Below, in pieces: positions 1 through 64,000 of a stretch of DNA of 64,000 nt. The notes under the pieces were generated by a model. It was not told the DNA's origin. It ran no database searches and was given only the letters and a program-made list of their open reading frames with translations. The stretch's first letter is position 1, and every line of letters starts with the position of its first letter. The position numbers and the translations under genes are program-made. Origin of the DNA: Demequina sediminicola (GTDB lineage: Bacteria; Actinomycetota; Actinomycetes; Actinomycetales; Demequinaceae); assembly GCF_000975055.1 (NCBI RefSeq), contig NZ_BBRB01000001.1:124001-188000 (forward strand), written 5' to 3'.

Positions 1-1127
1 CCGGTCGCGCATGGCTCAGAGTCATCGGCGGCGTGGCTGTCCTCGCCATCATCGCGATCCCTTCAGCCAGCATGCGCCTTGGCCTTCCCGGCGGAGACCA
101 GGAACTGCCCGACTCGTCCGCCTACCAGGCGTACACGATCATCGATCAGAAGTTCGGTGAAGGCCTCAACGGCACCCTGCTGGTCACCGCAGACCTGCCC
201 GAGGCAGTCGGCGAAGACGGCGTCCTTCAAGCTCAGGTGGACGTAGAAAACGCCATCATGACCAACGAGGACGTCGCCGCAGTCGCACCTGCAGGGGTCT
301 CCGAGGACTACGACTTCCTCGCGTTCCAGGTCATCCCCAAGGAAGGCCCCAACGCGGAATCCACCGAGCAACTGGTCCACGACCTCCGCGACCAGTCCCC
401 ACTCGAGGACGGCACCGAACTCGGTGTCGCGGGCTCCGCTTCCGGAAACATCGACATCTCAGAGAAGCTCTCGGATGCCCTGCCGCTCTACCTCGCAGTC
501 GTCGTGGGCCTATCCCTGCTGATCCTGATCGTGGTGTTCCGCTCCCTCGTGGTGCCGCTCATCGCAACCCTGGGCTTTGTGCTGAGCCTGTTCGCGGCAT
601 TCGGTGCAGTGACAGCGATCTACCAGTGGGGCTGGCTCTCCGACTTGTTCGGCGTCCACTCCCCTGGCCCAATCCTCAGCTTCCTGCCCATCATGCTGAC
701 CGGAATCCTCTTCGGTCTCGCGATGGACTACCAGCTCTTCATCACCTCAGGAATGCGTGAGGCATACGTCCACGGCAGCACCGCACGTGAATCCGTGGTT
801 GCCGGAATGCGCCACGGCAAGGCAGTGGTGACGGCAGCGGCCATCATCATGGCCTCGGTGTTCGGAGGCTTCGTGTTCTCCCACATCACCATGATCCGGC
901 CCATGGGCTTTGGTCTCGCAGCCGGCGTGCTGTTCGACGCGTTCCTGGTCCGCATGTACATCGTTCCCGCGCTCATGACGATTGTGGGCGAAGGGGCTTG
1001 GTGGATGCCCAAGTGGCTCGACAAGATCCTGCCCAACGTGGATGTCGAGGGTTCCGCTTTGGAGCGCGAACACCCCGTCCCCACATCCACGATTGAGGCT
1101 GACAGCAAGGACTCGTCGGCCAACTAA
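1..1127 (+). CDS. MMPL-family transporter, C-terminal half (runs off the window start)
   Basis: The frame is open to the left edge (codons from position 3), so the true start lies outside the window. The visible ~370 residues are one RND repeat of an MMPL transporter. There is one hydrophobic segment at the very start, a soluble periplasmic-type domain (to about residue 150 of what is visible), then five clustered membrane helices with the family-typical GLAMDYQLFITSGMREA stretch. MMPL proteins export lipids or drugs using the proton gradient, and the charged/polar MDYQ region lies in a helix thought to carry protons. The tail is hydrophilic and acidic. The substrate cannot be told. The next gene starts 10 bp downstream and may be co-transcribed. 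Confidence 0.85.
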   Translation, partial: GRAWLRVIGGVAVLAIIAIPSASMRLGLPGGDQELPDSSAYQAYTIIDQKFGEGLNGTLLVTADLPEAVGEDGVLQAQVDVENAIMTNEDVAAVAPAGVSEDYDFLAFQVIPKEGPNAESTEQLVHDLRDQSPLEDGTELGVAGSASGNIDISEKLSDALPLYLAVVVGLSLLILIVVFRSLVVPLIATLGFVLSLFAAFGAVTAIYQWGWLSDLFGVHSPGPILSFLPIMLTGILFGLAMDYQLFITSGMREAYVHGSTARESVVAGMRHGKAVVTAAAIIMASVFGGFVFSHITMIRPMGFGLAAGVLFDAFLVRMYIVPALMTIVGEGAWWMPKWLDKILPNVDVEGSALEREHPVPTSTIEADSKDSSAN

Positions 1128-1137
1128 AGTCGTGGTC

Positions 1138-2103
1138 ATGGAATCTCTTCTCGATACCGTCCGGGCCTCGCTGCCACAACGCCATGAGCAGGTGATGATC
1201 GCCGTCGCAAAGGACGGCGCCACCGCCAGCAAGACCTATGGCGCGGCAGCGGGCGCGGACGGCGAGATCGGGTCCATCACCAAAGGACTCACAGGCCTGC
1301 TGTACGCCCAAGCGCTCGCACGCGACGAGATCGACTCGACCACCACACTCGGCGACCTCCTCGACCTTGGGGACTCCCCAGCATCGGCCCTGCTTCTGGG
1401 TGACGTAGCGATCCACCGCTCCGGGTTGCCACGGCTACCAGAGTTCCCCAAAGAGACCTCTATGCGGACGCGCGTGAAGGCCATGAAGCGTGACGGCACC
1501 GACCCTTACGGCGACACCCTGGACGAGTGGCTGGCCTTCACACGCAACACACGCTTGCGCCGCGCACGATTCCGCTACTCGAACCTCGGGTACTCGCTCC
1601 TGGGCCACGCCCTCGCCAAGGCCGCGGACAAGCCCTACGCGACGCTGCTGGACGAGCGGGTGCTCCGTCCCGTTGGCATGCACGATGCGTACGTGGCAGT
1701 CACACCGAGCGACCTGCGGGCGTCAGCGCTGGGAGGCAAAGCGAAAAACGGGACCAGCCAGTCCGCCTGGACCGGCGAGGGCATCGCGCCCGCGGGAATG
1801 GTCCGCGCCACCGCCAGCGATCTTGAGGCGCTGGTTCAGGGACTCGCAGGAATCACCGAACTTCCGGGGGCCGATGCTCTTGAACCCCAAGCAAAGGGAC
1901 AGCCGCCTACACAGGTGGGAGCAGCGTGGATGATCACCCCAGCTCGCGGCCGGATGGTGACGTGGCACAACGGGATGACTGGTGGCTTCGCATCGTTCGT
2001 GGGTGCAGACCGCGATGCGGGCATCGCCGTGGGAATCATGACGGCCGTGGCCGCCGATGTGACCCACTACGGCTTTAAGGCCATCGACTCCGTACTCGCC
2101 TGA
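1138..2103 (+). CDS. Serine beta-lactamase-like hydrolase
   Basis: A 321-residue protein of the serine beta-lactamase / class C-like hydrolase family. The three active-site elements are visible: SITK (S-x-x-K, nucleophile serine and lysine), RYSNLGY (Y-x-N), and WHNGMTGG (H-x-G in place of K-T-G). Such proteins are D-aminopeptidases, esterases or penicillin-binding-like hydrolases. No signal peptide or membrane segment is seen, so it is probably cytoplasmic. ATG 1138 is chosen because it follows the MMPL stop by 10 bp; an upstream extension would overlap the MMPL frame. Its 3' end overlaps the convergent FNT channel gene by 37 bp. Family is clear, substrate unknown. Confidence 0.8.
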   Translation: MESLLDTVRASLPQRHEQVMIAVAKDGATASKTYGAAAGADGEIGSITKGLTGLLYAQALARDEIDSTTTLGDLLDLGDSPASALLLGDVAIHRSGLPRLPEFPKETSMRTRVKAMKRDGTDPYGDTLDEWLAFTRNTRLRRARFRYSNLGYSLLGHALAKAADKPYATLLDERVLRPVGMHDAYVAVTPSDLRASALGGKAKNGTSQSAWTGEGIAPAGMVRATASDLEALVQGLAGITELPGADALEPQAKGQPPTQVGAAWMITPARGRMVTWHNGMTGGFASFVGADRDAGIAVGIMTAVAADVTHYGFKAIDSVLA

Positions 2104-3002
2104 GTCTCCGCGCGCTCCTCAGGCTTGACCTCGACGGAGACACTGTCGACGGGCTCTGGCCTCGACGCGGAGTCAAGGTCGTGGCGAGGCTCGTCAGCCG
2201 GCTCGGGCGTGACCACGCGGTCGGATGCGTAAGGTCCACCGACGAACGCGTAAGACAAGCCAATCAGTATGAGGCCGCCCGCCAGGTTGCCTAGGCCTAC
2301 CCACAGCAGCATCCACAAGAAAGAGGACACAGACACGGTGACGGTGCTGGCGCCCACCAGTCCCAGACCAAAGATGGTCATGTTTGCGACCACGTGCTGG
2401 AACCCCGAGGCGATGAAGCCAAAGACACCCCAGAAGATAATGATGGCCTTGGCAGCTTCGCTCTGCACTCGTGACGCTGCCCAGATTGCACCGCAAACGA
2501 GCACGTTACACATGACCGCTTGAAAGAACATCTGGGTGGGAGGCAAGTCCATCTTCGAGACCAACGCGCCGTCGAGCATCCCCAGGGTTGAAGGCGCGGT
2601 GAAGATCCCCGACAAGTGCAGAATCCAGGCCAGGCCCAGTGAGCCCACAAGGTTGCCTACAAAGATGACGAGCAATGTCCATGTGGCTTGCCACCAAGAA
2701 ATCGTCTTACGGATAGCGCCCATCGGCAGGGTCATCATGGCGGAAGTCGCGAGCTGCCCGCCCGCAAACAACACGAAAGTCAGCGCAATAGCGAAGACCG
2801 CGCCTGAGACTAGCTTGGTGGCAGGTGATCCTCCGATATAGAACGGGCCTGCGGCAGAGAACATGACGTAGACACCGGCACCAACCCATATTCCCGCAAG
2901 CATCGACGACACGGTGAAGCGCCATGGATGGTTCTTTGCCTGTGCGACTTTAGCGACGGCATCGTCAGCTTGGCCATCAACGGCTGCGGGGATTGTCTTC
3001 AC
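2067..3002 (-). CDS. Formate/nitrite transporter (FNT/FocA family) channel
   Basis: A 311-residue FNT-family membrane channel with six hydrophobic helices and an acidic C-terminal tail. The N-terminal half carries the family-typical amphipathic start and the glycine-rich helix GIWVGAGVYVMFSAAG. FNT pentamers move formate, nitrite or related monovalent anions. The pyruvate formate-lyase and AdhE genes further along the window make formate export the natural role, although the gene is not adjacent to them. The start is a GTG at 3002 without a strong ribosome binding site. The 3' end overlaps the convergent serine hydrolase gene by 37 bp. Confidence 0.85.
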   Translation of the reverse strand: MKTIPAAVDGQADDAVAKVAQAKNHPWRFTVSSMLAGIWVGAGVYVMFSAAGPFYIGGSPATKLVSGAVFAIALTFVLFAGGQLATSAMMTLPMGAIRKTISWWQATWTLLVIFVGNLVGSLGLAWILHLSGIFTAPSTLGMLDGALVSKMDLPPTQMFFQAVMCNVLVCGAIWAASRVQSEAAKAIIIFWGVFGFIASGFQHVVANMTIFGLGLVGASTVTVSVSSFLWMLLWVGLGNLAGGLILIGLSYAFVGGPYASDRVVTPEPADEPRHDLDSASRPEPVDSVSVEVKPEERAETQASTESMALKP

Positions 3003-3058
3003 GTGTTCAAGATACGTGCCGATCAGATGCCCAGGTAAGGACTTTAGTCCACGCCCAA

Positions 3059-3523
3059 CTAGTCGTGGCGGCGCAGGCTCATGGCCCGCTGGGCCTCGCG
3101 AGTATCCTGCTTTTCGCGCAGCGTCTGACGCTTGTCGTAATGCTTCTTACCCCGGCCGATGCCGATCTCCAGCTTCGCTCTACCCTTCACAAAGTAGAGC
3201 TTGAGCGGGACGATGGTGAAGCCCTTTTCCCGAGTCTTGATCAGCAGAGCATCGATCTGAGCGTGGTGCAGCAGAAGCTTACGCTTGCGTCGTGGAGCGT
3301 GATTGGTCCACGTTCCCTGGACATACTCCGGAATGTGGACGTTCTCCAGCCAGGCCTCGCCATTGTCAATGTGAATGTAGCCGTCGCCAATAGCCGCACG
3401 CCCCATGCGAAGCGCCTTCACCTCAGTGCCACGAAGCACCAGGCCAGCCTCGAAAGTGTCGTCGATGAAGTACTCGTGCCGAGCAGCACGGTTGGTCGCT
3501 ACGACCGAAATGTCGTCAGCCAT
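3059..3523 (-). CDS. smpB: SsrA-binding protein SmpB
   Basis: A 154-residue SmpB, the partner of tmRNA in rescuing stalled ribosomes. Visible signatures are [20 protein letters not shown] at the N terminus, GTEVKALR, the central EAWLENVHI, and the basic C-terminal tail [22 protein letters not shown] clear ribosome binding site (GGAGG) precedes ATG 3523. It lies downstream of ftsE-ftsX-M23 in the usual actinobacterial order. The tmRNA gene ssrA, often nearby, was not recognised in the flanking intergenic regions. Confidence 0.97.
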
Positions 3524-3660
3524 CCTTCACCTCCATCAATCATCGTGAGTCTTCCACGCCCGTCCACGGCCCACAGTCATCTCACAGGAATCGTGCGCGG
3601 GATGCCTTCCCAGGCACCCGCCGTGGTCGTTGGCAGGAACCATGAGTGTAGGTGATGACA

Positions 3661-3694
3661 GCGAACCCGAGCCACCTCGGACTCCCGTGTTCGC
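3661..3694 (-). terminator. Probable terminator after the ftsEX-M23 operon
   Basis: An outer 6-bp stem (GCGAAC 3661-3666 with GTTCGC 3689-3694) encloses an inner hairpin (CCGAG 3667-3671 with CTCGG 3676-3680). It begins 12 bp beyond the stop of the M23 gene. There is no T-run, so Rho-independent action is only inferred. Confidence 0.4.
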
Positions 3695-3706
3695 CGTGCA
3701 CTCAAT

Positions 3707-5134
3707 CTAGTTGAGCACCGACATCGGGTTCACGGTGGGCCCGTTCACATACATCTCAAAGTGCAAGTGGCACGCCGTCGAGGTACCAGTGGTACCCGAG
3801 TAACCGATCAACGTCCCCTGCGAAACCCGCTGTCCAGAGCTGACTGCGAAGCTCGACAAGTGGTTCGAACTCGTCATGATGTTGTCGCCACCCACGTTGC
3901 CGTGATCGATCAGCACCTGGTTACCGAAACCGCTGCGGTACTTGGACCACACCACCGTGCCTGCCGCCGACGCGTAAATCGGAGTACCGCAGTACGCGCG
4001 GAAGTCGGTTCCTGCGTGAAGACGCCAATACCCGAGCACCGGGTGGTAGCGCATGCCATACGAGGACGTGATGTACACGTTCTTGGTCGGGTAATCGAAG
4101 TAGCCACTGGAGCTCGCCCCGCCACCGGAACTTCCTCCAGAGCTACCGCCCGAGCCACCACCGTTGTTGGCGTTCGCCTCAGCCTCCGCATCGGCCAATT
4201 CCTGCTCGGCTTCGCTCAGGGCATCAGCCGCGGAACTCTTCTGGGCAAACAGCGCCTGGACCTCGTTACGGATCTGCTGCTGCAGTGCGTCGTTTTCCTT
4301 CTGCTCCGCCACCAGCCGTGCGCGCTCAGCCTCAAGGGCTTCCTTCGCCTCCGCCTGCTCGATTGCCAACGCCTCAACCTCAGCCTTGGCATCGGCCGCT
4401 TCCTGGCGCAGCCCTTCAAGTTCAATCACCAAAGCATCGGCTTCAGCCTTCAGTTCCTCGATGTAGACCCGCACCGCCTCCTGGCGCACCGCACGGTTGC
4501 GGTTTACTGCGGCAATCTCCTCGAGTTCCGTCAACGTATTGGACTGCACACGCGACGCCGACTCTTGCGCCATGTACTCATCCACGAACTCACGGGCATT
4601 CGCAGCGCCAAGAACGATGCTGAGCGACGCATTGAGCGAGGTGCCCTGATACGCCTCGTAGGCAATGGCGGCTACCAATTCCTGCAGTTCCGCAGTGCGT
4701 TCCTCGTCAGCGGCAATCTGCGCGGTGATGGCCTTGTCCTGCGCCTCCGCAGTCGCCAACTTGTCCGCCACAATCCCCTGCTCGATCACTGCGGCATCAA
4801 CGGCGGCCTGAGCCTCGTCGAGCGCGATCTCCAACTCCGCGAGTTGGGCGTTGAGATCATCGAGCCGCTCCTGCGCTGCGACGAGCTCCTCATCAGTGGT
4901 GTCGATAGCGGAGTCCAGAATTGCGGCCTGGTCCTGCGCAGACGCCTTCTGATCGTTCGCATCGGACAGTTTGTCCTCCGCCGCGTCAAGAGCATCCTGC
5001 TGCTTCTCGACCTCATCCTCCCAGTCAGAGACGGAAGCGCCCGCGCTCGTGGAATAGCCCACGGCAATACCGCCCACAATGGCAGCCAGCACCACAGCGG
5101 CAATGAGGATGAGTTGACGACGTGCGATGTTCAT
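3707..5134 (-). CDS. Secreted coiled-coil M23 (LytM) peptidoglycan hydrolase, probable FtsEX effector
   Basis: A 475-residue envelope protein. It has an N-terminal membrane or signal helix (about residues 5-27), a long Glu/Ala-rich coiled coil (about 35-330), a Gly/Ser linker, and a C-terminal M23 domain. Zinc-site residues are in HAGTDF (H373, D377) and in HLHFE (H456, H458). The start ATG 5134 overlaps the ftsX stop by 4 bp (ATGA), implying translational coupling; an upstream in-frame extension would lie inside ftsX and is rejected. The architecture resembles EnvC, CwlO and mycobacterial RipC, whose hydrolase action is switched on by FtsEX. Cleavage of the septal wall under FtsEX control is the likely role. 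Confidence 0.88.
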   Translation of the reverse strand: MNIARRQLILIAAVVLAAIVGGIAVGYSTSAGASVSDWEDEVEKQQDALDAAEDKLSDANDQKASAQDQAAILDSAIDTTDEELVAAQERLDDLNAQLAELEIALDEAQAAVDAAVIEQGIVADKLATAEAQDKAITAQIAADEERTAELQELVAAIAYEAYQGTSLNASLSIVLGAANAREFVDEYMAQESASRVQSNTLTELEEIAAVNRNRAVRQEAVRVYIEELKAEADALVIELEGLRQEAADAKAEVEALAIEQAEAKEALEAERARLVAEQKENDALQQQIRNEVQALFAQKSSAADALSEAEQELADAEAEANANNGGGSGGSSGGSSGGGASSSGYFDYPTKNVYITSSYGMRYHPVLGYWRLHAGTDFRAYCGTPIYASAAGTVVWSKYRSGFGNQVLIDHGNVGGDNIMTSSNHLSSFAVSSGQRVSQGTLIGYSGTTGTSTACHLHFEMYVNGPTVNPMSVLN

Positions 5135-6042
5135 ACGCGTGTGTACCTCTTCAAAGTGAACAGCGACGCGATCAGAGCCAGGCCTACCGCGGCAAGGATC
5201 AGCCAAGGCGCAACCGCCCAGACATCGTCACTGCTGATGTAATCCACCCACGGGATCGAGCCAGTCAGCCAGCCCTCAACAAAGTAGCGGACGGCAAACC
5301 AGAGGCCAGCGATCGCGAGGATCGCTCCACCCGTGGCGGCGACAGCACCCTCCAACATGAAGGGTGCCTGGATCAGGGAACGGGATGCGCCCACCATGCG
5401 CATGATGTTGGTTTCACGCTTGCGGCTCAAGGCGCTCAAGCGGATGGTGGTGGTGATCAGCAGCACTGCAGTGAGCATCATCACTCCTGCAAGAACTGCC
5501 GCCAAGATCGTGGCCGAGTTAAGCAACGAGAACAGGTCCTGGAAGACCTCACGCTGGTCGTAGACCGACTGCACGCCAGGTAGCCCAGCCGTGGCATCCG
5601 CGACCACCTGGAACTGCTCCGGGTCGTGAAGTTTGATGCGCAACACCGGCGCAAAGTCCTCCGGCTCCACATGCGAATACACGCCCGTGTCGTCAGCCTC
5701 AACGATGTTCTCGTAGACCTCTTCGCGGGTCTCCACATAGACCGACTGCACGAGGTCCGAGACGTTGCCCTCCTCGAGCACTTCAAGGATCTCGTCTTGC
5801 TGGACGGTCGTGACCGGACCCTCGGCACAGTTGTCCTCAAACGCACCCGGCTGGCATAGGAAGATCGACACCTCGACCTGGCCGTACCAGGCATCTTTGA
5901 GTTGCTGAACCTGCATCTGCGTCAAGGCAGCCGCACCCACAAAAGTCAGCGAGACAAAGGTCACGAGCGCCACAGACAGCGCCATCGTGGAGTTTCGCCG
6001 TAGGCCGTTCCAGACTTCCCCGGCCACAAACCTCAATCGCAT
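5131..6042 (-). CDS. ftsX: Cell-division protein FtsX
   Basis: A 303-residue FtsX, the membrane subunit of the FtsEX ABC-like complex. It shows an N-terminal cytoplasmic stretch, TM1, a large extracellular domain (about residues 45-170) including a Cys pair (LCQPGAFEDNCAEG), then three more TM helices. FtsEX does not transport; it transmits ATP hydrolysis to an external cell-wall hydrolase. The M23 hydrolase gene that overlaps the 3' end by 4 bp is the obvious partner. The start overlaps the ftsE stop by one base (TGATG). Confidence 0.95.
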   Translation of the reverse strand: MRLRFVAGEVWNGLRRNSTMALSVALVTFVSLTFVGAAALTQMQVQQLKDAWYGQVEVSIFLCQPGAFEDNCAEGPVTTVQQDEILEVLEEGNVSDLVQSVYVETREEVYENIVEADDTGVYSHVEPEDFAPVLRIKLHDPEQFQVVADATAGLPGVQSVYDQREVFQDLFSLLNSATILAAVLAGVMMLTAVLLITTTIRLSALSRKRETNIMRMVGASRSLIQAPFMLEGAVAATGGAILAIAGLWFAVRYFVEGWLTGSIPWVDYISSDDVWAVAPWLILAAVGLALIASLFTLKRYTRV

Positions 6043-6734
6043 CAGACTGTCTCCAGCCCGTAGACGCCGCGGTCTTGGTCACGCACCAGGCGCCCGCCCT
6101 TCAGTTCGATCACGCGCTTGCGCATCTGGTCAACGATCTCGTCATCGTGTGTGGCCATCAGCACGGTGGTGCCTGTCCGGTTAATACGGTCAAGCAGACG
6201 CATGATGCCCACGGACGTGCCGGGGTCAAGGTTTCCTGTGGGCTCGTCACACAGTAGGATCGGCGGATGGTTGACGAACGCTCGCGCAATGGCGACACGC
6301 TGCTGCTCACCACCTGACAGTTCATGGGGGAAACGGCGTTCCTTGCCAGCAAGGCCCACCAGTTCAAGCATCTCGGGCACAGTCGCCTTCACCTCACGGC
6401 GAGACTTGCCAATAACCTCAAGAGCGAACGCAACGTTCTGATAGACCGTCTTGTTAGGCAGCAACCGGAAGTCCTGGAACACCGCACCAATCTCGCGGCG
6501 CAGTTGAGGCACACGCCAATTGGACAACCGGTTCAGTTGGCGTCCCGCCACCCACACATCACCACTGGTGGCACGCTCTTCGCGCAGGATCAACTTGAGG
6601 AACGTCGACTTACCTGAACCTGAGGATCCCACCAGGAACACAAAGTCGCCGCGCTCAATCTCCACGTCGATACCGTCGAGCGCCGGCCGGGCACCACGAC
6701 TGTAGACCTTGGAGACTTCGTCGAATCGGATCAT
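6042..6734 (-). CDS. ftsE: Cell-division ATPase FtsE
   Basis: A 230-residue ABC-type ATPase. It has Walker A GSSGSGKS (residues 36-43), signature LSGGEQQ (139-145) and Walker B ILLCDEP (159-165), followed by the conserved ATHDDEIVD histidine loop. It partners FtsX at the division site. First gene of the ftsE-ftsX-M23 operon. Start ATG 6734 lies after a modest purine-rich site. Confidence 0.95.
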
Positions 6735-6903
6735 CGTTCACTTCAGCACGAGTGGTTGGTCACGCGCTTCCGCAAGAATGGTAAGAACCTGTCAAGCATG
6801 AAACGGTCAGGCGCGCCGCGCGCACCTTGTCGCATTTGTCACATACTTTCAGCGCTTCGCCGCAGGTGCGGCACACGTGAGGCACTTAAACGGCGCCGAC
6901 GTC

Positions 6904-6978
6904 ACCTCCGTGGGACACTCACCTCCGTGGGACACTCACCTACGTCCGCGCTCATCTACGTCCGCATTCACGCAGATC
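6904..6978. repeat. Short degenerate tandem repeats in the ftsE upstream region
   Basis: The 269-bp gap between ftsE and the DUF1801 gene holds no gene. It contains head-to-tail copies of GACACTCACCTCCGTGG (two near-identical units) that grade into units of GCGCTCATCTACGTCC. The same theme of CTCACC plus TCCG recurs at 13921-14022. Function unknown. Confidence 0.55.
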
Positions 6979-7003
6979 GGCACTCGCCACCCGGAGAGGC
7001 ACC

Positions 7004-7423
7004 ATGACAGACACTCCCCCACTCCCCGCATCGTTCGATGCCGTCATCGCCGCCTACCCCCGCGAAGTCCGCGAGCGCCTCCTGGAACTGCGTGACTTGG
7101 TGTGGGATGTCGCGGAAGGCAACCCCAGCATCGGCCCTGTGGTGGAGACCCTCAAGTGGGGGCAACCAAGCTTCCTGACCCAATCCCCTCGCACAGGTAC
7201 GACGGTGCGCATCGACCGCATCGGCGCCGGCCACGACGTGGCGGTATTCACACACTGCCAGACCACGCTCGTGGACGAGTTTCGCGCCAAACACGGCAAG
7301 CAATTTGATTGCGACGGCACGCGAGGCGTCATCGTGCCCGCAAACGGCAGCCCACTCGAACCCGCACGTGAGCATGCCCTGCGCGATCACATCGAGGCGG
7401 CACTGACGTACCACCTGCGCTAA
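7004..7423 (+). CDS. DUF1801 (YdhG-like) domain protein
   Basis: A 139-residue cytoplasmic protein of the DUF1801 family, with the typical pattern ...EVRERLLELRDLVWDVA..., LKWGQPSFLT and a C-terminal helical end. The family has no firmly known biochemical role. It lies between divergent ftsE and convergent prfB, with only 3 bp to the prfB stop, and so looks like a stand-alone gene. Start ATG 7004 is preceded by a GGAGAGG ribosome binding site. Confidence 0.8.
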   Translation: MTDTPPLPASFDAVIAAYPREVRERLLELRDLVWDVAEGNPSIGPVVETLKWGQPSFLTQSPRTGTTVRIDRIGAGHDVAVFTHCQTTLVDEFRAKHGKQFDCDGTRGVIVPANGSPLEPAREHALRDHIEAALTYHLR

Positions 7424-7426
7424 GGA

Positions 7427-8539
7427 CTAGCCTTCCTCGGACTCCTGCTGCTTACGCCAACGGATACCAGCATCGATCAGTCCGTCGAGGTCACCGTCAA
7501 ACACCACCTGCGGGTTACCGACCTCGTAACCGGTGCGCAGGTCCTTCACGAGCTGTTGGCCGTACAAGAAGTACGAGCGCATCTGATCTCCCCAGCTCGC
7601 TTTGATGTCGCCAGCCAGTTCCTTCTTCTGCGCCGCCTCCTCAGCCTTCTTCTGCAACAGCAGACGTGACTGCAGCACGCGCATTGCGGCAGCGCGGTTC
7701 TGAATCTGCGACTTCTCATCCTGCATCGACACCACAATGCCGGTAGGCAAGTGAGTCAGGCGCACAGCAGAGTCCGTGGTGTTCACAGACTGACCGCCAG
7801 GGCCGGAGGAACGGAAGACATCGACCTTCAGGTCAGATTCCGCGATCTCAATGTGATCGGTCGATTCAATCTGCGGAATGACCTCGACCGCAGCAAAACT
7901 GGTCTGGCGCTTGTCCGCAGAACCAAACGGGCTGATGCGAGCCAAGCGATGCGTACCCGCCTCCACCGATAGCGTTCCGAAGGCGTAGGGAGCGTTCACC
8001 TCGAAGGTCGCAGACTTGATGCCCGCACCCTCGGCATACGACGTGTCAAGCACCTTGGTCTGATAGCCGTGACGCTCAGCCCACCGCAGGTACATACGCA
8101 GCAGCATCTCCGCAAAATCAGTCGCGTCGTCCCCACCCGCACCCGAACGGATCGTGACCACAGCGTTGCGCTCGTCCCACTCCCCCGACATCAGCGTGCG
8201 CACTTCCATCGCTGCCAAGTCCTTACGCACCTGCGCAAGTTCGGCATCGGCTTCCGCGAGAGTTTCCGCGTCGTCGCCCTCCACCGCCATCTCGACCAGC
8301 ACTTCTAGGTCGTCAATACGGTTGCGGAAGGACGCCAAGCGTTCGAGCTCACCGTTCGCAGCACTGAGCTGCTGAGTGACAGCCTGAGCGTTGTCCTGGT
8401 CGTCCCACAAATCAGGGGCCGAGGCCTGCTGCTCAAGGTCCGCCACCCGGGCCCGGAGCTTCTCAGGATCAGACACCGCCTCAATCTGTGCGAAGGTCGC
8501 GCGAAGCGCAGAAATCTCAGCTTGAAAGTCGGTGTCCAC
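7427..8539 (-). CDS. prfB: Peptide chain release factor 2
   Basis: A 370-residue RF2 that terminates translation at UGA and UAA. It carries the stop-codon-reading SPF tripeptide (residues 203-205) and the GGQ peptidyl-hydrolysis motif (248-250) within [20 protein letters not shown]. It starts at GTG 8539. The reading frame is continuous, so the programmed frameshift that autoregulates prfB in many bacteria is absent, as is common in Actinobacteria. It is divergent from the ClC gene with a 39-bp gap. Confidence 0.97.
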
Positions 8540-8578
8540 GACAGTCGAGTCTAGTCGGCACTCTGCGAAAGGTGCACC

Positions 8579-9934
8579 GTGCGCCGTATGCTCGCGTCCA
8601 TGAGCACTGAAACCCCAGTTCAGGCACCTCTAGCGTCCGCACGCGTACGAACCCTCCTGCGGGCGACAGTGCCGGCACTCATCATCGGCGCCATGTGCGG
8701 CGCACTGCTGTGGGCCATCGACGAGGCCGCGCACGGCGTCACCGTGTTCATGTGGGAACTCGTGCCCGAATGGACCGGCGTCGATCCGGAAGCACGCTGG
8801 TGGCCCATCGTGGTACTCGGACTCGCGGGCCTCGCCGTCGGCATCATCATCCGCTACATCCCCGGACACGGAGGATACGACTCCGCCACCACCGAACTCG
8901 TCGCACCCCCGCTACCCCTCAAAGTACTCCCCGGAATCGCGCTCGCACTCATCGTCAGCCTCGGAGCGGGCGTCAGCCTCGGCCCAGAAAGCCCCATCAT
9001 CTCCATCGCCGTAGGGCTCTCCATGTGGGGCATGACGCGCATCATGCCGCAGATCAGCCACGGCCCCGTATTGCTCATGGCAGGCGCCGGAATGATCGGA
9101 GCAATGTTTGGCTCCCCCGTGGCCGCCGCACTGCTCCTGACAGAACTCGTGGCCGGCGTAAAACTGGGCGGCCTGCTCTGGGACCGACTCTTTGCACCCG
9201 TAGCCGCCGCAGCATCGGGCGCCCTCGTGGCCAACCTCCTGGGCGTCGCATTCCGCCCGCAAGAAATCGGAGACTACGCCGGACCGCACTGGACAGACCT
9301 CACCATCGGCATCCCCATCGCACTCGCCGCCGCCGCAGGTTCACTCCTCGGCGCATGGCTCATGCCGCGCGTCTGGCACCTCCTCCGCAGGTTCCCCAAC
9401 CCCATCGTGTTCACCACCATCGGCGGAATTGTTCTAGGACTCCTCGGCGCCATCGGCGGACCGCTCACTCTCTTCAAGGGCGCCGAACAAACCGGCGAAC
9501 TCATCTCCCGCGCCGGAGAGTTCTCCTTCTGGGCACTCCTAGGCATGGCGCTCATCAAAGTGCTGGCCCTCACCGTTTCCGCGGCGTCAGGATTCCGAGG
9601 AGGCCGCATCTTCCCCGCCGTGTTCATCGGCGCCGCATTTGGACTTGCCGGACATTCACTGGTCCCCGACTCGTCTCTCGCACTCGCCATCGCTGCAGGC
9701 TCCTTGGGATCGATCCTCGCCATTGGCCGAGATGGCTGGCTCGCCCTCTTCATGGGCGTCGCACTCATCGGCGACATCGCGATACTCCCGGTGCTATGCA
9801 TCATCATCCTGCCGGTCTGGCTCCTCGTGACATCAGCCCCGGCCATGCTCGTCCACAACGGCACCGTGCCGCCCAATGCAGGACACCAACCACCCCCAGA
9901 GCCTGAGATCACACCAAGCCAAGCCACTGCGTAG
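8579..9934 (+). CDS. ClC-family chloride channel or transporter
   Basis: A ~451-residue ClC-family membrane protein with about ten hydrophobic helices. Family motifs are [11 protein letters not shown] (ion-pathway loop; the canonical GREGP is GPESP here, with glutamate retained) and [18 protein letters not shown]. ClC proteins are dimeric chloride channels or Cl-/H+ antiporters used in acid resistance or ion balance. Start uncertain: GTG 8579 follows AAAGG at good spacing, while ATG 8588 and ATG 8600 are alternatives. Monocistronic; 39 bp from divergent prfB. Confidence 0.88.
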
Positions 9935-9988
9935 ACTCGCGAGAAACGCACAACCTAGTCGTGCACCACAGTCCACAAGGAGTGACAC

Positions 9989-10861
9989 ATGAGTGACGTC
10001 CTGACCGCCATTGCCCAAGTGTCGATCCTCGTTTTTGTGGTCTCGTCGATGATCGCGCTCGGGTTGTCCCTCACCGTGCAGCAGATTCTCACACCCCTCA
10101 AGAACGCTCGCCTCGTCATCACAGGGCTCGTGCTCAGCTTCATCGTGGCACCAGCAGCGTCCTGGGGCATTGCACAACTGTTCGGGTTGGGCGACGACCA
10201 AACGCTAGGCCTCCTGCTACTCGGTGTCGCCGCAGGAGCCCCATTCCTGCCAAAGCTGGCGCACATGGCCAAGGGTGACGTGCCCTACTCGGTGGGCCTG
10301 ATGGTTTTGCTGATGGTCGTCACCGTCATCTACATTCCGCTTGTGCTCCCACTGCTCGTGGACGGCGTGGAAGTCAGCGCATGGGACATCGCCAAACCAC
10401 TCGTGCTGCTCATGCTGCTGCCGCTGATCCTCGCCCTGATCGTGCGCGGTCGATACCCCGAATCCGCGAATCTCGCACCCCGCATGAATCAGATCTCATC
10501 CACCGGCCTCGCGATCGGCCTCGGCGCAGGCATCCTCGTCGCCTTGCCCTCCATCTGGGACCAAATCGGCACAGGTTTGCTGCTCGCCACCATCGTCTTT
10601 GTGGTGCTGCTGCTCATCATCGGCTACTTCACAGGTGGCTCCACACGCGAACACAAAGTCGTCACATCACTGGGCACTACCCAACGCAACCTCTCCGCCG
10701 CATTGCTGATCGCAGGAACCAGCTTCATCGACACGCCAACGGTGCTCGTGGCCGTCATGGTCGCATCGCTGCTTCTCACCGCCGCACTCCTGCTCACCGC
10801 AGGAGAAATGGGCAAACGCGCAAAGCCCAGCGCCGATGCCGCGACGTCAGACGCCAACTAA
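9989..10861 (+). CDS. Bile acid:sodium symporter (BASS)-like transporter
   Basis: A 290-residue integral membrane protein with eight to nine helices and the BASS-fold pattern LVVTGLVLSFIVAPA-like helix, LLLLGVAAGAPFLPK and TTQRNLSAALLIA. Relatives are sodium-coupled organic-anion carriers; the substrate is unknown and bile acids are not implied. A strong AAGGAG ribosome binding site precedes ATG 9989. It ends before a strong hairpin terminator shared with the convergent adhE. Confidence 0.75.
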   Translation: MSDVLTAIAQVSILVFVVSSMIALGLSLTVQQILTPLKNARLVITGLVLSFIVAPAASWGIAQLFGLGDDQTLGLLLLGVAAGAPFLPKLAHMAKGDVPYSVGLMVLLMVVTVIYIPLVLPLLVDGVEVSAWDIAKPLVLLMLLPLILALIVRGRYPESANLAPRMNQISSTGLAIGLGAGILVALPSIWDQIGTGLLLATIVFVVLLLIIGYFTGGSTREHKVVTSLGTTQRNLSAALLIAGTSFIDTPTVLVAVMVASLLLTAALLLTAGEMGKRAKPSADAATSDAN

Positions 10862-10992
10862 ACCTCCAGCATCGGCCGGGCTGCTCCGGCCGACCACCCG
10901 CGTACGACCATCCGCGTCCGGCTTCCGCAGCATCGGCCAGGCAACCTTGAGCGGGCACCCCTGAGCGGGCACCCCTGACCCGTCAGACACGC

Positions 10993-11039
10993 CACAGGGC
11001 CCCGGCTCTCGGAATCACTCCGAGAACCGGGGCCCTGTG
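10993..11039. terminator. Strong bidirectional hairpin between BASS gene and adhE
   Basis: A 21-bp stem (10993-11013 with 11019-11039), one mismatch, and a 5-nt loop. It lies between two convergent genes and is very GC-rich (core GGGCCCCGG), so it can serve both strands. Just before it (10940-10980) is a short tandem duplication of CTGAGCGGGCACCC. Confidence 0.8.
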
Positions 11040-11055
11040 ATGTCTAGCGAGCCGC

Positions 11056-13782
11056 TTACTTCTTAGCGGCGCGAGCCTTCTTGGCTGCAGGCTTAGCGGC
11101 CTTTGCCTCAGCAACGGCGGCCTCAGCCTCACGTGCGGCGACGTCCTCGTAACGGATGCCGTAATACGCGGCCTGCATCATGATCTTCATGTCAGCCAGC
11201 ATCGGCAGACGTGGGTTCGCAGGTGCGCACTGGTCCTCGTACGAGTTCAATGCCAACGTGTCGAGCTGACCAATGAAGTCTTCCTCGGCAATGCCGACTT
11301 CCTGGAAGGACTTCTCGATGCCGACCTTGTCGCGCAAGGTTTCCACGGCCGATGCGTAAGCCTCGACGGCCTCCTCCGGCGTGGAGTGAGCCAGACCCAG
11401 AGTCTTCGCGATCTCCTGGAACCGTTCAGGAGCCACGTAGGTCTCCTGCTTGGGCCACGAGGTCGGCTTGGTCGGAACCTTGCCGTTGTAGCGGATGACG
11501 TGCGGCAAGTAGATGGCGTTGGTGCGGCCGTGAGCGACGTGGAACGTCGAACCGGTCACGTGGCTCATCGCGTGGACGAGTCCCAAGAACGCGTTACCGA
11601 ACGCCATACCGGCGATCGTCGCAGCGTTGTGCATCTTCTCGCGAGCCTTCTCAGCATCGGGTCCACCCGAGACAGAAGTCTCGATGTTGTCGAACACCAT
11701 GCGGATTGCCTGCAACGCCATGCCATCAGTGAAGTCGTTGGCGTAGACCGAGACGAAGGCCTCAGTAGCGTGCGTCAGAGCGTCGAAGCCGGAGTCCGCA
11801 GCCACACGAGCAGGAAGCTGTGCAGTCAGGACCGGGTCCACGATGGCCACAGACGGCGTCAGGGCGTAGTCCGCAAGCGGGTACTTGCGACCAGTCTCGG
11901 TGTCCGTGATGACCGCGAACGGAGTCACCTCTGCACCAGTACCGGAGGTGGTCGGGATGCAGACCAGCTGTGCCAGGTCGCCGAGCTTGGGGAACGTGAA
12001 GGCACGCTTGCGGATGTCGAAGAACTTTTCCTTCAGGTCGCTGAAGACCACCTCAGGGTGTTCGTACATCAGCCACATGACCTTCGCGGCGTCCATAGGC
12101 GATCCACCACCGATAGCGATGATCGTGTCCGGCTTGAAGTCACGCAGCACCTGCGCGCCAGCAGTCACAGTCTTGACCGAAGGCTCGGGCTCCACGTTGT
12201 CGAGGATCTGAACGGAAATCTTGTCCGTACGGCGGTTCAGCACGTCCAGGATCTTGTCCACAATGCCGATGCGGGTCATGGTCGAGTCAGTAACGATCGT
12301 CACGCGCTCCACATCAGGCATGTCGCGCAAGTACTGGATCGAGTTGGGCTCGAAGTACGTCTTGGCGGGAACCTTGAACCACTGCATGTTGTTGTTCCTC
12401 CGGCCGATGCGCTTCACGTTGATGAGATTCACTGCGGTCACGTTGTTCGACACCGAGTTGTGACCGTAAGAGCCACAGCCAAGGGTCAGTGACGGGAGGA
12501 AGGCGTTGTAGATGTCACCGATTCCACCCTGAGACGAAGGCGAGTTGCAGATGATGCGAACGGCCTTCATGCGAGTGCCGAACTCTTCAATCAGTTCCTG
12601 ATCAGTAGCGTGGATCGCAGCCGAGTGACCAAGTCCGTTGAACTCCACCATGCGCTCGGCATAGTCCAGGCCCTGCTCAGTGGTTTCCGACTTGAGCACT
12701 GCAAGCACTGGGCACAGCTTCTCGCGGGTCAGCGGCTCCGACTCACCCACAGTCGAGACCTCAGCCAGGATGATCGAGGTTTCTGCAGGAACAGAGAAGC
12801 CAGCCTGCTCAGCAATCCACTGAGGAGACTTACCCACCACCGCGGCGTTGAGCTTGGCGCCGCCGCAGTTCTCGCTGTTCGCAGCCACTCCAAAGATGAA
12901 CTCTTCAAGCTGGGTCTTCTCAGCAGCGGTCACGCGGTAAGCGTGGAGGCGGGTGAACTCGCTGAACGTCTGGTCGTAAATCGCCGAGTCAATAATCACA
13001 GCCTGCTCAGAAGCACACACCATGCCGTTGTCGAATGCCTTCGAGATGACAATGTCGTTGACAGCGCGCTTCACGTTGGCAGAAGTGTGGATGTAGGCAG
13101 GAACGTTACCGGCGCCGACACCCAATGCCGGCTTGCCGCACGAGTAAGCAGCCTTGACCATCGCGTTACCGCCGGTGGCCAGGATCAACGCGATCCCGTC
13201 GTGGTTCATCAGGGCGTTAGTCGCGTCGATTGAAGGGTGCTCGACCCACTGGATGCAGTTCTCAGGAGCGCCAGCCTCAATGGCAGCATCGCGCACAATG
13301 CGGGCTGCAGCAACAGACGATTCCTGGGCGCTCGGGTGGAACGCGAAGATGATGGGGTTGCGAGTCTTCAGCGCGATGAGCGACTTGAAGATGGCAGTCG
13401 ACGTGGGGTTGGTGACGGGGGTCACACCACAGATCACGCCAACAGGCTCAGCAATCTCAGTGATGCCCAGCAGCGGGTCCTCGTTGATGATGCCCACAGT
13501 CTTCATGGGGCCCATCGAGTGAGTGACGTGCTCGCACGCGAAGATGTTCTTCACGGCCTTGTCTTCGAAGACTCCACGACCGGTTTCTGCGACGGCCTGG
13601 AGGGCGAGGTCTCCGTGCTGGTTGAGCGCCGCAACGGACGCCTTCTTTACTAGCAGGTCAACATCGTCTTGGGTGAATGCGGTGTACGCGTCGAGCGCGC
13701 GCTGGCCATTAGCAACCAGGCGGTCAATTTCTGCAGCGATCGACGGCTGAGTCGCAGTGGGGTTGTCCACAGTAGCGGTCAT
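11056..13782 (-). CDS. adhE: Bifunctional acetaldehyde-CoA / alcohol dehydrogenase AdhE
   Basis: A 908-residue AdhE that reduces acetyl-CoA to acetaldehyde and then ethanol with NADH. The N-terminal aldehyde dehydrogenase domain carries the catalytic Cys in DNGMVCASEQ (C256). The C-terminal iron-dependent alcohol dehydrogenase carries GGGSPMDAAK (cofactor) and the iron-ligand histidines of HAMSHVTGSTFHVAHGR (from residue 737). Beyond residue ~885 is a lysine/alanine-rich tail (AKPAAKKARAAKK) not usual in enterobacterial AdhE. AGGGAG precedes ATG 13782. Together with pflB/pflA upstream it forms a mixed-acid fermentation module that regenerates NAD. Confidence 0.96.
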   Translation of the reverse strand: MTATVDNPTATQPSIAAEIDRLVANGQRALDAYTAFTQDDVDLLVKKASVAALNQHGDLALQAVAETGRGVFEDKAVKNIFACEHVTHSMGPMKTVGIINEDPLLGITEIAEPVGVICGVTPVTNPTSTAIFKSLIALKTRNPIIFAFHPSAQESSVAAARIVRDAAIEAGAPENCIQWVEHPSIDATNALMNHDGIALILATGGNAMVKAAYSCGKPALGVGAGNVPAYIHTSANVKRAVNDIVISKAFDNGMVCASEQAVIIDSAIYDQTFSEFTRLHAYRVTAAEKTQLEEFIFGVAANSENCGGAKLNAAVVGKSPQWIAEQAGFSVPAETSIILAEVSTVGESEPLTREKLCPVLAVLKSETTEQGLDYAERMVEFNGLGHSAAIHATDQELIEEFGTRMKAVRIICNSPSSQGGIGDIYNAFLPSLTLGCGSYGHNSVSNNVTAVNLINVKRIGRRNNNMQWFKVPAKTYFEPNSIQYLRDMPDVERVTIVTDSTMTRIGIVDKILDVLNRRTDKISVQILDNVEPEPSVKTVTAGAQVLRDFKPDTIIAIGGGSPMDAAKVMWLMYEHPEVVFSDLKEKFFDIRKRAFTFPKLGDLAQLVCIPTTSGTGAEVTPFAVITDTETGRKYPLADYALTPSVAIVDPVLTAQLPARVAADSGFDALTHATEAFVSVYANDFTDGMALQAIRMVFDNIETSVSGGPDAEKAREKMHNAATIAGMAFGNAFLGLVHAMSHVTGSTFHVAHGRTNAIYLPHVIRYNGKVPTKPTSWPKQETYVAPERFQEIAKTLGLAHSTPEEAVEAYASAVETLRDKVGIEKSFQEVGIAEEDFIGQLDTLALNSYEDQCAPANPRLPMLADMKIMMQAAYYGIRYEDVAAREAEAAVAEAKAAKPAAKKARAAKK

Positions 13783-13802
13783 GGTGTTTCTCCCTGTTCA
13801 TC

Positions 13803-13818
13803 GTTCCCGAGCGGGAAC
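13803..13818. promoter_or_regulatory. Palindromic operator candidate upstream of adhE
   Basis: A perfect palindrome, GTTCCCG-AG-CGGGAAC, sits 20 bp upstream of the adhE start. A TATCAA element lies immediately upstream on the coding strand and could be the -10, which would place the palindrome over the transcription start. The binding factor is unknown; it does not match the Rex box. Confidence 0.45.
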
Positions 13819-13920
13819 TTGATACTTCAAATCTAGGGTCAGAAACAGGCGTTCTCTCGTGGCCAAGGTCCCACGGACGAAGGTCCCGGACTAGCCGTTT
13901 CACCCACCTCCGTGGGGCCC

Positions 13921-14022
13921 GCGCTCACCCCTCCCGGCCCGCGCTCACCGCTTCCGGGTCCGCGCTCACCCCACCTGGTCCCCGCTCACCCCACCTGGTC
14001 TGCGCTCACCGCTTCCGGGTCT
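13921..14022. repeat. Five ~20-bp tandem repeats (GCGCTCACC family)
   Basis: Units begin at about 13921, 13941, 13962, 13982 and 14002, each starting (C/G)CGCTCACC and followed by a 10-12 bp variable part such as CCACCTGGTC or GCTTCCGGGTC. They lie in the 414-bp gap between adhE and pflA, which has no gene. Part of a compound structure with the hairpin and G-rich block that follow. Confidence 0.75.
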
Positions 14023-14025
14023 GCT

Positions 14026-14081
14026 GAAATGGTGCAGAACATGCCATTCAGCGCCGAGAATGGCATGTTCTGCACCATTTC
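14026..14081. repeat. Perfect 24-bp inverted repeat (long hairpin)
   Basis: Left arm 14026-14049 and right arm 14058-14081 are perfectly complementary over 24 bp with an 8-nt loop (AGCGCCGA). The arm begins GAAATGGTGCAG and ends CATGCCATTC. It lies downstream of pflA and upstream of adhE. No T-run follows on either strand. It could act as a terminator or processing signal, or be a mobile palindromic element. Confidence 0.85.
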
Positions 14082-14116
14082 GCGGAGGGTGTGGTGGGGG
14101 CGGAGGGTGTGGTGGG
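14082..14116 (+). repeat. G-rich 18-bp duplication, G-quadruplex-capable
   Basis: Two copies of GCGGAGGGTGTGGTGGG at 14082-14098 and 14100-14116. Together they give four runs of at least three G separated by 4-6 nt. More G-rich sequence with a GGCGGGGTGC repeat continues to about 14165. No gene is seen here. Confidence 0.6.
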
Positions 14117-14196
14117 AGTGACGGAGTGCGCGGCGGGGTGCAGTGAGCGTGGGTGCGTGGCGGGGTGCGTGTGAGGACGGAGGATGCAGGCGCAGC

Positions 14197-15036
14197 TCAG
14201 TACGTCAGCAGCCCGCGCGCCTCAAACTGCCCGCGCACGCGGTCAATGAGTTCCTTCGACGGCGGCTTGGTGTCTTCAAGCTCGTAGCGCTGGCCTAGTT
14301 CGGCCCACTTGTCGCGGCCCATCTGGTGGAACGGCAGCACCTCGACGCGCTCGATGGAACTCAACGATGCGGCGTATTCGGCAACCTTTTCAACGTTGTC
14401 CCAGTCGTCAGTGAGGTCTGGCACCAGCACAAAGCGCAGCCAGATGGGGATGTTGTGATCGGCGAGCCTGCGGCCAAACTCCAGCGTGGGGCGCAGAGGC
14501 CGGCCGGTGACTTTCTTGTAGGTCTCGGGGTCGCCGGACTTGACGTCGAGGAGCACCAGGTCGGTGTTGTCGAGGAGGTCTTCTGAGGCGCGCGCACCCA
14601 GAAAACCTGAGGTGTCGAGTGTGGTGTGGATGCCCTCGGCCTTGCACTCCGCGAAGATCCGCTCCACGAAGGCGGGCTGCAGGAGTGCTTCGCCGCCGGA
14701 GAGGGTGATGCCGCCGCCGGAAGCGTTCATGACTGGTGCGTAGCGTCGTACGCGCTTCATGAGGTCATCGACGTGGACGCGGGTTCCGCGCCGCATTTGC
14801 CAGGTGTCGGGGTTGTGGCAGTAGAGGCACTTCAGTGGGCAGCCTGCCAGGAAGTAGGTGAGTCGGGTGCCGGGGCCATCGACGGCGGTGACGAGTTCCC
14901 AGGAGTGCACTGAGCCGGTATCTCCGCCTTGGCGCTGGGCGCTGAAGCGGTCAACGTCGGCGGGGTCGATGAGGGGCAGTTCCTCGGCGGCCGATGCGGC
15001 GGCTGAGGAGGTCTTGGCGTCAACGGGGACTGACAT
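14197..15036 (-). CDS. pflA: Pyruvate formate-lyase activating enzyme (radical SAM)
   Basis: A 279-residue radical-SAM activase that installs the glycyl radical on PflB. The CxxxCxxC cluster motif is GCPLKCLYCHNPDTW (Cys 66, 70, 73), followed by GGGITLSGGEALLQ (SAM-binding GGE). ATG 15036 is chosen because an AAGGAG ribosome binding site precedes it at normal spacing; the GTG nine bases further upstream would overlap that site. Adjacent to pflB with a 114-bp gap. Confidence 0.95.
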   Translation of the reverse strand: MSVPVDAKTSSAAASAAEELPLIDPADVDRFSAQRQGGDTGSVHSWELVTAVDGPGTRLTYFLAGCPLKCLYCHNPDTWQMRRGTRVHVDDLMKRVRRYAPVMNASGGGITLSGGEALLQPAFVERIFAECKAEGIHTTLDTSGFLGARASEDLLDNTDLVLLDVKSGDPETYKKVTGRPLRPTLEFGRRLADHNIPIWLRFVLVPDLTDDWDNVEKVAEYAASLSSIERVEVLPFHQMGRDKWAELGQRYELEDTKPPSKELIDRVRGQFEARGLLTY

Positions 15037-15150
15037 GGCCTGCACTCCTTGGGTAGTGCTGCGGTGTTGCTGGGGACGGGGGTTGAGTACGGGGCTACTG
15101 CGGGGTTCAGTCCTCGGCGCCCCGCATGGGGGCGCCGAGGCTGATGAGAG

Positions 15151-17421
15151 TTACAGGCTTCCGTGGAAGGTGCGGGAGAGCACGTCGAGCTGCTGCTCGC
15201 GGGTCAGTCGCACGAAGTTCACGGCGTAGCCGGAGACTCGGACGGTGAGCTGCGGGTAGTTCTCGGGGTGGTCCATGGCGTCTTCGAGCGTCTCGCGGTT
15301 GAGCACGTTGACGTTCATGTGGAAGCCCTGGGAAACCGTGTAGGCGTCGAGGACACCGACCAGGTTCTTGATCTGCTCGGCCTTGTCGCGTCCCAGTCCT
15401 GAGGGGACGACGGAGGTGGTGAGCGAGATGCCGTCTTCTGCATCGGCGTAGGGCAGCTTCGCGACGGATAGGGCCGATGCGACGATGCCGTGGGTGTCGC
15501 GGCCGTTCATCGGGTTGGCTCCGGGCGAGAAGGGCTCACCAGCGCGGCGTCCATCGGGGGTGTTTCCGGTGGCCTTGCCGTAGACCACGTTGGACGTGAT
15601 CGTCAGCACCGACTGGGTGTGCTTGGCTCCGCGGTAGGTGGGCTGGCGGCGTACCTTCTCCATGAAGCTGCGAACGAGTTCCACGGCGATGTCGTCGGCG
15701 CGGTCGTCGTCGTTGCCGTAGGTGGGGAACTCTCCGGTGACTTCGTAGTCGATGGCGAGTCCGGTCTCGTCGCGGATGGGGCGAACCTCCGCGTACTTGA
15801 TGGCGGACAGCGAGTCTGCGACGACGGACAGGCCGGCGATGCCGCATGCCATGGTCCGCAGGATTTCCTTGTCGTGGAGTGCCATTTCGATGCGCTCGTA
15901 GGCGTACTTGTCGTGCATGAAGTGAATGCAGTTGAGTGCGTCTACGTAGGTTTCGGACAGCCAGTCCAGCAGCTTGTCGAGTGCCGCCACGGTCTCGTCG
16001 AAGTCGAGGACCTCGGCGGTTAGCGGTGCAGCTGCGGGTGAGACCTGCTTGCCGGAGACCTCGTCACGGCCACCGTTGATGGCGTAGAGGAGGGCCTTGG
16101 CGAGGTTCACGCGAGCTCCGAAGAACTGCATCTGCTTGCCTACTTCCATGGCGGAGACGCAGCATGCGATAGCGCCGTCGTCTCCACACTGGGAGCGGAT
16201 CAGGTCGTCGGACTCGTACTGGATTGCGGAGGTGTCGATCGAGACCTGTGCGCAGTATTCCTTGAACCCGGTGGGCAGCTGGTCGGACCAGAACACGGTG
16301 AGGTTCGGCTCGGGGGCTGGGCCCAAGTTGTAGAGGGTCTGGAGGAATCGGAACGATGTCTTGGTCACGAGCGGACGGCCGTCGTCTCCCATACCGCCGA
16401 TGGACTCGGTGACCCAGGTGGGGTCGCCGGAGAACAGGGAGTCGTACTCGGGGGTGCGCAGGAAGCGGACGATGCGAAGCTTGATGACGAAGTCGTCAAT
16501 CACCTCTTGTGCGGCGGCCTCGTCAAGGGTGCCTTCGGCAAGGTCGCGCTGAGCGAATATGTCGAGGAAGGTCGAGGTGCGTCCCAGCGACATTGCGGCG
16601 CCGTTTTGCTCCTTGACTGCTGCAAGGTAGCCAAAGTAGAGCCACTGGACTGCTTCGCGGAAGTTGCTTGCGGGGCCGGAGATGTCGTAGCCGTAGCTGG
16701 CGGCCATCTGCTTGAGTTCGTTGAGCGCCTTGATCTGCTCGCTGTTCTCTTCACGGTCGCGGATCACGTCTTCGACGGAGCGCTCCATGTCGAGGAGTGC
16801 GCGCTCGCGCTTCTTGCCTTCGATGAGTGCGTCGACGCCGTAGAGAGCGACGCGACGGTAGTCACCGATGATGCGGCCACGGCCGTAGGCGTCGGGAAGT
16901 CCGGTAATGATGTGCGAGCTGCGGCCTGCACGGACATTCGGGGGGTACACGTCGAAGACGCCATCGTTGTGGGTCTTGCGGTACTTGGTGAAGATGGTCT
17001 CGAGTTCTGGGTCGACGTCGTAGCCGTAGGTTTCGAGCGACTTGGCGACCATGCGCCAGCCACCGAAGGGCATGATGGCGCGCTTCAGGGGTGCGTCGGT
17101 TTGGAGGCCGACGATGACGTCTTCGCCTTCACGGATGTAGCCGGGGGCGTGCGCGGTGATGGTGGCCGGAGTGGTCGCGTCGACGTCATAGACGCCCTTT
17201 TCGCGCTCTTCCGGGAACATCCCAGCGATGGTGTCCCAGGCGCGGGTGGTGCGCTCGGTGGGGCCTTCAAGGAAGCTGCTGTCGCCTTCGTAGGGCTGGT
17301 AGTTCTGCTGAATGAAGTCGCGGACATCGATGCCGTCGGCCCATGGGCCACGCTCGAAGCCTCTCCACTCGTCCGCGTGCGCGAGGTTGTCGGCCGTGGG
17401 ACGGGGATCAGTGGCGGTCAT
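15151..17421 (-). CDS. pflB: Formate C-acetyltransferase (pyruvate formate-lyase)
   Basis: A 756-residue glycyl-radical enzyme that cleaves pyruvate with CoA into acetyl-CoA and formate under anaerobic conditions. The catalytic Cys-Cys pair is at residues 420-421 (AIACCVSAM) and the radical glycine at 731 in RVSGYAV near the C terminus. ATG 17421 is preceded by AGGGAG; the 41-codon upstream extension is not coding-like and is rejected. With pflA, adhE and the FNT channel it makes a complete anaerobic pyruvate-to-ethanol/formate route. Confidence 0.97.
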
Positions 17422-17607
17422 GTTGTTCTCCCTTATGCCTTGTAGTGCGATGCCGGAGTCTTGCGGTGGTTCCGCTCGCGCTCTTGCGATCTTCTTTGAC
17501 AGTAGACCCGGAAAACCGCCGCGGAATGGGACCTTCGGCCCCACACGGTGAGCAGCAGTTGCACAGGACGGCGTGTTGGAGTCCCTGGCACCGGTACGGT
17601 GGGACGC

Positions 17608-20166
17608 ATGTCAGCAAAGGCGCTTTCATCCGATCTTCCGCACGCCACAGCGATGCACAGGAACAGCCTGTGCGAGGGGTGGACTCTTACCCATCGTGGT
17701 GGCGATGCTCCGGCTTCCGTGGCTGGCGTGACTATCCCTGCTCAGGTGCCGGGAAGCACCCATGTGGACCTCATCAACGCAGACTTGATTCCGGATCCGT
17801 ATCTGTCCACGAACGAGCACGACCTGGCGTGGATGCATCTGTGTCAGTGGCGCTACACCTGCATGGTTGATGTTGAGCCTGCGGCGCCTGGTGAGCGTGT
17901 CGACATGGTGTTTGACGGCCTCGACACGGTGGCGACTGTCAGCCTCAACGGCACAGAGGTAGCGCGGACCAAGAACATGCACCGCTCATACCGCTTTGAT
18001 GTCCGCGAACTACTCAGCAGTGGCACCGACACCTTGACGGTCGATTTCGCATCGGCCCTCGAATATGCACGGAACCTCACGGAGACCCTTGGCCACCGCC
18101 CGACTCCATACCCCCATCCGTACCCCGCTGTCCGCAAGATGGCGTGCTCGTTTGGTTGGGACTGGGGCCCGGACTTGCAAACTGCCGGAATCTGGAAGGA
18201 CGTGCGGATTGAGCGGTGGCGTACCGCCCGCATTGACTCGGTGCGCCCCGTCGTGACGGTTGATGGCGACACGGGACGGGTCGAGGCACACATCAGCGTG
18301 GAACGGGCGGCCGATGCCGACCTCACCGTCCGCGCCCACGTCGCCGGAGTCACGGTCGAGGCCGAGATTGTCGCTGGCGAATCCACTGCGACCGTGGTGA
18401 TCGAAGCGCCAGGTGTGGAACGGTGGTGGCCGCGTGGCTACGGGCGCCCTCACCTGTATGACCTCGAGGTGAGCGTGCTCCACGGCGACACATTGCTTGA
18501 CACGTACAGCCGACGCATCGGCTTCCGTACCGTCGAGGTCGACATGGCTCACGACGGCACTGGAGCGGGCTTCACGTTCATCGTGAACGATGTTCCCGTG
18601 TTCATCAAGGGTGCGAACTGGATTCCGGACGACCACCTCTTGACGCGCATCACTCGTGAACGACTTGAGCGGCGCATCGGCCAGGCCACTGGCGCCCATA
18701 TGAACATGTTGCGCGTGTGGGGCGGCGGAATCTACGAGTCCGATGACTTCTACGACCTGTGTGACCAAGCCGGTGTGATGGTCTGGCAGGACTTCCTCTT
18801 TGCGTGTGCCGCCTACGCCGAAGGTGCGCCCATCCGCGGCGAGGTGGAAGCGGAGGCCCGCGAGGCCATCGTCCGTCTGATGCCCCATGCGTCGCTCGTA
18901 CTGTGGAACGGCTCCAACGAGAACATTTGGGGCTGGCATGACTGGGGTTGGCAGGGCAACATCGGCGGTGACGGCACGTGGGGCATCGGCTACTACGAAG
19001 AGTTGCTCCCTGCACTGGTGGCGGACTTGGACCCCACACGCACCTACACGCCATCGTCGCCGTTTAGCCCGCATCAGCCGTATGACACAGTGCACCCCAA
19101 CGACCCCACGTGGGGACCTATTCACGAGTGGCAGGTGTGGAACCAGTTGGACTACACCCACTACGGCTCCTATGTGCCGCGCTTCGCGTCGGAGTATGGC
19201 TTCCAGGGTCCGCCCACCTGGGCTACGTTGACCCGCAGTATCGATCCTGAGGATCTGCATCAGGAGTCCGACGCGTGGCTTGCGCACCAGAAAGCTCATG
19301 AGGGTAACGACAAACTCAACCGTGGACTACGCCCTCATTTACCTGCTGGCCGTGACTTTGAGGAATGGCACTGGGCGACCTCCCTGAATCAGGCCCGCGC
19401 GATTCGGTTTGCCATCGAGCACTATCGCTCATGGTGGCCACGAACCACCGGCTCGATTATGTGGCAACTCAACGACTGTTGGCCGGTGACGTCGTGGGCA
19501 GCGATCGACGGTGATGAGCGGCTCAAGCCGTTGTGGTTTGCACTCCGCGACGCTTATGCGCCGCGCCTACTGACCTTCCAACCGCGTGGGGCCGATGGTG
19601 GACTGGACACAGCAGGGCTCCCCCACCTGGTCTTGGTGAACGACACTGACGACGACTGGGAGGACACGGTCACCCTGACCCGCATGTCGCTGGACGGCAC
19701 CGTCCACGCGGCTGCAACTGAGGACGTTCTGGTGCCCGCTCGCACCGCCGTGACACTCGAGGTCCCCGACGATGTGGGCGATATCGACAACCCCACCCGT
19801 CAGGTGTTGGTCGCTCAGGCACGCCACGCAGAGGATGGTGCGGCAGGCGGCTCGCGCGGATACGCCATCTGGACCGATGCTGAGGACAAGGACATCGCGT
19901 ATGCGGGCAGCCCCTTCACAGCGACGGCACGGGTGACGGATGGTGGGTTCGATGTCAGCATCACGGCGCATGAGGTAGTCCGTGATGTGGCTATTTTGCC
20001 GGACAAGGTCGCAGCCGATGCGGTGGTGTCCGACGCACTGGTGACGATTCTTCCGGGGCAAACGGTGACTTTCACCATTGCGAACGCCGCCGATGTGAAC
20101 CCCGAGGACTTCCTGGACCCACGGGTCTTGGTCAGCGCCAATTCGCTAGTCGCGGGAGACCGCTAG
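17608..20166 (+). CDS. Beta-mannosidase, glycoside hydrolase family 2
   Basis: An 852-residue GH2 enzyme, probably cytoplasmic (no signal peptide). The N-terminal sugar-binding sandwich carries the beta-mannosidase-typical FGWDWGPDL (about 182-190). The catalytic TIM barrel shows the acid/base WNGSNENIW (E438) and the nucleophile in [11 protein letters not shown] (E529). It likely releases mannose from the non-reducing end of short beta-mannosides. ATG 17608 was chosen over earlier in-frame starts because the first 20 codons lie in the probable pflB/mannosidase promoter region. It overlaps the convergent pilus gene by 4 bp. Confidence 0.9.
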
Positions 20167-20639
20167 AACTCACGAGCACGGCTGGTCACGACCACGTCAA
20201 TTCCGTCATGCCATGGGGCTAGAGCGTCGAGCCCGAACAGCAGCGGCACCTGGCGCGCCAATGTCACCGACACACCGCCGTCGCCGGTCGCCTCTGCGTC
20301 CACGACGACGACCTCTGCGACCCACGCCGAGTTGGAGTGGCCGGCCCGGTTCGCGACCCACGCGGTGGCGGCGGTCACGACGTGCGCATCAACCTGCGCC
20401 GCCGTGCTTCCGAAGTACGGAGACGCGCCTGCGGGGTTACCGCCATAGGCGCTGTTTCCACTGAGGGCGGCCAGGGACGCTTCATCGGCTAGCGCCATGA
20501 GCCGCACCCGCTGAATGTGCACGTCCGTGGCCGCCGCCACTGTGAGAAGTGCCAGTAGCACCACCACAATCCACCCGAGCGTGAAGACTGCGGCTCCCCC
20601 GGCATCGTCCCGTTCCCGGGTAGCCCAGATGCGCGTCAC
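20163..20639 (-). CDS. TadG/Rv3654c-like pilus-locus membrane protein
   Basis: A 158-residue protein with one N-terminal membrane helix (GGAAVFTLGWIVVVLLALLT) and an extracytoplasmic remainder, of the type found last in actinobacterial tad loci (helicase/secretion neighbourhood TadE-like, Rv3654c-like). GTG 20639 overlaps the preceding gene stop (GTGA), which decides the start. Presumed minor pilin or pilus-assembly factor. Convergent 4-bp overlap with the mannosidase gene. Confidence 0.7.
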   Translation of the reverse strand: MTRIWATRERDDAGGAAVFTLGWIVVVLLALLTVAAATDVHIQRVRLMALADEASLAALSGNSAYGGNPAGASPYFGSTAAQVDAHVVTAATAWVANRAGHSNSAWVAEVVVVDAEATGDGGVSVTLARQVPLLFGLDALAPWHDGIDVVVTSRAREF

Positions 20640-21121
20640 CGCTCCCCCACAGGTGAAACTCCGGTCGCGGAAACCTCGACTTCCAAGGGCACCACCGCCG
20701 CGAGCGCATCGGGCACGCCCGGAAGTCTGACTGTGGCCGCGGCGCTGGCAACGATGGCGGTTCCTGGGGCCAGGCACTCGCCTTCGCAGGACAAATCGAC
20801 GCTGATGTGGTCAACGGAGAAGTTCTCGGCAGAGAGGGCCGCTGCAGCGTTGGCGCTTGTCTGAACGTGATTCATTGCTTCACTTGTCGCGGCTCCGGCC
20901 GTGGTCTGTTGGACGCCGCTGACAGCCGCAGTCCTCGCCGCCGTGCGGGCGGTGCTTTCCACCGCGAAGCTCGCGCTTTGAATGTGAGCAAACGCGACTA
21001 TCAGGTAGATCAGCGGCACAAGGATCACCACCGTCACGCCCAAAAACTCGACGATGGCGCCACCGTCGTCGGACGTGATTCGGTCGCTTCTCGCATTCCT
21101 CCACCGAGTGAACCTATCCAC
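20636..21121 (-). CDS. TadE-like pseudopilin
   Basis: A 161-residue protein with a TadE-type N terminus (DDGGAIVEFLGVTVVILVPL): a short basic leader, then G-x-x-x-E-F and a single TM helix, then an extracellular domain with one Cys pair (CEGEC). TadE-like proteins are minor pilins of Flp/Tad pili. Start GTG 21121 overlaps the upstream TadE gene by 8 bp. Confidence 0.8.
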   Translation of the reverse strand: MDRFTRWRNARSDRITSDDGGAIVEFLGVTVVILVPLIYLIVAFAHIQSASFAVESTARTAARTAAVSGVQQTTAGAATSEAMNHVQTSANAAAALSAENFSVDHISVDLSCEGECLAPGTAIVASAAATVRLPGVPDALAAVVPLEVEVSATGVSPVGER

Positions 21122-21509
21122 CGGTGCCCTCGCTGAACGCTCGCGCTGTCACGCTCATGTCACCTGGACCCCAGAGGCCGACGATGGGGACGCTGGCGCT
21201 CAACGTCACCTCAACGGCAGGCTCGGATCCCACCGCGACTTCCCGGGCGGTCGCGCTCACTGGGATACCGCCGATCGTTGTCATTGCCGCGTCCTTGGCA
21301 CGCTGCGCCCCCTCCGCCACGGTGCGATCGGCCTTCGCCGCGTGGACAGCGCCTTCGTGTGCACTGGAACGCAGGGTATTGCGTACATGGAGCGCGAGGA
21401 TCAACTGCACGAGGGCGACGGCAATCAACATCACGAGCATCGACACCCCAAGAAACTCCACGACCGCGCTGCCGCGGTCGCTGTCCGTCCTACTGCGTGA
21501 CGGAAGCAA
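21114..21509 (-). CDS. TadE-family minor pilin
   Basis: A 131-residue TadE-family protein with leader and helix SDRGSAVVEFLGVSMLVMLI followed by a short extracellular domain. It probably starts at TTG 21509, overlapping the small Flp-like gene by 20 bp; no ATG or GTG is available before the TadE motif. Part of the pilus operon. Confidence 0.8.
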   Translation of the reverse strand: MLPSRSRTDSDRGSAVVEFLGVSMLVMLIAVALVQLILALHVRNTLRSSAHEGAVHAAKADRTVAEGAQRAKDAAMTTIGGIPVSATAREVAVGSEPAVEVTLSASVPIVGLWGPGDMSVTARAFSEGTGG

Positions 21510-21693
21510 TGGCGTTGTCGAACAGCTCCGCGAGGGCAGGTTCTGCGATAGCCCAGATCACGGCCACGAGTCCGGCGCTCATGAGGGTAATCAGCACCCA
21601 ACCCGGAACGTCACCCCGGTCCTGTTGGGCTTCGCTACGGCGGTACGCCAGGGCGGCACGAAGGCGTGCGGGGAATGCGGTGGGGTGATTCAT
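21490..21693 (-). CDS. Small Flp-pilin-like protein
   Basis: A 67-residue protein with a basic N terminus, then DRGDVPGWVLITLMSAGLVAVI as a single hydrophobic helix. This is the usual position and shape of the Flp-like major-pilin candidate in actinobacterial tad loci, although the classic processing site G/xxxxEY is not evident. AAAGGA precedes ATG 21693. Role as the structural pilin is inferred. Confidence 0.7.
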   Translation of the reverse strand: MNHPTAFPARLRAALAYRRSEAQQDRGDVPGWVLITLMSAGLVAVIWAIAEPALAELFDNAIASVTQ

Positions 21694-21714
21694 AACATCC
21701 TTTCTGGGGGTGCA

Positions 21715-22635
21715 CTAAGTGATGCGGAGGGCTGTAATACCTGGAAAGACGGCGAACACCACGGTGACGGGCAAGATGATGAATACGACTGGGATGAGCA
21801 TTGCGAGTTCGCGCTTTCCGCCTTCTTCGATGAGCTCTTCCCTGCTGGCGGCGCGCGCATCATGGGCTTGGGCACGCAAAACGTGAGACAGCGGCGTACC
21901 TCGCTCGACGGCCGTAGCAATGCCGTCTGCGAAACGTGTCAAGGCGGGCACTTGGGCATCGTGGGCCATGGTCTGCAATGCCGCCGGCAGCCTTGCACCG
22001 GCATGACAGTCGGCAAGCGCGAGCCTCAATTCCTCACTCAGTGCACCGTCAGTGATGTGGGCAATGCGCTCCAACGCGGCAGCCGCGGATTCACCTGCGG
22101 TGACGGCGAGCGCCAGGAGCTCCGCCACGGCGGGGAGTTCTGAGCGGATACGCCGCTCACGCTGATTGACGGCGCGTGTCAGGAGTGCCTCGCGAACCCA
22201 CACTCCCCCCGCCGTACTCACCACCACCAAAATGACGAGTGGCATCAAGGACGCTCCGCGAGCCATCGCCAGGCCCGCAGCCAGAGCCACACCCACCACG
22301 AGCCCAGCAATCCCGCACAACACTTGCTCCGCTCGAAACTGCTCCACCGTTCCGGGCCGTCCCGCTCGACGAAGCCGCGAGCGCACGTGTGCGGCTGGCG
22401 ACCCGAATCGCACGAGCACTCGGGAGGCATCTCTCACCACGGGAGCGAGGAGCCGCTCCAGTGTGGGCCAGGGCGTGACTGTTACGGCACGGCGTTGGAT
22501 TTCCTCTTCCACTCCGGCTCGCACGTAGGGGGCGATGCGGGCGGCCAGGGTGTCCCGGCGGGCACGGCTCCACAAGTAGATGAGCCAGATCCCGCTACCC
22601 AGCAGCGCGCCCCACAGAGCGTAGGCGGCGGTCAT
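21715..22635 (-). CDS. tadC: TadC-like type II secretion F-domain membrane protein
   Basis: A 306-residue inner-membrane platform protein with a T2SSF domain (...RRIRSELPAVAELLALAVTAGES...) and C-terminal helices. ATG 22635 overlaps the tadB stop (ATGA), so the longer upstream frame is rejected. TadB and TadC form the membrane platform powered by CpaF. Confidence 0.85.
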   Translation of the reverse strand: MTAAYALWGALLGSGIWLIYLWSRARRDTLAARIAPYVRAGVEEEIQRRAVTVTPWPTLERLLAPVVRDASRVLVRFGSPAAHVRSRLRRAGRPGTVEQFRAEQVLCGIAGLVVGVALAAGLAMARGASLMPLVILVVVSTAGGVWVREALLTRAVNQRERRIRSELPAVAELLALAVTAGESAAAALERIAHITDGALSEELRLALADCHAGARLPAALQTMAHDAQVPALTRFADGIATAVERGTPLSHVLRAQAHDARAASREELIEEGGKRELAMLIPVVFIILPVTVVFAVFPGITALRIT

Positions 22636-23492
22636 CTGAGCACCCGCTGTTCTGTTCTGAGGCGGCCGGCCTTCATCATGAGTCGGTATGCGGCGACCGT
22701 GGCAAAGCCGCCACTGACGAGCACCAGCGCACCGGCGGTGCTGTTGTAGGCGGCGGCGTTGTCGCCACGCGTCGACAACAGCGCCAAGAGAACCCATGGT
22801 GCCGCGACCGCGAGCCGGGCGGCGTTGACCGTCCAACTTTGGCGCGCTTCGAGCTCACCTCTGATACGGGCATCGTCCCGGAGGAACTCCGAGAGCGACC
22901 GGAGCACCTGTCCGACGTCGGTGCCGCCCACATCGCGAGTCAGCCGTAGCGCTTCAATGATCCTGTCTGCCACGGGGTCTGCGAGGCGCGACTTGAGCAA
23001 GTCGAGGCATTCCCCAAAGCGACCGGAGGCGCGATAGTCCGCGGCAAAGAGCAGAAAGGGCTCGCGAAGTTGCGCTGGACCTCTGTCGCCGACGTAAGCA
23101 ATGGCTTCCGGCAGCGCTAGCCCTGCCCGGATTCCTGAGGTCAACGAGTCCACAACATCGGGCCACAACTGTCGCACCGCAACGGCGCGTTGGCGTGCCC
23201 GGACGGCCACGAGCGCCGAGGGTCCGCGAGCCGCCAACACTCCAAAGCACAAGGCGATCACCCACGATCCAGTGAGCGCCACTGCCACCACGGCAATCGC
23301 TCCCCCGATTCCGAGCGACGTCGCCACAAGTGCACCTGGAGACACTCCTCCGGCGCCTGCCTGCACCAGGCGGTCACGTGTACGGGCGTGCCAGCCATCC
23401 TTACGAGCAGAGCGCGACTCGGGCAGCGGCCACCAACTCCACCACACCAGGAATGCGCCAGTCCCGAGGAGCAGCCCCCATACCGTCGTCAC
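22632..23492 (-). CDS. tadB: TadB-like type II secretion F-domain membrane protein
   Basis: A 286-residue platform protein with TM helices at both ends and a T2SSF core (LWPDVVDSLTSGIRAGLALPEAI ... FGECLDLLKSRLADPVADRI). Its start overlaps the cpaF stop by 4 bp (ATGA), so translation normally depends on cpaF; the element inserted in cpaF should therefore be polar on the whole operon unless an internal promoter exists. Confidence 0.85.
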   Translation of the reverse strand: MTTVWGLLLGTGAFLVWWSWWPLPESRSARKDGWHARTRDRLVQAGAGGVSPGALVATSLGIGGAIAVVAVALTGSWVIALCFGVLAARGPSALVAVRARQRAVAVRQLWPDVVDSLTSGIRAGLALPEAIAYVGDRGPAQLREPFLLFAADYRASGRFGECLDLLKSRLADPVADRIIEALRLTRDVGGTDVGQVLRSLSEFLRDDARIRGELEARQSWTVNAARLAVAAPWVLLALLSTRGDNAAAYNSTAGALVLVSGGFATVAAYRLMMKAGRLRTEQRVLR

Positions 23493-23801
23493 GCTCGCGC
23501 TCCAGCGAGAGGTGCACGGTGTGGCGCAGCCACGAGGGTCACGCCGTCGCGGCGAAACTCGACGGTTGTGGTGATGACGCCGCCTTCGACTGTCCCGGGA
23601 ACGGAGAGGATCTCCTTCACTATCCGGGTTCCATCGCCGTCACGGCCGAGGTGCACGACAAGGTCGATCGCCGATGCCACGGTCGGCACCACGAATCGGT
23701 CCGTGACGTTCTCGCCGGCCAGCAGCGGCAGTGTGCAGAGTTTGGTGACGGCATCCCGCGCCGAGTTGGCGTGCAATGTACACATGCCCGGTACGCCAGC
23801 A
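23489..23801 (-). pseudogene. cpaF: cpaF 3' fragment, separated by the integrative element
   Basis: Encodes the C-terminal ~100 residues of the CpaF/TadA pilus ATPase: GVPGMCTLHANSARDAV, then ASAIDLVVHLGRDGDGTRIVKEI. The matching N-terminal part is at 32060-32952 on the same strand. Joining both at the 15-bp repeat gives one 397-codon frame. The fragment could be translated from an ATG at 23821 inside the element, but would lack the nucleotide-binding core. Confidence 0.92.
23787..23801. other. attL core, left end of the integrative element
   Basis: CCCGGTACGCCAGCA, identical to 32060-32074. It encodes AGVPG of CpaF on the minus strand. Outside it the sequence continues as cpaF, inside as the element. 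Confidence 0.9.
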
Positions 23802-23884
23802 AACGCTAGTGGACCATACATAAAAGAGATGCCCGACTCACCGCGCTAACGGTGGCCGGGCGTACGAGCGAATGGACCGCCCGC

Positions 23885-24067
23885 ATGACAAACGATACCC
23901 CCGACCTATCCACCCTCGCCACTGACGCGCGCGACGCAGCTGCGCTGGCCTGGGATCGACTACGCACCGCAGACGCGCGAAGGCTCGAGGCGCTTGCCCT
24001 GGGTTACAGCATCGCCGCACAGATGCGCGACCATGCACGCCCCGCTATTGAGGCGGTGGCGGCGTGA
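23885..24067 (+). CDS. Small element protein beside attL
   Basis: A 60-residue, Ala-rich, all-helical protein (MTNDTPDLSTLATDARDAAA...) with no recognised family. ATG 23885 lies 84 bp from the left att core. Its stop overlaps the next gene (GTGA), so the two are a unit. Position next to an attachment site, opposite the main gene direction, makes it a candidate regulator or recombination directionality factor; this is inference from place only. Confidence 0.5.
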   Translation: MTNDTPDLSTLATDARDAAALAWDRLRTADARRLEALALGYSIAAQMRDHARPAIEAVAA

Positions 24068-24273
24068 GCATCGCAGACGCACTATTTCTATTCGCAGTGG
24101 ATCGCGGCCTAACCGTGGATGAGGTCGCCACGCGCCTCGAGCCTGAACACATCGCCCCGGGCAGGACGCACGCCATCTTGATCGACGGCATTGACCCGTC
24201 ACTGTCGGAACTTGCTTGGCTGTGCTCTGCCCTCGAGACGGCACCCAGTCAAATCATCGCCACATCAATCTGA
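24064..24273 (+). CDS. Small protein with XRE-like helix pattern
   Basis: A 69-residue protein starting at GTG 24064. The C-terminal half, DPSLSELAWLCSALETAPSQII, resembles the last helices of Cro/cI-type helix-turn-helix domains (the ...LxxLxxALxxxPxxL... pattern), and the first half has GLTVDEVATRL. It may be a small DNA-binding protein controlling the element. Co-translated with the preceding 60-residue gene. Confidence 0.5.
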   Translation: MSIADALFLFAVDRGLTVDEVATRLEPEHIAPGRTHAILIDGIDPSLSELAWLCSALETAPSQIIATSI

Positions 24274-24362
24274 GCGGCCCCGTATCGCCTCCTAGCGACC
24301 TGCTAGGCGGTGGTGCAGGGCTTCTCAGTCCCGGCGTCATTCCTCGTTCCTAGCCGCTCTCA

Positions 24363-24604
24363 GTGAACGCCTGTAAATGCTGTGTGACAGGCCAGCCGCT
24401 GCGTTCTCGTTACGTTCCCTGCAGGGACTTGACCGCAGTCCACGCTCAGCACGCTCTCAACCGAGGGGGTGCTACTTGTCGTGGCCTGACTCGATACGGG
24501 GACGTGGATCGTGGGAAGCCTGGGATGGGGTCAAGACACGCGCGGGCGTATGCCCTCAATGCCTTTCGCCCGCTACCCATGTGCCAACCGCCCCTTGTCG
24601 TTAG
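24363..24604 (+). pseudogene. Possible frameshifted Cys-rich small protein
   Basis: From GTG 24363 one frame reads NACKCCVTGQPLRSRYVPC, like small Zn-binding proteins of mobile elements. After about 24480 the protein-like sequence continues in another frame as GSWEAWDGVKTRAGVCPQC and PATHVPT to a stop at 24604. A single frameshift would join them. The 24274-24362 stretch before it has no gene, only a weak hairpin (CCTAGC/GCTAGG). Confidence 0.35.
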
Positions 24605-24613
24605 GGTGTGGGC

Positions 24614-24802
24614 ATGACTGCGAGCAAGAGCGCGCCGCGTATGCGTGCATGGGGTTGGGTCGGATTCGCGCTGATAGCGCTATGCCTTCTAGGTGCGGTG
24701 GTGATGAGTCCAAATGAGGGCGTGTTGCTATTGCTGCTCACGTCGCCTGCATGGATCACCCTCTTGCTGACCGCATTCCTGGTGAAGAAAAAGCCGGCCT
24801 AG
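24614..24802 (+). CDS. Small two-helix membrane protein
   Basis: A 62-residue protein with two hydrophobic segments (GWVGFALIALCLLGAVVM and GVLLLLLTSPAWITLLLTAFL) and a KKK tail. ATG 24614 is used; GTG 24608 is an alternative. Its stop overlaps the end of the convergent HTH remnant by three bases. No family recognised. Confidence 0.5.
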   Translation: MTASKSAPRMRAWGWVGFALIALCLLGAVVMSPNEGVLLLLLTSPAWITLLLTAFLVKKKPA

Positions 24803-25036
24803 CCCGCTACACCCTCAGTCATGTCGCCCACGTAGGTCACGGGATACGTCGGCGCGACGGGCTTGGGGTCTGCGGTGGTGGCGGTAAGTGTCTCATGGTG
24901 AGACACCTGGACCAGGTCGCGGTGGACCGAGTCCTTCGATGCCCCAACAATCGGGGCGATGGCCCGCGTGCTCATGCCCTCGCCAGCCAGGAATGCAAAA
25001 GCGCCCCGCCTGACCGTGATGGCCGGATGGGGCGCC
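24799..25036 (-). pseudogene. Remnant of an HTH DNA-binding protein
   Basis: The open frame carries RRGAFAFLAGEGMSTRAIAPIVGASKDSVHRDL, a good helix-turn-helix of the kind in actinobacterial phage/plasmid regulators, followed by a ~40-residue tail. There is no convincing start: the frame runs into the doc gene. It looks like the 3' part of a gene truncated when the toxin-antitoxin pair was acquired. A short protein from the internal ATG (MSTRAI...) is possible. Confidence 0.45.
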
Positions 25037-25039
25037 TTG

Positions 25040-25423
25040 CTAGTGGTCTGGTCTCGAACGTTCGCTGAGCCACGCCGCAATTTCATCGGTCGTATAGCGG
25101 TGTTCGACAACGCTTTCAACGAACTCTGCCGCCTCGTCGTTATCGACGGGGTCAAGTGGGGCTCCGTTCAGTCGCAAGAAGACTGTCGTTAGCATCCAGG
25201 CCGTCCGTTTGTTGCCGTCGTCGAAAGGATGATTCTGACATAGTGCCTCGAGCATGGCTGCGGCCTGCGATACGAGCGTCGAATGGACCGCTATGCCGTC
25301 GTAGGTAGCGAATGGTCTCCCGAGCGCACTGTCAAGTCCGTGCGCGTTAATTAGCAATGCTGAGCGGCCAAGCAGGGTTTCGTTGGCCTTCAGCGCAAGC
25401 TTCGGCGAAAGCCGCCGGATCAC
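25040..25423 (-). CDS. doc: Doc-type Fic toxin
   Basis: A 127-residue Fic/Doc protein with the active-site motif HPFDDGNKRTAW. Doc toxins phosphorylate elongation factor Tu; other Fic proteins AMPylate targets. GTG 25423 overlaps the antitoxin stop by 4 bp (GTGA), which decides the start. Antitoxin-first order with overlap is typical of toxin-antitoxin operons; here it probably stabilises the element in the population. Confidence 0.88.
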   Translation of the reverse strand: MIRRLSPKLALKANETLLGRSALLINAHGLDSALGRPFATYDGIAVHSTLVSQAAAMLEALCQNHPFDDGNKRTAWMLTTVFLRLNGAPLDPVDNDEAAEFVESVVEHRYTTDEIAAWLSERSRPDH

Positions 25424-25977
25424 TGTGCGAGGCGCTCCAGCGTGCGGGTCCACCGGGGCATTTCGGCCTTGAATGCCGCCTCGAACTCTGCCTCGTCAAC
25501 TGCGTCACCAGACAACTCCGGGCGTGACGGAACTGCGCCGCCGATCTCGGCCAATTCGCTGTAGAAGCGGTACATGTCAACACTCTCAATCAATGAATTC
25601 TTGCCACGCTGGTATGCGGATTTCCATGGACGCTCGCCGTGGGTCAAGTTCACGAGCGCCGGCTTGTCGAATCCGCCATAGAAACGCACAACCTCATCTA
25701 CAATCGCCAACCCGTCCGAGCTGAGTCGCGCCGTATCTGAGCCGGGAACGTAGGTGTCATGAAAATGCGCCCTGTTGTACTTGTTCACTCGAAACAAGGC
25801 GGGGGCCACGGGGCCATCTTTCCATGCCTCGATCCGGCCCTCGAAGAGCGGCGTGCCCGTCCAAGCCAAACTCCATGCCTGTGTGTAGTAGGTGAGTTTC
25901 TGAAGCTTCCAGGAGTCCACCCAGCCCAACTCATCGTATATTCGCTGAGCGACATCGAGGTCGCGTGCACCAGTCAT
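25420..25977 (-). CDS. Panacea-domain (GepA/SocA-like, DUF4065) antitoxin
   Basis: A 185-residue protein with the Panacea core WKLQKLTYYTQAWSLAW, then EAWKDGPVAPALF and LTHGERPW. Panacea proteins are antitoxins that pair with many unrelated toxins, including Fic/Doc. An AGGGAG site precedes ATG 25977; the eight-codon upstream extension is rejected. Overlap with doc indicates a functional pair. Confidence 0.85.
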   Translation of the reverse strand: MTGARDLDVAQRIYDELGWVDSWKLQKLTYYTQAWSLAWTGTPLFEGRIEAWKDGPVAPALFRVNKYNRAHFHDTYVPGSDTARLSSDGLAIVDEVVRFYGGFDKPALVNLTHGERPWKSAYQRGKNSLIESVDMYRFYSELAEIGGAVPSRPELSGDAVDEAEFEAAFKAEMPRWTRTLERLAQ

Positions 25978-25997
25978 GGCAACTCCCTCTCCTACTC

Positions 25998-26177
25998 TCA
26001 ACTACCGTAAGGCAAACGTACTGCAACCGTCTGACATCCACCGCACCAATCGCACAATCGTACGCGCAAGCACGTCCTTACGCTACCGAGGGGTTCCTGT
26101 ACAGCGCGTTCGGCTCCATTCAGAGTGAGCGAGAGCCGCGCTGAGGCCTCTGCGATTGGGGGTGACTTGCTAGGCAC
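25998..26177 (-). CDS. Possible 59-residue small protein upstream of the antitoxin
   Basis: GTG 26177 follows a strong AAAAGGAG site. The product is short with a Cys cluster (CDWCGGCQ). It ends 20 bp before the antitoxin start. The region 26178-26322 holds no other gene. It may be a leader peptide or spurious. Confidence 0.3.
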   Translation of the reverse strand: MPSKSPPIAEASARLSLTLNGAERAVQEPLGSVRTCLRVRLCDWCGGCQTVAVRLPYGS

Positions 26178-26193
26178 TGTGGCGGCTCCTTTT

Positions 26194-26226
26194 CGTGTGT
26201 GTGAACCTGAAATCTCCGTGTGTGAA
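26194..26226. promoter_or_regulatory. Direct-repeat operator candidate upstream of the Panacea/Doc unit
   Basis: CGTGTGTGTGAA (26194-26205) and CGTGTGTGAA (26217-26226) are direct repeats about two helix turns apart, just upstream of the small gene and antitoxin. Autoregulation is usual for such pairs, but the factor is unknown. Confidence 0.3.
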
Positions 26227-26322
26227 AGTCTTAGTGCCGCCGGGTGAGCGACGTCAGTCCGACCGGGGTCTACCCCCAGGTCAGGGCCGCGCGCTCTTCA
26301 TGGCCACGCGGCCCAACCTCGG

Positions 26323-27066
26323 TTAGTCCTCGTAGTGCATTGCTCGGAATGCTTGTGACTGGCGTCGTGCGTGCTCTTGTGCCCGTGCAATGAGGACTTG
26401 CTCCTGGGCCTCGGCTTCCGCCCTGGTGGGCCACCACAATTGGCCCCCGGCTGCGATGGTGTCGCATGTCACCGTCAGGGCATCGGCGTCGTGGATTCGT
26501 AGCGAAGGTGCGGGGTCTTTCCAGATAGCCACCTCGCTAGGCCATGTGCGGCCCGGTCCGGTGAGTTTTGCCCGCAGTGCGCGCATGGCGGCGAGGTCGT
26601 GCAGTCCATTCGTAGCTGCGACCGCGCGAGTGGCGTCCTCTGGTCGGCGCGCCTGGATCATGTTTACCGGGTCACGGTCTGGTTGTACCGCGAGCCATTC
26701 AAGGTTCGCAATGTGTTCGTGCGCTACGTGCTCCAGGGCTTCGATGAACGTGTCGATGTTTTCACCGAACGTGCGCCACGCCCTCATGGCGGCAGTCATA
26801 ACCGCCTCTTGGTGACTGGAGCGACGTATAGCGCTCGAGGCGATGTGTAGCGCGATCTTGTCGATTGCTGCAGGTGTGGCCGTGGGGTCTAGGTAGGCAT
26901 CGCGTAGCGCGTTGTGCTCGATGGTCTTAGGTGCCAGCTTCTCAACACGCTCGAGTTCGGTCAGTGTCTCCTGTACCGCGTCGGGCACTGGGATTGAGCG
27001 AGTGGCGAGGATGGATACAAGGTTGGCAACATTGCTGCGTGCAGTCTCGCGAGTAAAGGCGTGCAT
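26323..27066 (-). CDS. Element protein of unknown function
   Basis: A 247-residue, mostly helical, soluble protein with no family recognised. The C-terminal part has TRAEAEAQEQVLIARAQEHAR, a probable coiled coil. AGGAG precedes ATG 27066. It is the last and largest of a chain of genes following whiB, and begins 4 bp after the preceding gene stop. Confidence 0.6.
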   Translation of the reverse strand: MHAFTRETARSNVANLVSILATRSIPVPDAVQETLTELERVEKLAPKTIEHNALRDAYLDPTATPAAIDKIALHIASSAIRRSSHQEAVMTAAMRAWRTFGENIDTFIEALEHVAHEHIANLEWLAVQPDRDPVNMIQARRPEDATRAVAATNGLHDLAAMRALRAKLTGPGRTWPSEVAIWKDPAPSLRIHDADALTVTCDTIAAGGQLWWPTRAEAEAQEQVLIARAQEHARRQSQAFRAMHYED

Positions 27067-27070
27067 GTGT

Positions 27071-27256
27071 CTAGTTCTCCTGGTCTGAGGTGGGGACAAT
27101 GAGGCTGCGGAACGCGGCGCTCACCTTGGTCGTTCGTTCGCGCTTGAGTTCAGCCATCTCGGCCTCATATGCGGCTTGGTCTGCTTTGCGGGTCCGTCCG
27201 TTGAGAACTGCGTTGCGCAATTTCTCTACAGGGTCGATGCTGCGCTGGTGGGTCAC
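27071..27256 (-). CDS. Small charged element protein
   Basis: A 61-residue helical protein rich in Lys, Arg and Glu (KLRNAVLNGRTRKADQAAYE). GTG 27256 overlaps the upstream stop (GTGA) and has an AGAGGA site. No family recognised. Confidence 0.55.
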   Translation of the reverse strand: MTHQRSIDPVEKLRNAVLNGRTRKADQAAYEAEMAELKRERTTKVSAAFRSLIVPTSDQEN

Positions 27257-27480
27257 GGTGTCCTCTTTGGTGGTGTGAAGAAATAGCCGGCCTGTCGCTG
27301 TTCGGGGCTGCAGTATTGGCCGCACAGTGGCGCTCGGCGTTGGCGTCTGCCTCGCGCTCCCGGTGTCATTGGGTGCGTGTGTTCGCCGTTGCAGTAGGGG
27401 CACAAGATCCGCGCCCGCTCATGCGTCGAACTCAGTACGGCTGCCTCTGGGATGGGGATGGGGCTTGTTACGGCTGTCAT
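27253..27480 (-). CDS. Small zinc-binding-like protein
   Basis: A 75-residue protein with CPYCNGEHTH and, after a basic loop (RGRRQRR), CGQYCSPEQR: two Cys pairs that could hold one zinc. This type is common in actinophages and actinobacterial mobile elements, where its role is unknown. It overlaps the next gene by 4 bp. Confidence 0.6.
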   Translation of the reverse strand: MTAVTSPIPIPEAAVLSSTHERARILCPYCNGEHTHPMTPGARGRRQRRAPLCGQYCSPEQRQAGYFFTPPKRTP

Positions 27481-27490
27481 GGCGCTCTCC

Positions 27491-27640
27491 TTAGTGCGTT
27501 TCCGGCATGCCGATAGTGATGCCGTCTAGTTGCTCTTCGCCGTCGTATCCGGCCTCTATCGCGCGGTCACGTAGGGCCGCTTTGAGTGCCTGGATACGTT
27601 CGGCGCGGATGCCGTCTGGCATGGGGTCGCTGGGGTTCAT
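27491..27640 (-). CDS. Very small element protein
   Basis: A 49-residue protein (MNPSDPMPDGIRAERIQALK...). ATG 27640 overlaps the whiB stop (ATGA) and has a GGAG site, which supports its being translated. No family recognised. Confidence 0.5.
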   Translation of the reverse strand: MNPSDPMPDGIRAERIQALKAALRDRAIEAGYDGEEQLDGITIGMPETH

Positions 27641-27942
27641 TGCTGTCTCCGATCTGCGGCGGCCTGGGTGCGTTGCCTGGGAGTGAGGCCACCTAGTACG
27701 CCTTCCTCTTTGGGGTGTGCGATGCCGTAGTCGCGGCATTGAGTGAGTGCCGGACAGTTGCTGCATGCTTTGGCAGCTGCGTCGCGTTCGGCGCGCCTCT
27801 CGCTGGTCCAGGCGCTCGATGGCTCGATATGTCCGTCACGGCACGGGATGGGCTGACGCTGGCCGTAGTGGTCGATCAGGTCATTGAGCGCACGCCAGTC
27901 GTGCTCTAGTCCTGGTGGCATGACGGGGAACTTGTCACTCAC
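27637..27942 (-). CDS. WhiB-family iron-sulfur transcription factor
   Basis: A 101-residue WhiB-like protein. The four cluster cysteines are visible: PIPCRDG, then KACSNCPALTQC, followed by the turn GVLGGLT and a basic end (RQRTQ) that contacts DNA. WhiB-like proteins bind a 4Fe-4S cluster and the main sigma factor, and actinophages use them to alter host transcription. GTG 27942 is chosen because it overlaps the preceding gene stop (GTGAGTGA) and gives family-standard length; longer starts would sit inside that gene. Confidence 0.85.
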   Translation of the reverse strand: MSDKFPVMPPGLEHDWRALNDLIDHYGQRQPIPCRDGHIEPSSAWTSERRAERDAAAKACSNCPALTQCRDYGIAHPKEEGVLGGLTPRQRTQAAADRRQQ

Positions 27943-28099
27943 GGCGACCACCGCCACGGGCTTGATATGCCGGGCAATATTCATCGTGATAGACCGTGAT
28001 AACCGTGATGTCATCGGCACCCGCCGTGACCATTTGGACCGCGTTGCAGTCGGCACAGCCATCAGGAATCTGGAGCCGAGAGAGCGCCTCGAACATCAT
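27935..28099 (-). CDS. 54-residue Cys-pair element protein
   Basis: A small gene between the AAA ATPase and whiB. It starts at ATG 28099 overlapping the ATPase stop (ATGA) and ends overlapping the whiB start. The product has IPDGCADCNAVQ and YHDEYCPAY, the C-x2-C plus H-x4-C pattern seen in small proteins of actinobacterial mobile elements, likely a zinc finger. Both overlaps and the motif support a real gene. Function unknown. Confidence 0.65.
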   Translation of the reverse strand: MMFEALSRLQIPDGCADCNAVQMVTAGADDITVITVYHDEYCPAYQARGGGRRE

Positions 28100-29565
28100 G
28101 ACCGCACCTCGCATCCGGCGTGAGTCCCAGTGCCATCGTCGTAAGTCATTGGCTCACTACAGATAGAGCAGGACTGGTGAGGCGGGTTGTTGTCGCGCGT
28201 CCTCGCGCGGGGGGTGTGTTCTAGTTGGGCATGTAGGGCATCTTTGGGCTGTACCTGGGGTGATACATCTGCCTCTGAGAGCAACGCCGGGGCGCTATCC
28301 GTCGCGCAGTCTGCATACTTGCCTAACTTGCCCTCCTGAGCGGTCCAGGGAGACAGTGCCGCGTGTGCGCCCTTCCATCCGTCTTCGGGCTTCGACCACC
28401 ACATCGGGCCTTGGAACACCCCCCGGCGGTCAGTCACTACACCTAGCGACTCTCGAGCCGTGCGCAGCATCTTCTCTGAGTAGTCCAGCTCCCCGGCACG
28501 CTTGAGTACGTCGGACTTGAGTAGCCCATGTTCGCCAGCTGTGTCGAGCAGCTCGCGCAGCCATTTCTCGGCGGCCCCGGTTGGGGTCGTGCTTTCGCGG
28601 CGTTCCTGGCGTGCGACCTCATGAGCACGGATCTCTGCTTCGCGGATGCTGGTGTCATGACGACCGTGGTCCACATAGCGTGCCGCGATAATCTCGCGCC
28701 CATCGTCAGGGTCGGTGCCAACTTCGACGCCTTCAACGGTGTATGCCCACGCCTCGAGGTCGTCTGGTCCAAGGTTCGACTTGGCGATCCCTACAAGGCG
28801 GCGGGCCTCGTCCATTGGGTCACGCATGGCCACGAGAACCGCGCGTGCCACAGCCGAGAATGCGCGCGACCCCATGATGCTATTCAGGACGTCACCACCA
28901 CCACCCTTGTTTTGGTGGATGATCCCAAGAATCGCCGCGCCCGTTGCGTGACCGATGCGCGTTAGCGGCTCGAGGGCCTGGCGTACGTCGCGGTCGACGT
29001 GTGTGTCCAGACCTTCGCCCATGCGTGACATCAGTGGGTCGAGCAGGACCGCAGCTGCGTGTTCGTCGCAAATGAGTTGCTCGAGCTCCACGAGGTCACG
29101 CGGCAGCATGATCGGCACCTCATGAGGGTTGCCCTCGTCGTCTGTAAGTTCGACGGCTTCAACCTGCACAACCCGATCAAGGTCTGCGCTCTCAGCCATG
29201 AGGCGCGGGACGATGGTGTGCGCCCATGAGTCCTCTGTTGCCACAATGATCACGTTGCGGGGTTGGCCTATGTATTCGCCGGTCAATTCGCCCCGCGTGA
29301 TCTGAGCAACCGTGCGATAACAAAACGTGGACTTACCCACGCCCTCGCGTCCCGCCACCAGGACAACCTCACCCTGAGGGATGTGCTGGTGCCACAGCCA
29401 ACGCACGGCGCGCGCGGTAATGTCGCCGGCACGTCGCGTCTTGAGTCGAGCGCGGGGCCTTTCAGTCACAGCGACTTCACCAAATGGGCAGCCACAACTC
29501 GCGCGGTCAATCGCATGGCGATCACACCAGGACTCAGTGCCGATACCGAAAACAGGCCCCATCAT
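28096..29565 (-). CDS. RepA-like AAA (AAA_25) ATPase
   Basis: A 489-residue P-loop ATPase of the RepA/DnaB-like AAA_25 group. N-terminal Cys motif (CDRHAIDRASCGC), Walker A AGREGVGKST (to residue 80), Walker B in AAAVLLDPLMS, and an IIHQNKGGGGDVLNSIMGS loop. A C-terminal winged-helix-like part and a final CSICSEP...C finger follow. Such proteins are replicative helicases or primase-helicase partners of plasmids and satellites, suggesting the excised element can replicate. The start overlaps the upstream stop (ATGA). Confidence 0.8.
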   Translation of the reverse strand: MMGPVFGIGTESWCDRHAIDRASCGCPFGEVAVTERPRARLKTRRAGDITARAVRWLWHQHIPQGEVVLVAGREGVGKSTFCYRTVAQITRGELTGEYIGQPRNVIIVATEDSWAHTIVPRLMAESADLDRVVQVEAVELTDDEGNPHEVPIMLPRDLVELEQLICDEHAAAVLLDPLMSRMGEGLDTHVDRDVRQALEPLTRIGHATGAAILGIIHQNKGGGGDVLNSIMGSRAFSAVARAVLVAMRDPMDEARRLVGIAKSNLGPDDLEAWAYTVEGVEVGTDPDDGREIIAARYVDHGRHDTSIREAEIRAHEVARQERRESTTPTGAAEKWLRELLDTAGEHGLLKSDVLKRAGELDYSEKMLRTARESLGVVTDRRGVFQGPMWWSKPEDGWKGAHAALSPWTAQEGKLGKYADCATDSAPALLSEADVSPQVQPKDALHAQLEHTPRARTRDNNPPHQSCSICSEPMTYDDGTGTHAGCEVRS

Positions 29566-29879
29566 GCGGCGGCCCGTTCCTGGACTCCGACTACCTCAGC
29601 AATGAGGGCAGTGTCCAGTCCCTGTTCCCATAGCTCGCGGGCAATCGCGCGCCTATCGGATTCGCACGCACTCTCAGGATTGCGGCTAAACGCCGTGCCG
29701 CGAGTGGCACGGCGATAGAACTCACGCACATAGGCAGCGCGGACTTTACGCAGTTCCTGCTGCTTCCAGAATACGAAGGGCCGCGATACAATTAGGGTAG
29801 TTTCGTTGCTTGCTTGATCCGCTTCGCCCCTGGTAACCGTCACGTTGCCGGGGGCGGCGGCGGTTCTGGGGTCAGTCAT
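29562..29879 (-). CDS. Element protein of unknown function
   Basis: A 105-residue helical protein, with VFWKQQELRKVRAAYVREFY and ALIAEVVGVQERAAA, which resembles a C-terminal helix-turn-helix. ATG 29879 overlaps the upstream gene by 8 bp; the end overlaps the AAA gene by 4 bp. Possibly a replication accessory or DNA-binding factor. Confidence 0.6.
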   Translation of the reverse strand: MTDPRTAAAPGNVTVTRGEADQASNETTLIVSRPFVFWKQQELRKVRAAYVREFYRRATRGTAFSRNPESACESDRRAIARELWEQGLDTALIAEVVGVQERAAA

Positions 29880-30093
29880 CGCTACCACCGCCCGCATGTG
29901 GGCGTAGCAGGGCGGCAACCCTCTCCCGCTGCCCATCGGTGAGCGGTGGAGCATCTGCCAGCACTTTGCTGACGTACTGCTCGAGTTTGGCAGCGGCTAG
30001 GTCCGTGCGCGCTGCTACGTAATCGGGATCATCGGCGGCGCGGGATCGACTGAGGGATGCGATCCGAGCGCGTGCGGTGAGGACATCGGACAT
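29872..30093 (-). CDS. Small helical element protein, first gene of the replication operon
   Basis: A 73-residue protein (MSDVLTARARIASLSRSRA... and PPLTDGQRERVAALLRPH). This type is frequent upstream of RepA-like genes in actinobacterial mobile elements; function unknown. Its ribosome binding site GGAGG lies inside the hairpin at 30095-30138, and the start codon follows the T-run by one base. Confidence 0.6.
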   Translation of the reverse strand: MSDVLTARARIASLSRSRAADDPDYVAARTDLAAAKLEQYVSKVLADAPPLTDGQRERVAALLRPHAGGGSDD

Positions 30094-30094
30094 G

Positions 30095-30138
30095 AAAAAA
30101 CGCCTCCGGCATGGGAATGTTTCCCACCCGCTGAGGCG
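30095..30138 (-). terminator. Terminator/attenuator hairpin that contains a ribosome binding site
   Basis: On the minus strand CGCCTC pairs with GAGGCG, and inside it TGGGAA pairs with TTCCCA around an ACA loop; six T follow. This is a textbook intrinsic terminator after the integrase operon. The 3' arm contains GGAGG placed 9 nt before the ATG at 30093, so the folded hairpin would also hide that gene's ribosome binding site. Confidence 0.75.
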
Positions 30139-30141
30139 CGT

Positions 30142-30156
30142 GACACCCGTGGTGTC
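30142..30156. promoter_or_regulatory. Palindrome upstream of the replication operon
   Basis: GACACC-CGT-GGTGTC, 6-bp perfect arms, in the ~100-bp gap after the 131-residue gene. A regulator operator is plausible, but no clear promoter was found beside it. Confidence 0.35.
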
Positions 30157-30240
30157 TCAAAAGTCGGTTTCTTGCGACTATGTGCCGGCCATTACCCAGG
30201 TGCGGCTCGGGGCAACCGTGCCAAGGTTGCACTACTACTA

Positions 30241-30636
30241 CTACTGGCTACGTCCCACGCTAGCAGCAATTGCGTCAAGCGCAATGAGTCGTATGCCAAC
30301 TTGGTCGAATCTGCCGAGAATATCCATGAGGTTCTCATTTCGCAGTGCAACTGGCCGGTGACATTTCCGGCATTCCAGCACCCATCTATTGCGCGCAGTT
30401 TCCCTCCCCTCGTCCTCGAACGTTTCGGCAGTTGGAACTTCCTCCCATCTACGATTCCCGTAAAGCGTCTCGCCGGAATCGCCGGAGTTCCCGCCGCCGC
30501 GGCGTAGGCGCGGCTTCCCCCTCGTAACCTCGTGCCAGCCTTCGCCCGTCTCGTCATTGTGGGCGAACGCCGCCACGTGGACTTCCCTACCTGCGTGGCG
30601 CTCGGAGGTACACACGATTCGCACTGTGCCACTCAT
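30241..30636 (-). CDS. Zn-ribbon-like protein co-transcribed with the integrase
   Basis: A 131-residue protein with WVLECRKCHRPVALRNENL (a C-x2-C knuckle) and an N-terminal VCTSERHAGREVHV pattern. ATG 30636 overlaps the integrase stop (ATGA) and has a GGAG site. Its stop is followed by three more in-frame TAG codons (30232-30243 in all). No known family. Confidence 0.6.
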   Translation of the reverse strand: MSGTVRIVCTSERHAGREVHVAAFAHNDETGEGWHEVTRGKPRLRRGGGNSGDSGETLYGNRRWEEVPTAETFEDEGRETARNRWVLECRKCHRPVALRNENLMDILGRFDQVGIRLIALDAIAASVGRSQ

Positions 30637-32036
30637 GCGGTTCTCCAATCAATTTGGATGGACTCGGGATCAAATCGGCGTTGCTTTCCTGGCGGCGTCT
30701 TGAGGATCGTCACTTCACACAATGCGTCGATGATGCGGCGGCGGTCTGTCAGTGTCGTATCGTTCCACGCGGCTTGCGCGTCGTCCGCGCTAACTACGGA
30801 CTCTAGAGCTGCAGGCAACGGCGTGGCGGTTCGCATCTGTTCTTGTATTCCGTCAAGCGTCTCGCGCATTTTCGCTGTGGCTGCGGTCATTTGTGTCAGC
30901 GTGACAGCGCCGTCCGCATAGGCATCGGCGAGATCATCCATGCGGGCCGTGATCGTTCCGGCCTGGCTCTGCAAGCCCGCCAAATCTACTGTCACAGGGT
31001 CTACGAGCGAGTCGAGTACATCGGGCATAGATAGGCGCGCCACCATTACGGCGTTCACCACTTCATCGGCATCGGCTTGGCGCTTGCCCACATGCCCCTT
31101 CCCCCGTGTGCGGCACCTATAGACAACACGGTTCTCTCCGTCCCGATACTTGACGTGCGAACTGCCAACGACATTGCCGCACTCGCCGCACTTAGCCAGT
31201 CCGCTGAGCAGATACTTGGCGCGGTTATCTGTCCCCGTGCCGGGGCGGTTTGGTGACTTGAGTAGGGCGACTACGGCCCTCCACATCTCCTCGTCGATAA
31301 TTGCGGGGAATGTAGACGGGCCGGTTTCCTCGCCTTTGTAGGTCGCTATCCCCGCATTGCGAGCGCGAAGCAACACCTGGCGCAATGTTGTCGCAGTGAA
31401 TGGTGCACCTAGTACGCCTCGCAGTCCTGCCGCGTTCCATGTGTCCGCGATGGCAATGAGCGACTTGCCTGCCAATAGTGAGACTGCAGCGGCCCTGATC
31501 GCGTCCGCTTCCTCCTGCACCAACACGGGAGGCTTTACGCTCGTATCCCAGCCGAACGCGCGCTTACCGCCGAGCCATTCCCCTCGCATTCCAGCCTCAC
31601 GCATGCCAGCCGACGACCGCGCGGCCTTATGCTCCACCTCAAACCGCGCCCACGCAGCCAAGGTGCGAGCCACCGCACGGCCCGAAGGCGTCGCCAGGTC
31701 CAGGGGACCGGCCTCTACGGTCTGCGTCACGATGCCGCGTGGCTCGCATGCGCTCAGATATCCCTCGAGCTCAACGGGACGGCGATGTAGCCGGTCGGTG
31801 TGCCATGCAAGGACGCCTTGGACTTGGTTGCGTTCGATAGCCTCCATGAGTGCCGTGTAGCCCGGGCGTGCGCTGCCCGTCGATGCACTCACATCGTTGT
31901 CGGTAAAGACGTAGGCAACTTCCCAACCCAGCGCATCGGCGAGCGCTCGACACTCTCGTTCCTGACGTGCAACCTTGACGCCAGCACCCTCCCGATCCTG
32001 CGACATGCGGCAATAGATGGCACATTGGGTCGTCAT
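30633..32036 (-). CDS. Large serine integrase
   Basis: A 467-residue large serine recombinase. The resolvase domain has AIYCRMSQDREG (nucleophile S12) and AWHTDRLHRR; then a recombinase domain (WLGGKRAFGWDT) and a zinc ribbon (LSGLAKCGECGNVVGSS, later YRCRTRGKGH), followed by a coiled-coil end. ATG 32036 gives the standard N terminus; the 13 codons upstream lie in the att region. Located 24 bp inside the right att core, it should catalyse attP x attB integration into cpaF, and excision with a directionality factor. Confidence 0.95.
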   Translation of the reverse strand: MTTQCAIYCRMSQDREGAGVKVARQERECRALADALGWEVAYVFTDNDVSASTGSARPGYTALMEAIERNQVQGVLAWHTDRLHRRPVELEGYLSACEPRGIVTQTVEAGPLDLATPSGRAVARTLAAWARFEVEHKAARSSAGMREAGMRGEWLGGKRAFGWDTSVKPPVLVQEEADAIRAAAVSLLAGKSLIAIADTWNAAGLRGVLGAPFTATTLRQVLLRARNAGIATYKGEETGPSTFPAIIDEEMWRAVVALLKSPNRPGTGTDNRAKYLLSGLAKCGECGNVVGSSHVKYRDGENRVVYRCRTRGKGHVGKRQADADEVVNAVMVARLSMPDVLDSLVDPVTVDLAGLQSQAGTITARMDDLADAYADGAVTLTQMTAATAKMRETLDGIQEQMRTATPLPAALESVVSADDAQAAWNDTTLTDRRRIIDALCEVTILKTPPGKQRRFDPESIQIDWRTA

Positions 32037-32059
32037 ATGTGTATTGTATATCTCGATAT

Positions 32060-32074
32060 CCCGGTACGCCAGCA
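32060..32074. other. attR core, right end of the integrative element
   Basis: CCCGGTACGCCAGCA, identical to 23787-23801. Outside it cpaF continues to its start at 32952; inside it, an AT-rich stretch leads into the integrase gene. Confidence 0.9.
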
Positions 32075-32952
32075 TTTAGCGCGATGAGCATGTCGAGGGC
32101 CTCTGCTTCACGTACCTCGCCGACGATGATGCGGTCGGGGCGCATGCGCAGCGACTCCTTCACCAGGCGTCGCAGAGGTATCTCCCCGGTGCCTTCAAGC
32201 GAAGCCTGTCGACACTGCATCGCGACCACGTCACGGCATGCCAGAGCGAGTTCAAACACTTCTTCGCAAGTGATCACCCGTTCGCGCGGCCCGATCGAAC
32301 CGGCAAGCGCGTTCAGCATCGTTGTCTTTCCGGCTTGCGTGGCACCAGAGACGAGGACGTTCGCCCCGCCGGCCACGGCATCGGCAAGGAAGCGGGCCGC
32401 TGCGGGAGTCAGTGATTGCCGCGTTACCAAGTCACTCAAGTCCGATGCCCGCACTACAAACTTACGAATGTTCACTGACCAGTGGCGCCGGGTCACATCA
32501 GGGATGACGACGTGAAGTCGCTCACCGCCAGGCAGGGTGGCGTCGACGAAGGGCGAACTGAGGTCGAGCCGCCGCCCTGAACTTTTCAACATGCGTTCGA
32601 CGACGTCGTACACCTGCTCGTCAGTGAGCACGGTGGTGGTGAGTTCCGCGCGCCCGCTGCGGGCCACAAACACTTGGCTAGGGCCGTTGATCCAGATCTC
32701 TTCAACCTCAGGATCATCCAGGTACTGCTGCAAGGCACCCAAACCGGATACGGCATCGACGACGGCTCGTGACACACCAGCGGTATCCGTCACCGGCACT
32801 ACGGCGCCAGTCAGAGATCGCTCATCCCACTGCGCTAGTGCCTCCGCGACCATCGTCCGCACGGCCGCCACATCGGCTACCGGATCGATTCCCGTCTCAC
32901 GCACCTGCTGGCGCACGCGCGCCTCAATATGCGCGACTGCCTCCCCCGTCAT
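32060..32952 (-). pseudogene. cpaF: cpaF 5' fragment (pilus ATPase N-terminal part)
   Basis: Encodes residues 1-298 of CpaF/TadA, the ATPase that powers Tad pilus assembly. Visible are an N-terminal helical domain, Walker A GATQAGKT (203-210), the Asp/Glu boxes (VITCEEVFELAL) and Walker B IIVGEV (275-280). The frame then enters the element and stops at 31771 after unrelated residues. The lost C terminus, with the HANS motif, is at 23489-23801. Start ATG 32952. Reconstituted length 396 residues, normal for the family. Confidence 0.92.
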
Positions 32953-33077
32953 GGGTCACGACACTAGAGACATCGCTCACTCAAAGTCGATGGCAGTCCT
33001 CGATCTGTGGATAACTCCCAGCGACGCTCGCTCCACATCACGGCGTGAGAAGCTCAGCCGTGCGGCCACACTCTCCC

Positions 33078-33470
33078 TCATACACGCCTAGCAATGTCCA
33101 TGAGCGAATCCATTGCACGCGTGGCCCGCCGCACTCGGTCACTTCGGATCGTTGTCGTGCCGTACCCGGCCATCGTCTTCAGACTCAACAGTGCGCTGAG
33201 GTCCTTTGCCGCCTCCGGATCCACCGTCCTCACCAACGCCACAGCCTCGTGGTGACTGTCCCCACGCGCATACTCACCCCGTCCCGCAGCACACAGCACA
33301 TCGGCCGCAGCGATTCCCGCGTGCACGCAGAGTGTCACGTAGGCATTTGTGAGGTCCTCGTCGTCATCTGCGAGTTCGCGGACAATCTCGGCCGCGGCAA
33401 AAAACTGTTGCGCCACTTGCATACGGCCTGCTTTCGCGTGAGCATCCGCCTTCACTGTGCGCGGTGCCAT
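33078..33470 (-). CDS. HEPN-domain protein (putative toxin of a HEPN/MNT pair)
   Basis: A 130-residue all-helical protein of the actinobacterial HEPN type (HAGIAAADVLCAAGRGEYAR, then HHEAVALV). An R-x4-H motif, characteristic of HEPN ribonucleases, can be read at R69-H74. It overlaps the nucleotidyltransferase gene by 19 bp. In HEPN/MNT systems the HEPN protein is an RNase toxin neutralised by AMPylation; activity here is untested. Confidence 0.65.
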   Translation of the reverse strand: MAPRTVKADAHAKAGRMQVAQQFFAAAEIVRELADDDEDLTNAYVTLCVHAGIAAADVLCAAGRGEYARGDSHHEAVALVRTVDPEAAKDLSALLSLKTMAGYGTTTIRSDRVRRATRAMDSLMDIARRV

Positions 33471-34090
33471 CGGCGCGCATCTCTGACGGTGGTGCGAAGC
33501 CAGCTACTCAAGCCGGACAGGACAAGCGCGTCGTCAAGGAGAGAGCCGATGATCGGGTCGCCTTTGGCCGCACCGTGACGAACCTCGTCCTCGGTAAGGC
33601 TGAGAATTCGAGCGTCGTTACCTGTCCAAGTCGCCACCTCGGAAGCAAAGACGCTGCAGTTGTGCTCCCAACGGTCCGTGTGAAGCCCTGGGTCCACCAG
33701 AAAAATGTCGATGTCGGAATCCACACGCATATCGCCGCGCGCCGCCGAGCCGAACATCGCAGCCCACACCGGTTGCGGGGACCACATTTCGAGGTGCTGT
33801 TGCATCCGTGTCATCAAGGTCTCCTGCAAACGCGCGAGCGCGATGATGTGCTCCGCCGCGAGGTGTAGGCGGTTGAGGCTATACCCGTACGACGCGCCGA
33901 TCTTCTCGGAACCTACGATGCCTTGAGACTCGAGGCGCCGCAGCACCTTTTTGACTCCCTCATACGACCCGTGCCCGAGCACACCGCGAATCTGGTCGAC
34001 AGTGAGTTTCGCGTCGACCCGCGCCAAGACAGTAAGGACGTCGCCGTCAAGGCTTCCTGTCACCACATTGAGTGGGCGTTGTAACAACAT
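33452..34090 (-). CDS. Winged-helix/nucleotidyltransferase (MNT-like) protein
   Basis: A 212-residue protein. The N-terminal winged helix (about residues 15-75) carries LTVDQIRGVLGHGSYEGVKK; then a minimal nucleotidyltransferase core with MFGSAARGDMRVDSDIDIF (GS 114-115, catalytic D126 and D128). ATG 34090 has a strong AGGAGGTG site; earlier in-frame starts lie upstream of the promoter. It is translated before the overlapping HEPN gene. The DNA-binding domain suggests it represses its own promoter through the 34115-34132 palindrome. Confidence 0.75.
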   Translation of the reverse strand: MLLQRPLNVVTGSLDGDVLTVLARVDAKLTVDQIRGVLGHGSYEGVKKVLRRLESQGIVGSEKIGASYGYSLNRLHLAAEHIIALARLQETLMTRMQQHLEMWSPQPVWAAMFGSAARGDMRVDSDIDIFLVDPGLHTDRWEHNCSVFASEVATWTGNDARILSLTEDEVRHGAAKGDPIIGSLLDDALVLSGLSSWLRTTVRDARRWHRAQ

Positions 34091-34114
34091 CGAGCACCTC
34101 CTGATTCCCACTAT

Positions 34115-34132
34115 AGTAGGCAAAGTCCTACT
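34115..34132. promoter_or_regulatory. Operator/promoter of the HEPN/MNT operon
   Basis: AGTAGG-CAAAGT-CCTACT, an inverted repeat with 6-bp arms. On the minus strand TACTAT, overlapping the repeat, could be the -10 element. Placed 25 bp before the nucleotidyltransferase start. Confidence 0.5.
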
Positions 34133-34179
34133 TTTGTGGAACAAAGAGCTCCCGATGTGCCCACTCGCCCCGGCAACAC

Positions 34180-35577
34180 TTAACGCGGCGCGGTGGGCTC
34201 CAACGAGATCGGCTGCGGCGCGACCGAGGCTGGCGAGCAGCACGCGTCGTCCTGAGCATCGGCCTTCTCCGTGGCCTGAGGTGCCGGCGCACAGCATCCG
34301 CCGCTCACCTGCGAACCTGCGGGCGCGTCAAACTCACCCGCTCCGCCACATACACCGGTGTCGGGCAGCACCAACTCGATGCGCTCAGCAGCGGCTTTGT
34401 CGCCCGCGAGTAGTGCGACCACGGAGCGCACCTGCTCGTATCCGGTCAGCGCCAAGAAGGTGGGGGCGCGTCCGTAGGACTTAGCTCCCACGATGAAGAA
34501 GTCGGGCTCGGGGTGGACGAGGTCTGCCGCGCCGGTCGCGCGGACCGAGCCACATGAGTGCTCGTTGGGGTCGACCTCGGCAGCAACCTTGGCGGGAGCT
34601 TGAAGGCGCAGGTCAAGGTCTAGCCGGATCTCGGAAAGGAAGTCGAGATTTGGCCGAGCGCCGGTGAGAACATAGACCTGGTCAGCGGCGGGCAGTTCCC
34701 TGCCGTCTTCCGCGGTGACCACGGCTTGGTCCCCCACGAGCGCGATGCGTTCGGTGCGGAAGGCCGTCACCATTTCGACGTCACCGAGACGCACGGCCTG
34801 GCCCGCACGCTTGCCCAGGGCTCCGCGCTCGGGAAGTTCATCGGCGGCACCGCCACCGAAGGTGTTACCCACGGTGCCACGACGCAGTACCCAGGTGACC
34901 TTCGTGGAGGGATCCTTCTTCACTACGTCTGCAAGAGTCGTGATCGCCCCTGCAGCGGAGTGCCCATTGCCAACCACGACGATGTGGCGCCCATCGAGGC
35001 CAGCCGCTTCCTCGGCGGTCGGGATGCGTGAAGCGACGATGCCGGTTTCGCGGGCAGCGACCTCACCGAGCGCCGGGAGACCTTCTGCTCCGGCCGGGTT
35101 GGGCGACGTCCAGGTGCCGGAAGCGTCGATCACAGCACGAGCTTCCACACGTTCCTCAGTACCGTCAGCGAGTGCGACGTTCACGATGAACGGCTCGTTG
35201 GCACGGCCCGCGTCAACAGAGAGGTCGCGCCCCTTGCGGCCCACCCCCGTCACGGTGGCGCCGCAACGGACGCGCTCACCGAGCGCATCGGCGAGGGGTG
35301 CGAGGTAGCGCTCGATCCACTCAGCACCTGTGGGATAGACGGTGCCGTCAGCGGCCTGTGCGGGCTCGGTCCATCCGGTGGGCTCGAGGAGGCGCTTGGC
35401 TGAGGCGTCGATCAATTCTGGCCACGCCGAGAACAGCCGGACATGCCCCCATTGGGCCACGGATGCGGCGGGACCTGTGCCCGTTTCCAGCACGAGGGGC
35501 TCCAGGCCACGCTCGAGAAGGTGGGCAGCGGCAGCGAGACCCTGTGGGCCAGCTCCGATCACAACAACGGGACGCAT
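34180..35577 (-). CDS. FAD-dependent oxidoreductase with Cys-rich C-terminal tail
   Basis: A 465-residue two-dinucleotide-fold flavoprotein: FAD motif VVIGAGPQGLAAA at the N terminus, a second NAD(P) motif HIVVVGNGHSAAGA, and YVLTGARPN. After the catalytic body there is a ~55-residue tail with Cys 410 and Cys pairs 428-429 and 446-447. Similar flavoproteins occur in actinobacterial arsenic clusters. The ArsR-like operator in front of it supports a thiophilic metal(loid) role, but no arsR, arsC or arsenite pump gene is adjacent. ATG 35577. Confidence 0.7.
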   Translation of the reverse strand: MRPVVVIGAGPQGLAAAAHLLERGLEPLVLETGTGPAASVAQWGHVRLFSAWPELIDASAKRLLEPTGWTEPAQAADGTVYPTGAEWIERYLAPLADALGERVRCGATVTGVGRKGRDLSVDAGRANEPFIVNVALADGTEERVEARAVIDASGTWTSPNPAGAEGLPALGEVAARETGIVASRIPTAEEAAGLDGRHIVVVGNGHSAAGAITTLADVVKKDPSTKVTWVLRRGTVGNTFGGGAADELPERGALGKRAGQAVRLGDVEMVTAFRTERIALVGDQAVVTAEDGRELPAADQVYVLTGARPNLDFLSEIRLDLDLRLQAPAKVAAEVDPNEHSCGSVRATGAADLVHPEPDFFIVGAKSYGRAPTFLALTGYEQVRSVVALLAGDKAAAERIELVLPDTGVCGGAGEFDAPAGSQVSGGCCAPAPQATEKADAQDDACCSPASVAPQPISLEPTAPR

Positions 35578-35600
35578 CAGACGGCTCCAGACATTTCTTT

Positions 35601-35653
35601 ACATCGATGAACATCAATGTTTGAACTATCCCGCACACATCGATCATTGTCAA
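35601..35653 (-). promoter_or_regulatory. Promoter and ArsR/SmtB-like operator of the flavoprotein gene
   Basis: Minus-strand -35 TTGACA (35648-35653), 17-bp spacer and -10 GATAGT (35625-35630). Immediately downstream, 35601-35620 is a near-perfect 9-bp-arm palindrome (ACATCGATGAACATCAATGT), like ArsR-family operators. A similar half site, ACATCGAT, lies in the spacer. Confidence 0.65.
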
Positions 35654-35697
35654 TGTCCTGCATGGCGCCCCCATCACAGGCTCGAGGCCAGACGCCG

Positions 35698-36498
35698 CTA
35701 GCGCCGCTCCTCCACCACCTGAGCCGTCGCCGTCTTGGCATGCCGGCGCGGGCTAAAGATCAATTGAGGCACCCCGTCAACATCCACCCTCCGCATATCA
35801 ATCTCATAGACCGGCTCGAGCACCTCAGGCACCAGCACGTCCCCGGGGTGACCGGCCGCCACCACCTTGCCGCGCTCAAGCAACACCACCTCGTCGCAGT
35901 ACCGCGCAGCCAAGTTCAAGTCATGAAGGACGACTATCACCGTCGCAGGCAGCCCCGCAACCAGCGACAACACTTCATGCTGATACCGCACGTCCAGGTG
36001 ATTCGTGGGCTCATCCATCAGAATGTGACCCGCCTCCTGCGCCAACGCACGTGCAATCAGCACGCGCTGACGCTCACCTCCGGAGAGGTCATCGACGGAC
36101 CGATGAGCAAGATGAAGAACACCGGCTCGCTCCATGGACGCCGCCGCAATCTCATGATCGTTCTCGCCGTAGCTTCGCCACGCGGAGAGCCGCGGGGAAC
36201 GCCCCAGCAACACCGAATCCCAAGCGGTCAACGGCAGACCGCTCGGCTCCTCCTGCGCCACCACGGCGACACGCTGTGCCCTGGCGGTCGGCGACAGAGC
36301 ATCGACAGGCTCACCATCAATCTCTACCCTTCCACCATCGCGTGGCACGGACCCAAGGATCGCTTTCAACGTTGTGGTCTTACCTGACCCATTGGGACCA
36401 ATCAGCCCCAACACTCCCCCGGTTGGCGCCACCACATCGACAGCGTCCACGGCGACCGTCCGGCCATACCGGACGGTCAGCCGCTCCGCCACAATCAT
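35698..36498 (-). CDS. Iron-siderophore-type ABC importer ATPase
   Basis: A 266-residue ABC ATPase of the FecE/HmuV type: Walker A GPNGSGKT (34-41), signature LSGGERQ (138-144), Walker B ILMDEPTNHLD. It energises import through the FecCD-like permease encoded upstream. ATG 36498 follows the binding-protein stop by 2 bp, so the genes are translationally close. Last gene of the three-gene operon. Confidence 0.9.
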   Translation of the reverse strand: MIVAERLTVRYGRTVAVDAVDVVAPTGGVLGLIGPNGSGKTTTLKAILGSVPRDGGRVEIDGEPVDALSPTARAQRVAVVAQEEPSGLPLTAWDSVLLGRSPRLSAWRSYGENDHEIAAASMERAGVLHLAHRSVDDLSGGERQRVLIARALAQEAGHILMDEPTNHLDVRYQHEVLSLVAGLPATVIVVLHDLNLAARYCDEVVLLERGKVVAAGHPGDVLVPEVLEPVYEIDMRRVDVDGVPQLIFSPRRHAKTATAQVVEERR

Positions 36499-36500
36499 TG

Positions 36501-37532
36501 CTACAGCGCTCCGGTTCCTTCAAGCACGGTGCGCAGACCCTGGATCGCACCTGGGTCGGGCGCTAAGTCGCTCGCGGGGACTCCCACAACGCGACCTTCC
36601 TGAACCGCGGTGAGTTCCGCTACACCCGGCTCGGACTCAAAGTTTGCGCGCGCATCCTCGAAGCTCTCGCCGTAGAGCCCGTACGCCACGACCACCGTGT
36701 GAGGATCGGCGTCCAGGAGAGTTTCGATGTTCGCCTCCATGTAGACGCTGGCCTCATCGCCGTAGACGTTCTCAAATCCCGCACGGGCGAGGACATCGTT
36801 GGCGATTCCCAAGCCTCCACGGGCGGACATGGTCGCGTCCTCGGAGAAGTAGTACACGACAGCTGCCTGCTCGCCGTCGCCCGTCGACGTCGCCGCAGCC
36901 GTGAGCTCATCGAGCTCGGCACGCAGATCGGTCAGATTGGCTTCAGCCGCATCGGTAGTTCCAAACACCGACGCCAAACGCTCAACGTCGCTGAAGATCG
37001 CTTCAAAATCTGTCGCGCCAGCAAGCCCAGCATCGTGACTGCATTCACCGTCGATGACGATGTTCTGGAGGCCGGTTGCGGCGACGTCCTCGGGCGAGGC
37101 GTTGAACAGCCCGTATCCCACGATGATGTCCGCCTCTGTGCCCACGATCACCTCAATGGCAGGGTCAGCAGAGTCGATGATGGGGGCTTCGGTGGGAGGA
37201 GTCTCGAGCCCTGCAGGGAGGTCCGCTCCGAACTCGCCGGCACGGGCAACAATGCGGTCCGATGCGCCTGCCGCGTCCAGCAAGGACACCGCGGACGTTC
37301 CGATGCTCAGAATCGTCTCAGGCTCAGACTCGATCGTGAGGTCGTTGCCGCAGTTTGCGACGGTGACCGGGTATTCAGCTTGTGCCTGGACGCTCTCCGC
37401 AGCGCCCGAGGCCTCGATGGGCTCGGAACTCGTGGAGCATGCGGCAAGCAGAGCGGTGGAGGCGAGGGCACCAAGCCACACGCGTGAGGAAGACAGCGCC
37501 GATGCGCGTCCGGGGACGGAGGGTTTCATCAT
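36501..37532 (-). CDS. Siderophore/metal-chelate binding lipoprotein
   Basis: A 343-residue periplasmic-binding-fold lipoprotein. The signal ends in a lipobox LAAC (lipidated Cys about residue 32), followed by a mature FepB/FhuD-like domain (TVANCGNDLTIESEPETILSIG... and DPHTVVVAYGLYGE). It should capture a ferric siderophore, heme or cobalamin-like ligand outside the membrane. ATG 37532 and ATG 37529 are adjacent; the AAGGA site suits the second better. The much longer upstream frame overlaps the permease gene and is rejected. Confidence 0.88.
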   Translation of the reverse strand: MMKPSVPGRASALSSSRVWLGALASTALLAACSTSSEPIEASGAAESVQAQAEYPVTVANCGNDLTIESEPETILSIGTSAVSLLDAAGASDRIVARAGEFGADLPAGLETPPTEAPIIDSADPAIEVIVGTEADIIVGYGLFNASPEDVAATGLQNIVIDGECSHDAGLAGATDFEAIFSDVERLASVFGTTDAAEANLTDLRAELDELTAAATSTGDGEQAAVVYYFSEDATMSARGGLGIANDVLARAGFENVYGDEASVYMEANIETLLDADPHTVVVAYGLYGESFEDARANFESEPGVAELTAVQEGRVVGVPASDLAPDPGAIQGLRTVLEGTGAL

Positions 37533-37588
37533 GTTCCTTCTTTGTTGTGGGTGTTTTTCTTGCAGGAGTACGGCGGGACGGGTCTCGG

Positions 37589-38653
37589 CTACCGACCAAA
37601 CGAACGCCGCACCAAAGCGATGAGGAGTGGGGTTCCAATCAGTGCGGTGAGGATGCCGAGCGGCAACTCTCGCGGCGCAAAGAGAATTCGGGCGAGCATG
37701 TCGGCAGAGACCAAGAGCAGCGCCCCCAAAAGCGCTGCGGTGGGAAGCAGGATCCGATGACGCCCTCCAACGAGCCGCCGGGCGATATGCGGAACGACGA
37801 GTCCAACGAAGCCAATGAGGCCTGAGACCGCCACTGCGGCAGCAACCGTCAAACTCACGACGAGCGCCGCTGTGGCGCGGAATCTTGTGGGGTTTGCCCC
37901 CAGCGCATGCGCCGTGTCGTCGCCGATCGCGAGCGCATCCAGGCGCCTGGACCACAACACGAGCACCACGGAGGCGGCGAGGACCGCAACCACCACCAGT
38001 GGCACAGACGTCCATCGCGATTGGGCGAGCGAGCCAAGCATCCAAAACATGACCGCGCGCGCCCCGTCGCGTGATTCGCTGGCGAAGACGAGGAAGTTGG
38101 TCGCGGCGGTCAGCGCGAAGCCCACAGCGATGCCCGCGAAGACCAGGCGCGACGTGATGAGCCGCCCACCAATGCGCGCGACAGACAGGACCAACGCAAC
38201 GGCCACCAATGCTCCAATGAATGCACTGCCGGTGAGCGCGATGGCCCCCAAACTGCTTCCGACTCCGAAGAGGATTGATGCGGCGGCACCCGTTGAGGCG
38301 CCCGACGAGATTCCGAGGAGGTAGGGATCGGCGAGCGGGTTTCGCACGAGTGCCTGGACGACGACTCCGGAGATCGCAAGCGCTGCGCCCACCGCCAAGC
38401 CAATCAAGACTCGCGGGAGCCGGATGAGCCACACGATCGAGTCCTGGGCAGCCGTCCAAGTCTGAGAAACATCAATGCCGATGTGCGAGGCGACAATCCG
38501 AACAACCTCGACGGGGGCGATCGCCACAGGGCCCACGCCGACGGCAATGACCGTTGCCGCCAGGACACCTGCACTTAACGCGACCAGCACCCAGAGTTGC
38601 TGCCGCCGGCCCCGGGTCACGATGACCGGTGCGGCGATTGTTTGCGCGGCCAC
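37589..38653 (-). CDS. FecCD-family ABC importer permease
   Basis: A ~354-residue FecCD/BtuC-type permease with about nine to ten helices. Motifs are RLPRVLIGLAVGAALAISG, NPLADPYLLGISSGAS and GFVGLVVPHIARRLVG. Start uncertain: GTG 38653 is preferred over TTG 38695 because the latter would sit almost on the shared promoter/operator. First gene of the importer operon. A single permease gene implies a homodimer. Confidence 0.88.
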   Translation of the reverse strand: MAAQTIAAPVIVTRGRRQQLWVLVALSAGVLAATVIAVGVGPVAIAPVEVVRIVASHIGIDVSQTWTAAQDSIVWLIRLPRVLIGLAVGAALAISGVVVQALVRNPLADPYLLGISSGASTGAAASILFGVGSSLGAIALTGSAFIGALVAVALVLSVARIGGRLITSRLVFAGIAVGFALTAATNFLVFASESRDGARAVMFWMLGSLAQSRWTSVPLVVVAVLAASVVLVLWSRRLDALAIGDDTAHALGANPTRFRATAALVVSLTVAAAVAVSGLIGFVGLVVPHIARRLVGGRHRILLPTAALLGALLLVSADMLARILFAPRELPLGILTALIGTPLLIALVRRSFGR

Positions 38654-38704
38654 CCCTAGCCAACCCTCGGTCGGATGGTGTACAAAAGGGACCAACTTCC
38701 ATTT

Positions 38705-38725
38705 TGAGAACGATTATCGCTCTCA
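38705..38725. promoter_or_regulatory. Fur/Zur-like palindrome in the divergent ABC promoter
   Basis: TGAGAACGAT-T-ATCGCTCTCA: 10-bp arms, one mismatch, 1-bp spacer. It lies between the siderophore importer operon (minus) and the exporter-fold ABC pair (plus) and could regulate both. The shape resembles Fur-family (iron or zinc) boxes; it does not match the DtxR/IdeR consensus. Confidence 0.55.
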
Positions 38726-38742
38726 CAATAGCAAAGGTCCCC

Positions 38743-40461
38743 GTGCTTCACTACAGCCTGTTGAAACTCATCACCCCTGGTGGTCGCGGCCTCGCTGGCG
38801 CCATAGCCACTGGGCTCACTATTAATGCTCTAGCCCTGACCCAGGCACTCGCCATGGCCACTCTGTTCACACGGATTGTCGACACCGCACCGCTGGCGGA
38901 CCTCCGCACCCCAGCGCTCATCCTCGCCGCAGCGCTGGCGATCCGCCCTCTTGCGACGGCAACTCGCGAGCTCGTCGCGCACCGTGAAGCAAGCCGTATG
39001 AAGACCCGCACTCGCGCGCTGCTGCTAGATCACGCCGCCACGCAAAGCCCCTTCGCAGGCGAGAAGAACGACACCGGCACCCGGCACGCGCTCATCGTCG
39101 ACGGTGTCGAGAACCTCGAACCGTACGTCACGCGCTACGTGCCCCAAGTGGCAGTGACCGCCGTCACAGTGGCAGTCGCGGCGGCAATTCTGATAAGCAT
39201 CGACCCCGTGGTCGGCACGGTTGCCGCCGCACTCGCCCTCGCCACACCATTGGCACCACGCCTCTGGGACAAGGCACTCCGCTCCACAGGTTCCGCTCAC
39301 TGGAACGCGTACTCATCGATGCACGCGGACGTCTCCGACTCCATCAAAGGCATGGAAACGCTCTCGCTCCTAGGCGCCACACCCCGCCAGCGCGCGCAGC
39401 TCACCCAAGCCAGCGACACACTGCTCGCCACCACCCTCAAGCAAGTGCGCATGTCGCTCGCCGAATCAGGGCTGACCGGATTCCTCCTCGTGGCAGGACC
39501 TGCAACCACCCTGCTCGTGGCGTTAGCACGCACCTCCTCCGAGAACATTGCACCCACCACGCTGTTCGCCATCACCTTGGTCAGCTTTGAACTCTTCCGG
39601 CCATTCCGCGATCTCTCCCAGCACTGGCACGCCGGATACCTCGGGGTGACCGCCGGAAGTCGGATCCTCACCGCTCTCCGGCAGCCGCGCGGCAAGCCAC
39701 CCACACCGCCACAACATTCCACCGCACATCACGCGGCGGCCATCACCTTCCGCGACGTCACAGCGACGTACCCCAACAGCACTACGCCCGCCCTGAAAGG
39801 CTGCAGTTTCACCGTTCCCCGCGGCACCGTCACCGCCATCGTCGGCCCCTCGGGTGCCGGAAAGTCGACAGTCGCGAACGTCACGATGGGACTCCTCGCC
39901 GTCGAGGAAGGCTCCGTAGAAATCTCCACCACGGCCCCATCGGCCTCCCCCGCATCGGCCACCACAACGCTCATCTCACAGGACCCGGTGCTCTTCGCCG
40001 GAACCCTGCGCAGCAACCTGATCCTCGTCGCACCCCAAGCCACCCAATCCGACCTCGAAGCTGCGCTCACCCAAGCGCAAGCGCCCGAACTGGCAGAGGC
40101 ACTGGACAACGAGGTTGGCGACGGAGGATCGCTCCTGTCAGGTGGCCAACGGCAACGTGTCGCGATCGCCCGTGGCTTCCTCCGCCACTCGCCCATCATG
40201 GTCTTCGACGAGGCCACATCGGCCCTCGAAACCCAGCGAGAACATGCACTACTCGCGTCCCTCGCCACTCAAGCAGCCACGGCACGTGACTTCACGGCCA
40301 TCGTGATTGCCCACCGACTTACATCCCTGACAGGCGTGGACCACATCATCGTCGTCAACGAAGGCCGCGTCGTTGAGTCAGGAACCTATGCGGAACTCGT
40401 TCAGCGCGATGGCGTCTTTGCCACCATGCTCGCAGCCCAAGAAGACCAGGTATCCGCATGA
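38743..40461 (+). CDS. Exporter-fold ABC transporter, subunit 1 of a heterodimer
   Basis: A 572-residue half-transporter: N-terminal six-helix exporter domain (about residues 10-310) and C-terminal ATPase with GPSGAGKS, LLSGGQRQR and IMVFDEATSALE. GTG 38743 has an AAAGG site. It overlaps the next half-transporter by 4 bp, so they almost surely dimerise. Adjacent, divergent siderophore importer genes suggest an IrtAB/YbtPQ-like role in iron acquisition; CydDC-like thiol export is the alternative. Confidence 0.85.
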   Translation: MLHYSLLKLITPGGRGLAGAIATGLTINALALTQALAMATLFTRIVDTAPLADLRTPALILAAALAIRPLATATRELVAHREASRMKTRTRALLLDHAATQSPFAGEKNDTGTRHALIVDGVENLEPYVTRYVPQVAVTAVTVAVAAAILISIDPVVGTVAAALALATPLAPRLWDKALRSTGSAHWNAYSSMHADVSDSIKGMETLSLLGATPRQRAQLTQASDTLLATTLKQVRMSLAESGLTGFLLVAGPATTLLVALARTSSENIAPTTLFAITLVSFELFRPFRDLSQHWHAGYLGVTAGSRILTALRQPRGKPPTPPQHSTAHHAAAITFRDVTATYPNSTTPALKGCSFTVPRGTVTAIVGPSGAGKSTVANVTMGLLAVEEGSVEISTTAPSASPASATTTLISQDPVLFAGTLRSNLILVAPQATQSDLEAALTQAQAPELAEALDNEVGDGGSLLSGGQRQRVAIARGFLRHSPIMVFDEATSALETQREHALLASLATQAATARDFTAIVIAHRLTSLTGVDHIIVVNEGRVVESGTYAELVQRDGVFATMLAAQEDQVSA

Positions 40462-42272
40462 CCACCACACGCACACTCTTGTCACCGCTGAAGCAGCTCC
40501 TCGGAACCGTCAACGATGAACGCGGGCTCTTCGCTCGGTCAACCCTGTCGATGACAGCCGCACAACTCGGCACAGCGGCAACAGCCGCACTCAGCGCCCT
40601 CCTCGTCACAAATGCGGTCACCGGCGCTAGCCCCACGATCCAGGCAGCCCTGACATTCGGGCTCATCGCAGCAGTCACAACGGTTGGCCTCTTCACCTGG
40701 ATCGAGTCATGGCTCAGCCACGTGCTGGCATACCGCGTCATCGCGGCCCTACGCATGAAAGTCTTCGATGCCGTCAAGCGAGCCGTCCCATCAAAGCAAG
40801 GCAAGCAACGCACCGGCGAGATCACCGGCACCGCATTGGCCGATGTCGAAGCCCTGGAGTGGTTCTACGCCCACACCTTGGGCTCCGGTATCAACGCCAT
40901 CGTGACCCCGGCTCTCATCAGTGGCGCACTGGTGGTGATGGTCGGACCGGTTGGCCTCGTGGTCCCCGCCGGAATAGCGCTACTGCTGGCGATCCCCTGG
41001 TTCCTCACACCGGTTCAGGTCACGCAAGGCCGGAGAATCCGCGAATGCCTCGGAGAACTCAACGCCATGGCCTTTGAAGGTTCACATGCGCGACGCGAAC
41101 TCGCCACACTCAACCTCACTAGCCACCACGCACAAGAAGTCCTCAAGGTGACCGGCACCGTGCAGCACGCCAAGCGACAGTTCGCGCTGCGAGCAGCCGG
41201 CGAAACAGCCATGGCCGACATCGTCATTGCCGCAACAAGCCTGGGATTCCTCGCGCTCCTGGTCACCGAATCTCAACGCGGCCACGTCGCACCCACAATG
41301 ATCCCCGTCGCAGTGGTGCTCGCGACCGCGGCCATCGCACCAGCATCGGGTGCGTTCATCATGGTTCAGCGGCTCGGCGAGATGTCCGCTGCCGCACAAC
41401 GTGTACTGCGACTCCTCGCACTCGGCGCTGATCACCGTGAAGGAACAGACGACATGCCGGAGGGCGGCGCAGGGCGAGGCGCCATGTCCCACGTGACATT
41501 CGGATACACGCCCAACGCACCAGTATTGAAGGACCTCGACCTCACCATCGAGCCGGGCGAACACGTCGCGCTGGTCGGTGCATCCGGCGCGGGGAAATCC
41601 ACCATCGCCCGGCTCCTGACGGGCCTATGGGCACCAGACTCCGGCACCATCGAGATAGACGGATTCGGCATCGGCTCCGCTACCGAAGTCTCCCTCCGAC
41701 GCCACGTCGCGATGGTGTCACAACACCCGTATGTGTTCCGAGGAACGGTACGCAGCAACCTCTTGCTCGCCGACCCAACAGCACCCGACGAATCACTCTG
41801 GAAAGCACTGTCACAGGCAGGACTGGCCGCCACCGTCACCACGTGGGAGAAGGGCCTCGACCATCCCGTAGGCGACGGCGGCTCAACCCTCTCCGGCGGA
41901 CAACGCCAGCGCCTTTCGATAGCGCAAGCACTCCTGCGAGACCCCGCCGTCATGATTCTCGACGAAGCATCCGCTCAACTCGACACCATCCACGAGGCGC
42001 ACCTCGCTCACACTCTGGCCGAGGTCCGCAAACACCGCACCACAATCGTGATCGCCCACCGGGTCTCCACCATCCGGCGCGCGCACAGAGTCATCCTCAT
42101 CGATAACGGTCATGTTGCCGCCACCGGCACGCATGACGCCCTCATCGCCAGCAATGAGCGTTACCGGTCACTCATCGCCCATACGACTCCCACGGACGTC
42201 CGACCCGGAACCCCGGCCGGATCCCCCACTCACCACTATTTGTCCAGTGCCGAGCCCGGTCCGGTCCTTTAG
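40458..42272 (+). CDS. Exporter-fold ABC transporter, subunit 2 of a heterodimer
   Basis: A 604-residue half-transporter with an N-terminal membrane domain and C-terminal ATPase: Walker A GASGAGKS, signature LSGGQRQRLSIAQ, Walker B VMILDEASAQLD. ATG 40458 overlaps the partner stop (ATGA). The polar ~30-residue C-terminal tail ends the operon. No cognate metabolic genes lie beside it apart from the siderophore importer. Confidence 0.85.
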   Translation: MTTTRTLLSPLKQLLGTVNDERGLFARSTLSMTAAQLGTAATAALSALLVTNAVTGASPTIQAALTFGLIAAVTTVGLFTWIESWLSHVLAYRVIAALRMKVFDAVKRAVPSKQGKQRTGEITGTALADVEALEWFYAHTLGSGINAIVTPALISGALVVMVGPVGLVVPAGIALLLAIPWFLTPVQVTQGRRIRECLGELNAMAFEGSHARRELATLNLTSHHAQEVLKVTGTVQHAKRQFALRAAGETAMADIVIAATSLGFLALLVTESQRGHVAPTMIPVAVVLATAAIAPASGAFIMVQRLGEMSAAAQRVLRLLALGADHREGTDDMPEGGAGRGAMSHVTFGYTPNAPVLKDLDLTIEPGEHVALVGASGAGKSTIARLLTGLWAPDSGTIEIDGFGIGSATEVSLRRHVAMVSQHPYVFRGTVRSNLLLADPTAPDESLWKALSQAGLAATVTTWEKGLDHPVGDGGSTLSGGQRQRLSIAQALLRDPAVMILDEASAQLDTIHEAHLAHTLAEVRKHRTTIVIAHRVSTIRRAHRVILIDNGHVAATGTHDALIASNERYRSLIAHTTPTDVRPGTPAGSPTHHYLSSAEPGPVL

Positions 42273-42314
42273 GCATAGCCGTCGTGTGTCAGCCTGCTAT
42301 GCGACGATGAAACC

Positions 42315-43007
42315 ATGTGCGGTCGCTACGCGAATTTTCTGAGCGAACAGGCGCTCGTGGACCACTTCCACCTCGCCCGCGTCGCCGATGAACCTCGCCT
42401 TCTCGACCCCAATTGGAACGTCTCCCCCACCCAACAGGTAGCAATCATCGTCCCGGGCAAGCCTGACGACCCGGGCCGGCGGCTCGAGGCCGCCCACTGG
42501 GGCCTGGTGCCGTCGTGGGCGAAGGACCCCAGCATCGGTTCGCGGATGATCAATGCCCGGTCCGAGACAGCCGCCGAGAAGCCCTCGTTTCGCTCAGCCT
42601 TTGCGAAGCGCCGATGCCTGGTTCCGGCGAGCGGATACTACGAGTGGCAGACGGGCGCCGACGGGAAACAGCCGTTCTACATCCACGCTGTGGACGACGC
42701 TCCACTCGCTTTCGCGGGACTGTACGAGTTTTGGCGAGATAAGAGTCTGGGCGACGACGCTCCGTGGCTTGTGACAACGACCATCATGACAACCGCAGCG
42801 CGCGGGGACATGCGCGACATTCATGACAGGCAGCCGGTCATGCTGGGGGCCGATGCCGTGGAGACCTGGCTAGACCGCGACGCAGCTCAGGGAACGCTGT
42901 TTGATGTGATCGCCATGCCGGCTCCAGAGGTTGAGTGGCATGCAGTACATAAAGCTGTAGGTTCGCCGCGGAACAACGGCCCGGAAAACGTCGAGCACCG
43001 CTCTTAG
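42315..43007 (+). CDS. SOS-response-associated peptidase (YedK/HMCES family)
   Basis: A 230-residue SRAP-domain protein. The catalytic Cys2 follows the initiator Met (MCGRYANF); other conserved parts are NARSETAAEKPSFRSAF, CLVPASGYYEW and the HDRQPVML box. These proteins form a protective crosslink with abasic sites in single-stranded DNA. Start ATG 42315 is fixed by the required Cys2. Monocistronic. Confidence 0.93.
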   Translation: MCGRYANFLSEQALVDHFHLARVADEPRLLDPNWNVSPTQQVAIIVPGKPDDPGRRLEAAHWGLVPSWAKDPSIGSRMINARSETAAEKPSFRSAFAKRRCLVPASGYYEWQTGADGKQPFYIHAVDDAPLAFAGLYEFWRDKSLGDDAPWLVTTTIMTTAARGDMRDIHDRQPVMLGADAVETWLDRDAAQGTLFDVIAMPAPEVEWHAVHKAVGSPRNNGPENVEHRS

Positions 43008-43050
43008 CCGGCCAAGCGTCAGCACCGAGCCCTTGCCCTCGCGCCCACTT

Positions 43051-43132
43051 ATGCCCGTTTATGTCTTGACATGCCCGTTTATGCCCGGTAGTGTCACACT
43101 ATAGTTCCACAGGAACGGGCCCAAACGGGCAT
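43051..43132 (+). promoter_or_regulatory. Promoter and repeated operator of the polyol PTS operon
   Basis: Direct repeats ATGCCCGTTTATG at 43051-43063 and 43071-43083, and an inverted copy CAAACGGGCAT at 43122-43132, with a half site GGAACGGGCC between. A perfect -35 TTGACA (43066-43071) lies between the first two repeats; a -10 could be TAGTGT (43089-43094). The DeoR-type regulator encoded in the operon is the likely ligand-controlled repressor. Confidence 0.7.
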
Positions 43133-43181
43133 ACTTGTGACATTCCTCCGCAATGAGGCGGAGGGGGAGGGTAGGACACCG

Positions 43182-44375
43182 ATGTCCTTCAACGACGCTC
43201 AGGCGCAAGCCCAGGAAAAGAAGCACCGAACAGGGCCCGGAATCGGCGCCCAAATTCAACGTCTCGGCCGGTTCATGTCGGCCATGATCATGCCCAACAT
43301 CGGCGCATTCGTGGCGTGGGGCCTCATCACCGCACTCTTCATCGAGGCGGGCTGGGTCAACAAGATCGCAGAAATGTTTAACGGCGGCCCGAACCAGAGC
43401 GTCATGGACTGGACTGCAAGCATCGCCGTGATCGTCGGCCCGATGATCACCTACTTGCTGCCCATCCTGATCGGCTATACCGGCGGAAAGCTCGTCTACG
43501 ACACCCGTGGTGCCGTCATCGGTGCGGTCGCCACCACCGGTGTCATCGTCGGCTCCGACGTCCCCATGTTCTTGGGCGCAATGATCATCGGCCCGTTCGC
43601 GGCATGGCTCCTGAAGATCGTCGAGGGCTCATGGTCCGGCAAGGTCAAGCCCGGGTTCGAAATGCTGATCGACAACTTCTCGCTCGGCACTATCGGCGCT
43701 GTTCTCGCCATCCTCGGAAAGATCGTGATCGGACCTATCGTGTCCAAGGGTGTCGAATGGGCCGGCCAAGGCGTTGACTTCCTCGTCGAACACAGCCTCC
43801 TTCCGCTGGCATCAATCGTTGTCGAACCCGCCAAGGTCCTGTTCCTCAACAACGCCATCAATCACGGTGTGTTCACGCCCCTTGGAACCGCGGAAGCCGA
43901 GGACACCGGCAAATCACTGCTCTTCATGATCGAATCCAACCCTGGACCCGGCCTAGGAATCCTGCTCGCATTCATGTTCTTTGGCCCCCGCATGCTCAAA
44001 GCAGCGGCCCCAGGCGCATCGATCATCCACTTCTTCGGCGGTATCCACGAGGTCTACTTCCCCTTCGTTCTCGCCAAGCCCAAGCTCATTGCAGCAGCCA
44101 TCCTCGGCGGAATGACCGGCGTCTTGGTCGGCGTGATGTTCAACGGCGGCCTCGTCGCACCCCCATCACCCGGCTCCATCTTTGCCTGGATCGCCTTCAC
44201 CCCTCCGGGGTGGACCAACTACCTGGTGATGTTCAGCCAGGTCCTGCTCGCGACCCTCGTGTCATTCGTCGTCGCTGCATTCCTCATGGGATTCGGCCGT
44301 GAAGCACGTCGTGAAGACGCTCCCACCGACGACACGGCCGACGTGGCCACCCCCGTTCCAGCCACCACCGCCTAA
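43182..44375 (+). CDS. mtlA: PTS mannitol-type IIC permease
   Basis: A 397-residue IIC of the fructose-mannitol superfamily, close to MtlA: RFMSAMIMPNIGAFVAWG at the N terminus, GPGLGILLAFM and the conserved GGIHEVYFPFVL. It moves and phosphorylates a hexitol, but the B and A domains are on separate genes, unlike E. coli MtlA. ATG 43182 was chosen over GTG 43137 because it matches the family N terminus; GGA precedes it. First gene of an eight-gene operon. Confidence 0.88.
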   Translation: MSFNDAQAQAQEKKHRTGPGIGAQIQRLGRFMSAMIMPNIGAFVAWGLITALFIEAGWVNKIAEMFNGGPNQSVMDWTASIAVIVGPMITYLLPILIGYTGGKLVYDTRGAVIGAVATTGVIVGSDVPMFLGAMIIGPFAAWLLKIVEGSWSGKVKPGFEMLIDNFSLGTIGAVLAILGKIVIGPIVSKGVEWAGQGVDFLVEHSLLPLASIVVEPAKVLFLNNAINHGVFTPLGTAEAEDTGKSLLFMIESNPGPGLGILLAFMFFGPRMLKAAAPGASIIHFFGGIHEVYFPFVLAKPKLIAAAILGGMTGVLVGVMFNGGLVAPPSPGSIFAWIAFTPPGWTNYLVMFSQVLLATLVSFVVAAFLMGFGREARREDAPTDDTADVATPVPATTA

Positions 44376-44426
44376 CTGGATCCCCAAGAGGACGACACGG
44401 TCGCCCAACACCACAAGGAGAAACCA

Positions 44427-44735
44427 ATGCCATCGATCAACGGATCCGAAGTCACCAAGGTCATCATCGCCTGTGACGCGGGTATGGGCAGTTCAGTCAT
44501 GGTCGCGAGCAACCTTCGCTCCAAACTGAGCGCCAAGGGCGTGGAGGTAGTCCACACCCCTGTCAACGAGATCCCCGAGGACGCCAAGCTCGTGCTTTGC
44601 CACCAAGGGCTCGCCGCCCGCGCGCAAAGCACCGCACCCAACGCAGTCGTCGTGCCCTTCACAATCTTCATCGGCGACCCTGCATTCACTCGCGTAGAAG
44701 ACGCCATCATCCAAGGGCAGACCCTTGAATCCTGA
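44427..44735 (+). CDS. PTS mannitol-type IIB
   Basis: A 102-residue IIB with the phosphocysteine loop IIACDAGMGSS (C16). It passes phosphate from IIA to the sugar on IIC. AAGGAG precedes ATG 44427. Overlaps the IIA gene by 11 bp. Confidence 0.9.
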   Translation: MPSINGSEVTKVIIACDAGMGSSVMVASNLRSKLSAKGVEVVHTPVNEIPEDAKLVLCHQGLAARAQSTAPNAVVVPFTIFIGDPAFTRVEDAIIQGQTLES

Positions 44736-45174
44736 CGCGCGGCTCCTCCGTTCGGACGCCATCAAACTTGGGCTCACGGCACACGACAAGACGGATGCGC
44801 TCACCCAAGCAGGTGCGTTGCTCGTGGAGATAGGCGCAGCCACAGACGCCTACGCCGCAGCAATCCACGAGCGCGAGACGTCCATCTCGACGTACATCGG
44901 CGAAGGCGTTGCGATTCCTCACGGCACCAACGAATCTCGGGAGCACATCGAGCGCGCAGCACTGGGCTTTCTCCAGTATCCACACGGCGTCGACTGGGAT
45001 GGCGAAACGGTCTATGCATGCATCCCGATCGCCTCGAAGTCTGAAGAACACGTCGACATCCTGTCCACGCTTGCCCAAGTCCTGATGGATCCAACCAAGG
45101 CCTCACAGTTGCGCGAAGCATCAACCATCGAGGATGTCCTCTCACTGCTGTCACCCACCACCACCAAGGAGTAA
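44725..45174 (+). CDS. PTS mannitol/fructose-type IIA
   Basis: A 149-residue IIA with the active histidine in GVAIPHGTNE (H66). It accepts phosphate from HPr. It starts at TTG 44725 overlapping the IIB stop, with AAGGG upstream. Three bases separate its stop from the dehydrogenase start. Confidence 0.88.
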   Translation: MNPDARLLRSDAIKLGLTAHDKTDALTQAGALLVEIGAATDAYAAAIHERETSISTYIGEGVAIPHGTNESREHIERAALGFLQYPHGVDWDGETVYACIPIASKSEEHVDILSTLAQVLMDPTKASQLREASTIEDVLSLLSPTTTKE

Positions 45175-45177
45175 CCC

Positions 45178-46218
45178 ATGAAAGCCCTCGTCTTCTACGC
45201 ACCGGAAGATGTCCGCATCGAAGACGTCCCGGAGCCCGAGGTCGGACCCGGTGAGGTCAAGATCCGCGTGCGCAACTGCTCAACCTGCGGCACAGACGTC
45301 AAGATCTTCCACAACGGCCACCAGAACCTCTCACCCCCACGGATCATCGGCCACGAAATTGCCGGCGAAGTAGTTGCCACCGGCGAAGGAATTGAAGGCT
45401 GGGTGGAAGGCGACCGCGTGCAAGTCATCGCCGCCGTCCCGTGTGGTGATTGCTACGAGTGTTCACGCGGTTGGATGGAGGTGTGTCAAAACCAGACCTC
45501 CATGGGATACCAATATTCTGGCGGCTTCGCTGAATACATGATCGTCCCAAAGGAAGTGATGAAAGTCGATGGCCTCAACCGCATCCCCGAAGGGGTCGGC
45601 TTCGACGAAGCCTCTGCAGCCGAGCCCCTTGCTTGCGCGATCAATGCGCAGTCAATCCTGGGGATCGAGCAAGGCGACACCGTCGTAGTCTTTGGCGCTG
45701 GCCCTATCGGCGCCATGCACATCCGTCTTGCACGCGCCAACGGGGCGGGCCGAGTGTTCCTCATCGACGTCAATGCTGAGCGCCTCGCCATGACAGCCGA
45801 TGCCGTTCACCCGGAGGAAGTCATCGACGGCTCGGAGGTCGATGTCGTGGAAAAGGTCAAGGAACTCACCGGCGGGCGCGGCGCAGACTGCATCATTACC
45901 GCAACTGCAGCCAACATTGCTCAAGAACAAGCCATAGAAATGGCCGCCCGAAACGGACGCATCTCCTTCTTTGGCGGACTCCCCAAAACCAACCCCACCA
46001 TCACGTGCGACTCCAACTTGGTGCACTACCGCCAGCTGCGCCTCTTTGGTGCGAACGGTTCTGCACCCCACCACAACAAGGAAGCTCTACGCAAAATTGC
46101 ATCCGGAGAAGTGCCAGTGAAGGACCTCATCACGGAGCACATCCCACTGAGCCGTGTACTCGATGCGATTGGCATCGTTCAGCGCGGCGAAGCTATCAAG
46201 GTCACTGTCGAACCTTAG
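45178..46218 (+). CDS. Zinc-dependent MDR dehydrogenase (polyol or polyol-phosphate)
   Basis: A 346-residue medium-chain dehydrogenase. Catalytic-zinc region STCGTD (C37) and IIGHE (H59, E60); structural zinc cysteines 89, 92, 95 and 103; Rossmann motif GAGPIG (173-178). Related to sorbitol and galactitol-1-phosphate dehydrogenases. Placed right after the PTS genes, it probably oxidises the phosphorylated hexitol. This differs from the usual long-chain MtlD that accompanies mannitol PTS genes. AAGGAG precedes ATG 45178. Confidence 0.85.
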   Translation: MKALVFYAPEDVRIEDVPEPEVGPGEVKIRVRNCSTCGTDVKIFHNGHQNLSPPRIIGHEIAGEVVATGEGIEGWVEGDRVQVIAAVPCGDCYECSRGWMEVCQNQTSMGYQYSGGFAEYMIVPKEVMKVDGLNRIPEGVGFDEASAAEPLACAINAQSILGIEQGDTVVVFGAGPIGAMHIRLARANGAGRVFLIDVNAERLAMTADAVHPEEVIDGSEVDVVEKVKELTGGRGADCIITATAANIAQEQAIEMAARNGRISFFGGLPKTNPTITCDSNLVHYRQLRLFGANGSAPHHNKEALRKIASGEVPVKDLITEHIPLSRVLDAIGIVQRGEAIKVTVEP

Positions 46219-46258
46219 ACAGACCCGCTCACCCATCAGGAAGCAGGAACACTCCGCC

Positions 46259-47020
46259 ATGTATGCCCAGGAACGTCAGCAGTCAATCGTCGCGACCGCT
46301 CGCTCGCGCGGGCGCGTCGAGGTCGGTTCACTCGCCGAGGAACTCGGCGTGACGGTTGAAACCGTCCGCCGTGACCTCACCGCGTTGGAACGACTCGGGG
46401 TCTTGCGCCGTGTCCATGGCGGAGCCCTGCCTGTCGAACGACTGACCCTCGAACCAACACTCGAGTCTCGACAAGGCCACTCGGCAGATGCCAAACGTCG
46501 TATCGGAGCCCGCGCCGTCATGGAGATCAAAGAGGGCGACTCAATCCTCCTTGACTCCGGAACCAGCACACTCTCCATCGCAGAAGCGTTGCCGCCCGAA
46601 CTGCGGGTGACCGTGGTCACGAACTCCGTTGCCATCGCCGCCCGGCTCGCCGATCGCCCTCGCACCGAACTCATGGTGCTTGGCGGCCGAGTCCGCCGAC
46701 GCACAGGGGCTGCCGTGGGCGAATGGATCGCGACCTCACTCGTTGACGTCAGTGTCGATGTCGCCTTCATGGGAACTAACGGATTCACGCTTGAACGTGG
46801 CCTGACAACCCCGGACCAAGCCGAATCGGCCGCGAAACGCGCGATGGCGTCGGCCGCTCGCCGTGTGGTGTGCGTAGCAGATTCCTCTAAGGCCGGCCAG
46901 GTTCACATGCATCGGTTCCTCGAGACCGAGGAAGTTGCACTTCTCATTAGCGACTCGGACCTCGACGACGACACTGTCCAAGACTTCGAAGACGTCGGCG
47001 TGGAGGTAGCGCGCACATGA
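46259..47020 (+). CDS. DeoR-family transcriptional regulator
   Basis: A 253-residue DeoR-type repressor: N-terminal winged helix (VGSLAEELGVTVETVRRDL) and C-terminal sugar-phosphate sensor domain with LLDSGTSTLSIAEALP and MGTNGFTLERGLTTPD. It likely represses the operon at the 43051-43132 sites and is relieved by a sugar phosphate. ATG 46259 gives the family N terminus. Overlaps the kinase gene by 4 bp. Confidence 0.9.
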   Translation: MYAQERQQSIVATARSRGRVEVGSLAEELGVTVETVRRDLTALERLGVLRRVHGGALPVERLTLEPTLESRQGHSADAKRRIGARAVMEIKEGDSILLDSGTSTLSIAEALPPELRVTVVTNSVAIAARLADRPRTELMVLGGRVRRRTGAAVGEWIATSLVDVSVDVAFMGTNGFTLERGLTTPDQAESAAKRAMASAARRVVCVADSSKAGQVHMHRFLETEEVALLISDSDLDDDTVQDFEDVGVEVART

Positions 47021-47967
47021 TTGTCACCGTGACCCCAAATCCGAGCATCGACCGCACCATCACTCTTGACCGGCTTCACCGCGGGCACGTGAATCGCGCC
47101 ATTGGGCTCCGAGACGATCCCGGCGGTAAAGGAGTCAATGTCTCACGTGCGCTCGCTGCCCACGGCACAGACACGCTCGCCATTCTTCCGGTAGGACGTG
47201 AGTCCGCTACGCTCGTCAGTTCACTCCTGGACGACGCCGCCGTGCGCCACAAACTGATCGACCTCCCTGGAGCCGTGCGTCAGAACATCACCGTGGCCGA
47301 GGCTGACGGGACAACGACCAAGATCAACGAACCGGGCAACCTCTGTAGTCCTGAGGATGCGGATGCAATGCTCTCCGCCATCGATCGACAACTCCCGCGG
47401 GCGACTTGGCTCGTGGGGAGCGGCTCCCTACCGCCTGGATTAGGAGATGACTTCTACTCCCGGCTGGTAGACCTGGCACGCAGACACAACCTCCGCAGTG
47501 CAATCGATACCTCCGGCGCTCCTTTCGCGCACGTCGTCGCGGCTGGCCCCGACATCGTCAAGCCCAACCACCACGAGTTGACCGAGTATGCAGGGCGAGA
47601 GCTTCCACAACTCGCGGATGTAGTGCTCGCGGCTCAGGACATCGTTGCCTCGGGCATTCACACCGTGGTCGTGAGCCTCGGAGCGCATGGAGCGATCGCC
47701 GTCACAGCCGACGAAACCTTGCATGCGACCGCTGAGGCCCCCACGTCCCGCTCCACTGTGGCAGCTGGCGACTGCCTCCTTGCGGGCTATCTTCACGCTA
47801 CCGAGAACGGCGCCAACACCAGCGATGCACTCATCACTGCTGTCCAGTGGGGCACGGCATCGGTGGGTCTTCCAGGCTCGGCTGTACCCGGCCCCAGTGA
47901 CGTGTCGGGGATCGATTGCAGGCTACTACCTGGACCCGCACTCCACCTTGCTATGACCACCGATTGA
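47017..47967 (+). CDS. fruK: 1-phosphofructokinase-type PfkB kinase
   Basis: A 316-residue PfkB-family kinase of the FruK/LacC branch: MIVTVTPNPSIDRT at the N terminus, DDPGGKGVNVSRAL, and C-terminal STVAAGDCLLAGYL (the usual GAGDS is AAGDC; the catalytic Asp is kept). It phosphorylates fructose-1-phosphate or tagatose-6-phosphate to a bisphosphate. The product of the neighbouring dehydrogenase is probably its substrate, or it serves a fructose PTS elsewhere. Confidence 0.85.
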   Translation: MIVTVTPNPSIDRTITLDRLHRGHVNRAIGLRDDPGGKGVNVSRALAAHGTDTLAILPVGRESATLVSSLLDDAAVRHKLIDLPGAVRQNITVAEADGTTTKINEPGNLCSPEDADAMLSAIDRQLPRATWLVGSGSLPPGLGDDFYSRLVDLARRHNLRSAIDTSGAPFAHVVAAGPDIVKPNHHELTEYAGRELPQLADVVLAAQDIVASGIHTVVVSLGAHGAIAVTADETLHATAEAPTSRSTVAAGDCLLAGYLHATENGANTSDALITAVQWGTASVGLPGSAVPGPSDVSGIDCRLLPGPALHLAMTTD

Positions 47968-48001
47968 CCCCACCCCGCAAAGCGCCATCAAAGGAGATGA
48001 C

Positions 48002-48280
48002 ATGTCCACTCGTACCGCAACCATCGGATCCACCGTCGGCCTCCACGCACGACCCGCAGCTATCTTCGTCAAAGCTGCTTCTGAGGTTCAAGTCCCTGTC
48101 ACCATTGCCACGGTGGATGGGTCACCCGTACCCGCCAACAGTATGATTGCCGTCATGGCGCTGGGCGCCAAGCACGGAGATGAGGTCATACTCACCGCAG
48201 ACGGCGAAGGCGCTGACGATGCGCTGGACACACTTGCAGAGCTCCTCGCACGGGACCTCGATGCAGAGGCGTCATCATGA
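48002..48280 (+). CDS. ptsH: Phosphocarrier protein HPr
   Basis: A 92-residue HPr with phosphorylated His15 (VGLHARPAA) and a regulatory-type serine at 47 (ANSMIAVMALG). AAAGGAG precedes ATG 48002. Overlaps ptsI by 4 bp. General PTS protein, here in a sugar-specific operon. Confidence 0.95.
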   Translation: MSTRTATIGSTVGLHARPAAIFVKAASEVQVPVTIATVDGSPVPANSMIAVMALGAKHGDEVILTADGEGADDALDTLAELLARDLDAEASS

Positions 48281-49941
48281 CAGTCGCCCAAGGAATCGGG
48301 GTGTCGGCAGGAATAGCCTTCGGCCCCATTGTTGTGGTGGGCAGTCCCATCACTCCCCCAGCCGATGAAGCCCCCACCGCCGACGCGGAAAACAAGATTC
48401 GCCACGCATTCGCCGCCGTCGCCTCGGATCTTGAGAGTCGCATCGCGCACGTGGACGACACCGCAGCTGGGATACTGTCCGCGACCGCAATGCTGGCGCG
48501 CGATCCAAGCCTCGTCGACGGCGCGATCGCACGCGCCAAGGCCGGGAACGGACCCGCCACGGCAATCGACGGCGCCACTCGCGAATTCATGGACCAGTTC
48601 GAGGCCCTCGGCGGCTACTTCGCAGAACGCGCCACGGATCTCCGGGACGTCGGCGACCGAGCCATCGCTGCAATACTCGACCATCCCGCACCGGGCGTGC
48701 CCACGCTTCAGGGTGAATGTGTTCTTGTCGCCCATGATCTTGCGCCCGCGGAGACAGCAACTTTGGACCGCACGAAAGTCCTAGGGATCATTACGGAGGC
48801 AGGAGGTCGGACTTCCCATACCGCCATCCTCGCCGCGCAAATGGAGATTCCTGCAGTCGTCAAACTCGCGGAGGCCGCGCACCTCCACGATGGTGACCTC
48901 GTCATGGTTGATGGCGACGCCGGCACCGTGCACCTCGACCCCACGGAAGAGACAGTGACGCAGCACCGTGCCAGAGTTGACCGCAGGAAGTCAGTGTTGG
49001 CGAGCTCCACAGGACTTGGGATGACCCGCGATGGCAAACAGGTCAAATTGCTCGCCAACATCGGCGGGGTCGAAGATGCCACGATCGCCGCGGGGTCAGG
49101 CGTCGAAGGCGTTGGCCTCTTCCGAACCGAGTTTGTCTTCCTTTCTGCCAGCAGTGCGCCGTCCGTCGACGAGCAGGCAGAGATCTATCGCCAAGTCTTC
49201 TCCCCGTTCACGGGACAGCGAGTCGTCGTCCGAACGCTTGATGCAGGTGCAGATAAGCCCTTGCCCTTTGCCAATCTGGGCGTGGAAGAGAATCCTGCTC
49301 TTGGCAGGCGCGGCTTGCGGCTCTCCGCCGAGCGGCCAGAACTCCTCGACGCTCAACTCGAAGCGATTTCCATTGCAGCGAAGGACACAGGCGCCGATGC
49401 CTGGGTGATGGCGCCCATGGTCGCGGATGCCCAAGAAGCGGCGTGGTTCGCGCGTCGCGTCCGCGAGAACGGGCTCGGCACGGTTGGCGTCATGATTGAG
49501 GTCCCGTCAGCAGCTCTGCGTGCACACCACGTGATGGCCGAGGTTGACTTTGGCTCTCTGGGAACCAACGATCTCGCTCAGTACACCATGGCAGCCGACC
49601 GGATGCAGGGCGAACTGGCTGAGCTGCTCGACCCATGGCAACCCGCAGTTCTTGACGTGGTCGCAGCGGCATCGGCGGGGGCATCAGTCAACGGCAAGCC
49701 CATGGGAGTGTGCGGCGAGTCAGCCGGCGACCCCCTCATGGCTCTTGTCCTTGCGGGGCTCGGAATCTCCAGCCTCTCGATGGCCCCGTCGCGAGTCCCA
49801 CTCGTACGGTTTGCGCTGTCCCAGCACACTTTCGCCCAGTGCGCCCGGCTCGCGCACCTTGCCCGATCTGCCCGCACGCCCTACGACGGGCGCGAGGCAG
49901 TTAATGCAGCCTGCGATCCGGAACTGGCGAGTATCCTTTAG
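48277..49941 (+). CDS. ptsI: PTS Enzyme I
   Basis: A 554-residue Enzyme I that takes phosphate from phosphoenolpyruvate to HPr. Active His181 in GGRTSHTAILAAQ, and the PEP-binding C-terminal domain with FGSLGTNDLAQYTMAADR and GVCGESAGDP. ATG 48277 overlaps ptsH (ATGA). Last gene of the operon, 28 bp from convergent birA. Confidence 0.96.
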   Translation: MTVAQGIGVSAGIAFGPIVVVGSPITPPADEAPTADAENKIRHAFAAVASDLESRIAHVDDTAAGILSATAMLARDPSLVDGAIARAKAGNGPATAIDGATREFMDQFEALGGYFAERATDLRDVGDRAIAAILDHPAPGVPTLQGECVLVAHDLAPAETATLDRTKVLGIITEAGGRTSHTAILAAQMEIPAVVKLAEAAHLHDGDLVMVDGDAGTVHLDPTEETVTQHRARVDRRKSVLASSTGLGMTRDGKQVKLLANIGGVEDATIAAGSGVEGVGLFRTEFVFLSASSAPSVDEQAEIYRQVFSPFTGQRVVVRTLDAGADKPLPFANLGVEENPALGRRGLRLSAERPELLDAQLEAISIAAKDTGADAWVMAPMVADAQEAAWFARRVRENGLGTVGVMIEVPSAALRAHHVMAEVDFGSLGTNDLAQYTMAADRMQGELAELLDPWQPAVLDVVAAASAGASVNGKPMGVCGESAGDPLMALVLAGLGISSLSMAPSRVPLVRFALSQHTFAQCARLAHLARSARTPYDGREAVNAACDPELASIL

Positions 49942-49969
49942 CCACACCACGTCAGCACAGGCGGGGCTG

Positions 49970-50839
49970 CTATGCCCTCCGCACCGTCACGTCGCCCGCA
50001 AGGATTTCGCGCTCGCCCTCGCGGGTCGCGACCACCAAAGCACCTGACGGCGAGAGCCCAGTCACACGCCCCATCACACTCTCGCCCGAGGGCGTCGCGA
50101 CTGTCACATCCCAACCAATCGACGCGCACACACCCTCAACGGCGGCATGAACCTGCGGAAAGTCCTCATCGGCCTCCCACATCGCCACGCCGTCACGCAG
50201 GTGCGCCACCAGAGACTTTACGAGAGCGACGCGATCCAGCCAGCCAGCACCTAAGGTGTACAGCGATGCAGCATGGGGCACAGGCAACTCACCAGATGAC
50301 TGAGACACGTTGATACCGATTCCAGCCACCACTGCGGCTTCCTGATCGACTCCCGAGCGGGGTGCCATCTCGCACAGAATCCCTACGACTTTGCGCCAGC
50401 GCCCCCACCCTGGGATCGGCTTCACTCCCGACTCGACCACCACGTCGTTGGGCCATTTGAGATACGCGCCCACACCCGCATCACGCAACGTGCGCACGGT
50501 CGCCAGCCCCACCACGAGCGGCGCCCAGCCCAGTTCATCCCCCGGAACCTCGGGCCGCAACAGGAACGATGCCGTCAGGGCAGCACCCTGGGGGGTCGCC
50601 CACGAACGCCCTGAGCGACCACGCCCGGCAGTCTGATGATCAGCGACGAGGGCGGAGAACGCGGGCCACGCACCAGCATCGCGTCGCACCGCCTCGAGCA
50701 TGGCCGTGTTGGTCGATGCGGCAGTCTCACGCACGTCAAGGCGCGACAGTTGGCGACCTTCGCCGACAAGCCCGGCCAGGGCATCGGCCGTCAAAGGCTT
50801 GCGCGAGGCGGATACGGTGGCAGGCAAGGTCGGGGTCAC
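49970..50839 (-). CDS. birA: Biotin--[acetyl-CoA carboxylase] ligase
   Basis: A 289-residue biotin protein ligase: biotin-binding GRGRSGRSW (72-80), LKWPNDVVV and GIGINVSQ. It has no N-terminal DNA-binding domain, so it is an enzyme only and not the BirA repressor. It attaches biotin to the carrier domain of the alpha carboxylase chain encoded at 58665. Divergent from the carboxyltransferase gene with a 41-bp gap. Confidence 0.94.
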   Translation of the reverse strand: MTPTLPATVSASRKPLTADALAGLVGEGRQLSRLDVRETAASTNTAMLEAVRRDAGAWPAFSALVADHQTAGRGRSGRSWATPQGAALTASFLLRPEVPGDELGWAPLVVGLATVRTLRDAGVGAYLKWPNDVVVESGVKPIPGWGRWRKVVGILCEMAPRSGVDQEAAVVAGIGINVSQSSGELPVPHAASLYTLGAGWLDRVALVKSLVAHLRDGVAMWEADEDFPQVHAAVEGVCASIGWDVTVATPSGESVMGRVTGLSPSGALVVATREGEREILAGDVTVRRA

Positions 50840-50880
50840 CCGGCTAGGCTAGCCGCCGAAGCGACAGCACAAGGAGTATC

Positions 50881-52470
50881 GTGACCGATTCCCAAGGACA
50901 GGCCACCACCCAGGGCGCGTTGGAAGCACTGCGCAGCAAGGTGGACGAGGCCGTCACCCAGCGTGAAGCAGTGGCAACCGAGAAGCAGCACGCCCGCGGC
51001 AAGAAGACTGCCCGCGAGCGCGTAGAGCAACTCCTCGACGAGGGCTCTTTTGTTGAGCTCGATGCTTTGACACGCCACCGCAGCCGCAACTTTGGACTCG
51101 ACAAGAACCGCCCCTACGGCGACGGCGTCGTCACTGGCTACGGCACCATTGATGGCCGACAGGTCGCGGTGTACTCCCAAGACTTCACCGTGTTTGGCGG
51201 GTCGCTGGGTGAGGTCCACGGGCAGAAGATCACCAAGGTTCAGGACTTCGCCCTGCGCACTGGAGTTCCACTGATCGGCATCTCTGATGGTGGCGGTGCT
51301 CGCATCCAGGAAGGCGTTGCTGCGCTCACGCAGTTCGCTGAGATTTTCCGTCGCAACGTGGCCGCGTCTGGTGTGGTGCCGCAGATCTCCATCATTCTTG
51401 GCCCTTCGGCCGGAGGCGCGGTGTACTCCCCTGCGCTCACCGACTTCATTGTGATGGCCGATGGCACGAGCCAGATGTTCATTACCGGACCCGATGTCAT
51501 CAAGTCGGTCACGGGTGAGGACGTCACGTTCGAAGAGCTCGGTGGCGGGCACGCCCACAACACCAAGTCCGGAGTCGCGCACTATCTCGCGTCCGACGAG
51601 GACGACGCCATCGAGTACGTGCAGCAGCTGCTGCAGTTCCTGCCTGCGAATAACCTGACCGATGCCCCCACGTGGAGTGCGGAAGCAGACTTCGAGACCA
51701 CCGGTGACGACGAGGCGCTCAACACGCTGATCCCCGACTCCCCCAACCAGCCTTACGACATGAAGAGCGTGGTCGAGGCAGTGCTCGATGAGGGTGAGTT
51801 CTTTGAGATTCAGCCCCTCTTTGCTCCGAACGTGCTCGTGGGCTTTGGCCACATTGAGGGCCAGTCTGTAGGCATTGTCGCCAACCAGCCACAATCCATG
51901 GCTGGCACGCTCGACATCAATGCTTCCGAGAAGGCCGCACGTTTTGTGCGCACCTGCGACGCGTTCAATATCCCCGTCATCACTTTGGTGGATGTGCCCG
52001 GGTTCCTGCCGGGCGTGAACCAGGAGCACCAGGGCATCATTCGCCGTGGCGCCAAGCTGATTTATGCCTATGCCGAGGCCACGGTGCCGCTCATTACGGT
52101 CATCACTCGCAAGGCTTACGGCGGCGCGTACATCGTGATGGCGTCTAAGCAGTTGGGTGCTGACATCAACCTCGCGTGGCCCACCGCACAGATCGCCGTC
52201 ATGGGTGCTGGCGGCGCGGTCAATATTCTCCAGCGCCGTCCGTTGGCGAAGGTGGCTGAGGAAGGCGGAGATGTGGAGGCCGAGCGCGCCCGCCTTACGG
52301 CTGAGTACGAGGACGAGATCGTCAACCCCTACGATGCCGCTGACCGCGGTTATGTTGACGCAGTGATTGAACCCTCGGAGACCCGCGAGCAGATCACTCG
52401 GGCGCTCCGTGCACTACGCACCAAGCGCGCATCGCTGCCTCCGAAGAAGCACGGGAACATGCCGCTATGA
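50881..52470 (+). CDS. Acyl-CoA carboxylase beta (carboxyltransferase) subunit
   Basis: A 529-residue AccD/PccB-type carboxyltransferase: [40 protein letters not shown] and [11 protein letters not shown]. It transfers carboxyl from carboxybiotin to acetyl- or propionyl-CoA. Starts at GTG 50881 with AAGGAG. The next gene is the epsilon subunit, overlapping by 4 bp. The biotin carboxylase chain is 6 kb away. Confidence 0.94.
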
Positions 52471-52718
52471 CCGCTACACCGTCTGAGGATCCGTTTGAGG
52501 TCGCCGCGCAGTTGCGTGTGATCTCCGGAAGCCCCGATGCTGAAGAGCTAGCGGCCCTGGTTGCGGGCGTAGCCGTGGTAGCCGCCTCCAACACTGAGGA
52601 CGAGGCGCCCGGTTCACCAACATCGGCCTGGATGGACCGTACTCGCACGATGCGCGGACGGCGCATCATTGCCCCGCTCGGCCACGGCGACTCCGCCTGG
52701 CGTCACTCGCTGAGGTAG
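52467..52718 (+). CDS. Acyl-CoA carboxylase epsilon subunit
   Basis: An 83-residue AccE-like protein with the pattern [20 protein letters not shown] and a C-terminal W...R near-end. Epsilon chains are small actinobacterial subunits that promote assembly of alpha and beta. The 4-bp overlap with the beta gene confirms the context. Confidence 0.85.
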
Positions 52719-52723
52719 AGCCG

Positions 52724-53326
52724 ATGCCACGGCTGGCTTCCACGCTCGCACTCACCGCGGCGGCGGCGTCCGCCGCACTTGTGGCTCCGCAGGTGTATGC
52801 CCGGGCAAGTGCGCGAGGCGACGTGCATTTGGCATCGTCTGGTGACTTTGCGCCGGCCGACGCGGCTTTAGTGTTGGGAGCGCGGGTCTGGCCCGATGGC
52901 CGTCCCAGTCGTTTTTTACGCGAGCGCGTGGCCACGGGTGCCGAGCTCTACCACCGTGGCGATGTGAACTTGTTGTTCCTCACGGGCGCAGGCCATAACC
53001 GTGAGGGCCTTGATGAGACGAAGGCCATGCACACCGCCGCGCGGGAACTGGGAGTGCCCGACGAGGCACTGGTCAAAGACCCGCACGGCTATGACACCCG
53101 CGAATCCGCACGCAATGCCTGGGACGCGGGTGTCAGTAGCGTCATTGTCTGCTCGCAGGAATTTCACCTGCCCCGGGCCATGTGGCTCTGCCGTTCAGTG
53201 GGCTTGGACGTCCAGGGAGCCCACCCTCCTGTGCTTTCCACTCGCTGGCACACCGCTCGCGGCTATGTGCGGGAGGTCCCAGCGACGTGGAAGGCTGCAC
53301 TCGAAATCGCGCACGACGCCCTGTAG
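52724..53326 (+). CDS. SanA/YdcF-like DUF218 membrane-anchored protein
   Basis: A 200-residue protein with an N-terminal hydrophobic anchor (residues 5-25), then a DUF218 domain: ADAALVLGARVWPDGRPS, LFLTGAGHN, DPHGYDTRESARNA and SQEFHLPRA. SanA/ElyC relatives act in envelope integrity; the precise reaction is unknown. Starts 5 bp after the epsilon gene, so is likely in the same transcript. Confidence 0.85.
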   Translation: MPRLASTLALTAAAASAALVAPQVYARASARGDVHLASSGDFAPADAALVLGARVWPDGRPSRFLRERVATGAELYHRGDVNLLFLTGAGHNREGLDETKAMHTAARELGVPDEALVKDPHGYDTRESARNAWDAGVSSVIVCSQEFHLPRAMWLCRSVGLDVQGAHPPVLSTRWHTARGYVREVPATWKAALEIAHDAL

Positions 53327-53361
53327 CGGGCGGCCGCGCGCGACTATCGAGACACCGGTCG

Positions 53362-53724
53362 TTACAGCCAGACCACGAAGCCCAGCACGGCGACGACAGC
53401 AGCCGCCACAGCTAGCGCCAATGCGGGTACGAAGGCTTCCTTGTTCTTGGCGTGGTCCACGACGGCCACCACCATCAAGACGGTGAGGGCCACTGCGGCG
53501 ATAGGGGCAAGGATCACGGCGATGGAGGTCAGCGGCGGCACAATGAGGCCGATGGCGCCAAGCACTTCGAGCGCGCCAATCGTGCGCTGTTGAGGCAGGG
53601 AGCGGCGCTCGGGCAGGATGCCCGACGAGCGGAGGTCCTCCTCCGACTTCACGATCTTGTTCATTCCGGCGGCGAGGAAGACGAGGGCGAGCAGGCCGCC
53701 GACGATCCAGTAGGCGATTTCCAT
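53362..53724 (-). CDS. DoxX-family membrane protein
   Basis: A 120-residue four-helix DoxX-like protein (VFLAAGMNKIVKSEEDLR; QQRTIGALEVLGAIGLIVP). Related proteins support redox or quinone-linked functions. It is divergent from a MarR regulator gene with an 89-bp shared promoter region, suggesting it is the regulator's target. Confidence 0.8.
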   Translation of the reverse strand: MEIAYWIVGGLLALVFLAAGMNKIVKSEEDLRSSGILPERRSLPQQRTIGALEVLGAIGLIVPPLTSIAVILAPIAAVALTVLMVVAVVDHAKNKEAFVPALALAVAAAVVAVLGFVVWL

Positions 53725-53770
53725 GTGGGGCTCCTTAAGCGTGGACTGCTACGAACGATTTAGTTGATGC

Positions 53771-53783
53771 GTCAATTATTGAC
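53771..53783. promoter_or_regulatory. MarR-type palindrome between DoxX and MarR genes
   Basis: GTCAAT-T-ATTGAC, perfect 6-bp arms, in the 89-bp divergent intergenic region. TTGACT (53779-53784) can be a -35 for the plus-strand gene, so repressor binding would block transcription. Confidence 0.5.
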
Positions 53784-53813
53784 TCTACAACCAAAGTATG
53801 CAAATCTAGCGCT

Positions 53814-54338
53814 ATGAGCCAGACGCCTCCGCACAATCAACCCGTCACCGTCGAGGCTCGCCCTGCCCCCAATGCCCAGGACGAATTCTTGTGGCGCAGG
53901 TTCTCAGCGATGCTCACCACCGTTCCAGCGGCCCTCGATGAACGCGTGCGCGAAGCCACTGGCCTGAACCACCACCAGTTCATGATCCTGTCGACACTGG
54001 CGGCGCAACCTGATCGCACCCAGCAACTCGCGCGGGTCGCACAGGCCGCCGATTCTTCGCTGTCGCGCCTGTCTCACACGCTCGCCAAGCTTGAAGCGGA
54101 AGGGCTCGTGGAGCGGCGCACCTGCGATCATGACCGTCGAGCCACCTGGGCGGTGCTGACAGACAAAGGCGCCGCGGTGGTCGCGGAAGCAGCCGAAGCC
54201 TACGAGGCAGTAAAGCGCGAGGTACTGCTCGACCACGTTCCCGCGGACAAGCGCATGGCTCTCGCCACGCTGCTCACGCATATCCTTCCGGACAAGGTCG
54301 CACAGCAGTGCCAGGAGATCGACTCGGACCTCACCTAG
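53814..54338 (+). CDS. MarR-family regulator 1
   Basis: A 174-residue MarR protein: winged helix with LNHHQFMILSTLA, LARVAQAADSSLSRLSHTL and the wing VERRTCDHDRRATWAVLTDKG. Likely controls itself and the divergent DoxX gene. Convergent with a second MarR gene, 21 bp apart. Confidence 0.88.
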   Translation: MSQTPPHNQPVTVEARPAPNAQDEFLWRRFSAMLTTVPAALDERVREATGLNHHQFMILSTLAAQPDRTQQLARVAQAADSSLSRLSHTLAKLEAEGLVERRTCDHDRRATWAVLTDKGAAVVAEAAEAYEAVKREVLLDHVPADKRMALATLLTHILPDKVAQQCQEIDSDLT

Positions 54339-54359
54339 GCCGGTAGCGAGTGGCGGCGT

Positions 54360-54803
54360 CTACCCTTCAGCCGCCCCTGCGTCGATGAATGTCTGCAAGA
54401 TTCCTCGGAGCTGCTCAACTTGCTCGTCCGACAGCACATTGAGGTGCTCGATAAACCCCTGCTCGGCTTCCGAGACAGCCTGATTCACCAGTTCGTCCCC
54501 CTCGGACGTAAGTGACAACAGCCGGACGCGCCCGTCCTCAGGCGACGGCTCGCGTGCAACCCAGCCCCGGTCAACCAAACGCTGCACCACACCAGTGGCG
54601 ATGTTTGCCCGCACTCCCATGGCATCGGCCGCCTCCGCCGTGGGAATCCCGCGGTGAGAGTGCAGGAAGAGCAACAGGTGGAACTGGACGGGGGTCAAGT
54701 TGGCGCCCACCATGGTCTGCGAGTGGTGGCGCATCGACGAGCGCATCATCTGCGCTTGCAGATCAAGCACTTGCGCCACGGTTTCTTCGCGCGACAAGCC
54801 CAC
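54360..54803 (-). CDS. MarR-family regulator 2
   Basis: A 147-residue MarR protein (LTPVQFHLLLFLHSHRGIPTAEAADAMGV, ANIATGVVQRLVDRGWV, wing EPSPEDGRVRLLSLTSEG). Target unknown; the MFS exporter 1.3 kb away is one possibility. The 54804-55064 stretch upstream has no gene apart from the promoter noted below. Confidence 0.88.
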   Translation of the reverse strand: MGLSREETVAQVLDLQAQMMRSSMRHHSQTMVGANLTPVQFHLLLFLHSHRGIPTAEAADAMGVRANIATGVVQRLVDRGWVAREPSPEDGRVRLLSLTSEGDELVNQAVSEAEQGFIEHLNVLSDEQVEQLRGILQTFIDAGAAEG

Positions 54804-54957
54804 ACCTCATTTCTCTTCGCTGGAGTCCACCTCAAGAATCCCGCCGACCTCTAGACTGCCGATAGAAGCTTGAGACAGCCCTTGCGACGGCTTCTAGATC
54901 CGCCCACCCTGGCCCACATGCCTGGCAATCCTGCGACCCACAGTCTCATTCACACCC

Positions 54958-54985
54958 TTGACCGAAACACCCACCCACATAGTAA
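54958..54985 (+). promoter_or_regulatory. Promoter of the amber-interrupted secreted-protein gene
   Basis: -35 TTGACC (54958-54963), 16-bp spacer and -10 TAGTAA (54980-54985), about 80 bp before the start codon. Confidence 0.45.
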
Positions 54986-55064
54986 AGTCGCGTTGGGGCA
55001 TCGAGATGGCCAACCCCTCAGCCCAGAGTAACGATGGCGTTTCACTGAGATGAGGAAAACACGA

Positions 55065-55724
55065 GTGACGACCAAGACACGCACTTGGACGACAGCGGCG
55101 ATGTTAACCATCCCACTGCTTGTTGGCAGTAGCGCGACGGCCGCGGCAACCGATTCAGGATGGGAGGAGTAGCGAGTCGAACTAGCCCTGGAAAAGGTAG
55201 ACGACGGGACCTGGACGGAGAGCGACCTCGCGACCCTCCGAGAGTTTCCCGAGGTTGCGCAACGCGTTGCGGATCCGTCCGCAGCGGTAGAAGTGACAGC
55301 CGGGGATCGCGTCGTGAGCCCTCCTCGCACGACTGCCCAGCTCAAGGACACTTCACCCGCCTCGCCCTTACTAAAGCCCTCCCGGACATGCAGGAACACG
55401 TGGGTAACTTACACCAAGCGAACGCTGTTGGGAGACATCGCATACAAATGGACCCACTTCGTTGATTGGTGCCACTCTGGCGGCAAAGTTGTGGCAATCA
55501 AGGAACGCTACGATTATGCACCCAGCATCTCAGCCTTCTACTACGTAGAGGGCCTCGTGCAGAACTCGAATAGTGGCGTGGGCACTTCTACGGCTTCCTC
55601 GATGTTCCAGCGACGCATCGACAACTGTATTGCCAAGTATGGTTGCGTCGCATCTCACACTCCATGGTCAAAGATCACGCTCAAGGGCAACGGCACCTAC
55701 ACCTATCGTGGCAGTGCTGGGTAG
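55065..55724 (+). pseudogene. Secreted protein gene with an in-frame amber codon
   Basis: GTG 55065, after AGGA, opens a signal peptide (TTAAMLTIPLLVGSSATAAA) that ends SGWEE at a TAG (55170-55172). The same frame then runs without another stop to 55724, encoding VELALEKVDDGTWTESDL..., a middle Ser/Thr/Pro linker and a Cys-containing C-terminal domain (CRNTWVTYTKRTLLG, FVDWCHSGGK, DNCIAKYGC). A single point change would give a ~219-residue secreted protein. It is a recent pseudogene, a readthrough gene or a sequencing error. No known family. ATG 55050 is an alternative start. Confidence 0.7.
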
Positions 55725-55733
55725 GGTGGAACA

Positions 55734-55907
55734 GTGAAAGTTCTACTGTTCTTGCTGTTGTGGGCACTTCTAGTATTCGTCGTGGTTTTCGTAATGTCCC
55801 TGTTTGGCGGCATAGGCACTATCGAACTCGGCCTCGCCGCAGCACTCGCTGCGCTCGTGGCAGCTGGGATCAACCGAGTGTTCTGGCGCCAGCGTCGCAA
55901 CACCTAG
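55734..55907 (+). CDS. 57-residue membrane protein
   Basis: GTG 55734, with AGGG upstream and 9 bp after the previous stop, encodes two hydrophobic helices (LLFLLLWALLVFVVVFVM and LGLAAALAALVAAGI) and a basic end (FWRQRRNT). Likely co-transcribed with the secreted-protein gene. Too short for family assignment. Confidence 0.55.
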   Translation: MKVLLFLLLWALLVFVVVFVMSLFGGIGTIELGLAAALAALVAAGINRVFWRQRRNT

Positions 55908-55927
55908 GAATCCACAACTCCTGGCCT

Positions 55928-55971
55928 AGCGCCGGCTCCGCCATCCCTTGCGGGTGTGCGGGGTCGGCGCT
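55928..55971 (+). terminator. Hairpin terminator after the small membrane protein gene
   Basis: AGCGCCG (55928-55934) pairs with CGGCGCT (55965-55971), extended inward by CCGC/GCGG with G-U pairs. A short T-containing tail (TCGCTGTTT) follows. Confidence 0.55.
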
Positions 55972-56003
55972 TCGCTGTTTCACTGCGTTGTCCCCTTCCG
56001 CAA

Positions 56004-56053
56004 ATTAGTTCACTTGAGGCGAAGTTGATTATTCGTGTCATGCGAACTAATGT
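56004..56053 (+). promoter_or_regulatory. Promoter with inverted-repeat operator for the MFS exporter
   Basis: -35 TTGATT (56025-56030), 17-bp spacer, -10 TAATGT (56048-56053). ATTAGTTC (56004-56011) and GAACTAAT (56044-56051) are inverted copies that flank the promoter, the second covering the -10. This fits control by a dimeric repressor such as a MarR or TetR protein. Confidence 0.55.
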
Positions 56054-56106
56054 GGCCCAGTTGCCGAGCCACCGCTACGCAACCGCGAACGCTAAGGAGT
56101 CCCCGC

Positions 56107-57738
56107 TTGTCCAAGCCAGCCGCAGACCGCGCCTCACTGCAAGACGCACTCGACGAGGGAATTCCCGAGTCGACCTACCGCCGCCGCTGGGGAATCCTCG
56201 CGACTCTGTGTCTTGGCCTCATGACAGCGATGGTCGCCAACATGAGCCTCAACCTGGCGCTCCCTGACCTCACTGTGGAGTTCTCACTCACGCAGCTAGA
56301 GCTCACCTGGGTTGTTGAGGCCTTCGCTCTGGTCTTCGCGTCACTGCTTTTCATCGCCGCCGCGATCGCGGACCGGTACGGGCGCAAACGGACGATGCTC
56401 GTGGGACTCGTCGTCTTCATCCTCGCCTCGGCCTACGCTCCCCTGTTCGCCACCACGGGTGGAGAGCTCATCGCCTCCCGTGCCTTCATGGGCATCGGTG
56501 GCGCACTCGTGATGCCCACGACGTTGTCGATCGTCAACGTGGTGTTCCCCACGAAGGAACGCCCCAAGGCCATCGCCATCTGGGCCGCAGTGGCCGGTGT
56601 CGGCATGATGATCGGCTCCGTGCTGACTGGCATCCTGCTGCACTTCTTTGACTGGCACGCCGCGTTCTATCTTGGCGCGGTGCTAGGAGTCATCGCCCTC
56701 TTTGCTTCGTGGCGCATCGTCCCCGAATCCGTCGACGAGAAGGCCACCCCGGTGGACTGGGTCGGAGGTGCATTCATCACCGCGGCCCTCGCCGGCATCG
56801 TCTACACGATCATGGAGGTCCCATCGCACGGCTGGAGCGACCCCGTCACGATGATCGCCGCCACGGTGGGCGCCGCGTCGCTCATCGCGTTCATCTGGTG
56901 GGAGAACCGTGTCGAGCACCCGATGCTCGACCTCAAGCTCTTCAAGAACCGCCGCTTCTCACTGTCTGTGGTGTCCGTCACCTTGACCTTCTTCGCCATG
57001 ATTGGCGCGTTCTTTGGCATGACCCAAATCTTCCAGCTCGTCATGGACTACGGGGCACTCAAGACTTCGCTCGCCATGATTCCGCCGATGCTGCCAATGA
57101 TGGTCGTGGGGCCGATGGTGCCGCGCCTCGTTGCCGCTGTCGGCACGCGCTGGACGGTTGTCCCTGGCCTCGTAGCGGTTGCCACCGGGTTCCTACTGAT
57201 GACCACCTGGCCAACGGTTCCGTCGTATTGGGACTTCTTCATTGCCATGTCGATCATCACGCTCGGTATGGCGCTGGTCATGACGCCCGCAACGAACATG
57301 ATGATGGCTTCCGTGCCGCGCAACCGGTCCGGCATGGGTTCCGCCATGAACGACACCACCCGGGAACTTGGCGCCTCCCTGGGCATTGCCCTGTTGGGTT
57401 CGATGATCGCCACCCAGTACACCCAGAACATCTCCTCAACGGCGGCGCAGGTGCCCGGCGAGGCAGGCGGAGTGATCGAGGATTCTCTCGCGGGTGCGCT
57501 GGCCGTCACAGATCAGATGGCCACCGCGGGCGGCGAGGCCGCAACGGCTGCCGCGCAGATCGCGCAAGCCGCTCAGGCAGCATTCATGGATGCCAACCAG
57601 TACGCCATGATGGTGTCCGCCGTCATCGCGATCGCTACGGCCGTGCTCATGCTGTTCGCCCTGCCACGCGGCGAGAAGTCCCTCTCCGCCGAGCCCGAGG
57701 ATGACGAGATCCGCGAGGAAGTCAAGACCACAGCCTAG
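56107..57738 (+). CDS. MFS multidrug exporter, DHA2 (14-helix) family
   Basis: A 543-residue major-facilitator exporter of the EmrB/QacA type. Motif A-like AAAIADRYGRKRTMLVGL after helix 2, motif C-like GVGMMIGSVLTGILL, and about 14 helices. A polar acidic tail ends the protein. Exports drugs or other toxic organics by proton antiport. Starts at TTG 56107 with AAGGAG at 7 bp spacing; upstream ATG or GTG starts would precede the ribosome binding site. Confidence 0.9.
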   Translation: MSKPAADRASLQDALDEGIPESTYRRRWGILATLCLGLMTAMVANMSLNLALPDLTVEFSLTQLELTWVVEAFALVFASLLFIAAAIADRYGRKRTMLVGLVVFILASAYAPLFATTGGELIASRAFMGIGGALVMPTTLSIVNVVFPTKERPKAIAIWAAVAGVGMMIGSVLTGILLHFFDWHAAFYLGAVLGVIALFASWRIVPESVDEKATPVDWVGGAFITAALAGIVYTIMEVPSHGWSDPVTMIAATVGAASLIAFIWWENRVEHPMLDLKLFKNRRFSLSVVSVTLTFFAMIGAFFGMTQIFQLVMDYGALKTSLAMIPPMLPMMVVGPMVPRLVAAVGTRWTVVPGLVAVATGFLLMTTWPTVPSYWDFFIAMSIITLGMALVMTPATNMMMASVPRNRSGMGSAMNDTTRELGASLGIALLGSMIATQYTQNISSTAAQVPGEAGGVIEDSLAGALAVTDQMATAGGEAATAAAQIAQAAQAAFMDANQYAMMVSAVIAIATAVLMLFALPRGEKSLSAEPEDDEIREEVKTTA

Positions 57739-57744
57739 AACTCC

Positions 57745-57806
57745 CGCCAAATGGAGCCATCTCGCTGTTTTGGCGTGCCAAATCAGCGAGATGGCTCCAT
57801 TTGGCG
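57745..57806. repeat. Near-perfect 30-bp inverted repeat (long hairpin)
   Basis: 57745-57767 and 57784-57806 are perfectly complementary over 23 bp. After one T-T mismatch the arms pair for 6 more bp (57769-57774 with 57777-57782), leaving a 2-nt loop. The arm contains CCAAATGGAGCCAT. It lies between the MFS gene and maf, ending 28 bp before the maf start. No T-run. It resembles the hairpin at 14026-14081. Confidence 0.85.
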
Positions 57807-57834
57807 AGGGGGCAGAGGGGCTAGGGTCAGTGCC

Positions 57835-58461
57835 ATGACAGTGCCGCTCCTGCTTGCCTCCCAGTCCCCCGCCCGCCTCGCCACCTTGCGAGCGGCAGGG
57901 GTAGAGCCCGACGTCATTGTCTCTGGCGTCGACGAAGATGCGATCCTCGACAAGCTCCGCACCGAGCACCCCGACGCTGAGCCTGGGGACGCCGTTCTCG
58001 CGCTCGCGCGGGCCAAAGCAGAGCATGTCGCGGCCGAGTACGAGACCAACGCCATCGTCCTTGGCTGTGACTCCATGCTGGAGATAGACGGCGCCATTTA
58101 CGGCAAACCGGGCGATGCTGAAACCGCCGTTGCACGCTGGCGCACCATGCGCGGACGCTCGGGCATCCTGCACAGCGGTCACTGGCTTGTCGATGACCGC
58201 GAAGACGGCACGCGCGGCTCCGTGGGTTCGTCGTCCGCAACGGTCGTGCACTTCGCGAAGCTCACCGACGACGAGATCGAGGCCTACGTCGCCACGGGCG
58301 AACCGCTCAAGGTCGCAGGCGGCTTCACGGTCGATGGTCTCGGAGGCCCGTACGTCGAACGCATCGACGGCGACTTTCATGGCGTCGTAGGCGTTTCACT
58401 CCCCTTGCTCCGCACTCTCCTGGCGGAACTTTCGGTTCCCTTCCACACCTTGCGCGAGTAG
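57835..58461 (+). CDS. maf: Maf-family nucleotide pyrophosphatase
   Basis: A 208-residue Maf protein: LLLASQSPARLATLRAAGV, VLGCDSMLEIDG, GKPGDAETA and GGFTVDGLGG. Maf proteins hydrolyse modified or canonical nucleoside triphosphates and can delay septation. ATG 57835 fits the family N terminus; earlier starts lie in the hairpin. The 58462-58664 gap after it holds no gene. Confidence 0.92.
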   Translation: MTVPLLLASQSPARLATLRAAGVEPDVIVSGVDEDAILDKLRTEHPDAEPGDAVLALARAKAEHVAAEYETNAIVLGCDSMLEIDGAIYGKPGDAETAVARWRTMRGRSGILHSGHWLVDDREDGTRGSVGSSSATVVHFAKLTDDEIEAYVATGEPLKVAGGFTVDGLGGPYVERIDGDFHGVVGVSLPLLRTLLAELSVPFHTLRE

Positions 58462-58554
58462 TCCCGCGTCAGGACGGCGTACGCCACGAGGACCAGGCAG
58501 ATTGTGGGGTCTGCACAACCTACGGCCCCGTAGCCCATGTAAATGTCAAGTCGA

Positions 58555-58571
58555 TTGTAGATACCCTACAA
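58555..58571. promoter_or_regulatory. Small palindrome upstream of the biotin carboxylase gene
   Basis: TTGTAG-ATACC-CTACAA, 6-bp perfect arms, about 95 bp before the carboxylase start. Possible operator; factor unknown. Confidence 0.35.
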
Positions 58572-58664
58572 ACGCAGTGCCGCCGCGTGTGACCGCTTTC
58601 CAAAGTTGATGCACCGCATCGCATTCACAGGTGCTGGTTGGTAACCAGGCGCTACGGTGACGGG

Positions 58665-60449
58665 GTGTCTGCATTCTCTTCTGTCCTCATTGCCAATCGT
58701 GGCGAGATCGCGGTACGCGTTATTCGCGCGTGCAACGACGCTGGCCTACGTTCCATCGCCATCTACGCCGATTCGGACCGTGACGCCCCACACGTGCGTC
58801 TAGCGGACGAGGCTTTCGCGCTGGGAGGCGAGACCGCAGCACAGACCTACCTCGACATCGAGAAGGTCGTCGACGCCGCACGCCGTAGTGGCGCGGAGGC
58901 AATCCACCCCGGATACGGATTCCTCTCAGAGAACGCCGACTTCGCCCGGGCCGTCATGGATGCTGGGCTGGTGTGGATTGGCCCGCCTCCCGCAGCGATC
59001 GAGGGTCTCGGCGACAAGGTCAGCGCACGCCACATCGCGCAACGGGCGGGCGCTCCCCTGGTCCCTGGCACTAAAGACCCGGTAGCAAACGCCGATGAGG
59101 TTCTTGCGTTCGCCGACGAGCACGGGCTTCCCGTTGCGATCAAGGCAGCGTTCGGCGGCGGTGGGCGCGGCCTCAAGGTGGCCCGCACCCGCGAAGAGAT
59201 CCCTGAACTTTTTGACTCCGCCACTCGTGAAGCGGTAGCCGCCTTCGGCCGCGGTGAGTGCTTTGTGGAGCGCTTCCTCGATAAGCCTCGCCACGTCGAA
59301 ACCCAGTGCCTTGCAGACACGCACGGCAATGTCGTCGTGGTGTCCACCCGCGACTGCTCGCTGCAGCGTCGGCACCAGAAACTCGTCGAAGAAGCGCCAG
59401 CACCCTTCTTGACTGACGAGCAGAATGCACGCCTCGTTGAGTCGAGCCAGGCCATTTTGCGCGAAGCCAACTATGTGGGTGCCGGTACGTGCGAGTTCCT
59501 CGTGGGCGTTGACGGCACCATCTCCTTCCTTGAGGTGAACACTCGCCTGCAGGTGGAACACCCCGTGACAGAGGAAGTCACGGGTGTAGACCTGGTGCGC
59601 GAGCAGTTCCGCATTGCTGCAGGCGAGCCCATCCAGAACCTCTCACCCGTCACGCGTGGCCACTCATTCGAGTTCCGCATCAACGGTGAAGACCCGGGCC
59701 GCAACTTCATGCCCGCTCCTGGCCGCATCTCCAAGCTCCGCTTCCCCACCGGCCCCGGTGTCCGCATCGATGCTGGCGTGGTCGAGGGCGACACCGTCTC
59801 TGGCAACTTTGACTCGATGATCGCCAAGGTCATCGTCACTGGCGCCACCCGCACCGAGGCAATCCAGCGCGCACGCCGCGCTCTCGCCGAAATGTCGGTC
59901 GAGGGAATCCCCACCGTCGTACCCTTCCACCGCGCTGTGTTGGATACCCATGAGTTCGCCGCACCCACGGGCACCTTCGGCGTGTACACCACGTGGATTG
60001 AATCCGAGTTTGCGGACACGGTCGCTACGCTCGGCAGCACAGGCTCCGGTGTAGAGAATGAAGCCGATGCCGTCGCCACGGAGCGCGTTGTTGTGGAAGT
60101 GGGCGGCAAGCGCCTAGAAGTGGTCCTGCCGGCAGCCTTGGCGCAGGCCGGGCGAGCGAACGCACGCAAGGGCGGTCCTGCTCGCCGTACGGCTCGCCGT
60201 GGCGGTACAACCCGATCCGCCGCGAGCGGCAACTCACTGACCTCGCCCATGCAGGGCACGATCGTGAAGGTCGCTGTCGAAGATGGTGCGACGGTTGCCG
60301 AGGGCGACCTGGTGGTGGTGCTGGAGGCCATGAAGATGGAGCAGCCGCTGGTGGCACACCGCGCTGGCACCGTCACGGGCCTGTCGCTTGCAGTGGGCGG
60401 TTCCGTGAGCTCCGGCACAGTCATCTGCGACATCGCCGACCCCGCCTAG
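58665..60449 (+). CDS. Acyl-CoA carboxylase alpha subunit (biotin carboxylase plus biotin carrier)
   Basis: A 594-residue AccA3/BccA-type chain. Biotin carboxylase part: [46 protein letters not shown] and [15 protein letters not shown]-terminal biotin carrier has EAMKM with the biotinylated Lys557. It forms carboxybiotin for the beta subunit encoded at 50881 and is the substrate of the BirA encoded at 49970. GTG 58665 matches the family N terminus, without an obvious ribosome binding site. Confidence 0.94.
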
Positions 60450-60568
60450 CGTCACTTCTTCGCGGCGTCACAGCACACGGTGCTGATGGCGTGGGCGAGG
60501 CCTGCGTTGTTCACAGAGCACGGCCCCCGCGTCGCGGCTCTCATTGTTGCGGCGGTACCGTGACAGGC

Positions 60569-62542
60569 ATGACCGATGTGAGACGTGCCCTGGGCCTGAT
60601 CGCTGTGGCGTCGTGGCTGTTGATTGATTCGCTTCGCACCGCAGGCCCATTACTGCTCGACCTGTCCGAGCCCAATACCGCCACTGCACTGATCGCTATC
60701 GTCGCAGTAGGCGCTGGCGGTGCCGCAGTGGCGTGGCTGGCATCGATGGCCGCACAGTTCTTCAGCCAAGGTGGCACCGTGTGGTTCCTCCTCGGCATCA
60801 CGGCCATTGCTCGCTTCAGCCTTCCGCTCCTCGACGGGGGTTGGCTCATCGGCGCTGGGCTCTACATCGCGGCGCTTGCGATCGCCACCGTGATCATGTG
60901 CGCGCGGGTCGCCGTCGGTAACGGCTCGGGGGCCACACTGGTGACCGGAACTGCGCTGGGTGCAGCCGCCGCCGTGGCAGAGCAGGCGCTACTGCGCACC
61001 TTCGATGCGGCGTGGAGGACCGATGTGTGGGGGTGGGTCGCCATCGGCGTGGTTGCCGTTTTGGCCTTGGTCAATGGCTGGCGATGCCACGACCTCACTC
61101 CCGCCAAGCACACCCGGGGCTGGTGGGGCTACGGCCTCTACTGGGCCTTCCTGATGTATGCCTTTGCCAACCTGGGCTACGTGACATCGCAAGCATCCGT
61201 GCGCATGTCCGTTGCTGTGGTGTTCTCCATGGTGGGCCTCTTGCTGGCTGCGCGTCTCGCGTCGGCAGCGATCGCCATGAAGGGCCCTGTTCACATCGCA
61301 CTCGTAGTGATCGGCGTGGCAGCGCTGGCCGTGCTGCTGTCCGTTCCTGGACTCGCCGCGCTGATCGCGTTGCCCATTGCTTCCGCGACCAGTGGCCTCG
61401 CAGCAGCACTCATGATGCGGGCGGACAAGGGCTCCGCTGCGCGCAGCCTCGGGGCTTCGTTCGCATTCGTTGCAGCGATGCTGGGACCGTTAGTGATTGC
61501 TGAGATCGACAGGCTCTCGGTGACCCCCGTCCGGCACGGGATCTTGCTGATCGCCGTGGGCATCGCCCTCATGATAGGAACGGCCTTCCGTGTGGGTACG
61601 CGTCACACGGCGCCAGCCCTACCCGGCGTCCTGCCGCGCCTTGCTGTGGGTGCCGTCGCCGTTGGCGGATTGTGGTGGTGGACAAGCGCCACCTATGAGC
61701 AAGAGCAGCTGTACTCCGAGAACTTCCTGTCCTCCCCCACGGCTATGTCCTGGAACATTCACCACGGCGTGACCCCGGCAGCACAGGGCAGGCTCGGCGT
61801 CAACGCTCAGGACGTCGCACACACACTTCGCGACAATCCCGCCGATGTGACGATGCTGCAAGAGGTCGACCGCGGCGGCTTGTTGTCGGGTGGGGTCGAC
61901 ATGGTGGAGTACCTTGCTGGCGAACTACAACTACCCATCTCCTACGCTGGCGCCCACACCGAGCAGACGGGAAATGCCATCCTCACCTCGCGGCCCCACA
62001 GTGAGGTGCGCGCCCTCAAGCCGGACAGCGACCTCGGCCCCCGCCACGGCGCACTCGCGGTGACATTTATGGGCGCAACGTACGCGTCAACGCAAATCGA
62101 TGGCGATGACGGCACCGATCCCGAGGCGCAAGCCGCACGCCTCGTGGAGTGGGGAACGGCCATCGGCCCTGTGGTCATTGGCGGGGACTTTGGCGATGGC
62201 CCCGATTCCGCCACGCTCGCAGTGATGCTGGACTCTGGCTATGCGATTGCTGCCGAAGCACTACCTGCCGGCGCAGCCGCACAGGATGGTGCCCGGGTGG
62301 ACTTTATTCTGGGCCGTGAAGTCGTCCTTGAGGACTTCGCGCTGCTCGATGTCCCGTGGTCCGACCATCTGCCGCTCACCGCGCACGTGCGTACCGGTCT
62401 AGGCGGCGATGTCGCGCCTCACGTCGAGCGTGACGAGGATGCCGGCGCCGCCACGTCTGAACCGTCGCCATCAGAGAGCGCGTCCGGCACGCCGTCAATC
62501 AGTGAGTCACCGTCAGCGTCACCATCGCCCAGCACAAGCTAG
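60569..62542 (+). CDS. Membrane protein with C-terminal endonuclease/exonuclease/phosphatase domain
   Basis: A 657-residue protein: about ten N-terminal TM helices (residues 10-400), then an EEP-fold domain with SWNIHH, MLQEVD, GGDFGDGPD and a final SDHLPLTAH. The Asn, Glu, Asp and His of the metal-dependent phosphatase site are visible. A Ser/Pro/Glu-rich tail (PSPSESASGTPSISESPS) ends it. Likely a cell-surface phosphodiesterase acting on a lipid or sugar phosphate; DNA is not implied. ATG 60569; GTG 60560 is possible. Confidence 0.8.
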   Translation: MTDVRRALGLIAVASWLLIDSLRTAGPLLLDLSEPNTATALIAIVAVGAGGAAVAWLASMAAQFFSQGGTVWFLLGITAIARFSLPLLDGGWLIGAGLYIAALAIATVIMCARVAVGNGSGATLVTGTALGAAAAVAEQALLRTFDAAWRTDVWGWVAIGVVAVLALVNGWRCHDLTPAKHTRGWWGYGLYWAFLMYAFANLGYVTSQASVRMSVAVVFSMVGLLLAARLASAAIAMKGPVHIALVVIGVAALAVLLSVPGLAALIALPIASATSGLAAALMMRADKGSAARSLGASFAFVAAMLGPLVIAEIDRLSVTPVRHGILLIAVGIALMIGTAFRVGTRHTAPALPGVLPRLAVGAVAVGGLWWWTSATYEQEQLYSENFLSSPTAMSWNIHHGVTPAAQGRLGVNAQDVAHTLRDNPADVTMLQEVDRGGLLSGGVDMVEYLAGELQLPISYAGAHTEQTGNAILTSRPHSEVRALKPDSDLGPRHGALAVTFMGATYASTQIDGDDGTDPEAQAARLVEWGTAIGPVVIGGDFGDGPDSATLAVMLDSGYAIAAEALPAGAAAQDGARVDFILGREVVLEDFALLDVPWSDHLPLTAHVRTGLGGDVAPHVERDEDAGAATSEPSPSESASGTPSISESPSASPSPSTS

Positions 62543-62548
62543 GTCCGC

Positions 62549-62583
62549 CCTGGTGTCACGCATCGTCGATGGGTGACACCAGG
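62549..62583. terminator. Bidirectional hairpin between two convergent genes
   Basis: CCTGGTGTCAC (62549-62559) pairs with GTGACACCAGG (62573-62583); 11-bp perfect stem, 13-nt loop. Lies between the EEP and LpdA-like stops. Confidence 0.7.
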
Positions 62584-62587
62584 CGCG

Positions 62588-63982
62588 CTAGACGCGTGCT
62601 TGGTCGGACAGGTGGTGCAGACGCCGCGCCACCTCTGCCGTGGTCCCTGAGAGGGACGGGTACACGGTGAACACGCCTGCGACATCGTCCACCGTCAAGT
62701 GGTGCGTCACGGCGAGCGAGAGCGGGAAGATGTGCTCGCTGGCACGGGAGCCCACGATGACGGCGCCCAACACTTGTCCGGTAACGGTGTGACCGAAAAT
62801 CTTGACGAAGCCCTGATCGATTCCGAGCATCTTGGCCCGGGGGTTGCGCGCCAAGTCCAAGCGCGAAACCTCATAGAAGAGACCGCGCTCCTTCAGCTCC
62901 TCCTCGGAGGCTCCCACGGTGGCGATCTCGGGGGCGGTAAACACCGCCGACGCGACGTGCCGCAAATCAAGTGGGGTGACGGCGTCGCCGAGCGCATGCG
63001 CCATAGCAATGCGTCCCTGGGTGGCCGCGACGGAAGCCAGCGGGAGCACCCCGGTGCAGTCGCCGGCAGCATAGATTCCGCGAGCGGACGTGCGTGAGAC
63101 GCGGTCGACGGTGATGTAGCCGCGCTCGTCGAGTTCAACGCCCGCTTCTTCAAGGCCAAGTGAGTCAGTGTTGGGGATAGATCCCACGGCCATCAAGCAA
63201 TGGCTTCCCGTGACCACGCGGCCGTCGGCCAACGTGACCTCAACTCCGACGCCGGTGTTCTTCACGCTCTGCGCGCGGGTTCCACCCATCACATTCATGC
63301 CGCGTTCCGCGAACACTTCCTGAACAAGCGCGGCCGCCTCAGGGTCCTCGCGCGGCAGCACTCGGTCACCGGAGGACACGAGGGTGACCTCGGATCCGAG
63401 CAGACTGTAAGCACCCGCGAACTCTGCGCCCGTGACTCCGGAACCCACCACGATCAGATGTTCGGGGAGCTCGGCGAGATCGTAAAGCTGCGTCCACGTC
63501 AGGATGCGATCGTTGTCAGGCTCTGCACCTTCAACAACACGAGGCCGCGCACCCACCGCGAGCAAGACCACATCGGCGTCAAGCGTCTCGCCGTCGACCA
63601 CGACGTTGCCCTCGGGCGTCAGCGTCGCGCTGCCATGGAGCACCGTGATGCCGTTGTCTGCCATCCGGCTTGAAATGTCACCCGACTGCTTGGCGACGAG
63701 CGCCCGGATGCGCGCATTGACGGCGGCCACATCGACCACATGTGCAGTCGATTCGGAGCCATGCGCATCGCGGATTCCTAGTTGCGGTGCGCGGTCTGCG
63801 ATGGTGCGCCACTCAGCCGTGGCGATGGCCGTCTTGGAGGGCACCACATCGGTGAGGACGGCGTTACCGCCCATCCCTTGACGCTCGACCAAGGTGACAT
63901 CTGCACCGGCTTTGCGGGCGACGAGGGCCGCCTCGTATCCTCCAGGGCCGCCACCAATAATTGCCACGTGTGTCGTTGCCAT
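62588..63982 (-). CDS. LpdA-like flavoprotein (NAD(P)H:quinone reductase type) lacking the disulfide
   Basis: A 464-residue member of the lipoamide-dehydrogenase fold: FAD motif AIIGGGPGGYEAAL, NAD motif VVGSGVTGAEFAGAY, and YAAGDCTG. The redox disulfide is absent: the usual C-x4-C segment reads GGNAVLTDVVPSK, with Ala41 and Val46. The C-terminal HxxxxE dyad is also changed (VYPSLSG). This matches mycobacterial LpdA, a quinone reductase rather than a lipoamide dehydrogenase. ATG 63982 follows GGAG; an ATG 9 bp upstream overlaps that site. Confidence 0.88.
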   Translation of the reverse strand: MATTHVAIIGGGPGGYEAALVARKAGADVTLVERQGMGGNAVLTDVVPSKTAIATAEWRTIADRAPQLGIRDAHGSESTAHVVDVAAVNARIRALVAKQSGDISSRMADNGITVLHGSATLTPEGNVVVDGETLDADVVLLAVGARPRVVEGAEPDNDRILTWTQLYDLAELPEHLIVVGSGVTGAEFAGAYSLLGSEVTLVSSGDRVLPREDPEAAALVQEVFAERGMNVMGGTRAQSVKNTGVGVEVTLADGRVVTGSHCLMAVGSIPNTDSLGLEEAGVELDERGYITVDRVSRTSARGIYAAGDCTGVLPLASVAATQGRIAMAHALGDAVTPLDLRHVASAVFTAPEIATVGASEEELKERGLFYEVSRLDLARNPRAKMLGIDQGFVKIFGHTVTGQVLGAVIVGSRASEHIFPLSLAVTHHLTVDDVAGVFTVYPSLSGTTAEVARRLHHLSDQARV

Positions 63983-64000
63983 AAACTCCATTGTCTCTCA

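Follow-up and report, generated by a model that had tools for sequence, protein, structure and literature searches.

Serine integrases are used by the skin/sigK and SPbeta/spsM elements and by the comK phage, which in Listeria is a regulated excision element restoring its host gene. The disruption of competence genes by mobile elements is already known in other phyla: Croucher et al. (2016) described insertions in comK, comYC, comFA and comM (PMC4774983), and comM of Acinetobacter is described as recurrently inactivated by AbaR and other islands, with lower transformation (PMC11472951). For the Tad pilus, an experimental link with transformation exists in Micrococcus luteus, in which tad gene deletion is reported to abolish transformation and deletion of tadB only to reduce it, with polar effects not excluded (PMC4322843). 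No account of Tad genes being targeted in Actinomycetes turned up in a literature search, and the main text of Croucher et al. contains none of the whole words Tad, Flp, Micrococcus and Actinobacteria (PMC4774983).

This study analysed a window, the whole stretch of 64,000 nucleotides from Demequina sediminicola, in which the Tad gene cpaF is split by a serine-integrase element. As described for the Croucher systems, the coding sequence of a (here putative) transformation gene is disrupted site-specifically, related integrases share orthologous sites across species, and divergent integrases are found at different sites of one gene; unlike in those systems, the insertions here occur in Actinomycetes and chiefly hit the Tad pilus machine (cpaF, tadC) (PMC4774983). 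In Acinetobacter, a Gram-negative, the inserted elements are described as Tn7-like or of other kinds, whereas serine integrases act here and comM is hit beside Tad genes (PMC11472951). Like the window element, the skin/sigK and SPbeta/spsM elements interrupt a host gene that becomes whole again when the element is precisely excised; they are described as regulated excision elements, whereas the window element is known from integrated sequence alone (PMC4191935, PMC5025042).

The element and the interrupted cpaF gene

The sequence CCCGGTACGCCAGCA is present as an exact 15-bp direct repeat at both ends of the element (Table 1), whose length is 8,273 bp when one copy of the repeat is counted. Joining the flanks over one copy yielded an uninterrupted 396-aa CpaF in frame (…NAGVPGMCTLHANS…) that is 76-77% identical to the CpaF of three relatives. 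The 3' fragment by itself matched no Pfam family; residues 294-396, matched separately, aligned with intact CpaF. Combined with the three integrase domains, these results bear out the earlier note, which had described a repeat-bounded 8.27-kb element inserted site-specifically into cpaF by a large serine integrase, with flanks that rejoin in frame. Judged from the sequence, excision would restore cpaF exactly, a feature of skin/SPbeta-type elements.

Forty-four exact 15-mer words recur elsewhere in the window, many of them out of a few longer repeats. A chance repeat was ruled out here because the repeat stands at the meeting point of the cpaF halves, adjoining a serine integrase, the reading frame continues exactly across the join, and the same cpaF codon is occupied by a related integrase. 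The crossover dinucleotide may be at 23793-23794 (GT in the gene sense): GT is present at both Actinotalea junctions, and the inverted-repeat symmetry of attB and attP, used for fixing the crossover base, hints weakly at its place. A tRNA attachment site was ruled out, as no tRNA genes were found in the window. The junctions were seen in the integrated form only, and nothing was found in favour of an assembly artefact or chimera, which is extremely improbable given that the element lies inside a 1.04-Mb contig and that independent genomes show this arrangement again, among them the named record NZ_JAGEMK010000003.1.

Table 1. Features of the element and the surrounding Tad locus (window positions).
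Feature	Position	Strand	Basis
Attachment-site core copy adjoining integrase	32060..32074	.	exact 15-bp direct repeat
Attachment-site core copy, far end	23787..23801	.	exact 15-bp direct repeat
cpaF 5' part, about codons 1-298	32060..32952	-	ORF 31771-32952 matches T2SSE PF00437, E=3.6e-29
cpaF 3' part, His-box motif MCTLHANS to stop	23489..23801	-	in-frame join with 5' part
Large serine integrase, 480-aa ORF	30633..32075	-	PF00239, PF07508, PF13408; phrog_95 integrase, E=4e-98
Small ORF	30241..30648	-	tblastn match to Actinotalea element L041, 30%; no PHROG
73-aa ORF	29872..30093	-	relative in Actinotalea element, 58%
AAA_25 primase/helicase-like protein	28096..29565	-	PF13481, E=1.8e-26; phrog_10729 DNA polymerase/primase, E=6e-36
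WhiB-like regulator	27637..28062	-	PF02467; relative in Actinotalea element
258-aa protein, ORF only	26323..27099	-	without Pfam or PHROG match
Panacea/SocA-like protein, candidate antitoxin	25420..26001	-	PF13274, E=4e-18
Fic/Doc-like protein, candidate toxin	25040..25453	-	PF02661; phrog_577 Doc-like toxin, E=7e-24
tadB	22632..23492	-	PF00482 T2SSF, E=1.7e-7
tadC, start uncertain	21715..22722	-	PF00482 T2SSF, E=1.3e-14
TadE-like and TadE/G-like minor pilin genes, three ORFs	20163..21509	-	PF07811, PF13400

Gene content of the element

The Resolvase N-domain, Recombinase and zinc ribbon of the integrase all scored above the cut-off within one unbroken protein, as expected of a large serine integrase; its true start is perhaps at 32036, giving 467 aa. 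The AAA_25 protein is a candidate replication protein, and the Fic/Doc-like gene overlaps the Panacea gene. In scans of 8 element ORFs with Pfam and 10 with PHROGs, neither an excision factor nor phage structural, packaging or capsid genes were recognised; two small ORFs at 23852-24273, two at 27253-27766 and one at 29872-30093 lay outside the family scans. An ordinary tailed prophage appears unlikely given this lack of a recognised structural gene in the scanned ORFs, which, with the length of 8.3 kb, also sets the element apart from actinobacteriophages. The best explanation is a small, satellite-like serine-integrase mobile element. The integrase of Mycobacterium phage Kumao shares 39.5% identity over 96% of the window integrase query, and 711 phage records match the window integrase, all at <60% identity. 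Searched against viral contigs, the integrase yielded 2 pattern matches, neither confirmed, and the helicase yielded none.

Tad-type pili serve as phage receptors in Caulobacter, and phage genes do occur in related elements, with head genes in L050 and L062 and matches to head, portal, terminase and tape-measure genes in L048. Breaking a Tad pilus that acts as a phage receptor could then guard both element and host from pilus-dependent phages. Such superinfection exclusion is nevertheless very unlikely to explain the insertions, as the same integrase set targets comM and dprA, whose products are taken to be cytoplasmic recombination proteins.

Split Tad and com genes in the genus and beyond

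In 35/44 genus genomes, cpaF gave one unbroken, nearly full-length match. The site region is 43-52/63 nt identical, and the earlier note's expectation that relatives carry an intact cpaF with the single repeat held in part: the NAG(V/I/L)PG…HAN motif is kept as an attB-like empty site in 19/19 intact genes inspected, but the exact 15-mer occurs in 0/19. The closest named integrase, that of Actinotalea soli (46% identity), lies at the same cpaF codon. The insertion at codon ~293 is common to the window, Actinotalea soli, G295 and G304, with G175 close by, and the integrases of Actinotalea soli, G295, G304 and G175 group with that of the window (support 99*); a second shared site, at codon ~131, is found in G023, G063 and G296. 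In both cases, related integrases occupy an orthologous site across genera, as in the systems of Croucher et al.

Within the genus, cpaF or tadC is split at a serine integrase in 7/44 species genomes, comprising five genomes with cpaF splits at four sites (codons ~85, ~131 twice, ~206 and ~293) and two genomes with tadC splits at two sites (codons ~310 and ~344). In an eighth genome (G060) the Tad locus is cut less cleanly, with its middle missing, and of the 16 genus integrases one further lies at comM. Overall, integrase breaks, set by comparison with intact genes, were located in cpaF (~85, ~131, ~161, ~206, ~293), tadC (~310, ~344), comM (~95, ~322, C-terminus) and dprA; a cpaF paralogue and other Tad genes are also among the integrase locations, and the names of the hit genes come from Pfam/NCBIfam. 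Divergent integrases thus occupy different sites of what is assumed to be one pathway in these hosts. At the other split sites, the words found to be shared were <=9 bases long and indistinguishable from chance.

These results bear on the earlier note's proposal that the insertion is a reversible switch, in which conditional excision restores cpaF and turns on pili or DNA uptake to the benefit of the host. The in-frame restoration and the unbroken integrase are consistent with a switch, and two other cpaF elements (L046, L047) carry HTH genes matching excisionase families, whereas no excision factor was recognised in the scanned ORFs of the window element. No internal stop was present in any of ten half-gene spans matched in Actinotalea and four genomes of the genus, and such unbroken halves fit recent insertion or occasional restoration alike. 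A search of one viral-contig collection with one exact attP pattern gave 0 matches to an excised junction, the integrases and codons vary between species, unlike one conserved host programme, and comM and dprA are targeted too. The switch is unsupported so far and appears quite unlikely; recurrent targeting by mobile elements fits better than one host switch of the skin/sigK kind because the integrases of relatives cut different codons of cpaF, tadC, comM and dprA.

Survey of serine integrase locations

Three samples of serine integrases were drawn at order and class level (30, 59 and 26 rows), the 59-row sample being consecutive among the matches listed, minus two rows of genus g1 (G023 and G034, both Tad). 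Window-derived cpaF, tadB and tadC queries (1,055 aa) matched <=250 bp from the integrase in 13/30, 6/59 and 7/26 rows, compared with 0/30, 1/59 and 0/26 for 16 control window genes (8,782 aa), whose combined length is about eightfold that of the three Tad queries and which matched anywhere in the locus in 0/30, 7/59 and 2/26. Widening the set to 22 queries (Tad, comM and dprA) gave matches near the integrase in 24/30, 12/59 and 11/26 rows (22/30, 11/59 and 11/26 without same-genome queries); the queries for comM, dprA and the other Tad genes were picked once the 30-row flanks had been read, so that the 24/30 is partly post hoc, and test genes had up to six queries each against one per control gene, all from the window. 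In the less biased 59-row sample, 6/59 vs 1/59 corresponds to a Fisher p = 0.11 with target length ignored and the 12/59 of the wider set to p = 0.002, partly post hoc, while 47/59 rows are not near any Tad/com query.

The rows are not independent because related integrases share sites: 7 of the 12 positives in the 59-row sample are integrases also in the 30-row sample, which includes the window itself and two genus relatives. L149 was counted via a 28-residue tadC match, and the distance between L090 and dprA is 245 bp. Two loci next to FtsK-like genes (L074, L096) and loci with a non-adjacent Tad-type gene (L169, L180, L204) were uncounted, and two FtsK-like queries were kept out of the test set. 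Loci of the top PF07508 matches were searched by tblastn only and left uncounted because their flanks are short.

The survey also addresses a safe-harbour reading, in which cpaF, tadC and comM attract insertions simply as conserved, dispensable genes with stable sites for attachment, and selection on transformation plays no part. The sites do fall in strongly conserved motifs (GVPG-CTLHAN, Walker A), and the difference in the less biased sample, non-significant with length ignored, leaves room for it; the scarcity of hits in the far longer set of control genes tells against it, as does transformation being the common thread of the targeted genes. The controls weaken this reading only, because they were not selected as dispensable, and it is judged unlikely.

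Proposed role of the insertion

The probable explanation is that mobile elements repeatedly target transformation genes, blocking DNA uptake and thereby their own removal. Integration would have used an attB that lies within the conserved GVPG-MCTLHAN motif, past Walker B and ahead of the His box of cpaF, the 5' part presumably carrying both Walker A and Walker B. In the integrated state no complete CpaF would be made from this gene, which would disable the Tad pilus together with whatever DNA uptake depends on it. By location, the element belongs to an Actinomycete-wide set of serine integrases often found in transformation genes. The likeliest motive would be host conflict, in which shutting off transformation shields the element from removal via homologous recombination with imported DNA; an anti-curing motive is argued likewise for the comK, comYC, comFA and comM insertions elsewhere. 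The argument assumes that the strain is transformable, that its Tad pilus takes part in uptake, and that ComM and DprA act in transformation of Actinomycetes.

Natural transformation has, to our knowledge, been demonstrated in few Actinomycetes. If Tad genes, comM and dprA are consistently broken, this would be indirect evidence that they make up a functioning DNA-uptake pathway in many species yet to be tested, and that transformation acts there as a defence against integrated elements. Extended to the class, the proposal that serine integrases evolved many times to disarm Tad-pilus-based natural transformation is tentative and could fall either way. If true, DNA uptake throughout the class would generally run through the Tad pilus, transformation there would be far commoner than tests have revealed, and mapping the attB sites of such elements could serve to discover transformation genes. 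Integrases with sites in cpaF, tadC and comM are also on offer.

The Tad locus and host genome

Beside the interrupted cpaF lie tadB, tadC and the minor pilin genes (Table 1), of which the middle minor-pilin ORF (20636-21121) scores under the Pfam cut-off. A CpaF paralogue (35%) found elsewhere in the same genome counts against the proposed role of the insertion, and the presence of comEC in the genome counts in its favour.

In-frame restorability of cpaF and relatives of the element

The element is bounded by two exact copies of the direct repeat CCCGGTACGCCAGCA, and joining the flanks over one copy yields an uninterrupted 396-residue CpaF, bearing out the earlier note's claim that the gene can be restored exactly and in frame across these 15 bp. 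The join point lies between what we take to be the Walker B (RIIVGEVREA) and His-box (MCTLHANS) motifs. The ORF holding the part of cpaF left of the cut matches T2SSE, and TadB, TadC and TadE-like ORFs follow cpaF; the same genome contains comEC and a distant CpaF paralogue (35% identity).

The element encodes a large serine integrase with all three expected domains, an AAA_25 primase/helicase-like protein, a WhiB-like regulator, a Panacea/Fic pair and small ORFs. The Panacea (SocA-like) and Fic/Doc-like genes overlap, a possible toxin-antitoxin pair. No phage head, tail or packaging genes were recognised among the element ORFs scanned, 8 of them with Pfam and 10 with PHROGs. The nearest phage integrase shares 39.5% identity with that of the window and the nearest named integrase, from Actinotalea soli, 46%; the Actinotalea element also shares relatives of the WhiB-like gene and three small ORFs, and breaks cpaF at the same codon. 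In genomes G295 and G304 cpaF is cut at this codon (judged on the left side) and in G175 near it (judged on the right side), and the integrases of these three genomes, of Actinotalea and of the window, five in all, form one group (support 99).

The expectation that relatives with intact cpaF carry a single repeat held for the site motif, which was kept in 19/19 genus relatives inspected (from 35 with unbroken cpaF; 43-52 of 63 nt identical over the site), and failed for the exact 15-mer, found in 0/19 of these unbroken genes. From weak symmetry and a GT at both Actinotalea junctions, GT is proposed as the putative crossover dinucleotide. Internal stops were absent from ten matched half-gene spans, and the window CpaF is 76-77% identical to three relatives, versus 79-86% among the relatives themselves; these sequence comparisons are compatible with either recent insertion or repeated restoration. 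No excised form of the element was found in the viral contigs searched.

Split Tad genes across the genus

A single unbroken near-full-length cpaF match was found in 35 of the 44 genus genomes, and in five the gene is broken at a point where an integrase lies; G011 gave no cpaF match. Clean Tad splits number 7/44, or 8/44 with G060, in which the integrase adjoins TadE-like ORFs (loci L055, L071) with the cpaF fragment on its other side. In G060, tadB, tadC and most of cpaF were absent from the stretches searched, through either insertion with deletion or an assembly fault. Of 16 genus PF07508 proteins (E<=1e-6), eight lie in Tad and one at comM (G012); four are near conjugation-type genes and three elsewhere, from translations read by eye only.

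Split Tad genes, repeats and cpaF 5' fragments (G, genomes; L, loci)
Source	Feature	Position	Remark
Window	Direct repeat, two copies	23787-23801; 32060-32074	
Window	Overlapping Panacea and Fic/Doc-like genes	25040-26001	
Window	cpaF split	codon ~293	integrase at break
G023 and G063	cpaF split	codon ~131	integrase at break
G062	cpaF split	codon ~206	within Walker A; integrase at break
G006	cpaF split	codon ~85	integrase at break
G060	cpaF 5' fragment only		
G007	cpaF in two frames		possibly sequencing error
G032	cpaF 5' fragment		on 10-kb contig
G001	tadC split	codon ~344	cpaF unbroken
G034	tadC split	codon ~310	cpaF unbroken
L052	cpaF 5' fragments	1510-1791; 4379-4654; 12631-12906	
L049	cpaF 5' fragments	2396-2115; 5757-5485; 8315-8043	
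L051	cpaF 5' fragment	6969-7250	
L053	cpaF 5' fragment	11840-11565	

Separately, cpaF 5' fragments (promoter region and codons 1 to about 94) are repeated upstream of full or split cpaF. Most end near one codon, several then running into similar sequence, and genes for signal-peptide-like proteins (by eye) lie between them. They may reflect the build-up of cassettes at a different site in cpaF; G004 had no PF07508 match at E<=1e-6.

Integrases at Tad and com genes beyond the genus

Three samples were surveyed. The first holds the 30 integrases that best match the window's own, drawn from 396 order genomes and counting the window itself and two genus relatives. The second consists of 59 consecutive rows from outside the genus among the PF07508 matches listed for 396 order genomes; two genus rows, both Tad, were dropped. 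The third adds 26 further loci from 394 class genomes, none of them belonging to the order. With single window genes as queries and matches <=250 bp from the integrase, cpaF, tadB or tadC (1,055 aa) were hit in 13/30, 6/59 (among the matches listed) and 7/26, whereas the 16 control genes, likewise from the window (8,782 aa), were hit in 0/30, 1/59 (among the matches listed) and 0/26. Fisher's test on 6/59 versus 1/59 gave p = 0.11 with the controls' eightfold length left uncorrected; by length alone, the chance of six or more of seven hits falling on Tad is near 1e-5 by our arithmetic, which ignores relatedness.

Widening the set to 22 queries, with more than one for each Tad gene and with comM and dprA added, gave 24/30, 12/59 (among the matches listed) and 11/26, or 22/30, 11/59 (among the matches listed) and 11/26 without same-genome queries. 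These counts, and the p = 0.002 for 12/59 versus the control 1/59, are partly post hoc because some of the queries came from flanks in the 30-row sample; the class loci were collected only once the query set had been fixed. Since 7 of the 12 second-sample positives were already in the first, the number of different integrases scored as positive across all three is 40. Many Tad/com matches stop at the integrase (truncation measured for part of the rows). Pfam and NCBIfam, with ten proteins each, supported the names YifB/ComM, DprA, RcpC, TadE, DUF4244 and T2SSE; RcpC, DUF4244 and one ComM C-terminal fragment score under the Pfam cut-off. No report of Tad-gene targeting by serine integrases in Actinobacteria was found in the largely open-access literature searched. 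At loci L074 and L096, two close integrases adjoin an FtsK/SpoIIIE-like gene (named from translation only), which may be either a host target or part of the element.

Relation to transformation

The suggestion that a Tad locus is needed for natural transformation in Micrococcus luteus agrees with published deletions: both tad loci are required for Flp pili and transformation, and deletion of any cluster ORF except tadB abolishes transformation, polar effects being possible (PMC4322843). In other phyla, competence genes are broken by mobile elements, and it is argued that the elements thereby escape recombinational removal (PMC4774983, PMC11472951, PMC12637031). Where the element lies, that cpaF can be restored, and that Tad, comM and dprA genes are recurrent sites are direct observations. 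Beyond these, Tad may serve DNA uptake in the window's host; uptake would then be off while the element sits in cpaF, and its loss could be the reason for the site choice.

Integrase phylogeny and cargo

In a quick tree of 92 rows (SH-aLRT support only; some long rows unsure), same-site integrases often clade together (cpaF ~293, cpaF ~131, comM ~95). Across the rows that bear a label (27 tad and 10 com, with 55 others left without one), the tad label requires at least six changes, and therefore integrases gained or changed targets on several occasions. Cargo varies: the G006 and G034 elements encode a phage-type head protein, that of G062 has terminase, portal, head and tape-measure matches, and excisionase-like HTH genes occur in those of G023 and G063. 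The feature common to these elements is the target, not the cargo. The cpaF/tadC elements at loci L048, L050 and L062, roughly 9-16 kb long, contain phage head genes, and one of them also has portal, terminase and tape-measure matches; they are candidate capsid-encoding satellites or small prophages.
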